A DNA stretch of 64,000 nucleotides, taken from contig OY811987.1 of the NCBI GenBank assembly GCA_963681505.1, forward strand, positions 2,253,066 through 2,317,065, in the 5' to 3' direction. Below the pieces are notes generated by a model, which ran no database searches, was not told the DNA's origin, and saw nothing but the letters and a program-made list of their open reading frames with translations. Shown here in pieces: positions 1-64,000 of the stretch. The number at the start of each line of letters is the position of its first letter. Position 1 is the stretch's first letter. Both the position numbers and the translations under genes were made by a program. Source of the stretch: Eunapius fragilis (taxonomy: Eukaryota > Porifera > Demospongiae > Spongillida > Spongillidae).

Positions 1-84
1 GTCACACGTTTTACACTGTTAATCGTTGTAATCAATTCAAAGTAGTGTCTCACTGAGGCTATTACTATTCAGTCATAGAACTAA

Positions 85-305
85 TCACTTTTTAATAATG
101 GTTTTGTTAAATTCCTTGCGCAGCTTGAGTCTGTCTCTAGCTGCAGTGACCCCAAGCTCTGTAAGGAGATCATCACTTGCTGCAAGAAGGTCCTGACCTG
201 TTATGTCGTCATGAAGGAAAGTTTCAACATAACTCTCCATGCCAATGCGTTTGAGAAACGAGGCAACATCTTCTGCACTGTATTCTTCACCAGAAATTAT
301 GGGGA
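85..305 (-). other. Last exon of the RNF213-like gene: C-terminal SAM domain
   Basis: The acceptor TTTTTCAG lies just above 305 and the stop codon TGA at 85-87. The roughly 70 residues fit a SAM fold: EEYSAEDVASFLKRIGM, then SYVETFLHDDITGQDLLA, then LTELGVTAARDRLKLRKEF. The spacing W/F-L...I-G...Y...F...ITG..LL...LGV...G/D-R-KL is the SAM signature. SAM domains make homo- or hetero-oligomers. Known RNF213 proteins end in a different C-terminal domain, so this is a lineage-specific tail. The 59-bp intron before it (306-364) has a clear donor (GTTGGT) and acceptor, which places the exon in this gene rather than a neighbour. Confidence 0.8.
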
Positions 306-3300
306 CTGAAAAAGGAATATCAAATTGGGAAGACATATGTAGCATCAGCAGCAAGACAACCAACCTGGAATTTGTGCCACAGGGGGTACATTGACTGTTG
401 CCTGTGTGGCTATAATAACTGGGATTGGAGAGGGGCTGACTTCTCCGATAGGAAGAATCGGGCTCATGTGATTGTCTTCCGGTACATTTGGTGGGCGAAT
501 AATGACATGAGGTTCTAGCCTCTTCCATAGGTCACCAATGCTGTCATTAAACTGTTCTGCTTCATCTGACTTTGTCAACTGGTTTTCTGCTAATCTCTTG
601 AGTAACCTAGTATGGAAACAATTGTTCAGTGACTCTCGTCTCACTCAACCCACCCATCCATGTTTACAGTGTAATCACACCTCCAAGTTATGATTTGCAA
701 GGGACTAACCTTCGTATAGCCAAAGTAAAGGAAACATAACACTGGATTTGTATGGAAGCAGGTATTAAATTCAAAAACAGTTGCTGTTTGTCCGAAGAGA
801 AAAAGCTTTGTAAATAGTTCAAAATAGTCTGGTTCTGCAGAAAGAAGCACTAAAAATATTTAATGGGGAACAATAAATTCTAGACCTCAGTCAATGGTTC
901 CTTTCCAAGTTTTACTCGGAAGAAGTTCAAAACGGAGTTAATTTGTATCACATAATCGTACAGCTGTTCCAAATCACCTACAGAGAAAGGCAGACTTTGT
1001 GAATAATAAATTCAGCACTGGTTAGATGTATATCCCAACCTTTCCAAGTTTTATCTAGTTGTTGCACTGATGACAAATCTTGCTCACTCATATGAGACTT
1101 AAATATGAAGGGAAGGTCACTGAACTCATATCTTTCATCTTTTACCCACTCGCCAAACAGTTGCATGGTGGATAAAATAGCAGACAGTGGGAGGCCACAC
1201 AACACACGTTCTTGTGCACTTGATAAACCATACACACCAAATTGATTTAAAGCCACATTTTCCGTAATTGGAACTGTGTTACGATCTTGAGTGAAGGACA
1301 GAAGTGACACGTGACTTAGAGCCACTTTTGGAATTGTACTCTGAGCAGAAAGGATCACCCTAGTGGCTGTGACCTCAGGAGTGGTCACACCAGCTCGACT
1401 ATCTTCAGGGGTCAACTGCTTGTCCTCAATCTGTGGAAGCATGCAACTATTAATCCCACATGTTCTCTAAACTGCCTCCCAACCTCCCGGGCTGCAAGCT
1501 CCAAGGCGTACTGCAAGCCTTGTATGACTGCATGCATTGTATTGAGACTAGCACTGTGGAATTCAAGTTCCAACTCCTGCTTCTGAGAGTGGGTTAGAGG
1601 TGCCTGCAGATATGGAAATCAAACTTCAAAGTTATACTTGGGCAGAATATTAACTAAGTACCATTAAAGACACTGAAATATTTTTTGAAGTGTAGCAGTC
1701 AACTGGAGACCTCAATGTACTGACACACATATGGTGATAAAATGGTATTATCTTGAACATTGACAGTATTTTGACTTACCCAGGGCTCTCATTTAAAACA
1801 GTCTTGAATTGAAACAATTTTCTCCTTTCATCAGAACAATCTATCTTATGTTTTCCAATCAAATACATTAGTACAATGTCCTCTTGCAGTCGTTTAAGGT
1901 CATACGCTCTTACTGGACCACAAAAAACTCCACGAGACATGACAACCCCAAGTGGTGCGTGCTGTCTATGCATCAGAGGAATGAGCTCTTCAATCCCATG
2001 AAAGCTGATGGGAAAAAAGAAAAGATTCTCAGTTAAGAATCATATGTCTGATGTGTGCTATAACGTACAGGTTATGTTTATTGGAGACATAGCAGTTGTC
2101 AGATACATCATAGAGGTCTATACTTGAAGACAGTTTGGTGGTAGGGACAAGATGACATAGGTGCTGTGAAGTAGATACAACTGCAAGGAAGTCATTGTGG
2201 AGGCTGCAGATGTCTGATATCACAGCCCAAAGGTAGTCCTTGCATTCACCCCTCCTCGAGGAATCTGATAGAGAAAAGATGTTGATTGTAACAGTTAATT
2301 AAGCAATGATTTACCAGACAGGAGGGAGATGATTAGTGAACTGTCACTTAATGGCGGAATCTTTAGTGTTTTGTTTCTTTCAGATATATCAATATAACTG
2401 TTATAACCAACTGAAATGAACAGTTGTAATAGAATATGGAAAAAGGTGAGGTAAATGTAGTCTTACCTTTTACTTTGTCATATAAGTCATGCAAGGCTGG
2501 ATGCTTACAGATGACATCACCAATTGTGGTAGTCTGCATTTCTTCGTACGTCAGTGTGTGTGCCAACTGAGAGTGCAAAAACCTATAGAACTGGACTAGC
2601 CCTGTTAGGATGCTTTCTCCAGTTTTTAGCCTGTTCCATTCAAAGGCAACTTTGGTAAGCAAATGAAACTCCCCACCCTCTTTCTGCTGGTCAAGACTCA
2701 TCTGCCCAGTTATTTGATATACAAATTCGGTTATCTTCAAGGGTTCAGGGTAGTCACGGCCAAGTACTCTGCAGCAAAGGAGAGCACTCATTCATATATG
2801 CTCATCAACCTATCAGCAAAGCAAAACACTAGCAATACATGTATAATCCTTCTCTCACTTAAGCTGTTGAAACAATTTTGAATCACATCGGGGAAACTAA
2901 AGGCAGAGTAAGTTGATAGTGAAATCTCTAAATGAGCATGTAGCATATACCGTATCATTTGCAGATTTAATTGCAGGCTGGAAGATATGGGTGTACCACT
3001 GTGCCTGGAACTCCTGCAGTTCCTTCCTTGAAGTAAAGCCACCCTGCTCAAGCCAGTCAGCACTTGAGCCAACCTGACACTGTAACTAAGCAAACATTGG
3101 GATAATGTTGAACCCAAACTAAATTAAAGATCAACCCATGTGCCTACTGTTTGCTTTAGGACACTGTTCACAAGATGAGATCTCTCTTCATCAGATAAAA
3201 AGAGAGTTTCTTTCATCAGCCTCCACAAAGACCTCAGCCGAAACACACAGTATCGGTGAGGAGCCTCTGAAGATCCTGTAAGGTCACGTATAGTATGTTC

Positions 3301-6300
3301 TGTTTCTGGCCGACAGAGTAGTGCAACACAGAGACTGCTAAATCCAATCAACAGCAGAAAATAGAACGACGAAAGGGTACATGTACCCAAACCAACATTT
3401 TGCAGATAAAAGCCTTCCAATTGCTGCAATAGATTTGCAGGAGCTCCAACAGCACCTTGCTACAAATGTAGAGGAGACACCACTACACCCAAGCACTCAA
3501 AATGGCAGCACAAACCTTAAAGCAGCTGCTGTGTGTCCCCACCAACTTCTCAGGTGAAAACATGTGATGCCAGAGGTGACTGCTGCTCGAAGAACACATG
3601 ACAACAGCAATCTGATTAGCCACACAGTCTCTAAGATCCCAGTCTGCTGATTCTGTAACAGGCAAAAAAATACTTCAAGCCTTTAATGTCTTTACCAATA
3701 GCCCCCACACACCTTTATGAGCAAGGAGGAGGTCATGGGTGGGTAGGTCACTTTGATTTTCTGTGAGGAAGTGCTTGATGAGGTCAGCATAACACCTGCT
3801 CCCTAAACATTTCAATAAACCTTCTTCGTCTAAAGCACCAGTCAGACTGGGTGAAGTTATCTGGAAAGATATGCATAAAATGATATAAGATTGGAATATC
3901 TTGTTGCACCTTCTTTTTGAAAAAATCGTAGTAGACAACCAACCAAATCATTGCACCAAGCAGGTTCTTTTTCCCAAATTTTAAGCTATAAGAGAAGTGA
4001 TGAAAAACAATTCCAATTTAAACATGGAACAATATCCTATGGATAAGCTCAGTAATACTAGGGTTCAAATTAAGTGGTGAAAGAAATTACAGTCACTCAA
4101 GTGGTCGTAGATAATTATTGAAAGTCACAATCAATGATGATGTGGGTCAAGGAATGCATACTTCAACACCTGGTTCTTTGTGATAAGAATTTGTACACTG
4201 GACATCTTCCCTCTGTGGATTTCAAGCAAGGCCTTCTGCACTGCTGCAAAAGTTGATAGCATATCATTGCTTAGTAGAGTAAAGTTTGACCTCAGAGGAT
4301 CTGTTAGACCCTGCAGAGGAAGGAATGAGAGATCAATGGTGACAGTCATGTAGCTAACCCACCCTCATTTCCTGATGGGCTAGCTGCAAACACGAGATGA
4401 GGCTGCAGTGGGTTTCATATGATCTGGTCATCATGGTAGTGAACTTGGTGGTACTATTCAGCCTCTTGAGCAGGAAGTGGCTAAGGACGAGGTGGTGACA
4501 TCCCATTGGACCTCCACCCCTGCTTGGATCACCCAGGTGTGCATTCACATCGTCATGCAGCATGCTGATCTCGCCGCGGAGACCTCCATCACCACGAGGC
4601 TCCACACATGCACTGAGGCACTCTGCAACTCGCTGGATGATGGCTTGAAGCACAACTTGGAACTCAATGTTTAGGAGAATAACCTCCTCCCCAGTGCAGG
4701 AGGACTGTTTTGTTAATGAGATTAAACACTGTAATAGCTACCTTTCCCAACAGACCTTTAGGACCTTTAGCATCTGCCCTGCAGTACTGATGAGCTTTGG
4801 AAGAGTGTGGTCGCAAGCTTGAAAGCTTTCCAGTAGAGTGACGAAGTACAAATGAGCCAAAGGACTTGTTTCCTCTTTTCTAAAAATGGGAGTCTGCTGA
4901 ACAGAATTGTGCATTGTATTGTTTGACAGAAATGGAACAGGCACCCAGATGCAGCCCTCCATAGCATAATGCTCAATACATTTCAAGTGCTACTAACTAA
5001 TTATGGTAAAAAAAAAATGATGTCTTGGTTACAAATGTAAAAATTATAAATAGCACACAATTGGTTATGAAAATTTTCAATACAATGCAAACACTAGCAG
5101 ACCAAAAAAGACATGGCTCAATACAGCTTTTGGTTCCACCAATTCCTATTTATTTGCCACCCCTCACAATATATTCAGTATTGTGCTGGTTGCAAATATG
5201 GACAGAGACGTAAGTTGCAGTGGGTAGGAAACAATGGGACTCACATATCCATCCAGTTCCAGTGTGAGGGTTGTGTAGAAAGGCGGCACAAATGGCTGAG
5301 AAAACAAAAAGCTAGACTGCCGAACCAATGTGTGTAGTAGAGCGTCGCGATCCTGGGCCAGAAAGAAACAAACCAAATGCAATGCATCAAACAGATAATT
5401 GAACTCCTGCGACTTACTGATTTTTTTCGAAGTCCAGGAGGACAAGCAGTCTTGTCATTATTCATAATGCGTGACATGTAGAGCTTAAACCTTTCCAGGC
5501 TGTGCTGATAGGGATCATCTGCCTTATCATGGTAACCACACCAGTGGTACTGTCTGTTGGCAAGCTCAAAGAAAAAGTTGATGTCGTCTGGTTTGTAACC
5601 TTCATTTTGACTTTGGAAGAAGTGATCCAACAGCCCCTCTATTGCCCTGCACACATGGGACCCAAGTGAGGTTAGGCCCCGTATGCTTTCTGTTGGGGAT
5701 TCAATTAATTCTACTATGCTTTGAAGGCTGCAATTTGTCTTCACCTGAAATCAAAAATGATATAAAATACATGCAGGTGCTACACAAATCTCACCTCAAG
5801 GTTTTCCTCAAAGTGACGGTCACGAAGGTGACTGAAAGTTTGTTCTGCCACTAAATTTGGGTCAGGAAGAAACTGCAGTAGCATAAACACTGCCTGCATA
5901 ATGTTCAACATTGTTGTAGAGGCACTTGTGTCAGTGCTACTATTTAGTGTACTACTGATGTGACTGCCCAACATCCCCACCAGGTCCCTGTAGTGATGAT
6001 ACCAAGAGGTCATTGCATTAGAACAGCCACACTTTTCCTGCAGCTCCTGACAGGCTGCCATTAGGTAGTGAAAGAGAACTTGGATGGCAATGTGACCCAA
6101 GAACTGTTGAGAAGGCACAATGCTTGCAGAAGCTATTGAAAGTTCAGGCCTTTGGATGGGGAAATGTGTATAAATGGCAGATTCCAACTTATGAACCTCA
6201 ATGATCTGACCCAGAAGGTGGATGACCTTCAAGAGGTCCAAATCTTTGGCTCGACAATACACATGCAGCCAAAAAACTTTGTCAACATTTTTCATCCTTT

Positions 6301-9300
6301 CGAAGTTACCAAAATATGCTTTTACTATGAATTCTTTAAATTTGTCATCTGAGCTGTAAAGTTGTAAGTTGAACTTGTAGGAAAGGAAGGAGTCAAAGTA
6401 CATTGCCCACAATTTATCATTGTCCTGCAGTTCAGTCATGAAAACAGTGATAATACTTTTATCACCCTGAAAATAGATAGCAAAAATTCTAAAACATATG
6501 CAGTACAAAGGTTAATGGATGGATTGCAGTACTGACCCTTAATTTCGATTATTTCAATTCATATTAAAAGATTGCACATAAAAATGCCCTCCAAACACAC
6601 ATATGCTGTAAACTAGCATATTATGGTTTCGACTTCTATGAATTCTAGAAATGTAGCATTTCTATGGCACTACTGACAGTAAAGGCTGACATACGCGGGT
6701 CGACTTCCTGCCGATTTATCGCCAGCAACTCAAATGAATATGCGTAAAAACTCAATAAAACTTTAGTTTACTGAATTCTCACTCGTATTCATTTGAGTTG
6801 CAGGCGATAAATCGACAGAAAGTCGACCTGTGTATGTCGGCCTTAAGAGGCAAGGAGGTGAATTGATATACATTATAGTATCTTCATCACAGTTAGTACA
6901 ATCTACAAGGTAACTATTGCCAAATTAGTATTACTTTCCAATCAATACAAACTGTGCTTAACATAGTTACTAAAATGAACTGGATGCTAGCCAGATAAAC
7001 ATATTGAAATTAAAAACACACAACCATACCTTCTGGTGCTGTACTGTCACGTTCTGTAACACATTTTGATGCAATTGGTTGATTAAATCATTAGAATCGT
7101 AGGATTTTTTTTTGTCACTACACAGCTCAATATTCGACTCAATACTGTCAAAAATGATTCTAAAGAATGGGAAGGTTTCACTAGAAATTGTGACATATGA
7201 AGGCAATGCACCACTAAGAAATCTAATGTCTGTGAACTCAGGAAGAGGCAGAAGCTCCAGTATACCCCAAAACAGTTTCTGCAACATGCCATAATTTTGG
7301 TGTAGAGTATCAAGGTTACAATTCTCAATGACCTTTGACAACATCACTATTAAGAAATCAGAAAAATCACTCTGGACAGCTGTTTGCATGGATTCTATAA
7401 TGCCATGTGATGCTCCATGGGACGTTGCAAGTAGAATAATTTTCCGAAGGTAATTAAGAACCATACCTTGTTCAAAGTATGAACAAAATTTATCACAAAG
7501 TATTGAACCAACCTCTGTTTCGACCAGCAAATGCTCTATCTGATTAGACCGCTCAGTTAAGAACACTACACTCTCTTGAAAAGCTAGTGATACTGTATGA
7601 GATACTTTAGGTGCAATAGCAACTAGACCTTTCTTAATGGTCTGTACCAATGAGTTAGTTAATGAGCTTTCTTGGGATGGAATACAACTATATGTTATCC
7701 AATGCCTCATATTGAAACCATCCACGTGTTCTTGCAAAGTGTGTAGGAAAGTGTGGTCCCATCCAGTTACAAAGAGTGAAGGATAGCACAGACTGTGAAG
7801 CTGCAATGTGGGGTTACCAACCAAAATGAGAAACAACTTCCTTCTGTGTACAGAACCAGATTCAGATTCTTCAATCAATATTCGGACATAGTTTAATTTT
7901 GCACATGTGACCTCATCCATATTTGCTATGAGCAGTAATATGTGTTTGTCAGAACTTACAAATTGATCCAAACAATAACGAATGCTCTCAGATGGAAGGC
8001 GGGATACATTATTAATTTCAATGCTCGAATCAGGAGCACTACCCTGCAGTGGGTCTATCTCCTGAAGTGTAGACACTTTCAACAGCTGGGAGACTGTGAA
8101 ACAACTTGCAAAACAGAGGATTTTTGTTGAGCAGCATATCCTTTAGAAATAGAAAGAGGATAAAAACTTTTACATACAAAAGAATATTGCATACCCTTCA
8201 ACAGAAACATATCTTTTCAGAAGGTGCTTTAGTGAGAAGTGAACTTGACTGCCAAGGTAGCTTTGCAAATAAGGTGGTGGAATATTTTTGAGATGTGTTA
8301 TCAGTCCTACTGTTGTCATAAGCTGCATGAGCCTTTTGTACATATACATAACAAGCCACAGTGTTGCCAATTTTATAGTAAAACGTCCCATCATTGAAGT
8401 AATGCCCGATTGAACGTCAAAGATGGCAGAAAATCCATCATAAATACCATTGTGCACAGACTGCTCTGTCAGGCTATCAATTGTGTACTCAAATACGTCA
8501 CCGTCATTTCGTATCTTCATCAACAGATACCGGGCATCCATGGCTAGCTCTAGAGGATCTATTAGGTGCTGAGTACAAAGAAGATATAACAGAATACTAC
8601 CTAAACAAATATCTCACAATGCTTACAGAGCTAAACCTGAATCCAGCACGACTTCTTAACTCAGCTACTATTCTTCTTAAAAAGAGCACACCTGGATCCA
8701 CTCCACTCTGCTTATACACCTCCACACTCTCATCGCCATGCATACTGAGATCACGTTTTGTGGGCAACATCGACAGCACTAAAGAGTCAATAGTGCTGTC
8801 GTCTTGAAAGCCACAGAAACTTTGGGGTCCACCACAAGTAGTTGCGAATTCTTTAACCTGGAATAAATACACAACTTCAAATATTTGAATAACCAAGCTG
8901 AAAAATTCACCTTGCTCTTTGCAATCAACACAATGTCTCTCAAGCAAGGAGGTTGAACACTCAATGCAGCCTCCAGAAGGTTAGAGTGAGTGATAAAGTA
9001 CTTCTCAAACCTATTCAGAAGTGGAGCAGGTGTTCTGTCAAGGTCCGACTTCTTGATCACAACAGCACACTGGAAGTGTGGATGAACTTTGCAAGGCCTT
9101 GTGTGGTCACCGATTGCAATGTTTGCATAATACTGAACGCCTGTAGTTGGGTCATCAATCCTACGGAACCTCTGATTGAATAGGTCATAGAAACTCTCGT
9201 GGATTGCATCAGCCTGACTCATAACAACAGTGTATCCTTCCGCCATGTATTTACGTACAGCTGCTATCATGCTGACCTAAAAAAAGTGTACAAAGTGAAG

Positions 9301-12300
9301 AGTAATAGAGGTGACCATAAAACTCTTACCTTTTGTGAATGGTCTGCAGAGCGGTCTGTGCATATGAACCTGGTGCTCTCTATCTTTAGTATATCAAAGG
9401 CAAATAAGAAACGTAACACAGACTCATCTTCTGAGGCATCAATGAACAGTTTGTAGCGAACTTCATTTGACATATGCTCATCTCCAGTGAAGGTGTCCTG
9501 TGCTTTGCAGCACTGTGCATCCTGAATGCTGGCACGTACAATATCAACAATGCTTCTCTTTGATACACGGTCAAAATTCTAAAAAAAAAAAATGGTAATT
9601 AGTTACCTATTCTACAATATCATGCAGCACTTACATCTGGAAGAAATATTTTACATACATCAGCAAACTGGTTGGAACCATTGAAATTTCTTTCCAAACC
9701 TTCCATTATAACCTGGGGTGATAACATTTCACTGCGGTGGTTGCGAAGGTAATAAATAAAGTAGATAAAGTCCCTCAGGCCAAAGAGCTTTTTGGTAGGG
9801 GCAGGTTTTACCATCATGTTCCAATATGCATTGCATAACCTTGTGATTACATTGATATCGTCTTGCCCTGGGGAAGGAATGCCATCAGCTATGTTAGTGA
9901 AGCACCCCTTAGCTAAGGTGATGAGATCGTTTTTGGACATTTCTGAACGAAATAGTGTGACTGCACGGTTCATCTTAGCAGCATCAAGCATGTGGTTAGA
10001 AGTGGCAACAAAGGACACTTGAGGGTTATCAAGGTAGGAGTGTAGTACTTTCAGAGATTCATGACGTTCATCTGGCAGACCAGCTTCATCAATGCACACA
10101 ACACAATTCATTTGAAGATTGGCACTCGTGTATTTATTTTGTCGATCGATAGCACGCTGGAATACTGTGTCTATTTCATGGGATGTGCTCTGCCGTGAGC
10201 ATTGGTAATAGTACAGAGTTAAGGAAGGAAAGAGGTGTGTGTTCCGAAATAGCAACGATTTTGAATCTTTTCCCTTGAGATTCGAGATCACAATGTTGAA
10301 TGAAAGGGTTTTTGATGCGCCTGGGGGTCCGACAATTATCAATGGTATACGGGTTCCTATACAAAGAATGGCAGCAAATAGATTTTCTTTAAGTGCTTCT
10401 GTCCTTGCAATTCCTGGTGGAAGATACACTTGGTTTGAGAACCAGTCTAGTTCTTCGTGGAAAGCATCAAAGAATGTCATTGAGCTTGATGAGCAGGATC
10501 TATCAATTAGTTCTATGTACTTCGCTCTGAAATTATCATCAAGTCGCAAATAATATGCAATGCCAATAGCCACCAATATGCCTCTTTTATGATGATCTGC
10601 ATCCCTCCCATATTGCTTGTATTTGTTATATACACGCATAAGCCACTGATACAGTGTCATCACTCGCTGTATGTCCCGCTGACTGACACAACTCTTGGAT
10701 GCCTTGTGAGCCTCATCCTCTGTGGCACCACAATTAATCAAATGCTGCATAGAAAATTCACGAATGGCCTTTTGGCTGGTTGAAATTAGTGATGTAAGAA
10801 TAGCAACCTCATGATTGAGCATGTTCTTGTTTATTAGCTTCAGCTTTTCATTGATATAGGCAACTTCTTGTTCGTCATTTAGCGATCCATAATCCCATGT
10901 TAGAAGGTTTAACGTTGGGTGTAGTTTGTGGACACTGTATGAACTCTTCACCCAGGAATGTTCATAAAAGGCAAGGCTGTTACCTCGATGAGGATTACAA
11001 GCAGCTACAATGAACAAATTACGTGGAATGGGCTGTGGGTGTGAATGGTGTTGGAATAAGGTTTGGTAATATGGGTACTTACATCTCCATCTAACATCTT
11101 ATCAACGATGATTTCTTTAAAAAGCCCAGGGCAGGATGATGCATTCATTTCATCAAAAAATATCTGTGGTGATAAAGATGGTAAGTAATATTACATTAAT
11201 GGAGTGAGCAAGTAAGCTTACTGTAACAAACGGAGTATTATCTGAAGGATCTGAAGGTGTGGATTCTGATGTAGATGCTTGAAGTATATCAAACTGGCTT
11301 TGAAGTAAATTGGCACGTGCAAATGCTGGTTGCAAAATTTTCCTGACATCAGTAGGCGTGAGAGCTGTTGTAAAAATGAAGAAAAAAAATGAATTCAATA
11401 ATTGCAGCTTATTTCATACTTACAGGCATGGACATTCACTTTGTAGAATGTACTTGCAATACGAGTTGAAAATAAAGCGTGGAGAAAATTGGCCACAGTC
11501 TAGACCATAATACGTTGATTATGAGTGGTATACAAGTCTACATGTATATTGGTTACCTGAGATGTAGGTTCATTACATGCTTGGGTTACACACTCCTCCA
11601 GACCCAGTCCTCGGTAGTCCTTGCACATTTGAAGCAGTGGAATAAGGGGAATGTGTCTGGAAATGTTACGCACTACCCTGTCATAAAGCAGGTCATACAC
11701 TGGCTTCCCGCCGCCATGTTGCTGATTGCATAACAGGACCATATCATCATGTGTGATGGTGTCATCGCTACTTAGAGCTTCCACAATGCGGATGCACTTC
11801 TAAATAACATGATTGTAAGAGATAATATAATCATCCTTAAATTTAATCCTCGATGTTGTAGAGATTAAAACATGTGTAGCACACAGCTTTATCATGTCTA
11901 TTGTCTGAATACGAGAGATTATAATGCAAGGTTCTAAGTAAATTACATGGTATATGGTTTGCAAACATAATAAGATGTTCATACATTTCTGAGCTTATTC
12001 TTACCTCATAGTCATCACTGACTGTTAATTCACCAAATACTCGCTCCAAATAATGAATTACATCTTCTTTGGCTTTGTCAAACACTAGAACAATTGCAGA
12101 ATTCCAAAGTTTTGAAAGCATCTCAATTAAGGCTGTCTTTCCAACTCCAGTCTCTCCTTCTATAATAACTGGAACTCCACACATCCGTCTCTCATTAATG
12201 TTCAGCATTTTAAGTGTGTAGTCAAGTGTCAGTACATAATTGGATTCAACAATAGCTTTAAGGCGTTTTTTTGAATTTAGTGGAATCCCCAGTGCTTTTG

Positions 12301-15300
12301 ACAATAGTCCATGTAAGATTTCAGCAGAATATTGATCCCTGAAAATGTGGTGCATGCAACATTATCTACTCAATTCAGGAAGATAGTTAATTTACACACC
12401 TAATGGTGTGGATTGTAATTCCAATGCTTGTTAACTTCATTTTCTCCTCCTCAGTTAGCTTTTCTGGATGAAGTGTAATGAAAGTAATGGTGCCTCCTCC
12501 ATCCACACATTCATATAGAAGCTTTAAAAAAGAAGGGTAACAAATGTATGAATTGTTTGTGTGCATCATGTGCATTGGCTAGAAGTTCATTGCAACTATT
12601 AAATATAGTCCAAACCACATTATTCCCTATGATATACAAATCGGGGATTTAAAGGGACCAAGTGTGATATTATAAAATTTTCCAGAAAGGAGTATATAAG
12701 TGCAGTTGAAATGTTCACATATTTAAAACTCCAGTCCAAGGTAATTCATGATGGACAGACCCGTGCATAAGAAAGACGTTATAGAGGATCTAGGTGTGTG
12801 AAATAATTTGAAAACTTGGAAAAAAAAAAAGAATTTAGCTATTTTATCTCTTTAAAAATTGTAAAAAATAGTTTGGGATTATACTCCCCATACAGGCAAT
12901 TTAATAGTAGTGAATGGAGAATTGCAAAAGAAAGATTGTGAAGGATACTGATCTGGTCCTGCCTCTGCTTGATTAGGTATAGACAACCTTCAACTTAATA
13001 GATATAATGCAACAATTTAACACGAACCAAGAACACCCCACTGCAAACATACAGTCTTTTATATCCTGCAACACCTTACAGGATTGTTGAGGAGTCCGTG
13101 TGAAGGTCAAATGCATCAAGCACTTACTAACAATACTAGAAAGGGATTAACCTAACACCACCTATAAAAAACACAATATATATAGTCTATATTCTTATGC
13201 ATGATCACAACACTTGTACTTAGCATGTGTTGTGATCATGCATAACACACATGACATCAGTGGGAGTCCCCACAATCCCTCATGCCCTTCCCTTCCTCTC
13301 CGGTAGCAAACTCGTTTGCTGCACCATTAGATCCTAGTGCCCTTGATAATGCATCAGCATTTCCATTTGTCATCTCGATGCACAACAGTGAAACCGGGAA
13401 TTTCTATCCTTGAGTTTATCCATCCAAACTAGAGAACGATGATCTGTTTCAACCGTGCAAGGTCTGCCGATTTGAAAGGCATGCATTACTAGTTTAATCG
13501 CCAAGCATTCCTTTTCAATGGTGGAATAAGGTTCCTCTCGTGGTTGCAACTTTTTACTGTAATATGCGATTGGGTGGCCATCTCCCTCCTCACTCCTGAC
13601 TCAACACAGCTCTGAAACCATGGTCAGAAGCATCAGTCTGGAGTATGAATGGTTTATCGAAATTTGGACTGCAAAGTAGTGGGGAACAGCATAGTATGTG
13701 TTTTAGTTTCCCAAACACTCGATGGCATTGCTCTTAACACTATTTTAGCATCAATGAGAAAGTGATTTTATAAGAATAGGTTGCTATTCATTAGCCATCT
13801 TTGCGCCCAGCAATTTTAATGATCTCATAAGTAAAACTGCTCATGATTTTCACTGTGCTGTGGCAGAGTTTTGTGACAAATTCTAAACAACAAAGATTTG
13901 CTAAGTGATGATACAGGTGATGATGGTAAAGGTGATGATGGTAAAGAAAAAGATGAGGAAGTTCAAAGCACATCCTCTCAGGTCAGTCCTGAGCAGCTTC
14001 TTGTAAATTGGTTATTGTTGGATGCTCTTAACCTGCTGTACAACTCTACCTATCATCTCTACGACACATTTCCCGAGGTTTGCAAGGTGTATTCAATTGC
14101 AGTTGCAATTCCTATTAGTACATGTACTACAGAACGCTCGTTTTCTGCCCTAAAACGCGTTTAAATTCCACACCTAAGAATATGTAACACATAGTAACTA
14201 TCAATTAAGGTTAGTTAATGATCTTGGAATGCACTACTAAGAATTGCCCTGATGTTGGCTCTAACAAGGGTCAGGTTTAGCCTCCCATGTAGAGCTGCGA
14301 TGGCTATGGACTTTGGGCAGTTCGGTCTGGTACCCAATCGGAAGCAAGATGAGATATCTTCTGTACCCCAGCAACCATATGTCTCCACTGCAAGTGGGAT
14401 GGACACCCATTCCAGTTCAGCACATTTGGCATCATTGGACCTATGCTTGCGTTCCTCGATGGCAAAGGCTACAGACCTCGCTGTCACACTCACTTCAGGT
14501 AAACTGTTAGAAACTAGTGGTGATGTGACAGTGAAGTCGAATGCAGCCGGCTTGCCCATCATCCAATTTTCAGCAAGAACATCAGCTGGTCATTTGCTGT
14601 GCTCATGAAGACCATAACCACTCCCCACCTCTACCTGCTCATGAAGACCATAACCACTCCCCACCTCTACCTGAACACCAATCAAGGCTCGTCGGCATGA
14701 CTCCACAAAAACATCCCGTAGCCTGTTATGTCAGATGACCACATCACCTCCGTGCTTGCATGTCAATGTGGTCCAAAGAATGGGCTGGTGTCCTGCTATT
14801 TAACATTGAACATGAGGCACCAAATATGGGGATGTCATGCTTTGCAATGACTGTTACAAGGACTTTATTTCATTGCAAACTTCTACCATGGCTTCAACAA
14901 GTGTTTGAATCTTTACAGTAAGGGTCTCTGGGGGAATGGTGCAGGGGGAACAGACTAAAAATGAGACTAACATGAGAGTAACAAAACTAAGATCTCAGAA
15001 AAATATTTAGAAGAGATTAAATTACAAGTAGGGAGAGATTGTTTTGAGTGTGGAAGTAGCAAAGAGGCTAGGGAGAAGTATGCTTGCGGGGGGCAAACCA
15101 TTTTGCAAAAGTAAGCCTAATAACTGATAAAGCAGAAATTCTTGCTGAAGACAGACGGGAAATTCATACAATGCTAGCTAAAATGGATTCAGATATTGAT
15201 GACCATGCAAGTATTCTTTTCTGTTGAATAGAGGCTTGCTCTAATACATCACATGTACCGTAGCATCAACGTCTTGTAAAGCGGCCTTGTTCATTGCATG

Positions 15301-18300
15301 CACCCTAAACAACTCTTGATCATTGTTTAATGCCAATCACCACCTGCTACAGTGATGCTCGTTAAGTGACGCTCAGAATGCACAGTTACGCACAATTGCT
15401 CTCAGTGGTATTGCAAATTTGTTATCATCTCCTCCACGTTCGGTGTCTCAGTGTAAATGTCATACGTTTAGCAATGACACATATGTCTTTTTAAAAATGA
15501 CATTGCAAAACCTCTTTGTGTTGTGGTATGGTTTACTGTCCAGGGTAAAATGGTCAACTTATAGTTTTAAATCCGCTGGCCCTATCTTTAAGAGAAAGAG
15601 TTTACAGTATCTCTTGCTTCTGCAGACTCCTCACCTGAAGGGGCTGATGTAAGTCTCTCCGTCTCAAAACGTTGGATTTAGTAGTCCTGTTCTTTTGCAC
15701 ACGAGTCAAAATTTTCAAACCAAAATCTTTGTACTGCAGAATTGCTTCATGCCGAATTACTACTGTTTTGTCAGCCATGCACATTCAGCATGCGCAATGC
15801 CTATAAACATCAGTAATATATATAGCCAAGTCCCTGTAAAGGTCATACTGGAAAGTAACAGCTCAGAACAGTGGAAAATTACAGACATTCGTGGTCCAAC
15901 AATTGAAGTGTTAATGTCAACATGGTAGCACATCTGTTACATAACTTTCAAAAAATCACGGTAGCCAACGCCCTCTATTTTGGTTTTCTTTTTGACAGAT
16001 GGCTGACTTAGTCTTTGTTAGAGCCTGTTAGTTAATCAATATTTGCTATGCCCTATTTAGTACCAAACCATTTTATTAACAAGTAACTAAAACCATTGTC
16101 TACGAGAAAGTTGGTGGTATATAGGATTTGAAGGCAATTGGTGCTGTAAAAAGCAAGGAAACAAGCTCACAGAAGGGAAAATGTAATAGTCGTATTTTTA
16201 GCACATCCTCCCCCCCCCCCCCCCCCAGCACGTAGCGAGTGAAGTAATCCGACGTCCATGGATCTGGGTACCTAACTTTTGGAGAGAGGATGTTAAGTTT
16301 GACGTCCCTCGATCAAAACAATCCAGAACATTATCGTAATAGTACAAAAATTTATTTAAAATTACGTCTTACAAGTAATCTAATTATGCATCTTACATAG
16401 ACCGTATAGTCGATTGTTTACCAAAATATAACATCGACTATTTTATATGAAAGCGGCTCTTCCAGCCGCTATGGTGAAAATTTCATTGTTTAAAAGTGTT
16501 CCTATCCCAAGTTATGTATTGCCAAGAAGAAGGAGGAGACCATATTCTGGGACTGGGTACGAGGACAGGCAGTACCCTTTTGTTCTCTACAACCGCGCAA
16601 TTCTGTGTCATAAAACAAAGACATTTTTGACTTCTAACTCAATTGCTATAACAAGCTAAATGATCCAATTATCAGGAGTCTTGTTAGAGATGGGTTGCAT
16701 GTTCTAATGAGATTCATAGTCCAACTCAAATCCTATATGGATGTTTCTAGCGAAACTTAGTATGCGCATCTAATAATATTTGCAGTTCTCATAAATTACT
16801 ACCTGAACATAGTGTAAAAGGTTACTCTACTTATTTCACAACCGTGATTCCATTGCTAGCAGATCTTTTTGGTTTTAGATTTCCCCTAATTTGGACCCAG
16901 ATCACTCGCGGATGTGGTGTTAACAGTTACACCTCCATCACACTATCTCATCCCCAGGCTCCAATTGTAGTAGCACGTGCGTGAGGTATGCTTCTCTATG
17001 CACCTGGGATGCAGGATTTCTAGATATTTGAGGGTTGGGTTAAAGATGAAAGAGACATGAATTCAATGCCTTTTTAATAGCCACAGTAGATTTATAATGG
17101 AATAGTTTCCAGCAAAATCACCCTTATGATACTTTATCAAATATTCCAGGACAAGCAAAAGAAAAGTAGCGCTCGCAAAGAAATGGATGGTAATTATAAA
17201 TTCAGTGCCTTATAACTTTATGATGGACAGTCCAATTTAGGCTGCGCAAGGACCATTTGAAAGAAACTCTTTGGAGTTCACAGAAAATGAAAAAAAATTA
17301 GAAAACTTGAAAAACTACACAGAAGGGTGAATCTACTGGACACTGTCCCAAATATACAATCGTTTAATTGCATTTATTGATTTAATGCCTTTTCAATACT
17401 CCGTATGAACACTGTTCATTTTCCTATCCATGTGATTGATTGCAATCTGCATCAATGGATTCCTGATCATGTAGGACCCATAGGCCTGCCACCCATTGGG
17501 TTTGAAAGCAAGCTGTATTTCTGTGAACCATACTTAAAAGAAATTAAAAAGATTGCAATTTGGTTTGAAGGCAATCTGTTTTTTAAAGTATGGTTCACAT
17601 ATGACAAATAATAGCTTGCTTTCTAACCAGATTGCTTGGCACAAGAAATACCTTGAACAACATCGGCAATACATGCAAAATTAAGTCATTCAACTGATAA
17701 TACATTTCAACAACAGCGCATCAAGCACAAATGGTGGAAGTTAGCACATTATTACAAATATATCATCCACTCAATGAACTTGTATGATGAATCAGTGTGC
17801 ATTTGCCAATGCAATATAATATTCTCTCACATACCTGGCGGTGGTGTTGAGATGACCAGTCTGTTTTGTCTGAAAGGCAAAGCTCCCGAACCTCACTCAG
17901 CATTGCTGACATAAGGGTTGAACCAAGATGAGATGTGTCAGTGAAAGTTTGCGACAAGGAGTCAGGAATGCCACGCCCGTTATTATAGGTAAATTGTGGT
18001 ATTTGTTCCATAAAACTGCATCTGCGTTTCATGTACCTGTAATGCACCAGGTCATAAAAGCTAGGATTGGTATTGCATTATTAAACATACTCAATAAACA
18101 GCTTCTGGGTTATCTTGTGATTCTTAACACATGGAGGCATTGCCTCCTTCAGCAGTTCAATGCATTTTCTGTCATCCAAGTCTGTATCGTCACTAAATTT
18201 CACTTTAGGCCCACCTGAATTTTAATAAGTTCAAAAATGCAGTTTTGTTATATAACAGTATTGATAAAGTTCATATAAAGTTATTTTACATGTTTGCAAG

Positions 18301-21300
18301 GAGTCATCATCAGGTCTACTTAGTCTATTGATTCTGGTATATTTATATAAGACAAAGGTCAGCCTTTGTGATAAAAAGGGAAGGGAAGTAACACAAAAGG
18401 ATATTTCAAGTATAAATACAGCTTGAGTAGCAAAGCTGGCAAAGGTAGACCATACCAAAAACACTGTAGTGCAGCATGAAACCAAAGGGTCCAAAGAAAC
18501 AAGTTGCATTCTTTGGTTTTTCAGAGATAAAGTAGACATCAATGAATGATTAACTGTATCCACCAAGTGCTTATTTTAGTTATGAATGTTTGATAAAAAC
18601 TTAATTTCCATCATCCCCATACAAATGTAGACCTGGGTTCACAGCAAAAATTATGACTGTTTGGTCATTGAAGGGACTTTGTTTCTTTTTAACAGTACTG
18701 ACATACAGTATGTAGGATCAGACCAATATGAGTAAGCTCTTATGCACATGTTTTCCTTACTGTGCGTGGAGAATAATGGATAGCTCAGCATGCACAGTTT
18801 GTTAGACATGTATTTTAAGCCATGCTTTTCTAGGCCCAATCTTATAAGGACCTGCCAATAATGAATGTTAATTTTAATTTTTGCTGCACATGCGGACATA
18901 CAATTGTATTCTTGGGATGGCAAAAGAAATGACAGAAGTACAATGAAATACTTATAAATATGGATACGTTAACATGGAACCGAAAGCAATAGTATGGCCA
19001 CGTACCATCTATGTACAGTCTTCTATCAATATCGCCATTTTTGCATGCTTGCAAATATTTGCACACCATTTGCACACTGTGGTCGACAAAATACTCATTT
19101 TGATCATGTCTGACATGTGGGGAACCCAATATATCCAATGTCGGGATTTCTTTTTTGATCCAACGTTGTGATTCTTCCAATGATCCACAAAATGGAACTT
19201 CAATGTACACTAACCATGTCAATCCTCTTGGCATTCGAAATGACAAGCCTGATTTGCAATCTTCCACATATCCCAGAATGAGTAAGTCAAAGAAAAACCA
19301 ATTAATGACTTTCATCAGTGCAGTGTATGCGGAAGAATTGTTTTTTTCTGATACCTATAATTATGCATAATTAAAACAAATACAATCATTCAAAGCACTT
19401 CTTACTTGTGACGGAAGCAGTGAAATATTAAAATAAATACTGCAATTAGCCACAGGTTTAAGCATGCACAGCTTTGTGATTGCAGCAAGTGGTGTAAATG
19501 CTTCATTAATTGCAATCACCACATATTTATTATACTTCAAAAGCTCTTTCCTAATGGAATGGGATTTCCCATTTCCTGCACCAGGGAAGTAAGAAGAAAA
19601 AATAAATAATTGATTATATGACAGAAGCTGTATTGAACTTACCAGGATTGCCATATACCACCTGGATGCATGCAAGGTCCTCAGGTGGTGCAGCTAATTT
19701 CCAGCAGATAGTTGTAACTTCATCCATAGGTTTCAGGCCCTAAAATATAGTTGATGCACACCATATAACGATGACAGTGTTGCAGGTTTTGAACCCAAGG
19801 AATTTACAAGTATACAGATACATGTAGGACACATGATTTTAGTTCAGTTAAAATGATGGACATTTGGTCTCGTCTCCATTTGGTACTTAAAGATCAATAA
19901 CGGGACCATACTTACCCTGATATTGGAATGTGACCTATCCTTATCCACTCACTAGAGTCAATAGTTTGATTAGGTGACCTATGAAGACTAAAAGGATGTA
20001 TGTTCCATTTTATTTGCATTGAGAAGATGAAAAGTAGTTCATGATTGTGTCACTAAGCAATCCACTAAGCAAACGATAAAAACAGATAGAACCTGTATTT
20101 TCTGAAAATTATAAGAACACTTTGAAAATAGCAGATTTTTCACAGGGAAAAGCAGTCCTCTCACAATTTTATAGGCATAACTTCAACTCTATTCAATTTT
20201 TATCCTTAGTACTGAAGGATTCAATCAATTGAGTACACCATGGTGCCATACCAAAAATTCAATGTACGAGACCAATAACTGAACCAAATCTAAACATTCA
20301 TAACCTTGCTGTAAATGATTCTGTAGTGTAGTGTACGCATGCGTTAGTGTAGCATACGGTATGCATGCGTATTGGTGGTGTGTTTGGCTATATAAGTGCA
20401 TGACTGATGTTATTATGTGCCCTTTGGTTGAACCGGAAATTATACAACATTACAGTGGTGTCAGAAGTGGGATGGCGGAACGGCAACCTATTCCGGTTTA
20501 CTCACATTGGGGGCCAATTTTACCTTGTGGATAACGCGAGTGGAGATGTATCTTCATGCGGCGAAGATCGCTACAGAGAAGCATGGACAAGAGCTGGTTT
20601 GTCTACTGGAGGACGAGCCCTTTAGACTGGTAAGTCAGCTTGGTTTAGTAACAGACACAGTGTCGTATGCTGAGGTGAAAGTGTGCCTTGCGTTGCACTT
20701 CGCGCCTGCAGGAGTGGAACTAGAGTGGCAGTCTCAACTACACGGTGCAAGGCAGGTGAGGGGTGAGACAGTCATACAGTTCGCCGGTAGGTTACGCGGG
20801 TTCGTTGACAGAGCGTACCCTAGTTGGTCGTCAGCACAGAGGTGGGAAGTTGTGCGTAACCAGTTTAGTGTCCTTTGGTTGAACCGGAAATTATACGACA
20901 TTACAATTCTGCCAAAAATGAAATGCCTCCGATAAACATGGAAGTATGGAAAATTGGACAGACATAAGTATCATTTAAAAATGAAGGTTATTTATCTTGC
21001 ACTGCATGCATGCATACTCAGAGCAGCGTAATGGAAAAAAAAACATGTGATAAAGATAAAGGCATGTTAAAATATCAATAGTGAAAATGAAAATGCAGGG
21101 GTGAACATGATGACGGATTAGAGACAATTTGTGCTTGGTATGTGCTATGTTTTACGGAACAACGAGGATGTTAACTGATCAGAACGAAAAAGCACGACAG
21201 AAATAAAACACTTGAGAACAAAAGAATAGAATGCACATGAGTCATCAGACACGTGATCATCTGGAAATGCAATGAATAATCTCAATTACAGAACTATGCA

Positions 21301-24300
21301 CACATAACACCTCCCTGTCAGCCATGAAGTATGCAGGTGAAAGGCGATACCACTACTTCCTGTTCCTGGTGCTGTGGCGAGGGTTGTTAACAGGACCATA
21401 CTCATTCCCAGTGGGAAGTCGGGGGTTACGTTGAGTTTTCTTTTGTGTGGCAGGCTGAGGCACTTAATCTCCTTGGTCCAAGTGTTCAGTACTTTCATGC
21501 GTCTCTGACTTTGCAAGTGGAAGGTCCTTAGATGGTAGTGGTTCTGCTGAAACCTGTAAGGAAGTCACGGTGGCAGGAAGCTCTCCAGGATCTGAATCCT
21601 CTAAAGAGCCATAGCGGTACTGCAGCTGCTCTAATGACGTACTCAGAGGGAGAAAACCAAGGAGGGAAGAGGAGAAAACAAGCCAGGGCTGAGGTGTTAC
21701 AACTGCTGGGAAGAGGGTCATGCTAAGTGCCCGAAACCTAAAGACAAAGCCCTATTGTACATAAAGACTGGCGCCAGAGATAAGTCGAGAGGGGTGCATG
21801 AGTAGATGGGTGCAAGTTGGAAGGGATAATCCTGGACACAGGGTGCGCACGAACCATGGTCAGGAAGGACATGGTGCCAGCGGGAAAAATCATGATGGGT
21901 GATGTGGTGACAATTCGTTGTGCTCATGGGGGGGACACAGTTTTGTATCCTTTAGCAGCAGTGGAGTTGTAGGTGGATGGTCTTAAAATGTCAGTGGAAG
22001 CCTCAATTTCAGAAAATCTACCAGTACCAGTACTCCTAGGGCAATATGTTGCACAGTTGGCTGAGTTACTCGGAAGAAGAGCCAATATCAGAGGAGGTAA
22101 TGGTGTTAGTCACTTGGGCCCAGGCACATAAGCAGCTGAAGGAGGAAATTTCGAGACAGGAGCAGGAAGTAATTAGGAACCGAAATCGATGCCGGAGCTG
22201 GAGGAGGTAGGTAAGTCAATTTCCACAGGTGGCAGATATGGCGGATACTAGTCTAGAGCAGGGTGCTAACAGAATTCGGCAGCAGGGGGACTGTCTAAAA
22301 AACAACAGGGAACGTCCAGTACTGGACGTGTCTAATGTTGAATTGGTACAATTGCAGAACGAGGATGAAACTCTGGCAAGGGTACGAGGGATGGCCGAGT
22401 AGAGGTTTTGTAAGGAAGGATAATTTGTTGTATAAAAATTGATATCCATTAAGAATAGGAAAAGCATTGCAGCAAAGCATTGGTAATATCAAAAGGGTGC
22501 AGGGCTACCGTGCTTAAGCTGGGGCATGAGATACTGTTGGCAGGCCATCTGGGACAAGAGAAAACGTGTTGAAGAATTCTAAGGCATTTCTACTGGCCAG
22601 AGACGTGGAAGAGTTTTGTCGTTGCTGTCCATGATGTCAGAAATCGACTACTCAGAAGGTAATGCTGTTACCGTTGATCCCTTCACCTGTGATTGCGTAG
22701 CCATTATTCACACGGATAGTCATGGACATTATCAAGCCACTTCCAAGGAGTAATAGCAGCAAATTATGCTGAGATAATTTCGCCCCTGATCGATCTGGTG
22801 AAAACATTGGCCCTTAACCTCCGCATTGTTATGTTGCCGTGCACGGAAATTCATTACCGTACACGGCAATTTAAAATGACGGTCTTTCAGGAGTCATAAA
22901 TTAATCTAGCGCTAATCCCATTTGTTCGCTGAACTCCTTTTAACGTGACAAACGAGTGCAATTATAATCTTCCATTGCTTGGAACAATGAAGGGTTAAGG
23001 GTCAAGACTACAAATCTATTGCTAGCCATGTTTTTCGGGTTGGTAACTCATATACTCGCAGTACAATATAGCTGGAGCGAATAAAAGTGCGTGACAACTC
23101 ATTGCTGACAATGCACACGAGTCAACAAATACATGTATGTATCACGATTTCAGCTATGGCATATAAACTTTAACCCGTGTGTACATAGGATCCTCACAGT
23201 GATAGTTTATGGCTCCTATCAGTCAGTATCAGTCAAGGTGTCTTGGTCGTCTGAGTGCAATGCTGTGTTTAGAAAGTTTAAAATGGTGTTGTGTTCTGCC
23301 TGTGTCCTAAACAGCCCAGATTTTAGTCAGAAATTTATCCTTCCCACGGATGCGTCAGACCGAGCGGTTGGTGCAGTGTTAAGCCAAGTGAACGAAGGAG
23401 GAAAATAACATCCAGTTGGTTACTTTAGTAAGAAGTGTTGCCTTGGAGGAGTGCTACTCAACCATCGTAAAAGCCATAAGGATGGGGTAGTAGCATTCAA
23501 GGTTTATCTGCTAGGGTGGGACTTCGTCATTGAAACTGACCATTGAGTGTTGCAGTGGTTGAACAGTTTGAAAGACAGCAACGCAAGGTTGATGAGGTAG
23601 AGTTTGACACTGCAAACGTATTCATTTTCAGTGCGACATCGGCCAGGAACGACTAACTCCAATGCAGATGCCCTGTCCAGGATTACGACAACAAAGGTAG
23701 TTGATGAAATTGAGGAGGAAGAAATGGGACGGAGCCGATTTGGACTGTAGTCTACATTGCGTGTGATAATTATAAATCTATTGGTTGACATGTGAGCATG
23801 CGCAAGTGGAGGGGGGGGGGGGGGGGGGGTATAAATTCATGTGTATGACCATTAAAGAGGGTTCTATTTCCTGTGTTTTGGTCCATTGTATTGCAGGGAA
23901 GGCGTAGGTTCTCGGGAATCCACCAAAACCATATTAGGCCTTGAAGACACAAAACTGAAAGTGAGCTTATGCGGATGAACCACATTCTAATACCCAAAGG
24001 TATTAACTGTGGCCCTTTACACATCGTATGAAGACTGTTCATGTGGAACATTATGTCACCAATAAGGAAATGCAGTTTCTAAAAATCTCTCATTTTATAT
24101 AAACATCATCATCCATGTATTTTCTAATCCTCATTTCTGATCCCCAAGTCACAACCTTTTTACATGCACATACACATTACTGTATTACTTAAAAACACCG
24201 TCTTGAAATAATTGCACACAAATTACAAGGTATAAGACAAATATTACATGCATTAATTAAGTTCATACACTTCATACTTTATGTGTCAAATATTTACCTC

Positions 24301-27300
24301 TCCATCTTTCAGTAATGCTCCAGGCATTTCTCCTAACATCGATTGATCAGATTCAATTAGATGAATGCAGGATCGACATGGAGAGCACTTGAATTGCCCA
24401 CTGAACTGAAGGAGGCGCTGCAGACAAGTGCACAGCAGTGATGAAGAACAATGCATAATTAAAAAAGCAAGCAACTTCATACCTCTTGAAGGTGGAAGGG
24501 TAACTTATTCACTTCAAACATGGCATATTGACGTTCAAATCGGCATGTTCTCTCCAAGAAAAAATCAAGTTCACCTTGTGTTAGGGAATTCTGGCAGTGA
24601 AGTACTTCAAATGGCTCTGGAACTCCATCATATATGGTTACTATAAGCTGCACTAACTCTACACTGCTGCAACCATGTCGCTTATGAATGACAAAGTGGT
24701 GGTCATCTGATTTTGGCAATATCATTATCCGAGGTTTAGGCAATGCATGATGTGTAAACATTATATCCAAAAAAACTCCCACAGCCTCCAATGGGTCAGA
24801 ATCAACTGCATGTGAAGCAGCTAGTGCTGCAGACTAACGTATTGGAATTTGTCATAAAAATGGTTAGTATTAAAGAAAAAGCACTTACCTGCACTCGACT
24901 GCTAAGTTCATTCCGCTGTTTTGGAGTATTTAATGTAAGAATGCTAATATCATGTACAATTCTAGCAACATCTGGCGGCATCGATTTAATTGAAGTGTAT
25001 AATCTTAGGATCTTCAGAATAGGGAAAAAAAGCAACCATTTGTGTTGAGCTTGCAAAAATGCTATCCGCTTAGACCACTCTTGTACTTTGTGTGTTAAAT
25101 CCGTAACCTATATCCAGATATGAAGATTAAAGGGATACTATAAAATTAGTCTCCCCTCCCGCAACTAACCATATAATCGGAATCCTGCTTAGCTGTTGAA
25201 CACCTTAGGAACTGTGTGGTTTTCATATTGGTCAATTCAGGGTGACATAGGTTCTTCAGTTGGGTAAACAAATCGAAAATCTTTGATGCAGTCTGGGTGG
25301 AACCAGGAGAAACATACTAGTAAACACATGCTAAGTGCATAAATGACCATAAATGCTTACCCACCTCATTAACGTGGTAGAAGTGTTTTATGTAGCATTT
25401 TGCATCTCGCGATGAGTCAATGAAGCCAAGTTTTGCAATGAATTCATTTACTTGTTGTCTGTCCCAGTTAACAGCTAATGGGGCACCGTCCTCTGTTGTT
25501 TGTAAACTTGCTTGGGCATATCTAAAGCACAGCTGATATTCAGGTGTCAAAGAGTCCATGTGCGATTCATAGTAACCAGTTGCAATTATGGCTTCTAAAA
25601 CCTGCATGCTATCCCCCTGAGCCAAAAAAAAAAAGATATGGTAAGGTTGCATTCGTACTAAAAAGCACAAACCTCAGTACTAGAAAACCATAAATAGATC
25701 TGTGAAATATTTGTGTTTGCTGTTTCTAGATGCTTCAATCCAGCACAAATATCTTTGATCATTGCTATTGCTGACATCAAATCGTGCAGAGTTTGATCTG
25801 GGTTTGTGAAAATCAAAATAAGTTCATAAGCAGCATAGAGATGATTTAGAACCGTATCATTGTACTGCTCATGTTGTAGTTGTGCTGTCAGCAGCTGGTA
25901 TTGCTGTTGAAATGCCTGTCGACCTTTAGCACCGACAAATTTTTTTTCCATTATAAACTTGTGGAATTCAGCACTATTGGCTGCAGCAGAAAAAAGGTTG
26001 AAGCATGCAAAAGTACTGGTTGTTGGAAGGCAAAGGATAGAGCACAACATTCTTAGTTTTTGGGAAGCAGTTTTCGGTGTTAGATCAGCTTTCCTATTGT
26101 TAGCACCATCAGCTATGGAGATAAGCTCTTTAAGCTGAGGGTCTTCTAGGCAACCTCTTAGCTGGTACTGAATACACACATCCTGTATCCTCTGTACATT
26201 CATAGATGCTTTTAACAGTTGAAGTATGTCAATAATGTGGAAGAGTTCGTCTTGGTTCATTTGTGGCTCATAAAGTGCAAAAAAGGTTCCCAGAACCTTT
26301 ACTTCATTTACCACATCAACTTCTGTCAAGTCATTTATGCCAGATGTTATATCAGAGTATTTTGCTGTACCATCCAGTAATTGATACAGCATTTTCTTTG
26401 AATTTGAGGCAGCCTCCAACAAACATTCCAATCCAGGGCAATCTGTCTTTAATACAGGAAGTGGAAATGGATTCAGAACAGATTGGATTGGAGGTTTAAC
26501 AGATTCATTCAATTTGCAAATTTGGGAATATTGAACGCGAAGGTAACTGGTGAAAAGCCGGCATGTGTGGAGCTGAAAAAATATTAAGATTTCCATGTAT
26601 GCAGAAATAGGTTGAATGAAGTGACTAATGTTCTCATTAAGAACCACAAGGTTTTTCAACGTCATATCTCTTGATATGCACAATGGATCTTCCATTTTCA
26701 GCTTAAATGTACCTGTACAGCCATTAGGCAACATCTTCCATTGCTTTGAAGAAGTTGCATTTTTTCCTGGAAGTTTTACATACTTTGAAATAGAGGCGTG
26801 AATATCAGGTGAGAAATTAATGCCAAAGTTTGCTAACAGAGATGGCAGTGTGCACCATTCAGGATGCCCAGGAACATATTTAATTAGCAAAATATTTAGC
26901 TGCTCATATTGCCTTCTAAATTCTTGCTGCAAACTGTCCAATGTTTCTAGCTCCATCAGCAGTTTTGAGTCTGAAGGCAGTGCATCCACCACACTGACCA
27001 AATCAGTAGCGTAGCAGCTAGCATACTGCTGCATGCCATCGTAAGTGATGTGATGCATCTCCAGGTTGGTACGCCAAGTCAAAAGTATGTTGCGAACTTT
27101 ATCAAGAAATTCAAAACATTTGGCGACTTCTGCATTGGATCTGTGTCTGCTTCCAATCTTGCCACAAATCTCTCCAACACTTATGATAATCGGAAGATGA
27201 TTATGAATTGACTCTAAATTTGTGCTTGAAATATCAGCTGCTTGACAGAAGGCTGCTATTATCCGCCAACAGAATTCCTGACGGGGTGATAGTGTTCTTT

Positions 27301-30300
27301 CCAATGAATTCAGTAGTTTTGCCTTAATTGTTCGAAGAGTTGAAGCATAAGTGCATTTTTGTGTCTTTTCTAATTCACAGCAAACCATCTTGAATCAATG
27401 AAAAATAATTAATTCTAATATTTCATTCAATATGCGTATAGAAAATACCTCATAGATGACATCCAGAATCACCTTATGAAATGTGGTTGTGTGAGTTTGA
27501 ATTTCATCCTGAAACATGTAGGTTAATAATAAGCCACAAAAGAATGTCTACACTCACAAGTATTTTTTGGGATATATTTTCTAGCAAATCATGAACATTG
27601 TCCCGAATGTATTTCTTGAGAAAGGATGTGAACTGATTCTTAAGATCAAATTGTTCAAAAAGCCCAGTGACATTAATCCGAAGCATTTCACATATAAACT
27701 GCCCTCCTTTATGATGAGAAGATATTTTTTTCAGAAAATCTAAAATATATCTCTGTGAAGTGTTGCTGACAAAAAACACAACAGAATAATATACTGCTGT
27801 AGAAAGTGATACACAAACTAGCTCACTTTGAAACTATTTCTTGAAGTATTGACTGCCATATTTTGTCACTGATTGACATATCGGGTGAAACCTTGCAATG
27901 AACTAGGTAGTTGCCAAGAAACTGCGTGTACATACGGATATAAATTATAGACAATGCACCCTCTAAGATCAACAGTGTTTATCTATATGTTTCAATTGAA
28001 ATAATGTGCCCACCAATGTGGAAATGATCATGGCATGGTGATCCATTCTATTAATTGCATGGTGACTGCCATTACTACCTTATATTGTAATTTCAAAAAT
28101 TTCAGACATGAATCAAAGTGTCTATATAAGATACATAACATTGCAATATTAGCAGAACATCTATCACCTAGTAAACGGCATGAACATTGCTCAAAGCAAA
28201 CTATTCCAATTTTAAACCATTGAAATTTGAATAAATATTTCTTTCAAAATGCAAACCTCTTGGGGCCATATTAAAGTAGGTAAAGATTTGTATAGATGCA
28301 GAATTTGATGAGCAGAAAGATCTTCGAAGTGTTTTGTAACCATTGCAATGATCTGTGTAGAGATATGCATTAGAGAATTTCAGAAAAAACACCAACCCTT
28401 ATCAAACCTTAGTGCTTAAATGGTCAACATGTCTCACAGCAAAATTATATTTGTCACACACGAAGAGTTTGATGCAATTGACCGCATCATCCTTAGTTAT
28501 ATCAATCAGCAGGATAAAAATATTTAACCACTTTTGAATTTCTGTCAAATGAGATTTATCTTCTGGATACTTCCTGTCATAAAATGTATCTATCAATTGC
28601 ACCAATGCTAGACCCTGAAAAATAGGTTGTGAACACATAATAGCCATAAAAAATTGTCACCTCTATAAGTCTTGCATATATTGGGTGCTGCTCCATGCGG
28701 AGTGTAACAGATTTCCTCAACCATTTCTCATACGTATTATAGAGAGCTGTCATGTGTATGGCTGTTACCAAGTCTCTCTCCACCAGAATCTCAAGGTAAT
28801 ATCTATAATACAAATTTCATAGATTATTAATTATGTTTGTCACAAATATGTAACGCACAATCACAGCATTTATATATTATCACAGTTATGTGCATTTCAT
28901 AAATAACCATTATTTCCACCAATATACTTACCACGCCATACCAAAGCACTATTAACTGATTCATAAATACAAGTCTGGTTTTAAAAGCATTTACACATTT
29001 ACTTATCAGTAATAGTACAATATAACATACTATGTGTTTAGGGGTCTAACCTCATATGGGAAAAAGGTCTCATTGTGTCACCCTTAATCACTAGGAATAC
29101 AAACTGCTCTCCTGAAAGTTGATAGTGTCGTGGCAATGCAAGACTGAAGTGAAACTCCAAAGCTGCCTTAATACCATCGACCATTTGTTCACTTAAAACA
29201 AGTCTTGTGTAATGCTGCATAAATGGATAGAATATAAAAAGTACCATTCTCCTAACTATATGCCAATCACACACCTTGACGAAACATTCATTCCACGTGT
29301 CAGAAAGAAAACCATCATCAACTCCGGTAGTGAATTTTGAATGACAACTCAATGCCAAGGAAACTGCAGATGATTTGCTTGTGAACTACATGCTAATATC
29401 ATTTTTTGCTTACCCCAAATGATGCATCGATACATGAAGTCTGATGGCAGAACATCTTCAGAGGGCTTTGAAAATTTAGCAATACTCTCTATAGTATGAA
29501 TTATCACTCCTGGCCTGTCAGATGAATAGAAGAAAAGGTTAGTGTAGTATTCAACCTATGTTTGCCAGACACAATCAATAACAAAACTTGTAGTCCACAA
29601 ATGAGCAGCTAACACGACAATGAATCCTATAAGCCCATGTAATAAAAACATTCTCTTTAGAAAATTGGCAGCAGTGTAAAAAGGAAGGAATCAAAGGTCA
29701 AATATTAAAGGAAAATGTAATAGTCCTGTATATTTTGCACATTTGTAAGGACATTATGTGTCTTAAATTAAAGATAGTGCAGGGACATTTTCACATGTGG
29801 AGTACCGACATTACAAGGTCTGATACCCCATCAGGTTCAAAAAAGTCACATTTTCTGGTAGATGTGTCCAAATTGGTTCTGATTTGGTACATACGTAGAA
29901 GGGTCCTGTTGCTATTGACTTATTCTGTTCATTAATATTTACTTTATCCGTTACGGAGATATAGATGTGCACGGTTTCCCGCTCAATTCGCTGCAGTGAA
30001 TTAGACATTCAATGTCTAGAAGGCGAGTGCTTAAATCATTGGCACGAATCGAGCAGGAAACCGTGTACACACTTTGCACAACTGTATTTCCATAACAGAA
30101 AAAGCAAAAATTATTTTAACAGAACAAATCAATGGCGACAGGACCCTTCTACGTATGTACCGAATTTGGATGCTCGCTCCTATCTGAAAATGTGGCCGTT
30201 AGTGAACCCTATGGTGTATCAGACCTTGTAGTGTCGGTACACCGCATGAGTAAGACACCAAAATGGATTCTCACTTATAGTAATAGTATGGTATGTTGCG

Positions 30301-33300
30301 TTACAAATAAGAACCGTACTGTGGGAGATATATTGATTTGCTTTATATAAATCCACAAGACCCATTTTTTTCCCAATAGAACTCATCCATATATATATAG
30401 GACATTCTATGAGAAAATGGGCCTTGAGGATTTATATATATAGCATCCAAACAAAATTGATATATCTTCTGAAATATTAACGTCATCAGGTTCCTATTTT
30501 TAACAAATCATTGGTATACACAAATAGATTTTTGTGTCTTATTTATGTGGGATAATGACGTTACAAGATCCAATACCCATGGGGTTCCAAATGGCCACAT
30601 CTTCTGAGAAGCATCCAAATCGCTTCAAATCAGGTACGTACGCGTCACTATTGATTTCTTCTGTATTTTAATATTTCCGTTACTGAGATATAGCTGTGGA
30701 AAGTGTGTGCAGTCTCCCATCGATTCACACAAATGATTTAGGCAATTAAATGCATAGGAGGCGGGTGCCTAAATCATTGGCACAAATTAAGCAGGAAACC
30801 GTGCATGCACTAAGAAGAATAAACAGCTTTTACATTAAAGGTTTTCATTAGGGGGCGTAGGTCTTTTTGATAGATGTTTAATATTCATATTCATCGAAGG
30901 TAGGGTAACAGAATCTCTTCAAAAATGAAGAATGGCACAAAACGACTTGGAAAATTGCTCGCACTTTGATCATCCATATCTTCATTATCGGAAGTCTCAC
31001 TAGAGACTTCCATATAGGTTTTGACCCCGAATATGAATTTAATTAAACTCCCACGACCTTACCGTAGCACAGTGGTTTAAGATGTACATGTAGACATGGG
31101 GTTAGGGTATGACCTTAATGTTTTTTTACATAAAGTTGCTCATAATAGCTCTAAGTATCCCATTTCACTAAAAACAATGTCGAATTGTTTGGATTTGGTT
31201 AGATTGTTAATTTTGAAGCTAAAAAAAGATGTTCCTTTTCCGTCATTATATGCAACTGCACATTTGATGGAGCAAATGGGAAACAAAATGAATACATATT
31301 TAGATAGCGGTTTCTCTAACGTATAGAAGGATACCAAATATATGATGCTTTAAGCATTAGAATATACCTTTTTTTGCAACAAAAGGCTTGCGTAATGGAA
31401 AAATATTGGATTGTAGTGTCTAACATTCGTCTGGTAGGACAGACTAGAGCCCATTTTAAAAATTTGATCATAAAAATTGCTGCTGATGTCAGCTGGCATC
31501 CCAAAAATACGCACCGCCAACGCCCCACTTTCTGTTTAATGTCACTATAAATAAGGCCAGAACTAAATGCTACCCACTTATGTGAGCGTATGAAAAAAAT
31601 TAATAACCCACAATAATTCATCCACGCGCACGCACTACACGATCGTGGAAGCTTACAACAAGTTTGTCTAGAAGTACATAATATAGGCTCTGCAAGACAA
31701 TTTAAGGCTGGCGAAGGTGTTCAATCTATAGAAGGTATGGAAGCCGTCCAAAAGCAGCTAGTGTGCGTTTCGCTTCCTTTCGTTACGAACAAACGACATG
31801 GCCCCATCCAAGATGAAGATCCAAAGAAGTGCAGCTTGTATAATTGCTTTCGAGGCTTTCCAGCATATCTATAGAAGCAGTGTTTAAGCTGCAATGTTTG
31901 TGAACCTGCAACCACAACTGCTGATCTTACCAGTGCATAGAATGTACCATCAGCAGCATATCTGTATAAGGATCCAGTGATTGTGGTACAGATTGCTCAT
32001 GTGCTGGAAGGTCGGAGTGAAGGAGTAGAAACACTGCATTACATTAGCTCAGCCCATGTGAAAGTAGCAGGAAAATGCAGGCACTACTTCAAGAGCAAGC
32101 AGAAGAAAATAGTGCCAATGGTTGCAGAATGACAGCAGAATGAAATAATATTCTTATGGTTAAATATTGTGAGATCTCAAATTTATTATCTTGATTAGTA
32201 TGACTTGATTGTATCTATTAAACTTAATTAATAACTCATAAACGTGGAGTCATGGCTCAAACTTTTTATGCTACCAAAATGTGTACTTCCTTCTGCCCCA
32301 CGCCGTGGTCGCCGTCACCACCCAACTGACATCAAACTGCTATGTGAGGCCTGGGAGTGTGGTCAGTTTGCATCATTGTGGGCTCGTACCAAACAGCATG
32401 TGTCACACCATGGCCCCTGGTCTTCACCCCTTGAGGAGGATGTAAAGAAGATCACTGAAGCCATTTCCCTTTCCAAGGACGGCCTTCTTGGAAAGGCTTG
32501 CCAGATCCTTACCTCTTCAGGTCTCGCTCCCAATACTGCGGATACATGGACTCAGCTATCAGCCAAACACCCCAAGAGTCCTCCCCCACTACCTCCTGCT
32601 CACCCACCTCTTCCATTGGCCTCTCCAATCTTACCACCAGACTTTAATGTCCTGTCTATCCTTCGATCATTCCCCAAGGCCTCTGCAGCAGGCCCCACAG
32701 GTCTGCGCATCCAACACCTTCTTGATGTGGCTGAAGTTCCAGTTCCTACTTCCATCTGCTCCCTCCTTCGGGGTATAATAAATCTCCTCGCCTCTGGACA
32801 AGCCCCAGCTGCAATTTCCCAGTACATGGCCGGGGGCAGCTTAGTTGCTTTAAGGAAAGGTACACAGGACATCAGGCCCATCGCAGTGGGTCAATCACAT
32901 CGCCAACTCACCAGCAAATGTCTATGCAGTTTGATTAAGGAAGATGCCTCTGCTTTCTTTCAACCTTTTCAGTTTGGTGTTGCTCTCCCCCAAGGATGTG
33001 AGAAGGTAATCCATGGCCTCAGACGTTGTCTTGATAATCACTGGCACGACCCTGAATTTGTCTGCTTGAAGGTTGATATGAAAAATGCCTTCAACCTAGT
33101 GTCTCGCCAGTCCCTTCTTGACCAATGCACCCTACATTTTCCTCTTCTCCTCCCATGGACAACATGGTGTTATGGCCAACACCCTTTCCTGTGGCATTCT
33201 TTGGGAACTTTGACTTCTGAGGCTGGTGTGCAGCAAGGGGATCCCCTAGGCCCCTTCTACTTCGCCTTGGTCCTGCACCATCTGGTCCTTTCCATCTCCA

Positions 33301-36300
33301 AGGAGGAAAGTTGCCAAGACTTACTTTTCAATGCATGGTACCTGGATGATGGGGTGGTGGCCGGCCCATCTACCTCTGTCCAGCATGTTGTATGTCTACT
33401 TCAAGATTTAGGTCCCTCATTGGGGCTCCATCTAAATCCATCTAAATGTGAGCTTTTTGGCCAAGGTGACCTCAGTGTATTCCCTTCTCAGATGAACAAA
33501 TCTTGTACTCCCAATCTTATCATCCTTGGAGCCCCCATAGGGGATGTAGCATTTTGTTCATCATTTATTGCCTCTAAACGTGCTGCTGCCTCCATTTTGC
33601 TATCCTCCCTGGTTAAGCTCGGGTCATGTGATCCTCAGATTGCTCTCATTCTACTACGCATGTGTGGTGATTTACCAAATTGGTCCATATTGCACGTTCC
33701 ACTCCTCCATCCCTGGCATTGGATGAGTTGCATGCCTTTGATGAGCAGGTTAGGTGCACCTTCACAGAGTGCCAAGCTATTGACACTACTGACAGTTCTT
33801 GGATGCAGGCCCAGTTGAGCTTAAGCAGAGGTGGCCTGGGGCTTCGTTCACTAGCTCATCACTCTAATGCAGCCTTTATCGCCTCCATCAGTACCGCAGG
33901 CCTTGCCTCACCATCAGATAATTTCCTGGCTGATGCGGTCAATTCCTACAATAGGTGTGTTCCCCCTGAGAGTGCAATTAATATTAACAGTCTTGCATCT
34001 TCTCCTTGCCGACAACACACTCTATCAGCTGCATTAGAAAACATTCAATTTAACTCTCTTCTATCCCAGAGCTCTGTGGCTGACAAGGCTCGTCTCCTAT
34101 CTATCTCCTCTCCCCATGCCTCTGCTTGGCTCTCTGTAGTACCATCTCCAGGCCTGGGTCTAAGCATAGACCCCAACGAGCACCAAATGGCCATCAAGTG
34201 GTGGCTGGGGCTAAACACCTCACCTGGCTCACCTCCCTGTGCATTGTGTCCAGAACATCCCTTGGATCCCCTAGGTCACCATGCAATAACATGTAAGAGA
34301 GGTGGTGATGCTGTATCCAGGCACAACAAGCTCAGGGATGTAGTGCTTCAAACCTGCCATCATGCCTGCATCAGCGCCAAGGCAGAGGCCGGTAGTGGAC
34401 TAGGACATGAGCTTCGGAACACACGCCCTGCTGACATCCTAGCTTCCAATTGGCTCTGTGGCAAGCCTGCTGCCTTTGACCTTACTGTGGTGTCTCCGCT
34501 TAACCCTACTCTTATCTCTGAAGCGGGTCGCACAGCAGGGTCAGCAGCGGTTGCTGCTGAGCTAAGGAAGCACTTTGCCAATGATGCCAAGTGTTCCGAG
34601 CTAGGGTGGACATGTATTCCCCTTGTGGCCGAGTCATATGGAGCCTGGGGCAACGAAGCGATGCAAGCTTTTTCACGGCTTGCATCATACCTTGCCACAA
34701 GGACCAACTCCCCCAAGTCCAAGGTTGTCTGCAGCTTGTATGGTCGCCTTAATTTGACTCTTGTGCGAGCCAATGCCCGAGCCCTCCTCTTACGATGTGG
34801 CTGTTCCCTTCAGGAGGGGGATAGTTCCTCATTGTCACTTTCATAGCCAGTGTGTCTCAGTGTGTCTGGATATGTATGTATGTATTAATAATAGCATTCG
34901 TTATTTAGTGCATTTATTCTGATTAGTGTATTCTGCTGCATCTTGTATTCCTGTTCATGTATTAATTTTTCTATTATCCCTAAATGATTATGGAAATAAT
35001 ATTGGCCTATATAATGACAATAGATTTTAATAAAATAACTAATATTCTTATGATTAAATATTGTGAGATCTCAAATTTTTAATATCTTGATTACTATGGC
35101 TTGATTATATCTATTAAAATTAATTAATAACTCATAAATGGTTCTGGAAATGATATTGGCTTATATAATGGAAATTGTAATATGTATATAACATGTATGA
35201 AATAAGAAATGTCTACATCACCCCTATATCTAAACCACTGTGCGTAGCTTCGCTCCCGACGATCGGATCGTCTAACTTGTTGCGGCAATCAATCTAGAAG
35301 TCAAAACTGAGTAGTTTTGTTTTTGTTTCACGACATAGAACAGCGTGGTTGTCAAGAACGAAAAATACAGCTGTCCTCTTTCCCCTTCCAAAAATAATGG
35401 GCGGGTCGTCTTCTGCTTCTGCTTCTTGGGAATTCATAACTCGGGACAGGAACACTTTTAAGCAATGAAAATTGCACCAATAGCTTTAGAATTTGCTGGA
35501 GGACTCGCTTTGATACACAAAAGCCTAAAAGCCTATATACGGTCTTATCAAGTCTAATAAAGCAATAGTACCTAGAAAAATTTCACAATACGTCTGGATT
35601 GAATTAAATCAGTTAAATGAAAGGGGGGAAACCTGCGTGATGCAACAGTGATTTGGGTGTTAAAAACAATTAAGGAAACAAGTAAATAAAAACATTCTCT
35701 CTGAGAAAGTTGGTGGGATATAGGTTTTGCAGGCAAATAGTATACTGATGTAAAAAGCAAGGAAACAAGTTTTATCAGAAGGGAAAATGTAATAGTCCTA
35801 TATTTCGCACAGAAACAGCATATGCCTTAGTCGAAGTAATAATTAGATAACTTGTAAGATGTAATTTGAGATATCTAAAAATAAATGTTTGTAAAAATAG
35901 TGAACAACTAGAGTAAACGCATTGGTGCTTCAATCATCGTTTGGTGTAACCTCTTTTGTTAGTGAAGTTGTGTTCTCAAAATACCTTCACGTTAGGAAAG
36001 GAAGGAAACAGCAAAACGACGTGCAAAATGCCTTCAAGTTGGAGACTATGTTTTTAGACTCGGCACGAGCATCCTACAGCGATACATAATATTCACAAAG
36101 TAATGCTAAATATCCAGCTTTTTTTACATTTTCCTTTTTGAAAAGACATTGTTTCCTTGCTTTTTATACCAGTTGTCTTCATATCCTATATACCACCAAC
36201 TTTCTCGTAGAGAATGTTTTTAGTTACTTGTCAGGGGTTATGTTTTGAGCATAATCTAAAGGGTGATGTTCATCTGCTTGTTGACATGTTATACAATGAC

Positions 36301-39300
36301 CCACAGTTTAGAAATATATTGCCGTGGAGAAGTAACAAGCTTATTTCATTTTCTGATTGTACAAAAGTCACTAATTTTTCAACTTTCATGATAAAAATTA
36401 TATCATTTATACTGATTTTAACAACTTGTACATCGCTGGAATCGATGTATATATTGACAGAATTATGAACAACAAACACTTACAAATTTCAAAAAAGCTG
36501 GATGATTTAGCATTACTTTGTTTCTATTCAATTGGAAATCAGGCTTGCTGCATGTAAATTATCAGCAATAGAAGTTTTGTCATGCTTTGAAAGAATTTCG
36601 TCAATTAAAATTCTTTCATTTATTTGGTACTGCTTTGCCATTCAAATGTTACTGATTCCAACTTGGCACCTTCAATTTCTTTATAAGAATTTGACAGATG
36701 ACTGTAATAAAATTACTTTAGTCAGTATGACCAATTCACTTTCATTCAATTCTGCTTTCTAGCTACCAAGTTGATACCATTGTTTTTATACGTCAACATT
36801 GTCCTTATGTAAGAGCCATGACCCTCAAATAAGGACGATTGAAGATTAAATATTACGGCAACTAGTCACTTTTCCACAATGGCTCTATGCAAATGACGAG
36901 TTGCCTTAACCTTAATTTCGCTAAATTCATGGACCAAAACTGCTATAGGAACCACAGTACTAATACCTTCTAGACCAAATTGAGCAGACTGATTAAACTC
37001 TGGAACAGTGAATTGGCAGTGACAAATACTAGCAAAGACGCATTTCCTATAACATGTCACAGGTAAATGTAGAACTGATGATCAATAACACACTGATGAT
37101 CAATAACACTTATGACACTTCTATAAACAAACCATGGATATCTTGGAGCAGAAGCCTGTCTGGCAAAATGTAAGAATGCAGTTCTCAGCAGTTCATAGTG
37201 TGCTCCAATAGATGGCCTGCAGAAAGTGAAAAGCCTTTATCATAGCCCAGATTTGCTATTCTGTGATCCTTACATGTCCAGAAAGGCTTTAACTGAGGAA
37301 GTAATTCTTGGGGCTGCCATAGTTTCCAACTTGGATATACAAGTGTCCACAAAACGTTCAGCATCAGCACACTCATTCAAGTAATCAGTTTTGCTACACA
37401 CAAAAATGAAATACTAATATTTGCTTTCATAGAACACTGAAAATAATAAACATCATAAAAAGTAACATGTGCAGAATGTAAATACTCATTCTACGGTCAA
37501 GCACATAGTGTTAGGGATGCACCCGCAAGAGCTAACCAACTACTTTAAACAAGGTGAGATGCGTCGTTAATTGCTTGCTTGCAGGACAGAAAAACCAATC
37601 ACATGACACTCAACATACATGTATGAAGGTCTCCCATACCTAAGGCCAAAGGATCACAATAAAGGTCCCCTATCCCAAGGCCAAAGGGTCACATATAAAG
37701 GTCCCTATACCTAAGGCTAAAGCATAGGCGGATCCAGGGGGGGTGCCTAGGGTGCCCGGGCACCCTCCCTCCAAGGTCCAGTCAATAATTAATTCATTAA
37801 CTATGTACTTTATTAAATTTCATTTCTATGTCCTAGTTCTCGGTGGCGTGTGTTATGTAACGTCAAAGCAGCATTTTAGGTTGCTTCAGCCAATTGTCTG
37901 TATACACGTTACCGTATGAACGCTACGGTTATTACGACTATAATATACCATGCCCCACCCTTCATTAATATTCATGTGCACCACCCAGCCAAAAATCCTG
38001 GATCCGCCTATGTAAAGGGTCACATTTGATGAAGATCCTTATATCTAAGGTCAAAGGGTAACATATTTTAAGCGTCTCGGGACCTTACATAAATTACATC
38101 ATACCAAAGGTCAAAGGGTCACATATGAAGGTCCCCTATACCCAAGGCCAAAGGATCACATATGAAGGTCCCCTATACCCAAGGCCAAAGGGTCACATAT
38201 GAAGGTCCCCTATACCCAAGGCCAAAGGGTCACATATGAAGGTCCCCTATACCAAAGGGTCACATATGAAGTCCCCTATACCCAAGACCAAAGGATCACA
38301 TATGAAGGTCCCTATACCTACGATCAAAGGGTCACATATGAAGGACCCCCTAAAGGCCAAAGGGTCACATATGAGGGAGCCATGAATGTCCACTACCTAA
38401 AGCCAAGTAATACAAATTTGGAAATGCTCTTGCTGGAAAGAGTGACAGTGTTGTGATTACCCGAGGTTAAGCTCCTTTATGTTATGTCCCATGAAGGCCA
38501 ATTTTTAGAACAATCATTTAGAATTGTTTTTGTCTTTGAACACAAAGTGCATATAAAGGTTACATGTTTATCACTTCTCCTCCCTATTTCAGGTTGTGTG
38601 GTTGCTGTACTGTAACTGTATGCACATCCATAGCCCAACACCACTCTCACCTAGATATTAGGTAACTTGTAGCGATATAGTAGGGAAAGTCCCTCTCATA
38701 ATATTCGGGCGAGGTCTCCATCAGATGCAACAACTCTCCCAGCACGTTGTTCATTGGGATGGCACAGATGCCCTGCATTGCAATGTTTGAGAGCACTCAA
38801 GGGCATACTTTAATGTGCAACCCATACACCTTGCTACATGCAGCTAATGAGAACATCACCCGCTTCTGAAAACAGTTATTTCAGTATTTAAAAAGTAAGA
38901 GCAACAGATGGGACAACAGCTTTGCTTCATCCATGAAATGCAATGCAACTTGTAAAAATAAAAGCGTCAATCCACCAACTAATACCTTCTCCTCACGCCC
39001 TCCAAATGCACACACTACTCTCGTGAAGGTATCGTCAGATGAAGAGCATTCCCCGCGTGATGGTAGCAGAAGGCGCCTCAGCCATCTGCTGGGTTCATCC
39101 ATGTCCACTAAAGGTACCACTTGTAGATACCTCACGTCTAGGAGTGGACGTGACAATAAATGAAATCACTTGGGGAAAAAGTAGCTTAATGTTGTAACCA
39201 CTTATCAGGACACCCTAAATACATTCACGGGCAGGGTGGAACACTCGGGCCAAATATGACATGCACCCCCCAACCTTTTTACTGCTTGCGTGGGGATGAA

Positions 39301-40194
39301 GATTGTTTAGGTAGCGGTAACAGCACTAGCTTCGATCACCACCGCCAAGCGTAAAAATAAGCTAATCGCTGTTAATATATTGACAATCGGTAGGTTCAAC
39401 CATTTAATATCACGCGGGGTTGGATGTGAGGGGGAAAGGAGCGCGGGTCTTTACGTTGAAAAGGGCCAGTAACGTGTAGGTAACTATACTGTACGTCCAT
39501 GTGTTCAGTGCTGTACAACGATACGTGCTTACCAGTGTCCATCTTGGCAAGGATCTGACACACCTCTTCAAACTATTTTTATGTTCAACGAAAAATTATA
39601 TTTCCATTTAGGGCAATACCGTTATTCTGGTTGTTGTTTGGAACTTGGGCATATCACGCATGTGTAGAATATTCATCTCCCGACATAGTTATTGTTACCC
39701 ACCCACACCCAATGAACAACATTGATGCCAGCGTCACTGGATGACTACAACGACTACAACACAAAATACATACTTGTAGACCACAACATCAACATATTCA
39801 CACACCGAACAGACACAATATGTGTCTCCCGCTGAATATCATAGCACACGCAGGCTTGATCAGGGGGCATTCTCTAGCTAGGCTACATTTTAAAAAGAGA
39901 GTGAGCCCACACTCCCTTACGGAAAAAAAAAACCCGTGGAAAAACCCTCTAAGGGAAAAAAAAACACTTTTTTGAGGCCAAAAAACCACTAAATATCCTG
40001 CTCCAATTTAGGTAAACACACACAACACACAAGCACGATCAATAGTGTTCTCAATGGCATGGTTCCGCCGCCAGTTCATCAGCTGATCACCAGTTAAGGA
40101 TTGATTCTGCATGATCTCATGGGGAAAAAATATGCAGCCAATAGGTATGTCACAGCGTGCACGTATCAGATGCCAGACTGACTTCGCAACGTCA
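85..40194 (-). CDS. RNF213-like: RNF213/mysterin-like giant AAA+ protein (whole gene, about 60 exons)
   Basis: The exons encode about 4,900-5,000 residues, close to human RNF213 (about 5,200). Family signatures appear in the expected order: Walker A of AAA1 (GNPGNGKS after splicing), AAA3 Walker A GETGVGKT with Walker B IFFDEMN, AAA4 Walker A GPPGASKT with Walker B VCIDEAG, the AAA5 signature PLLNRFEKYF and the AAA6 signature GWDHTFL. RNF213 is known as a cytosolic E3 ligase with a dynein-like six-AAA ring, acting on lipid droplets and intracellular pathogens. This homologue ends in a SAM domain, and I see no RING (C3HC4) or RZ zinc-finger cysteine pattern. Introns are mostly 40-110 bp, but three are several kb and full of transposons. 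The 5' end is uncertain: the first recognised exon is at about 40.1 kb and a start codon was not fixed. The exons above 36.8 kb are linked to the rest by frame only, so they could in principle be a separate gene. Confidence 0.85.
365..6466 (-). other. C-terminal helical region of the RNF213-like protein (post-AAA, E3-module position)
   Basis: Exons by splice motif: 365-606, 710-849, 886-977, 1040-1430, 1484-1603, 1780-2004, 2069-2264, 2467-2786, a possible 38-nt exon 2862-2899, 2951-3085, 3148-3459, 3516-3652, 3696-3860, 4170-4310, 4363-4704, 4742-4989, 5245-5352, 5418-5744 and 5795-6466. Introns are 37-300 bp. In vertebrate RNF213 this part carries the E3 back/core/shell, the RING and the RZ finger. 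Here the translated exons are helical and leucine-rich. Cysteines are scattered, with no CxxC...CxH...CxxC run and no RZ-type HxxxxC...CxxC cluster. Residues near 5418-5744 (around YKPDDINFFFELANRQYHW) and 1780-2004 look well constrained but match no motif I can name. Confidence 0.72.
6682..6844. mobile_element. 163-bp palindromic MITE in an intron of the RNF213-like gene
   Basis: The ends are inverted repeats of about 60 bp each. The left arm starts AAGGCTGACATACGCGGGTC; the right arm is its near-complement and ends TATGTCGGCCTT. The loop is about 40 bp. It carries no ORF. It sits in the 563-bp intron between exons 7030-8085 and 5795-6466, which is larger than its neighbours. A target duplication could not be fixed. 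Confidence 0.75.
7030..9578 (-). other. AAA5 and AAA6 exons of the RNF213-like gene
   Basis: Exons 9330-9578, 8911-9276, 8627-8857, 8195-8568 and 7030-8085 (352 codons, the second largest of this half). Exon 8911-9276 holds the AAA5 hallmarks: SQADAIHESFYDLFNQRF, a G-D-H-T-R-P-C-K-V-H stretch and RTPAPLLNRFEKYF, equivalent to the INRLEKH segment of vertebrate RNF213. Exon 7030-8085 carries LFLILVGNPTLQ followed by YPSLFVTGWDHTFL, the AAA6 signature. No Walker A is seen in either, in line with AAA5 and AAA6 being inactive, structural units of the ring in RNF213. Confidence 0.85.
9635..11033 (-). other. Exon with end of AAA3 and complete AAA4 of the RNF213-like protein
   Basis: This 466-codon exon starts with the AAA3 sensor segment PRNLFIVAACNPHRGNS. 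It then carries AAA4: Walker A VGPPGASKTLSFNIV (about 10,300-10,345), Walker B VVCIDEAGLPD (about 10,070-10,105), sensor-1 region VSFVATSNHMLDAAKMNRAV and the trailing FGLRDFIYFIYYL. This order and wording are specific to RNF213. In human RNF213, AAA3 and AAA4 are the ATP-hydrolysing units. The lysine of Walker A and the DE pair of Walker B are both present, so this AAA4 should be active. Confidence 0.93.
11083..12521 (-). other. AAA3 exons of the RNF213-like gene
   Basis: Exons 12400-12521, 12005-12338 (Walker A), 11557-11799, a tiny exon at about 11434-11460, 11222-11364 and 11083-11163 (Walker B). Exon 12005-12338 reads CGVPVIIEGETGVGKTALIE, the RNF213 AAA3 Walker A. Exon 11083-11163 is 27 codons and reads IFFDEMNASSCPGLFKEIIV, the matching Walker B, close to vertebrate RNF213. 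Catalytic lysine, aspartate and glutamate are all present. The domain is cut by five introns, most of them 55-120 bp. Confidence 0.92.
13198..13246. repeat. Short perfect hairpin (17-bp arms)
   Basis: ATGCATGATCACAACAC and its exact reverse complement are separated by about 13 nt. It could be the end of a small MITE or a stand-alone hairpin. No flanking duplication was recognised. Confidence 0.6.
13280..13740 (-). pseudogene. Ty3/gypsy RNase H remnant
   Basis: The minus strand, read across frameshifts, gives the gypsy RNase H order: FDKPFILQTDASDHGF, then HPIAYYSKKLQPREEPYSTI, EKECLAIKLVMHAFQIGRP, and VETDHRSLVWMDKLK. It lacks an intact frame and LTRs. It lies in an intron of the RNF213-like gene in the same orientation as the gene. 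Confidence 0.75.
13890..14163 (+). pseudogene. hAT-family transposase C-terminus (dimerisation domain)
   Basis: Open frame of 88 codons ending at a stop. The tail contains PEVCKVYSIAVAIPISTCTTERSFSALKRV in outline: a short hydrophobic run, then the T-T-E-R-S-F-S-A-L-K-R signature of the hAT C-terminal dimerisation region. The catalytic core and TIRs are absent, so this is a fragment. An acidic repeat of GDDGK units precedes it. Confidence 0.8.
14221..14590 (-). pseudogene. 3' fragment of the same reverse-transcriptase element as at 32.2 kb
   Basis: The 115-codon frame matches the C-terminus of the element at 32,243-34,980: shared blocks GKPAAFD, NDAKC-EL-W, VETYGCWG versus VAESYGAWG, and LHGRLNLTLVRAN. 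This is the nuclease-like end of the protein, with most of the element missing. The frame is open apart from its truncation. Confidence 0.8.
14601..14672. repeat. 36-bp tandem duplication
   Basis: Two perfect copies of a 36-bp unit beginning GCTCATGAAGACCATAACCA lie head to tail at 14601-14636 and 14637-14672. They directly follow the reverse-transcriptase fragment. Confidence 0.9.
16078..16205 (+). mobile_element. Half copy of the fold-back MITE family 1
   Basis: Starts CAAGTAACTAAAACCATTG, followed by family landmarks GAGAAAGTTGGTGGTATATA, TGTAAAAAGCAAGGAAACAA and GAAAATGTAATAGTCGTATT. Only the left arm is present; a poly(C) run (about 16,209-16,228) follows immediately. Full copies of the family are at 35.7, 43.7, 44.2 and 46.3 kb. 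Confidence 0.8.
17050..17375 (+). repeat. Dispersed repeat A, copy 1
   Basis: About 250-300 bp matching the stretch at 61,150-61,400 in the same orientation. Shared landmarks are TCCAGGACAAGCAAAAGAAA, AAATTCAGTGCCT, TTTGGAGTTCAC, GAAAACTTGAAAAACTAC and TACTGGA-ACTGTCCCA-ATAT. It has no coding potential. Identity is roughly 80-85% by eye. Confidence 0.8.
17501..17625. repeat. Imperfect inverted repeat, 125 bp
   Basis: AAAGCAAGCTGTATTTCTGT followed by GAACCATACTTAAAA is mirrored by TTTTAAAGTATGGTTCACAT and TAGCTTGCTTT. The spacer also contains a local repeat of GATTGCAATTTGG. It is probably a small MITE. Confidence 0.6.
17835..19739 (-). other. AAA1 and AAA2 region exons of the RNF213-like gene
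   Basis: Exons 19643-19739, 19406-19575, 18974-19260, 18091-18214 and 17835-18036. Splicing 19643-19739 to 19406-19575 joins VVYGNPG to NGKSHSIRKEL, giving the AAA1 Walker A GNPGNGKS across an intron. It is followed by VVIAINEAFTPLAAITKL and CSIYFNISLLP, characteristic of RNF213 AAA1. Exon 18974-19260 has the conserved PRGLTWLVYIEVPF. The 760-bp intron 18215-18973 shows no recognisable exon. Confidence 0.87.
20322..20905 (+). mobile_element. Internally deleted Ty3/gypsy LTR element with intact ends
   Basis: 5' LTR 20322-20454 (133 bp) begins TGTAGTGTAG, carries TATATAAG at about 20,390, and ends CATTACA. It is followed directly by a primer-binding site TGGTGTCAGAAGTGGG (20456 onward), a sequence common in gypsy elements. 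A gag frame of about 120 codons follows (from about 20,507), then jumps at about 20,868 into the last 38 bp of an LTR, ending CATTACA at 20905. The 4-bp ATTC flanks both sides (20318-20321 and 20906-20909), so this is a single integration. Protease, polymerase and most of the 3' LTR are missing. Confidence 0.82.
20507..20868 (+). pseudogene. Partial gag of the deleted LTR element
   Basis: The frame begins shortly after the primer-binding site and reads a gag-like start (NFTLWITRVEMYLHAA, then QLGLVTDTVSYAEVKVCLALHF and VIQFAGRLRGFVDRAYP), similar in layout to retrotransposon gag capsid regions. It is cut off at the deletion junction with the LTR tail, so no zinc knuckle is included. Confidence 0.7.
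21640..22720 (+). pseudogene. Decayed gypsy pol/gag pieces: zinc knuckle, protease, integrase head
   Basis: In several frames: a CCHC zinc knuckle CYNCWEEGHAKC (about 21,693-21,730); an aspartic protease active site ILDTGCARTMV (about 21,827-21,860) with its distal VPVLLGQYVAQLAELL (about 22,020-22,070); then integrase HHCC-type residues LLAGHLGQEKT (about 22,530-22,565) and a cysteine pair (about 22,615-22,640). Reverse transcriptase should lie between protease and integrase but does not. Multiple frameshifts and stops are present. Confidence 0.72.
23190..23770 (+). pseudogene. Decayed gypsy reverse transcriptase tail and RNase H
   Basis: Reads FRKFKMVLCSACVLNSPDF, FILPTDASDRAVGAVLSQV, a YFSKK motif, then VIETDH and SNADALSRI in successive frames. 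This is the RT connection plus RNase H, which normally precedes the integrase but lies 500 bp downstream of it here. Either two elements are nested or one has been rearranged. A poly(G) run of about 19 follows at 23,811. Confidence 0.72.
24298..29514 (-). other. N-terminal arm exons of the RNF213-like gene (proximal set)
   Basis: Exons, approximately: 29414-29514, 29276-29362, 29050-29215, 28661-28802, 28410-28614, 28254-28353, 27559-27780, 27450-27508, 25673-27388 (572 codons, the largest), 25368-25616, 25170-25292, 24889-25107, 24483-24826 and 24298-24417. The region is mostly helical. Exon 24483-24826 ends with a segment typical of RNF213 upstream of AAA1 (LTQGELDFFLERTCRFERQY). Exon 24298-24417 has a small cysteine cluster FKCSPCRSCIHLI. 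No N-terminal zinc finger was recognised. Small-exon boundaries between 27.4 and 29.4 kb are the least certain. Confidence 0.72.
29645..29760 (+). mobile_element. Degraded half copy of fold-back MITE family 1
   Basis: CATTCTCTTTAGAAAATTGG, then GTGTAAAAAGGAAGGAATCA and GAAAATGTAATAGTCCTGTA match the left arm of the family seen at 35.7-46.6 kb. Internal deletions have removed part of the arm. Confidence 0.65.
29802..30240. mobile_element. Fold-back element family 2, complete 439-bp copy
   Basis: Long terminal inverted repeats of about 200 bp. Left end GTACCGACATTACAAGGTCT; right end is the complement, finishing GACCTTGTAGTGTCGGTAC. Inner landmarks are mirrored too (TACGTAGAAGGGTCCTGT against GGACCCTTCTACGTATGTAC; CGGTTTCCCGCTC against GAGCAGGAAACCG). 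No ORF of transposase type was found. Related copies are at 30.55-30.83 and 48.6-49.5 kb. Confidence 0.82.
30390..30830. mobile_element. Fold-back family 2, diverged partial copy with an adjacent repeat
   Basis: 30,555-30,830 shares GACGTTACAAGATCCAATAC, the CGTTACTGAGATATAGCTGT block and GGTGCCTAAATCATTGGCAC with the copy at 29.8 kb, but the right arm is lost. 30,390-30,520 (GGGCCTTGAGGATTTATA... GGTTCCTATTTTTAAC) recurs at 42,780-42,893. Confidence 0.65.
31096..32150 (+). pseudogene. Unidentified coding-like debris
   Basis: 31,096-31,326 is a 76-codon frame with balanced composition (KTMSNCLDLVRLLILKLKKD). 31,640-32,130 reads through two or three interruptions (LQQVCLEVHNIGSARQF, AVQKQLVCVSLPFVTNKRHG, CSLYNCFRGFPAY, HVLEGRSEGVETLHYISSAH). 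The amino-acid sense suggests a decayed element-borne or host ORF. I recognise no domain. It ends at the tandem repeat into which the reverse-transcriptase element inserted. Confidence 0.4.
32148..32242. repeat. Left half of the split tandem repeat (block Y, copy 0)
   Basis: Begins AATATTCTTATGGTTAAATA and ends AACTCATAAA. It is about 90% identical to 35,041-35,136. The last four bases, TAAA, recur at the far end of the inserted element (34,981-34,984). Confidence 0.85.
32243..34980 (+). mobile_element. Non-LTR-type retrotransposon insertion, 2.74 kb, 5'-truncated
   Basis: Inserted between blocks Y and X of a tandem repeat, which fixes both ends; TAAA flanks it as a 4-bp target duplication. 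The open frame begins right at the left boundary, implying 5' truncation, as expected of target-primed reverse transcription. The single protein, split by one frameshift, has reverse transcriptase motifs and a C-terminal zinc/nuclease-like region. The 3' end is not poly(A); about 130 bp of untranslated AT-rich sequence follows the stop at 34,846. Fragments of the same family are at 14.2-14.6 and 46.9-47.0 kb. Confidence 0.82.
32244..34846 (+). pseudogene. Reverse transcriptase with C-terminal CCHH/RHN and nuclease-like domain (one frameshift)
   Basis: Frame 1 (32244 to about 33,665) carries RT blocks: SAAGPTGLRIQHLL, RPIAVGQSHRQLTSKCL, FQFGVALPQGCEKVIHGLR, LKVDMKNAFNLVSRQSLLD (palm aspartate), GVQQGDPLGPFYFALVL and the catalytic YLDD (WYLDDGVV). 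A 1-nt shift near 33,667 moves the rest to another frame, ending at 34,846. That part has CALC-PEH-P-L-D-P-L-G-H-H-A-I-T-C, then SRHNKLRD, then a RPADI...AFDLTVVSP segment. CxxC...HxxxxC + RHN + PD/D-x-T resembles the restriction-like endonuclease tail of R2/CRE-type non-LTR elements. That assignment is inferred from motif order. No APE endonuclease is present in this copy. Confidence 0.78.
34981..35195. repeat. Tandem repeat, unit about 155 bp (X-Y-X)
   Basis: Block X (34,981-35,040, TAAATGATTATGGAAATAAT...) and block Y (35,041-35,136) are followed by a second X (35,137-35,195, TAAATGGTTCTGGAAATGAT...). With Y copy 0 at 32,148-32,242 the pre-insertion order was Y-X-Y-X. Confidence 0.8.
35678..36232. 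mobile_element. Fold-back MITE family 1, 555-bp copy with unique centre
   Basis: Terminal inverted repeats of about 110 bp. Left: CAAGTAAATAAAAACATTCT, GAGAAAGTTGGTGGGATATA, GTAAAAAGCAAGGAAACAAG. Right: TTTCCTTGCTTTTTATACCA and GAGAATGTTTTTAGTTACTTG in complement. The centre (35,830-36,120) contains AACCTCTTTTGTTAGTGAAG and an AAATGCCTTCAAG motif that resemble the inner arms at 44.5 and 46.0 kb. Confidence 0.82.
37620..38372. repeat. Minisatellite, unit about 36-40 bp, interrupted by a MITE
   Basis: About a dozen units of the form AAGGTCCCCTATACCCAAGG plus CCAAAGGGTCACATATG. Units at 38,100-38,372 are most regular; those at 37,620-37,720 and 38,013-38,100 are more divergent. It lies in a 1.26-kb intron of the RNF213-like gene (between exons 38651-38772 and 37274-37393). 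Confidence 0.9.
37723..38012. mobile_element. 290-bp MITE nested in the minisatellite
   Basis: Perfect 13-bp terminal inverted repeats CATAGGCGGATCC / GGATCCGCCTATG, flanked on both sides by TAAAG (37718-37722 and 38013-38017), a 5-bp target duplication. The interior is GC-rich near the left end (GGGGGGGTGCCTAGGGTGCC) and has no ORF. The superfamily is not certain. Confidence 0.87.
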
Positions 40195-40288
40195 CTTCAC
40201 AGCCCCCACGTGGCACTCCATTAACAAATCGCCATGTCATACACGGCCAATTTTCTACACATTCGAATCAAATCGGCTACCGATCTTA

Positions 40289-40372
40289 CGTGATTCACTA
40301 ATGAGGCGGAATCCTATCCGAGAAAATATCGGATAGCATTGGAAATTTCTTCCGCCTCATTAGTGAACACGT
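40289..40372. repeat. 84-bp inverted repeat
   Basis: TTCACTAATGAGGCGGAA and its exact complement, with an inner imperfect stem (CTATCCGAGA / TATCGGATAG). It lies 5' of the first recognised exon of the RNF213-like gene. It could be a MITE or a cruciform-forming element. Confidence 0.7.
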
Positions 40373-40374
40373 CA

Positions 40375-43040
40375 CGGGCATTACGTATATAATTAGAACA
40401 CAATATTGTTCATCCAACATGACTACCCTTAGAAAACTCATTAAAATTTTGACGATAACATTTCTACAGCCATCGTATGGCATGTGCATTTGAAAAAAGG
40501 TCTAAATTTTGCTACAACTATCCTTCTATTTAAATTTAGTTCTACGCATGCTGTAGCATCTGCTACTGGGCTGTTTTTTTTCTTACGTGCATACGAAGGT
40601 TCCAAATTGGCGCGAAATAATCCTTTCAGTCAGGGCTTTGTAATTCTTCTTCCGCCCTTAAAAGTCCCCTTCAAAACAAAAGAATCAAGTAGTATCATCC
40701 TACTGATGCTCAGTCGTAAGTAAATACCTTTATCCTGTGGTGCCGCGTCTCCTATCCGCTGGTATAAATCAAAATAACATACGACCTAAATCATGAATAT
40801 TTCGCTCCGCGCAGAGCTTTGGAATCATATGTGGGGTTAAAAAAAAAAAAAGTAATTCAAAGCTCTAGACAACTGCTGCACGTTTAATTCAGTGATGACT
40901 TGTTAAAAGAGATCCTCTTACATCAGTTTTGTATGCCATGGGCAGTTGTAAAAATGGCGCATACCTGGTATTGGTATGAGTCAGTGTGAACTCTTGAAGT
41001 TTCTAACATATTGTTCCCCTCCCAAGATATTATTGGACAGCTTCACCTTTGTTTAATCAGTACCTTCATCATTGGATGTTTTTTTGTGCTATTGTCCTAG
41101 TTTGCTTGAGCCTGCTGTTATACATACAACATGCATGCAGCCAATAGAAATGTATGTTGCACAGCAAATACTTGATCAATGTAACACTAGCCTTATAGAC
41201 CATATAGAATTTTAAGTGTGCTAGTGATATTAGATTTTTTAAAAGTGTTTTAACATCATTAATGCATGGAATTATGCACAAGTAGCTTGCATGGTACCAG
41301 CATACTAACTAGTTCAGATCAATTGTAATTGTGATGTCAATTGATAGCTCTCTATCTAGTTATTCCAATCATGGACATACCAGTTTAACAAACCTATTCA
41401 TACCACTCATGGACACTAGTATTTACATGGCAGTATAACCGCTCTGCCCATTTATACCACCACTCACCTATATTTAGACATGCCAGTATAAGCATCCATT
41501 CTATTTATTCCATGGAATCATACACAAACTATTCTGCCCATTCATAGGTATGCCTTTATAGGCACTCTTCCTATTTATACCACTCATTAGGTTTAGCTGC
41601 CTATGTTATTCCTATCACAGACATGCCATGTAGCATGATCTCTCTAACTATTCATCCCACTCTTAGGCATGCCTGTAGAAGAACACTCCCTATTTATTCC
41701 AAGCACAGACATGCCAGCATAACCATTCTGTCTATGTACACTACTACCCATCAAAATGCCAGTGCATCCATTTATGCTAGTATGTGTATTTTTATACTGA
41801 CCACTATGGACATGCCAGTATAATAATTCTGTCTCCTGTTTCATACAGTACGCATTGCTGGATGACCACAATCTCAATTACACTTTATTTATTTTTTTGG
41901 GGGGGAGACCACAACTATTCTTATACCAGAGTTATTTCTCATCTTATCACTGTGCAAGCTCAAGATATGGGCGCTTGAATTGCCGGCAGGTCCACAACCA
42001 AGGCCATGACTTTGGTAGTATATGATATTTTCTTTTATTGTGTAACTTGTAACAGCTTCTGAAGCTTACAGCTCTCACCCACACCCTCCAAAGGCCCGTT
42101 TAGCCCCTCACCAAGCCCGAAGTGGCTTGGGTGGACACTGAAACCTTTTGCGATGGTGTGAGGGACTGTCAGAGGCAAAAACGTATGTGAGTCACAGCGG
42201 ACTTGAATAATAAAATGGCGTCAGAACAGCGATAATAAGCAATATTCCAAAGACAAAAATATTCCGTTAGAAAACGCGGCACTACGAGTTCTAAATAAAA
42301 ACTAATTATAACTGGAAAACCTACCGCGCTCATATTATAAAAACTTCAGTGGACCTTATTAGGACGGAAACTTTAGTAGAGCGCGGTTTACATGTATCTC
42401 CCCCACTCCATAAACACGTACCCATCGTATTAGCGAGCTAATAGCATGCTTCCAGTAGAACGGTAGTGCCCGTGTTTCAGGTAGTTCAGTGCGTGAAGTT
42501 CAGTAAAAACAAACATTCAATAGCCTAGACTAAACGACTAAACAGCTTTTGCCAAAAAGGCTTCGTTCTCTGAAAAGGTTGTCCCTAAGGACGTAATTAG
42601 GGACAAGCTTTATGGTAAAATTGTCCGTTTCAGTTTTGCTCGCTGGTGGTTATGTGCAGGCATCGTAGATTAGCAGATCTCGGAAGCAGTGACGTAGGAA
42701 CGGGCTGAAATTAATTATTCATAAGGTCGTCACATCACCGCCCGATTTATGTTGCATGCATGTTGTTGTGCATTTGTTTGGAACGTTCTACGAGAAAACT
42801 TGATGGGCCTTGTGGATTTATAGCATCCAGATCAAATCGCTATGTCTTCCGAACTATTAAAACGCTATCAGGGTTCCTATTTTTAACACCAGAGACAATG
42901 TATTGTCAGTCTCTGCCATGCCCATAATAAAATATTATCTCTGCCCATTTTCTCACAGATGTAACGTTCCATACACGATGTATTGTATACATGTATTAAT
43001 TATATAGCATAGCAAAAAAAAAAAAAAACGCGTAGAATCA
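40375..43040. other. Intergenic region, no gene seen
   Basis: Between the presumed 5' end of the RNF213-like gene and the MITE cluster. Contents: an A-run near 40,841, the degenerate tandem array at 41.36-41.85 kb, GC-richer sequence at 42,060-42,500, and a repeat shared with 30.4 kb at 42,780-42,893. Promoter elements of the RNF213-like gene may lie here, but none can be called. Confidence 0.5.
41360..41850. repeat. Degenerate tandem array, period about 50 bp
   Basis: Ten or so loose copies built from GACATGCCAGTATAACCATT, CTGTCTATTTATACCA and CACTCAT. Period and order persist while single bases drift, indicating an old minisatellite. Confidence 0.7.
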
Positions 43041-43062
43041 ATTCTTGATTTTCAATTGATTT

Positions 43063-43127
43063 GTCACTTACATTCTGGTACAAAATGTTAACAGTATGTA
43101 AACATTTTGTACCAGAATGTAAGTGAC
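43063..43127. repeat. Perfect 27-bp hairpin, 11-nt loop
   Basis: GTCACTTACATTCTGGTACA(AAATGTT) is followed after 11 nt by its exact reverse complement ending GTAAGTGAC. An A-run and AT-rich sequence flank it. It could be a very short MITE. Confidence 0.85.
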
Positions 43128-43404
43128 GTATTTTACGCCTGCGGATATTCTTGAATATGCGCCGGCTTATACTTCAAATATACTAATCAGGAGTATATTT
43201 TGCGTATTATACACAAAAATATATAGTGTCGTATAATACACTTTTTGCATAGTGTAATTGACCCCAGGCCGGTTATGAAATCATTAAAAAAAACACGCTA
43301 CCCGTTTACATGTATAACGAGACTCCTGACGATCGGATCGTAGCTAGTTGTTGTATCGAACAAGAATACGAAAGATTAAGTGAGTAGTTTGATCATCATC
43401 CTCC

Positions 43405-43500
43405 TTTACTAAAGGCAATGGTGGTGTAAAAAGCAAGGAAACAAGCGTCTGTAATAGTAAAAGAAAATGTCATTGTCCTATATTAAGTGCACGAACATAG
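43405..43500 (+). mobile_element. Partial arm of fold-back MITE family 1
   Basis: GGCAATGGTGGTGTAAAAAG, GCAAGGAAACAAGCGTCTGT and GAAAATGTCATTGTCCTATA match the left arm of the copy starting at 43,662. Terminal bases and right arm are missing. Confidence 0.75.
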
Positions 43501-43661
43501 TGCAGGAACTTTTCATTACTATCTTGGCAAGTTTAGAATTGTCGATAACAAACCAGAAAACCACAGGAGCAGTAGCAAATGATTTATACGGTCAGTGTAT
43601 AGGACATATCATTATATATGAGGGGAAAAAAATATATGAGGGAAAAAAACTATCTATGAAA

Positions 43662-43922
43662 CAAGTAATTCTCTATGAGAAAGTTGGTGAGAAGGCAATG
43701 GTGGTGTAAAAAGCAAGGAAACAAGGGTCTGTAATAGTACGGGGAAATGTCATAGACCTATGTTTAGCACACGAACACAGTATATGCTACAAACGGGCTG
43801 AATATAGGATTCACATTTTCCCTTACAATTACAGACCCTTTTTTTCTTGCTTTTTACACCACCATTGCCTTCAAATCCTATATCCCACCAACTTTCTCAT
43901 AGAGAATGTGTTTAGTTACTTG
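43662..43922. mobile_element. Fold-back MITE family 1, 261-bp palindromic copy
   Basis: Starts CAAGTAATTCTCTATGAGAA and ends CATAGAGAATGTGTTTAGTT-ACTTG. The arms mirror each other over about 115 bp (GTGTAAAAAGCAAGGAAACA against TTTTTTCTTGCTTTTTACAC; GACCTATGTTTAGCAC near the loop). Confidence 0.85.
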
Positions 43923-44150
43923 CAATAATCTAAGGTTGGAAACAGAGCATCCACGGCTTGTGCAAAAGCAGCAGAAGCATTTTTTTAAAAACCAGCAAGG
44001 TCAAAGACTGAAAAGATCTTTAGAGAAGTACAACATAAATGCCGGAAACTTTTCCTGACCTCAAAACTGAAACAACAGAAGTAGTGAACACTGAATTGAA
44101 GGCTAAATGAAAAGGACTGTGACACATTATAGAATAATCCAGAAAAGATC

Positions 44151-44422
44151 TATAAAAACATTCTCTATACGAGAAGGTTGGTGGTATATAGGAATCAAAG
44201 GTGATGGGGGTGTAAAAAGCAAGGGAACAAGGCTTCTGATTGAAAAGGAAAAATGAAATAGACCTATATTAGCAAGCACATTTATATATGACGACATGTT
44301 GCTAATATAGGTCTATTTCATTTTTCCTTTTCAATCAGAAGCCTTGTTCCCTTGCTTTTTACATCACCATCACCTTTGATTCCTATATACCACCAACCTT
44401 CTCGTATAGAGAATGTTTTTAT
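44151..44422. mobile_element. Fold-back MITE family 1, nearly perfect 272-bp palindrome
   Basis: The left arm TATAAAAACATTCTCTATAC...GAAATAGACCTATATTAGCA is mirrored almost base for base by TGCTAATATAGGTCTATTTC...GTATAGAGAATGTTTTTATA, with a loop of about 20 nt. Arm length is about 125 bp with only a few mismatches, so transcripts would form a long hairpin. Confidence 0.9.
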
Positions 44423-44796
44423 AACTTGTTTCCTAAATTTTTTCGGTGGTTTTGGTATTGTATTTAGTTCTTGAAACTTAACGTCGTTTAGCTCTCCTCT
44501 TTTGTTGACGCGAAGGCATTTTGAAGAAAACAACTTCGCTAGCCAAAAGTGGTGAACAAAACTGCGATCAAATGAAATCCCACCTGTTTATAGCTGCTAA
44601 AATTCTAAGTAAGCGTGAATGTCGCCATGGGAACGGTTAAATATAGCACTCCATATTACGTAATGATTACGTAATCAGTTTTATGCTTTATTCATATATC
44701 TGATACCCGAAGATGTCCTTCCAGGAGATTCTAAAGCGATTGGTATAACTTGCGCTCTTTATAACCATTCCTATCCGAGTTATACTCACCCGAGAA

Positions 44797-44820
44797 GACG
44801 ACGACGACGACGACGACGAC
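44797..44820. repeat. (GAC)8 microsatellite
   Basis: Eight uninterrupted GAC triplets. They are not inside any supported coding frame. Confidence 0.95.
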
Positions 44821-45359
44821 GGAGAAAAATTGGCATGGGGACGAGGAAAACACGAGCTTTTTTGTTCTCTTAAAGCAAACAGTTTGAAGACTGGAGCAAA
44901 ACATTAAAATGGCCGTCTTTGCCTTCTGGTTCGATAGCAACAAAGAGCTAAACTGGTACGCGAGTTATACGCGGGTCGCGTTTTTTAATGACATTCATGA
45001 TACTGCAGGATTCCTATATGGAACCTACTCGCGTAGGTTCCGATTCAGTGACCAAGTGTTTAATGTAAAAAAAACTCAAAAAGTAGTAATATTATAACAT
45101 CATCAGTATTGGAGTGCATGAATTATATGAGGAAAAGGAAAATTATTATACCTTAATTTTAGATAAAGTGTAATATTAGCTGATATTGCATATGCATTAA
45201 TATTGAAATTCCTATAAGTATTTTTTAAATGAAAAGATTCAATACTGGACCTCATTGTCGTAGAATAAACGCTCTCTAGAATGCACACCCAATATCTCGA
45301 ACTCACTCAAAAACGAATAATTAATAACACGCATCATACGTATATTAATAGTTATCACA

Positions 45360-45640
45360 ATAATTGACAGTAAAATTTGCAACCTGTGCATAAGTCTATA
45401 ATGTTATGTTCTTGTTTGAAAGTTTCAAATGAAAATGGTAGAAGACAACTAAAGTTAATCAGTTTTACAATGATTTGAAGATCAGCGTCACTGTGATCAC
45501 AATTTATGTCTCCCCACATGGATCGCGCCGTACACAGGGGAAAAAATTCGGTTTGATACCCTGATGATATGAAGTATTTCCATATGATCTGATGTAATGT
45601 TGTTGTAAACCACCGTAAATCGTGATTTGCAGATGCTAAA
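45360..45640 (-). CDS. Unidentified exon-like ORF inside the composite element
   Basis: A T-run plus AG (acceptor-like) at about 45,641-45,652 on the minus strand is followed by about 93 open codons to a stop near 45,357. The frame reads TTLHQIIWKYFISSGYQTEF, then LCTARSMWGDINCDHSDADL, then LLPFSFETFKQEHNIIDLC. Its composition is protein-like, with cysteines and tryptophans not expected by chance. It lies between the inverted arms at 44.5 and 46.0 kb, so it may be element-encoded. I recognise no domain; it could be a chance frame in AT-rich DNA. Confidence 0.35.
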
Positions 45641-45731
45641 AAAAAAAAAGGTGTTTTACATGGCATGCATTTTTTTTACATTGGTTGCATAATTTACACC
45701 ATTCTACTGTCAGGAACTACGTATACGTTAG

Positions 45732-45960
45732 AATAGACAACTTCACGATCTGATTATTTTGTACTCCGGATGTGATGTCACCTAGACACTACGAAGAAGT
45801 CCGTTGTTGTCTCTAGCTTTTATTGGGCCCCACAACGATGTAACTATATGAGGCCCAGTAAAAGCTAGAGACAACAAAGAGACAACAACGGACTTCTTCG
45901 TAGTGACTAGGTGACATCACATCCGGAGTACAAAATAATCAGATCGTGAAGTTGTCTATT
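45732..45960. mobile_element. 229-bp palindromic MITE (separate family)
   Basis: Arms of about 100 bp: AATAGACAACTTCACGATCT...CGGACTTCTTCGTAGTG in complement. One arm carries a small duplication (AGAGACAACAAAGAGACAAC). The loop contains GGGCCCCACAACGATG. It is nested inside the 44.5-46.1 kb inverted repeat. No target duplication was recognised. Confidence 0.87.
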
Positions 45961-46273
45961 GTGCAGCGTTATAAACAGGTGGGATTTCATTTGATAGCAG
46001 TTTTGTTAACCACTTTTGGCTAGCGATGTTGCTTTTGTCAAAATGCCTTCACGTCAACAAAAGAGGAGATATCTAAACGACGAGAGGAATACTCAAAGTC
46101 GAGACGACGAGTTAGAGTCCTCCTGCGTTGTAAAATGCTGATCCTGAACAAAAGCGGCCGGCGACTGCGCATGACACGTCAATTAAAGAGGCTACTTTAT
46201 AACTATGACTTGTCAGCACTTGCCAGTATTCGCAAATATCATTGACAATAAATTAAATTAAAAATAGAGGAAG

Positions 46274-46558
46274 CAAGTAAAGAAACTGAAACATTCTCTA
46301 ACGAGAAAGTTGGTGGGAGATAGGAATTGGAGGCAAAAGTGGTGTAAAAAGGAGGGGAACAAGGTTTTGGGAAAAGGATTGAGACAAAATCCTATATTTA
46401 GCACGAGTAAATGTAACGGAACCAAAAGAAGTACTAAATATAGAATTTTTGTCTCATTATCCTTTTCCTATGCAAAACCTGTTCCCCTTCATTTTACGTT
46501 TGCCTCCAATTCCTATACCCCACCAACTTTCTCGTTAGAGAATGTTTTTCTTTACTTG
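46274..46558. mobile_element. Fold-back MITE family 1, 285-bp palindrome
   Basis: Ends CAAGTAAAG / CTTTACTTG, with inner landmarks ACATTCTCTAACGAGAAAGT and its mirror ACTTTCTCGTTAGAGAATGT. Arms of about 120 bp with scattered mismatches; CTATATTTAGCAC near the loop matches the other copies. Confidence 0.88.
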
Positions 46559-46899
46559 GTGTAATTCCGAGTTGCTATGGCTGTTGCCACTCGTCAAATA
46601 TCGCTACTTTACACGATAGTCTCGTGCCTAGAGCAGTGCTAGTTATGTAATCTCTCAACGGCTGCCACCGGTCTGGGTGGGACTCTATCCCCGCCCATTT
46701 ATTGGAATTGATTTATTAATTGCATCATTTTATTTTAAAATGTCATCTTTACACATAGAGCTGAATACCGCCTTCAACCTACTGAACAACTTGCCTCCCA
46801 TGCAGCATAGCCATGTAATTGATAACAATATTTCCTAAATTGTTCTAAAACCGCTGTTATCAGTACGTTATTTATATTAATAATTGTCGACTAAGTCTC

Positions 46900-47075
46900 A
46901 TACTAGTTCGAGCCAATGCCCGTGCGTTCAATGGTAGGTTGGCTACAACAATGGACTTGCTTGAAGGCTAGTTTTGTGCAAGTTTGTGTGTAGTAACATG
47001 TATATGTGTGCATTTATTTACCTGTTAATGTAATGAATATTTCATTAATAAGTGAAAAATAATAATAATAATTGT
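46900..47075 (+). pseudogene. Extreme 3' fragment of the reverse-transcriptase element
   Basis: ATACTAGTTCGAGCCAATGC encodes LVRANARAF, the last conserved block of the element at 32.2 kb. AT-rich sequence with AATAATAATAATAATT follows. Only the final 20-30 codons and the 3' untranslated end remain. Confidence 0.65.
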
Positions 47076-47489
47076 CGATTCTCACATAGGCATGCGGCAA
47101 CTCTTCAACGAATGCAATGGGATAGAAAAGGAACATCTACGTGAAGCGTCAGGCATGTGAGGAATTGATTAGTTCTAGTTTGCAGAGCTTACGGAAGACT
47201 GACCTTAGCTTCCGGAAATACAAACGCAAGGGCCGGGCCGGCTAAAGCGGCTTGTAGTGGGATTGTGTGGTGTGAAGGTGACTACTGTTATCATGGCAGA
47301 TGTGATAATGAATGCATCCTACGCCTAAGGAGTAACTAGTAAGTCCCATCATGTGTAATCTACCAAAATAAGTTTCGCACGGATCTGGAGCTATAGAACG
47401 CAGATATGGAAGAATGCACCGGTGCAAGTAAGCCAACTGTGGGAGCATGTCTTCGTCGGAAATGCATGTCAATTGTACCTGTTCGGCGG

Positions 47490-48058
<569 letters not shown>

Positions 48059-48639
48059 GTTGTTTGCGTGTGTACGTGTGTTTCTCTTTCTCTCCCTTGT
48101 GTCTCTGTGCGGTGAACGTGTGAGTTGCGCGCGCCCCCGCGTGTAAGCGTGCGTGGGTGTGCATGTATAAACGTATTATTACTATATGTGTGCATATATA
48201 TAGGTAGCATAGATAATAATAAAATTCAACCATCTTTGGCAATGATAGCTTCATTAAAAAACAATTCCCACCTATATATGACAACCCTTCAGTGTTAGGG
48301 TGTACGCTTGCATTTATTTCCTCTTCACTCAAACAGGCATATCACGTGGAAGCTCTTTAACAATGGCCAATACCAGAGCCGTAAGTGACCTATCGTGCTG
48401 ATCAGCTGTTGTTGATATTTTTAGCAATTCTATAATTTAGGGGTGCAGGATGCTTGGTGCAGGGTGCTTATTGTATCGGGCACCAGTGCAGGCGTCAGAC
48501 ATTGAATAACAGCCTGTAGAAATTTACATTTAACCATTCATACATTTCGTTAACTGATTAAATTTAGTTCTGTTACGTGTACTACACGGATATGTAACAC
48601 GAAAGGCCCGGGCATTGATGTAACAAACCATCATCTGAT

Positions 48640-49510
48640 CCTGGTAGCGGTGCCGCTCAGGGTCACGAAATTTTATCGTGAACTGTCCTAAATGGGACAA
48701 TTCACGATAAAATTTCGCGAACAAGTATTGCCGAGTATAAAAATCCATTGCGTCTTGAATCATTATAACGTCCGAACGGTCAGTAAACACTATATGCGTC
48801 CTATTTCAAAACTTCATGCTATACCATTTTACTATGGAAAAATACATCTTGGGGTCTTGTATTTGCTCAGTGCCAGTATTACAACGTCCCATACCCTCAC
48901 AGTGTTTGAAACCGCCAAAACTTTCGGCAGGAGTAATCAAATCACATCAAATTCGGTTTTCCGGTAGAGAGCTAGGTCTTGTACCTATTGATTTGTTCTG
49001 TATTTGTTCTGTTCGTTAATTTTTACTTCATCCGTTAATTAGAGAGGTATAGCTGTGCAAAGTGGTTTCCCGTTTGATTCGCCTGATTTAGTCTGTTAAT
49101 GGGAGCGGGTGCATAAATCATTGGGCGAGGCGCGAATCGAGCGGGAAACCAGAGATAATATATAGATTTGTATTTCTGGGGAAACCGTGCACTCACTTTG
49201 CACAGCAATATCACCGTAACGGATGAAGTAATGAACGGAACAAATTAATAGTCTTTATGCCTACAAACCAAGCGATGTGCAGTGATTACTCTTGCCGAAA
49301 GTTATGGCGCGTTCAAACCCTGTGGGCAATCGGAGGTTGTAATGCTGGTATCGAGCAAGTACGAGGCGTACACCAAAATGCATCTCACCATAGAGAAATG
49401 GTGCGGTTTGAAGTCTTGAAAATAGAACGTCGACCGTTCGGACGTTATAACGATTCATACGCAATATTTTTGGGGTCACGAAATTTTGTAATGAACAGTC
49501 CCCATATAGC
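48640..49510. mobile_element. Large fold-back element (family 2 relative), about 0.87 kb
   Basis: The left end GGGTCACGAAATTTTATCGT and the right end ACGAAATTTTGTAATGAACA + GTCC are mirror images, as are ATTATAACGTCCGAACGGTC / GACCGTTCGGACGTTATAAC (shortened here), ACCATTT-ACTATGG / CCATAGAGAAATGGT and CCGTTAATTAGAG / CCGTAACGGATG. The centre (49,060-49,200) shares CGGTTTCCCG and GGTGCATAAATCATTGGGCG with family 2 at 29.8 kb. A secondary hairpin at 48,655-48,722 sits at the left tip. It ends about 180 bp before the LRRK start codon. Confidence 0.75.
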
Positions 49511-49685
49511 ACTTTCTGCATTTGTATTTCCTGGCCTTCCCATTCCAAACAGGAGCTTCTTTCAATGGCTTTATTTTCATTGGTGGGCCAGAGAAAAAAG
49601 AAAACAAATACATTCATCAATGGTAACATTATATATATGTGTGGATATGTGAACATATTTAAGAATTCCATTTCCTCACTAGAAA

Positions 49686-52600
49686 ATGGATGTATTGCAG
49701 AAGATTTGCAAGAAAGTAAGTGAAATGCGTTATTAAATCCCTATTACCAGATACAGTCACTGAAGCACATTGTTTCAGTGCCTGACAACTCCATGCATTA
49801 TTCTGATTATAATTGTAAGTGCTTCAAATATTTTTAAATTTGAGTTACTCTGTGGCGGACACACATTTCAGAGTAGATTTGTTTCCCTGCAGGTTTGTAT
49901 GCAATAATAGACAAGCCAGACTGCACGGCTGATGATGTTGAGAAGTTTTCACTCACTCTTGACTACCTGAGCACCAACCATGGCTACACACTGGAAACTG
50001 ATAAATCATCCCTGCTTCATAGGTGTGCACAAGTATTATGCATGGGTATCAGATCATACAATAGTTCCTTTTTGGTACTTGCATTGATTCGAATACCCAT
50101 TCAGATGGACAGTAACTCAGAGTGCAATGTGGGGACTGAGATGAATTCTCAACGTAAAATGAGTAAAAATACGTACAATAAGTAGGACATAAATATATAA
50201 TGCCAAGGTGTGCATGAAAAACATGGACAAATCTTAATTCACACTAAGGGTCAAGTCACTACACCTTGAGGAGGAGACAAGCAGTTGGTATGGACATTGG
50301 ACATGACAATGTCCACTTTATCCAATCCAGTAAGCTTAAAGTAGCTTATTGTAGGAAACTGAATCAAGCAATTTTAAGATGGCTGTTTTTTTTAATGAAG
50401 TCCATGCCGTTACCAACTTGTCACAAGGAATTGCTGTGGTTGTCATAGAATGCATCAGAATGTTTCAAGGATAGCTTACAAATCTATTTCACATGCAAAA
50501 CCCCATTGCAGGTGATGAAACTTTACCAATGCCAGCAAACAAGCTATGGTTGATAGCAGTTATTAGAAGCTGTATCATGTTCTAGATAGGGAGTTAATCA
50601 ATTTTACCTTTACCTTGCATCTCTTTAGTGCCGCAGAGAAAAACAATATGGCTATTGTATTGGAGCTACTGCTGAGCCATGAGCCTCAATATGTTGAGAT
50701 AAATCATTCAAACTATGAAACAATTCTACACGTTGCATGCCGGCTCAAGTCTGCACTGCGCTATATTTACATCATAGTTTTTCCTAGTCTCCTTACTGTA
50801 CCTGACAGAAATGGAAACTACCCAATTCACACTGCATGTGAAGTGAATGACATTGAGTTTGTCTCATGGCTTTTAAAATCAATTTTAAACAAAGAAGAGG
50901 TTCCTAATGCAGCAGTCAGCTTTGATGCATCACTTTTAAATGACAATATTGCACCCGATTTTGCCCCTTCTCTGAGTTTTGTTAGTAGAGCCAGCAAGTT
51001 TGCAGATGCTAATGCAAAAGGACATACAGTATATCACATTGCAGTGTCCAAGGGTTATTGCCAATTGCTTGCCTTGTTGCTGGATATTTCGGAATTGATG
51101 CTTGATGAGTTTGAGATAGGTAGAGTTGTTGCACCAGATTTTGATGAAAAAACACCAATTGACATGGCTATTGCACACCAGCAGCCAAAATGTCTGTCAC
51201 TTTTGCTTCATTTTCTCAATAAGCATGGTTTACTACAGAAGGTGATGCATGATAAACGATTTATGGTAAGCGCTGCTGACATTGGTAGTATGGATATCAT
51301 GAAGCAGCTAGTCAAGTATGGATTCAGACAAGGTCTGGAGTATTCCATTGGTAAAGTTCAGGATGAACAACTAAAGCGTCTTCTCTTTTACTACTACACA
51401 CAACTGACAAGTGTGCAGGTTATTATGGATTCACAGCCAAATAATAAAATTGCTCTCAAAGTTGGACAAGTCAAATGGAATGCAGTATCAACCAAGGAAG
51501 TCAGTGTTGACATGATCAACGATTGCTTCAGTGCAATGGAATCCATTGCTAAAACCATCAGTGAATGCGAAAAGGCATCACAATCACTTGATGACCTTTG
51601 TACCCTTCAAAATCTTGCCACAAAATGTTTAAGTTACATTGAAAGTGGAAAGCCTTTTACATTTCAGATAAATTCCAACCCATTAATTCCGATCACTGTG
51701 GTCAATATTACGCAGTGCACACTAAGGTTTGTTACTCCAGAATTGTTCCAATTGCCAAAGTTGGAAGTTCTAAATCTGTCAGATAATAATATTCAAAATC
51801 TTCCCACAGCTGTGGGAGCTTTGCAGTGCATATATTCATCTTCCTCCCTGAAAAGTCTGGTGTTGGATGGCAACCAGTTGAAGATGCTTCCTGAAGATCT
51901 CTTACATGGTCTGGCTAACTCTTTGGAGCACCTAAGTGTGCAAAGGAATGAGTTAACAGAGCTTCCACCAGGTCTGTGGATAATGCCTCATCTCAAAAAG
52001 CTTAATCTGGCAAGGAACAAGTTATCACAACTGCATTATTTCAGTGACAGATTTTTTATGAACAATCCAGTATATTCAAAACGTGTCCTTGATGCTATGG
52101 AAAGATATAATTATCATAGCCTTAATGAATCACCATTGCCAGAACGCAGTACTTCACAAATAGAGCAGTACCTGCAACGACTTCAGGTGTTTTACCAAAT
52201 GCTGAATATGGTCACAGGTGAAACATTCAGTGTTCAAATTTTTAAACAATGGGTTTCTTTCCTCAATGAGCAATGGTATAGTCAAGATGTTTCTGAACAA
52301 TATGTACATGGATCTCCATTTCAATGCCCCCAAATTGTTTTCAATGTAGAGCTCACATATCTCAATCTATCACACAACAATTTCACAAATTTCCCCAAGG
52401 AACTGCCTTGCTTAGTACCAAACCTGAAGGAGCTTATCATGTCCTGTAATAAAATTAAGGATTTGAATCTCATTGGCTGTATGCCTTCCAATATAGCAAA
52501 AATTTGTTTGGATCACAATGTTATTGAAAGTTTAACAGCTGCACATCCAGCCGCACCATTCTGCCTAGCCCCTTGCATGATTATGCAACTGGAGCAAATT

Positions 52601-55600
52601 GGCTGCAATCACACTGCTCACACTACTCTAAAGTCACTTTCAAATCTTCAACTAGGATACAACAATCTGAAGGACTTTTGTCCTCCTATATTCGATGAAA
52701 TTATTGAAGATCATACGGTCGTGTGTACAAAACTTGTTCAATTTCCCCAACTATCTGTTCTTTCACTTGAAAACAATATGCTGACATCTGTTCCATCAGA
52801 AATACTCGATATAACATCCCTGAACTCTCTCAATCTGGCTCATAATGCAGGCATTGTCCACTTACCAAGCAAATTGGGTCTCCTACCTCTGTATAGTTTG
52901 AACCTTGAAGGCCTATCATTAGCAGAAATACCGATCACCAATTATAATAATTCATCTAGAGAACTACTAGCCTACCTTAAAGGAATTCATCAAGGGTGAG
53001 CATTTTATTGTTTTTGTATTGCAGTGATAATTACCTCCATTTAGAAAGGAGTATTATCGTCACATGAAGTTAATGTTGATGGGATCAACAAATGCTGGTA
53101 AAACTACTCTTCTGCTTCAGCTTACAAAGAAAAAAGGAAAATTGGTTCGCCAGAGGCCAGTCCAAATGGGGATAAATGGGACTCCCTTGTCTACTGTTGG
53201 TGTTGAATTGGGTCAATGGGAATATTCTCCAAAGCTGTGCTGTCCACCAATAACCTTCATGACATGGGATTTTGGAGGCCAGGTATTTAGAAGGATATAT
53301 TGGGGTTCTTAAGGCAATGTGTAATGTCAATGCTACAAATTAATTTTAGTTTTGTCTAAATCTATGCCAGTTATTAATTCTGTTAAGAGACATTTAATGT
53401 TGTGAAAGTATTTTTAAAGTGAATGTAAAACATCCTTTTGTAAGCATTCCTGTGATTAATAGTTCTCCACTTTTTGATTAGGAAGAGTACTATGCCACCC
53501 ATCAATGCTTTATTTCCCATCGTTCAATATATTTGGTGATCTGGGATGCACAAGAAGGAGAAGCAGGCCTACAGGGTCTTAAGTCATGGCTGGAGAATAT
53601 TGAGGTATACCACTGGACAATCACTTTGTATATTGTGATAACTATATCTTGATTAGATCCATGCACCCAGTGCACCAGTGATAGTGATTGGAACACATGC
53701 TGATTGCATTAAGAATACGGCTGTGCTTGGAGAAGACTTCAAGAGGCTGTACATAGAGTACAACCACAGCAGCTTTGCCTATCCCATGATTCAACCTCAC
53801 TGCTTCTTTATAAACAGCTTCAGTTCCTCTGACATACAAGGGCTGAGAAAGTATATTTATAAACTCGCTCAGACATACAAAAAACCAGGTTAGAACACAG
53901 GCATTACAGCTTAATGTTTTTTCAGCATCATATCTTTATATTAGGTGCGCGCAAAGACACACCACCAGTGGTAGATGAGCCTATTCCAACGTACTACATG
54001 ACTCTACTGAATATTATCAAACGTTGGGCTGCTAGGTGCAATGTGCAAGGAATTAACCCTCTCTTCACTAAGGAAGTTTATCTGTGAGTTGTTCAGGCTT
54101 TCAGCTTACTTGAATGTCTATCCAATATTAGGTTATGTAAATTTATTAGTCTGTTATTGAAAATGCAGTTTGAAAAAGAACACAATGATCAGAATAGTAT
54201 TTGTTATTGTTGCAAGTGAAAAGGGATCTAACGCGATATTATAGGGAAGGAGCATCAAAGTTGATGAGTGTGATTAAACAACTAACAATTCAGGTACCAC
54301 AGCACAATGAAGGACACACGATTTTTTTTTTTAGAGGTTGTAGCCGGAAGACCTAAGTGTCTCTTAGAATATCAAATAATTCGAAAACTTGAAAAAATGT
54401 TATGGCCATTTTGCATTGGCTTCAACGTCCCAATTATAGTTTATATGGAACGTTATTGATTATATAATTAATAATAATAATTATTATTATATATACATAT
54501 ATATACTGCATCCTAATCAAATTGATATCGTCGACGTTACGATGCACAGAGTTAAAAAAAAAAAACCTCCATGGTTAGCAACATTTGAAGAACTATATTC
54601 AATCATGAGGTGATTTTACAAGTGATTTTTTTTTAAAATCATTTACAAAATAATTGACTCGCGGTATTGTTTACGTGTGATGTCCAAGCACTGCTGCCGC
54701 GATATGGTATTTTGCCTATATCGTCTATATCGCGATATGCGTAAAATATATTGTATCGCGATATATTCACCGAAGGCTGTGTTGTTGTGGCGGCGACAAA
54801 AGAGACAACACATATAAACCACTGTATCATACTGTATAGAACTGGGGGGATATCGTATAGGACGGTGAATTATATTGCCAAACTGGTATACGGAAGTATC
54901 TAGCTATCCTAGTCTCACTGTATTTTCAAAAAGGGCCTCATCACTACTTTTCTGGTTTTATATAAAGTGATGAAGCCACTTTCTGCATGATTAAATGCAT
55001 TTAATTCAAAGTGGTTCGTATCAGTTTTGCACAAAAGCATTTTTATACCAAATCAGTATTATTGTCTAATGAGTGAGAGGAGCAATTCAATGTGCTTTGT
55101 ATTGGTAGAAATGAAATCCAGCAATGCAAGTTTCCTGGCACTGTGCAGGACATATTGGAAGCCAGTTGTTTTTGGCATGACAATGGTGAGGTAATGAAAA
55201 TAAGTACCTTTTTAAATATTTTTTTATGTCAACTTAGGAATTATATTCCATCACAAAGCTGTCACAACTGATGAACTCTACTGTATTGATCCTCAGTGGA
55301 TGTGTTCAATGTTGTCAAAGGTTGTCACTGTGAATGAGATAAACCCATTTCATAAAAATGGTATGCATATTACAATAGACGAAACTTTGCATAGTTGGTA
55401 CCTACATAAATTACCTCTTTAATCTTCCTCACAGGCTTTATGTCTCAAGAAAGTTTTGTTATGCTATACGATTATAATAAATCCAGCTTGGCTTCAAAGG
55501 AGTTGTTCATCAATGCAGTCATCAGTATCATGCAGAGTTTTGAAATCATTCTTCCCCTAGACCAACAGTCTGTCCTCATTCCTTCATTTATTTCAAATCA

Positions 55601-58600
55601 AAGGGAAAATGCATGTGATCTCACTCAGGATGACTCTGGAAGGCTTTCTGTCCCAAGGAACATTGGGTACCCCATTACATCAATCACTGCTCAGGATAAT
55701 TTCATAATAAGGCACTACATACTCCCATTTATTCCAAATGCGTTCTTCCCTCGTCTGATTTCACGCATCTGTGCCAGTCGTATAATTTATAAATGTAAAA
55801 GCATGTTTGGGGCATTTGCCCCTTGGTGGAGCTGCTGGAGAGAAGGTGTCTGTCTCATCTGTAATGATGCGGAGGTTCTCAGGATTGTCCCTGTAACATA
55901 TCCACTCCCAGGTACGGAAACCACATACATGATAACCAGCTCAGGTAACACAACGGTAAAAAAATTTACTGGAATAGAGGTGAGGGTGGCAATAAAATCA
56001 TCAATATATGCCCTCCCAGTATCCGTTTACGGAGTGGGTAAAATGAGTAATCAAGCATCAGCGCGTCTTGATCCCTTGTGTGCAGCCACTTGGCTCCTTC
56101 AGCAAGCCATTGAGTATATAGACTCTGTGTTTGATGATTGGTATGTATCGTTTGGCAGAAATGTTAATAATGAGCTCTCCATAATACAACAAGCCTCTCC
56201 TTGTCCTATGTGTGCAGCAAGGGTCCAACATGCCAATATGTTGGCACAAACGGAGGGACGAAAATACTCATACTACTTGTTTTCATCCCAATATTGTGCA
56301 CGTGCTGTTGCAACACATCAGGAGCTAAAATGCCCTATTCATGGGAGTGTTCCCATATCTGTAATATTTCCCGATGTGGTAAGAATTATTCCATTTGCTT
56401 TATTTCTTTTTCAACACGGGTATTTTTTTACAGGTTTTTGGAGACTTTGCACATCACATGATTTATGATGTAGCTGAAATTAATGTGGGGGTTCTTCTGG
56501 GAAGTGGTGGATACGGTAGTGTATATTCTGGTACCACCGAACGAATTGTAAAGATTCCGGCTGTTGGTGTCGCACACATAATCTTACCTTCAATTGCAGG
56601 GAACCATTCCTCAAAGAATTGCTATAAAGAAGTTTGGAGAAATGGATGCCACCGCTGGTTCATCTGATAGTCATGCGTGGGAAGCATATCAGCAGATCAG
56701 CAGAGAGGCAAGGGTGATGTGCAGGCTAAACCATGAAAATATTCTTGGACTGATGGGAATTGTAGTAGCACCTCTGATGCTTTTGCTTGAGCTGGCTCCA
56801 CTTGGTGACCTGAAAGACTGCATTCAAAAATTTCAAAAAGTGGATGTAATGCTGAATGCTAATACTGTTTGTTCCACAATAGAGCAGGTAATGTTGATAC
56901 TTAACTGAGTTTATATCATAGGATTATTTATTTGCATGCTAACTTTAGTTATTATTTTGTTTGTGTACTGCAGTACTTGACAATCAGGGTGGAAGATAGT
57001 CTCCAGTCCTGTGCATGGCTTTGGGTCTCAGTCAGGCTTCAGGATATGCTTATCCCTTTCTGCGTTTGTTGATGGTTGTGAATAGGATCAATAAGACTAA
57101 TACAAATGGAAGTTAGTTATAAATAATTTTTGATATGCTGTTTGAACATTCTACCCCAGGTTGCTAAGGCCATGGACTACATTCACTCAAAGATGTTCGT
57201 ATTTCGCGACCTTAAACCAGGAAATGTACTGGTATGGAGGTTTCCACTTCCTGATACACAGTGGGATGACGACACAGCAGTTCATGTCAAAGTTGCTGAC
57301 TATGGAATTTGTCAGCAGTACACACCACAAGGTGTGCGAGGAGAGGAAGGAACTCCCTTGTATCTACCACCTGAAGTGATCCTTTTCAATGGTCAACAGT
57401 GTCAGGACACAAAGCTAGATGTCTACTCCTTTGGGATGCTCATGTACTACCTTTTCACATTTCAACATCCATTCCAGAATGAGACCAGGTCACCTGCAGC
57501 CTTACTTCGAAACCAACAAAGACCTTCATTATCATTTAAGGTCAGGCACTAATTTCTAGTCTAGAAGCTATAACTTTCACTGCATTCCAGATACGTCCAC
57601 ATGTGTTAGGCCTCGATTATGAATGCCATTAAAACGCGACCGACTTCCAACTAGTCTCGTACCCAGACCATATGATGTGAGCATTATATGTAACAATATG
57701 CGCTTGCGTCTATGGTCTTGATACGAGATTAGCTTCTAAAATAATATTGGCGATCAGATCATTTAAATTATTAACGCTATCAAACACGAAGTCAAAAATG
57801 AGCAATTTCATTTTTTATTTTTTTTTGGTGTCACAAACGGACCGTACACTTTTACAGTACAAAACATAAATTGGTGGCGCAGTGGACCTATATACGTGTC
57901 CCGAGCACAAGGCAATATTACATATATTTATGCATACAGCAGCTAGTAACCCATGAAAGAAGTATTCTCTTCAATAAAAAAAAGTTGGAATGATACAATG
58001 TATATTGTCAAGGCTGTAGCTGCGCAGAAAAACATGCGTCAATTGTAATGAATGAATCAGACCCATATTTTATCAAGGTCTGTTTCGTTTAATTTCTTTC
58101 GATTTACACCTCTGTTGCCTTGGAATCTATAGAACTTTATAGAATTGGTATTGATACATACAACCTATTTCCACTAGTATCACACAGTGCTTCTATTAAA
58201 TGAGAACATATTCCATTCCAACAGCAATGCCCCCGCTCTCTCTGGCTGCTAGAACTGATGTGTTGGTGCTGGAGTGAACATCCTTACCACAGGCCTAGTT
58301 TTAAAGAAGTAATTGCAGCACTCGACAATGGGGTCACATCGCACCTGGCTTCAGCATTCCCTATCACAAACAATGATCAAGGAGTAGTTGCAGCATGTGC
58401 AAGATGGACATCAAAGAGCCAGCGTCTGTATTCGGCCTCTGCTTCATTCTCAAGAGAGCAATCAGCAGGGACACCCGGTTACCTATATCCTCTTGGGTAC
58501 ACCAAAATGGCTGATAGTATTGCTGCACATACACAATGTTTAGATGTCTGGTGTGCACACAAAGAAGGGCTCAAATGTGTCAGCTGTAAAGCATTTAGTT

Positions 58601-60297
58601 GTAAAGTAGAGGTAAGAATTTGTGCAACAGTTTCTCAGGCAGCCAGTAATCTTAAAATCTATATAATGGCACTTCTTACATAATTGTACTTAATCATAAT
58701 GTGTATAATGTCATATTCATCCATCAGACCACTTTTTTATACACAGGATATTGAGCCACTAGAAGGAGAGGGCACCTCCATTGCATGCACTCAGCATGAC
58801 CAAGTCTGGGTTGGCAGAGCTGTCTCCACAGGAGGACTTCTTGTTGTCTATGATGCCAAAACATGTCACAGGGTAGCAGCTTGGAGCAGTGAAGAGTGTG
58901 TTAGAAAGATCCTCTACAATTCATTGGAAGATGTTATTATGGCCATAACGAGGAGAGCATTTCACGTATTTAGTTCTCTCCCTGATATAGGAGATATGAA
59001 ACCTTTATTTTCACATTCAATTGCTGATGATATCACAGAGGTTGTGCTAGTCAATGCCTCTCGAAGTGATTGGAAATTATTTCTGTGGTATTGTGCTGAT
59101 ACCAAATTCAAAGTTTTGAAGATTTCTCCTTCAAACACCAGCTGTAAAACGTATCGGCAGAATGCAAGTGGCACAGTGAGTCACATGGAGGCACTCTGGA
59201 AAGAAGATGGTACCAAGCTGAATCACATAGTGCTCAGTCATGGGTCATGCATAGAAAAATGGGACATTGAAAGCAAGGCACGCCAAGAGGCCTATGACTG
59301 CTCTGACTCCTGTAATCACTTGTATGATAATAATGGTAAGCAAACCTATTTATTGAAATACTTTGCATTCATTCAATGTGCCATCTCTTGTTTTAGATGA
59401 CAAAAGCGTGGTTACAGCTTTGTTGTGCTGGAGACAAGGCCTCTATGTCGGTACACAAGGAGGGTTTATGGTGGCACTTAACCCAGCAGATTTGACAGCA
59501 CTCTGGACCATCAAGGCTTCTGAGACACCAATCAGACTGCTGTTAGGAGCCTTACTGGGTCCACAAGTGGACAGTAAAGCACATTGCACTCATCCAGCTA
59601 CCTCCCAGGACTCCATTAATATCAACTTTGTGGATAAACGTCGTTCTAGTGGAGTTAAAGGTATGAAATAAAACTCAAACTTGTGGTCCCTATGTTTGTC
59701 TACTGCTGTGGATACCGCTTGCATCCATGAGCTTTGGTGATATTATTAAGTTTCATCAGTGAGTGGTCATATTTAGGAGTGATATTCAGGGGTGGATGTA
59801 CGAAGGGGACGTGGCAGATAAAAGGGGGGGGGGGGGGGGGGGTAAATGATTTATTCACAACCATCAATGCAGATTGCCTAATTTCCTGCTACGAAAATAT
59901 TATCAAAGGGCTGGGAGGAGGGGGGGGGGGGGGGGGGGGGGGGGTTAAGCCCCCAACTCCTCCCCCCCACCCCCCAATCTGCTACTGATATTATATTGCC
60001 ATTTGCTCAGCCATTTGCAATTATGTGGGATAGAATGAATTGTTAATAATTCTGGTCACTATTTCCACAGATCCTGTTCAACCTAACCCCAGTTATCCAG
60101 GATTGGTTATTAGCTTTGGTGAAATGTACACTGGAGTGTTCAAAGGTTCTAACAATGTCCCGCCTTCCTTGAACCCTCCTGGAGAACCATATTCCTGTAA
60201 TGATATCCCTCCTTGCCTCAAGCTACTCACTACCCCATCTTGCATCACCCACATGTTTATGTGGTCAACCAGACGCTCCACTCAAAATAATTCATAA
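49686..60297 (+). CDS. LRRK: LRRK (ROCO-family) kinase: ANK-LRR-ROC-COR-kinase-WD40
   Basis: 19 exons: 49686-49715, 49757-49814, 49893-50022, 50629-52995, 53045-53282, 53482-53604, 53657-53888, 53945-54083, 54245-54293, 55083-55185, 55238-55360, 55435-56378, 56434-56547, 56600-56887, 57160-57540, 58225-58611, 58747-59335, 59397-59660 and 60071-60297. They join in one frame of about 2,261 codons, between human LRRK1 (2,015) and LRRK2 (2,527). All use GT-AG. Exon 10's start is the one weak point: the better acceptor at 55,109 breaks frame, while 55,080 or 55,083 keeps it. LRRK proteins are GTP-regulated serine/threonine kinases on membranes; LRRK2 phosphorylates Rab GTPases. The start at 49,686 is the first ATG in frame. 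There is no armadillo region as in LRRK2; ankyrin repeats begin by about residue 80, so the layout is LRRK1-like or ancestral. Confidence 0.92.
50629..52995 (+). other. LRRK ankyrin and leucine-rich repeat exon
   Basis: A single 789-codon exon (residues about 73-862). Ankyrin repeats include DRNGNYPIHTACEVNDIEFV, KGHTVYHIAVSKGYCQLLAL and EKTPIDMAIAHQQPKCLSLL. Then a helical linker with NDCFSAMESIAKTISECEKA. Leucine-rich repeats from about residue 430 follow: LPKLEVLNLSDNNIQNLP, LKSLVLDGNQLKMLPEDL, LEHLSVQRNELTELPPGL, LKKLNLARNKL, and after a loop LTYLNLSHNNFTNFPKEL, LKELIMSCNKIKDL, LSVLSLENNMLTSVPSEI and LNSLNLAHNAGIVHLP. The phase-2 donor CAAGG|GTGAGC ends it. Confidence 0.92.
53045..56378 (+). 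other. LRRK ROC GTPase and COR exons
   Basis: ROC: P-loop GSTNAGKT (about residue 871), G3 DFGGQ at the end of exon 5, G4 THAD (about residue 994, exon 7). The GTP-binding residues are intact. COR covers exons 8-12, including the family-typical ELYCIDPQWMCSMLSKVVTV (exon 11). Exon 12 (944 nt) has the COR-B half and a linker to the kinase with cysteine pairs: SPCPMCAARVQH, then SSQYCARAV, then LKCPIHGSVP. CxxC...CxxH could bind zinc (inference). Intron 9 (54,294-55,082) holds AT-rich repeats and TATCGCGATAT inverted repeats, but no exon I could support. Confidence 0.88.
56434..58330 (+). other. LRRK protein kinase domain exons
   Basis: Glycine loop GSGGYGSVYSG (exon 13); ATP-binding lysine in RIAIKKFG (exon 14, about residue 1560); ISREARVMCRLNHENIL gives the alpha-C glutamate; hinge LLLELAPLGDLKD. 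Catalytic loop FRDLKPGNVL (exon 15): HRD appears as FRD, near the YRD of human LRRK2. The activation segment starts ADYG, the DYG seen in LRRK2 instead of DFG, and ends GTPLYLPPEV. LDVYSFGMLMYYL follows. Exon 16 closes the domain (CWSEHPYHRPSFKEVIAAL). All catalytic residues needed for activity (K, E, D, N, D) are present. Confidence 0.93.
57651..57732. mobile_element. 82-bp mini-MITE in LRRK intron 15
   Basis: Terminal inverted repeats CTAGTCTCGTACCCAGACCA and TGGTCTTGATACGAGATTAG (about 17 of 20 matching). It sits in the 684-bp intron 57,541-58,224. A related end (ATAGTCTCGTGCCTAGAGCA) is seen at about 46,617. No ORF. Confidence 0.75.
58330..60297 (+). other. LRRK C-terminal WD40-like propeller
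   Basis: Rest of exon 16 plus exons 17-19, about 445 residues. Blades are recognisable from repeated hydrophobic beta patterns: TSIACTQHDQVWVGRAVSTG, GGLLVVYDAKTCHRVAAWSS, VIMAITRRAFHVFSS, HIVLSHGSCIEKWDIESKA, VVTALLCWRQGLYVGTQGGF, LNPADLTALWTIKA. Cysteines cluster around CLDVWCAHKEGLKCVSCKAF. The protein ends with RRSTQNNS and a TAA at 60295-60297. Confidence 0.8.
59826..59960. repeat. Paired poly(G) tracts in LRRK intron 18
   Basis: G-runs of about 17 (from 59,826) and more than 20 (about 59,921-59,944), the second followed by C-rich sequence (CCTCCCCCCCACCCCCC). They can form G-quadruplexes and a G/C hairpin. No coding frame is involved. Confidence 0.85.
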
Positions 60298-60305
60298 CTC
60301 TACGC

Positions 60306-60311
60306 AATAAA
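60306..60311 (+). promoter_or_regulatory. Polyadenylation signal of LRRK
   Basis: AATAAA 9 nt past the stop codon. It implies a very short 3' untranslated region if cleavage follows within about 30 nt. Confidence 0.6.
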
Positions 60312-61984
60312 AGAAGGTGCAACTTGTACATTATTGGTGTGATTTAACGTCGAGTAACTTCCATTGTGAAGACCTCAAAAGTTGCACGCTCAAGTTAAGA
60401 GATCTCGTTAACTAAAATTGTAAAAGTGTCCCTCTGTATGAGTTTTTGTGGCAATAGAATGTAACGTGGTATAATTGATTATTACAAATTCATTAACAGA
60501 TGAATTATACATTTCACATTGCGGGTTTAATTTTATGTAATGACGCTATTTATCACGAACAACTGGGTTGTGTTAAAAACTTATGTTCCACAACAGCTGA
60601 AGCCGTTGTAGCTCTCTTTTAGAAGCTAAGCACCGAAGCTGGTGTACATCCTTCGTCTGGCGCGGACACGGTCCTGTGCAGATTATGCTTTGTGAACATT
60701 AATAAGCGATCGTAAGCGAAAGCACGATCAAAACAGTCCTTCTGTATCTCTTTGCAAGCAAGCAGCTTCATGTTCAATTAGCCGAATTTATAACTAGGAA
60801 TGCTAATTATCGCATACCTGTAATCTGATTGGTAATGCCGGCGCTTGACACAAAACGTTCTAAACTTAAACTAGAGGAAAGTTATACCGGTCTCGATCCA
60901 TTCCCAATATATAGAATAATTGATCCATAGTAACTTAGTCTAGTAATGGGTCTGGTGCCAAGACTAATGATTTTCAGATGAAACACTTCGTTTGATATAT
61001 CTTTGTGTTCCGGCGGAATGATAAGTGTGTGGGTGTGTGTGTGGGTGTGTGTGTGTGGGGGGTTTCCAGTCTGGACTCTGGATTGTCGCTAAGAATGGTT
61101 CGCCGTTTTCTTCATAATAAACATGCATGTATGGAACAGTGTCCATCAAAATCACCCTTGTAATACTTTATCAAAATTTTCCAGGACAAGCAAAAGAAAA
61201 GTAACGCTCGCATTGAAATGTATGGCTAATTATAAATTCAGTGCCTAATAACTTTATGATGGATAGTTCAATTAAAGATGCGTAAAGACCATTTGATAGA
61301 AGCTCTTTGGAGTTCACCGAAAATTAAAAAATTTGGAAACTTGAAAAACTACGCAGAAGGGAGATTTTACTGGATACTGTCCCATATATAAAATTATTTA
61401 CCTGGTTCACCGTCGACCTTTGACCTGTGAATATCTTAGTGAACCTATTTTAGTTGCACAATAATATACTGAATGTGAAATGTGCATCTTACTTTTTTTT
61501 ATGTGGCAAATTAAATTTTCATTTAGTAGCGTCACGTAACACATATCACATGTGAGAACTCCGATGTATGAATGATGGTGAACAATATGAGCTTAATTTT
61601 TCACCTTATTTCATTTCACATTACATCTCAAGGTTTGACGGTAATGCGACCTGCTGTGCATTCTTGAGCAGCAATAATTGTGATGCAAACCTATTTCTAA
61701 CTGGGAGCCAAGCTTTTAACATTTTACTGCATGGTTTCAAATTAAACATTTAATTAACAGAATGCATTGCACAGGGGAGTCCGCCTCTCTTTGAATCCGC
61801 GTGAACACCTGCGCAAACTGTGCACAGGTTTTCTTTACTCACAGCTTTGCATTATTTAATGCTAATAAACAGTGGTCCACAAATTTATATATTATGCAAG
61901 AAAAGACTTGTAGATGGGTTGGCAATGATAAAATATGCGTAGTATGACACTGCATTAGCTTGTGGTTATAGCTACTCCCATTCA
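60312..61984. other. Intergenic, repeats only
   Basis: 60,350-60,980 shows nothing recognisable. A short GT/GGGT tract lies at 61,025-61,060. 61,150-61,400 is dispersed repeat A. The open frame 61,568-61,753 is a chance ORF in AT-rich DNA. Confidence 0.5.
61150..61400 (+). repeat. Dispersed repeat A, copy 2
   Basis: Aligns with 17,105-17,360: TTCCAGGACAAGCAAAAGAA, GCTCGCA-TGAAATG, ACTTTATGATGGA, TTTGGAGTTCAC, AACTTGAAAAACTAC-CAGAA, ACTGTCCCATATAT. Same orientation in the window. Confidence 0.8.
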
Positions 61985-62110
61985 TCTCATCTTCACCTTC
62001 TTAATCCATGCAAGCTGCTTATAAGAACTGAATTCATCATGCCTGCATGGTTTCTCTGGAGCCTTGTAGATGAGATATGGGCAAGGACTTATTGCTTCAG
62101 TGTGCATCTT
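61985..62110 (-). CDS. Possible terminal exon of an unidentified gene
   Basis: On the minus strand, TTCCTTTTTAAAG at 62,111 onward can serve as acceptor. It is followed by 41 open codons with protein-like composition (EAISPCPYLIYKAPEKPCRH, then DEFSSYKQLAWIKKVKMR) and a TGA. No partner exon was found upstream on this strand before the right edge. It could be a fragment. Confidence 0.3.
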
Positions 62111-62394
62111 TAAAAAGGAATTGTTATTACGTTAATTAGAACGATGCAATCGGATCGAGAGATCAAAAATCAATGTTCCTATCGCAATGGGTGTAATTAT
62201 AATATTACAATATTGGCCAAGTACTGTTGTAAGTTATAATTATTTCAGTAGCGTAAAATAATCAGTTAAGCAGAATTAATGTTGTCCCGGTTGTATTAAC
62301 CATTGAAACTTGCTGGCACACACAGTGATCGGTGCATGCACGGTCGATAACGAGGATTAAATGTGTTTTCAAAACAACCCTACACTGTGCAAAT

Positions 62395-62790
62395 AGTTTG
62401 ATTTGATTTGATTTGATTTGATTGATTGATTGCATACATATAAACAGACATACATATGCAAAAAGGCAAGTAGTGGCACGATGTGTACGTGCACTTACAA
62501 ACTGCCTAAACATGGGAGGGATATAACATGCAAAAGGGTGAAAGGTCCACAGATCTAAGTCGGGTACGAAAAACTGTAATGTTCAATGAAGTGACAACAT
62601 CTTGGGGTAAGTGGTTCCATGTAGGTATCACACGTTCAGTGAAAAAATGCGCTCGGAATGCATGATGGGCTAAATGTTTGGATCGCAGGATACAAGGATG
62701 ACCTCGGATGGAATACGGCCTAGCCGGTTTGGCGAAAAAACTCTCAAAAGGTAAATCAACCAGGTTATTGTAGATCTTGTAGCACATGAC
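62395..62790 (-). pseudogene. LINE 3' end (CR1/L2-like) with a pentanucleotide tail
   Basis: The minus strand encodes the typical C-terminal tail after LINE reverse transcriptase: CYKIYNNLVDLPFESFF, then LRSKHLAHHAFRAHFFTERV, IPTWNHLPQDVVTS and FRTRLRSVDLSPF, and a stop near 62,510. About 100 bp further on comes a (AAATC)n tail (TTTGA repeats at 62,398-62,420 on the plus strand), the microsatellite-type 3' end known from CR1/L2 elements. It is strongly 5'-truncated. Confidence 0.82.
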
Positions 62791-62799
62791 AAGGTCTGT

Positions 62800-63823
62800 T
62801 TGTTATACGATACTGTATACTTTGGACTATACTTGAAATATACGTCGGATCAGTACATTTGAAATATACGACGTTGTATATCTCACGAATACACAAACGC
62901 ACTTGCGTCACAGTTTACATAGGCAGCCATTAAAATGTAATGACCATGCAATAACCCGTTGTGCGCTTATTACACTTGCAAATAATATATATTGGCCACA
63001 GCTAAAATGCTCTTCTCATCTTACATGTACAGGCTAGTGTAGCCACACTATAGTAAGTGCTCCGGTTATAACTATGGCCGGTATGGGAGGGCCGGTTAAT
63101 GCATACGTCAGGGGGTCACAACTGATTTTTTTTTCCTTCGGGGAATAAGTGGTCCGGTTAAAACCGTACCTTATCCAATAATCATATTTGTTTACAGATG
63201 CTGACATGGTCATTTAAACATCCTTTTAGCGAACAAAAGTCAAGCTCTAGCCACTATTGGTCGACGAATGGAGCACTCTTGTATATATACGTACCGCATG
63301 GTTACTCGAAGCTATCACCTATCAAATTTTTTACCACAGCCACTTGCGAGCGTGAGTATATATATATTGTACTGGTAAATGATCGCAACTTAGCTTTATA
63401 CTAAATTATGTATACAGCAGCATATTCCATTTATACAAATGTACTTTAGGATTAGAATTAATTAGTTTCCACAATGTCAGATCCTTAGGCTAGTAAATAA
63501 TAAATATGGTTTCGGGTTCTCCAGTAATCTCATCAAGGTGCCATCGCTTCCTTGCATGGTAACAGACATGCTATGATTCATTGTGTTGGTGATGATCTTC
63601 TTTGGTGCTCCTTCTGACATGAGCGATGGTGTACGGCTGCTCCAATTAGAAATGTGGTTTGCTTACCGCACGTGACTTGTAAGATTTAGGCGGGCTATTT
63701 CATTGCCGCGTTGATTGCTTTTAATGAAAATGGACTCTTGAGATCAGCGTATTGTTTGAATGGTAAGACTAAGTTAACGAGAAATAGTGTTGCTAATCAC
63801 CTCTCACTATTTGCACCATGCAG
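62800..63823. other. Intergenic, no feature supported
   Basis: AT-rich sequence with short chance ORFs. No repeat shared with the rest of the window was recognised. Confidence 0.45.
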
Positions 63824-63889
63824 TTTGGCATGTCCCAAGTGTTCCCGTTGAGCAACCGAAACTGGCACAACGGAGCACGGTAGAAAAAG
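63824..63889 (+). CDS. Possible internal exon of a gene continuing to the right
   Basis: Acceptor TTTGCACCATGCAG and donor AAAAG|GTATGT flank 66 nt that are open in one frame (WHVPSVPVEQPKLAQRSTVE). No domain, and no second exon before the window ends. Confidence 0.3.
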
Positions 63890-64000
63890 GTATGTCATTT
63901 CTTGTTTTGCGAAGTGCTGCTATACTCGTCCATTTATCTAAAGTTCGTGTAACTGGCTACGTGTTGGACGAATCAGGACACTTTGACAAGTCGGATATTA

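What the first reader, a model, noticed from the sequence alone, without database searches (positions are those of the whole stretch)
85..12521. RNF213-like giant ATPase without RING or RZ finger, capped by a SAM domain
The AAA core (AAA3 and AAA4 Walker A/B intact; AAA5 and AAA6 signatures) is unmistakably RNF213-class, and the total length is close to RNF213. Yet about 1,500 residues after AAA6 contain no RING or RZ cysteine/histidine pattern, and the last exon is a SAM domain. This could be a mysterin that has lost or replaced its ubiquitin-ligase chemistry and gained a self-assembly module, for example to polymerise rings on a surface.
Basis: partly seen in the sequence, partly recalled or inferred. 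Interest (0 to 1): 0.82.

Follow-up and report, generated by a model that had tools for sequence, protein, structure and literature searches.

The report
Ligase-free RNF213 giant with SAM tail
A sponge-like genome carries a family of giant ATPases related to the human immune protein RNF213 that keep its motor and body but lack its ubiquitin-attaching finger, and most end in a protein-assembly domain instead.

Summary
AAA3/AAA4 Walker A/B are intact, no RING or RZ was found after AAA6, and the last exon is a SAM domain under purifying selection.

It is one of a family. The genome has 12 close AAA4 loci; a C-terminal exon occurs at 13 loci, 11 followed by SAM on the same strand. Six protein records from elsewhere, including Oscarella lobularis and a transcriptome-style EukProt entry, join the AAA core to a terminal SAM.

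On an AAA4 tree this clade (36 rows, no RZ found; 5 end too early to tell) separates from 12 RZ-bearing rows at 100/100. RZ was also undetected in 13 long-tailed rows on the RZ side of an earlier tree, so RZ loss is not unique to it. Profiles show the E3 scaffold retained (1,362 columns, E 1.8e-26; reversed control 0.81) with the RZ segment excised: 42-55 residues in 11 rows against 88-147 in 19 RZ-bearing rows.

Best reading: a ligase-dead RNF213 relative that keeps ATP-driven recruitment and uses SAM for assembly or docking. Anatomy is shown; mechanism is inferred. My searches found no published description.

The parts
24298..29537 (-).
   Evidence: Collinear tblastn blocks to the contig 16 paralogue; exons of the spliced model
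17835..19739 (-). AAA2 region; Walker A GNPGNGKS at 19661-19553 (split by an intron)
11083..12521 (-). AAA3 exons; Walker A 12169-12119, Walker B 11163-11134
9635..11032 (-). AAA4 exon; Walker A 10339-10292, Walker B 10102-10064; 12 close copies in the genome; matches RNF213 structures at E 4e-36
8911..9276 (-). AAA5 exon (conserved block 9210-8995)
7020..8140 (-). exon with AAA6 (7956-7744) and start of the hinge
5556..5818 (-). segment at the RING position; no RING match
3319..3497 (-). segment at the RZ position: 46 residues here, 88-147 in 19 RZ-bearing RNF213s; finger absent
710..2768 (-). end of the E3 core and C-terminal domain exons, homologous to the RNF213 C-terminus
361..606 (-). 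linker exon(s) before SAM
88..305 (-). SAM domain exon (domain 285-97), stop codon at 85-87
   Evidence: dN/dS 0.20 against the contig 16 paralogue over 69 codons

Best explanation
This is a ligase-dead sister lineage of RNF213. Shown: it keeps the RNF213 AAA core with catalytic AAA3/AAA4 motifs and the RNF213 E3 scaffold, but the RZ finger (zinc site and catalytic Cys/His) is cut out, no RING is found, and a SAM domain is attached at the C-terminus. Inferred: it works like the coat-forming half of RNF213. ATP hydrolysis drives or licenses recruitment to a microbial or vacuolar surface, and the SAM tail (one to three copies in different paralogues) supplies subunit-to-subunit contacts, or docks a SAM-bearing partner, in place of ubiquitin-dependent amplification. 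The RZ-bearing RNF213s in the same genome would do the ubiquitylation.
Against: No transcript from the window's own species. No functional data. In the same paper RZ mutants failed to coat the two bacteria, so coating without a ligase is not general. Two of 13 loci lack a SAM hit, as do P0002 and P0068, so SAM is not essential to the fold. The SAM charge pattern is not diagnostic. The AlphaFold model of the E3 region was too poor to use (pLDDT 43.6). The SAM-containing clade has only moderate support (86/90). RZ was also undetected in 13 long-tailed rows outside the clade, so RZ absence alone does not define the lineage.
Confidence: 0.5

Rival explanations
1. The SAM tail is a heterotypic docking site: it recruits a separate SAM-containing enzyme or adaptor (for example a SAM-bearing ubiquitin ligase or a SARM1-like protein), so effector chemistry is supplied in trans rather than replaced by polymerisation.
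For: The genome gave 80 SAM_1 matches, so partners are available. Structural neighbours include SAMs solved in heterotypic complexes: CNK/HYP, liprin and Scm/Sfmbt.
Against: Several paralogues carry two or three tandem SAMs, an arrangement also seen in oligomers such as SARM1. No partner was identified.
Confidence: 0.33
2. The protein is still a ubiquitin ligase by another route: a cysteine elsewhere in the retained E3 scaffold accepts ubiquitin.
For: The scaffold is retained, and a few single Cys/His columns are conserved, e.g. His3855 and His4571 of the window model in 7 of 7 rows.
Against: RNF213 alleles with RZ mutations lose target ubiquitylation (PMC11549300, passages). No Cys column after AAA6 is shared by all 7 aligned rows. 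CXXC count is zero in window, P0001 and P0063, and 1-5 in the other four rows.
Confidence: 0.12
3. A decaying or mis-assembled RNF213 gene that happens to lie beside a SAM gene.
For: The automatic model contains one stop in a poorly supported stretch near 18.5 kb.
Against: An alternative splice choice there is stop-free. dN/dS 0.20-0.28, SAM exon included. The same architecture occurs at 11 of 13 loci and in protein records of other organisms.
Confidence: 0.03

Closest known systems
RNF213 (mysterin), RZ-bearing
   Same: AAA core with catalytic AAA3/AAA4 motifs; E3 scaffold and C-terminal domain alignable over 1,362 columns; similar total length
   Different: No RZ finger and no RING found; SAM tail added; separate clade at 100/100
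Oscarella lobularis uncharacterized protein (P0063, 4,928 aa)
   Same: Same architecture: RZ-free RNF213-like body with terminal SAM 4856-4924
   Different: About 31% identical to the window model over the AAA part; annotated only as an uncharacterized protein
Sycon ciliatum LOC135819351 and LOC135819352 (P0079, P0080)
   Same: In the same clade without a detected RZ
   Different: No SAM; P0079 carries precomputed SH3 models (names recalled), and both tails look beta-grasp-like by eye
SAM domains of Shank, DGK-delta, SARM1, tankyrase, Polyhomeotic
   Different: Unrelated host proteins; oligomerisation of the window SAM untested

Membership tests
RNF213 E3 ligase | catalytic AAA3 and AAA4 motifs, and AAA4-AAA6 alignable to RNF213 | tested here: met
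RNF213 E3 ligase | complete six-unit AAA ring (AAA1 as a separate unit) | not tested
   AAA2 Walker A seen; AAA1 not examined on its own
RNF213 E3 ligase | E3 scaffold (back/shell/core/CTD) after AAA6 | tested here: met
   hhalign prob 99.7, E 1.8e-26, 1,362 columns; reversed control prob 0.1, E 0.81. Smaller profiles reached only the last 355-418 columns
RNF213 E3 ligase | RZ finger | tested here: not met
   No Pfam hit in three frames or in the spliced protein; none by local HMM in P0001-P0008, P0063-P0082; segment excised
RNF213 E3 ligase | RING domain (not universal: undetected in 10 of 19 RZ-bearing rows by a vertebrate-trained HMM) | tested here: not met
RNF213 E3 ligase | ubiquitin transfer with UbcH7 | not testable with these tools
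   needs biochemistry
SAM domain superfamily | profile match over curated cut-off and five-helix fold | tested here: met
polymeric SAM | head-to-tail mid-loop/end-helix assembly | tested here: inconclusive
   Acidic mid-loop and basic end-helix in 6 of 6 family SAMs, but also in 7 of 8 other SAMs of the genome

The most novel reading that the evidence does not exclude
Sponges run a two-arm RNF213 system: RZ-bearing ligases plus an expanded set of ligase-dead, SAM-tailed ATPases that build self-propagating coats on microbes or vacuoles without ubiquitin. The RZ finger would thus be a removable module of an older ATPase-driven coat machine.
Probability: 0.3. Interest if true: 0.85.

Novelty: new variant of a known kind. 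Interest (0 to 1): 0.62.

Why it matters
RNF213 joins an ATPase, a ligase and coat formation in one chain, and it is unclear which part does what. A natural lineage that keeps motor and scaffold but lacks the ligase finger makes the ATPase/coat function directly testable apart from ubiquitylation. It also warns that automatic names such as 'E3 ubiquitin-protein ligase RNF213' (P0069) can mislead for members without an RZ, and it points to an expansion in early-branching animals that my searches did not find described.

Tried and rejected
Single-sequence phmmer of the C-terminus against the PDB found no RNF213. Small-profile hhalign aligned only the last 355-418 columns; richer profiles were needed. 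AlphaFold of P0063 3559-4614 was poor (pLDDT 43.6) and was not used for a fold search. The charge test for SAM polymerisation failed its own control. The PF13920 RING genome search listed no hit in the 13 loci, but scored only 150 of 426 candidates and listed none at the RZ-bearing loci either, so it is weak evidence. Considered and rejected: SAM as a separate gene (relatives' single proteins, 11 of 13 loci), pseudogene (dN/dS), skipped exon with RZ or RING (three-frame scan; an intron-split finger is not excluded by that scan).

Rows dropped; 67 rows, and by a strand error only 5 of 12 own paralogues. There 27 ungrouped rows fell on the RZ side; by local HMM 6 have an RZ, 8 end too early and 13 have a long tail but no detected RZ; 39 rows, two of those 13 (P0012, P0034) again on the RZ side; 48 rows, 12 named rows left out, P0012 and P0034 among them. 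Of its 24 database rows on the RZ-free side, 5 (P0066, P0070, P0074, P0076, P0082) end before the RZ position. In one search P0067 was dropped from the family profile. On checking, I lowered interest from 0.64 to 0.62 because RZ absence is not confined to this clade.

Full report
Gene model. The window is C17:2253066-2317065 of an unnamed 218.9 Mb, 24-contig genome. The closest named relatives of the gene are sponge proteins. Exon-by-exon tblastn against a paralogue on contig 16 (L032-L035) shows collinear conservation from the SAM exon (62% identity) up to about 29.5 kb. The finding's 12,521-85 is therefore roughly the C-terminal 60% of the modelled protein.

AAA core. The AAA4 exon matches RNF213 structures at E 4e-36. 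Walker A and B of AAA3 and AAA4 are intact in the window model, P0002, P0063 and the contig 16 and C14:4.26M models. The C14:1.11M model covers only from AAA4 (intact), and my pattern did not pick up the AAA4 Walker A of P0001. Profile comparison to ten vertebrate RNF213s from AAA4 onward: prob 100, E 3.2e-48. AAA1 was not examined on its own.

No finger. Pfam at E<=1 over three minus-strand frames of 1-9000 finds only SAM, and so does the spliced C-terminus. From the end of AAA6, 15 columns hold Cys/His in at least 5 of 7 aligned rows. They are scattered; CXXC is zero in window, P0001 and P0063, 1 in P0002 and C14b, 3 in C16 and 5 in C14a.

Scaffold kept, RZ cut. With 11 family rows against 19 RZ-bearing rows, the post-AAA6 region aligns over 1,362 columns (prob 99.7, E 1.8e-26). 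A column-reversed control gives prob 0.1, E 0.81. At the RZ position the family has 42-55 residues and the RZ-bearing rows 88-147, with no overlap. At the RING position lengths overlap (family 30-114, RZ-bearing 31-138), and a local RING HMM finds 9 of the 19 RZ-bearing rows, one weakly; that HMM was trained on vertebrates, and P0016 has a Cys-rich segment there that it misses.

SAM belongs to the gene. The C-terminal exon occurs at 13 loci, 12 of them downstream of the 12 AAA4 loci on the same strand. SAM follows within 2.1-8.8 kb at 11 of 13; C14:4445105 and C14:6881301 have no listed SAM. Several loci have two or three SAMs. The weaker AAA4 matches fall at ten more loci; eight have an RZ downstream on the same strand (about 8-12 kb, one 33 kb) and none a nearby SAM. 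Of the 12 close loci none has an RZ. These genome searches score best candidates exon by exon, so absences are lower bounds. In other records SAM lies at the C-terminal end of P0001, P0063 (Oscarella lobularis), P0064 (EukProt entry whose name has the style of an assembled transcript), P0065, P0067 and P0069 (EukProt 'scpid', recalled as Sycon). P0065 and P0067 share their last 537 residues.

Evolution. On an AAA4 tree of 48 rows, 12 RZ rows lie on one side of a 100/100 branch and 36 rows without a detected RZ on the other (12 own paralogues and 24 database rows, 5 of which end too early to tell). All 16 SAM rows lie in a 24-row subclade (86/90) with a few SAM-less members. Against a simple picture: in the 67-row tree 13 rows on the RZ side have long tails but no RZ by my HMM. 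They may hold diverged fingers or independent losses; two of them were and were left out. The tree is midpoint-rooted, so loss of RZ versus never having it is not decided; RZ-bearing rows include Naegleria and fungi, which favours loss. dN/dS between window and contig 16 copies is 0.20-0.28 in five regions, 0.20 in the SAM exon, at dS 1.0-1.3; among close C14 copies it is 0.22-0.38 in the AAA4 exon.

Mechanism. RNF213 coats need ATPase activity on all three pathogens studied; RZ mutants fail on the two bacteria but still coat Toxoplasma vacuoles; the authors suggest oligomerisation within the coat as one possibility (PMC11549300, passages). AAA3 and AAA4 are the catalytic units, and RING-less RNF213 remains an active ligase (PMC7311170, passages). 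A ligase-free, SAM-tailed version would be the coat-forming half with a dedicated assembly or docking module. Each step after the anatomy is inference.

Literature. Searches for RNF213 with SAM domain, sterile alpha motif, sponge, Porifera, RZ finger orthologs, mysterin/metazoan and domain-architecture terms listed no paper that appears to describe such proteins (listings only, apart from passages of the two papers above). The library holds open-licence PMC papers only.

Noticed in passing
P0003-P0008 and P0079-P0080: A sister group inside the RZ-free RNF213-like clade, including Sycon ciliatum and Rotaria rows, has long tails that by eye look like tandem beta-grasp (ubiquitin-like) repeats; Pfam found no tail domain in P0007 or P0008, and P0079 carries precomputed SH3 models.
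   Followed up: partly
P0009, P0011-P0014, P0026, P0034, P0037, P0039, P0043, P0059-P0061: Thirteen RNF213-like rows on the RZ side of the tree have tails long enough for an RZ but none was found by a local HMM; diverged fingers or separate losses.
   Followed up: partly
window 50567-59400, + strand: Ankyrin, LRR, COR-like, kinase-like and repeat ORFs in order, resembling an LRRK/ROCO kinase gene (by eye).
   Followed up: no
window 32235-34846, + strand: Two overlapping ORFs that look like a non-LTR retrotransposon reverse transcriptase (by eye).
   Followed up: no
window 47242-48225: CA/TG-type simple repeat giving long His-Thr reading frames on the minus strand.
   Followed up: no
G000:C16:1894466-1894642: A second SAM match with the same score as the contig 16 paralogue's SAM (47.7 bits) but no AAA4 exon match nearby; probably a partial duplicate.
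   Followed up: no
G000:C14:2354076-2359171: C-terminal exon and SAMs with the same scores as the C14:2296536 copy but no AAA4 match; probably a truncated segmental duplicate.
   Followed up: no
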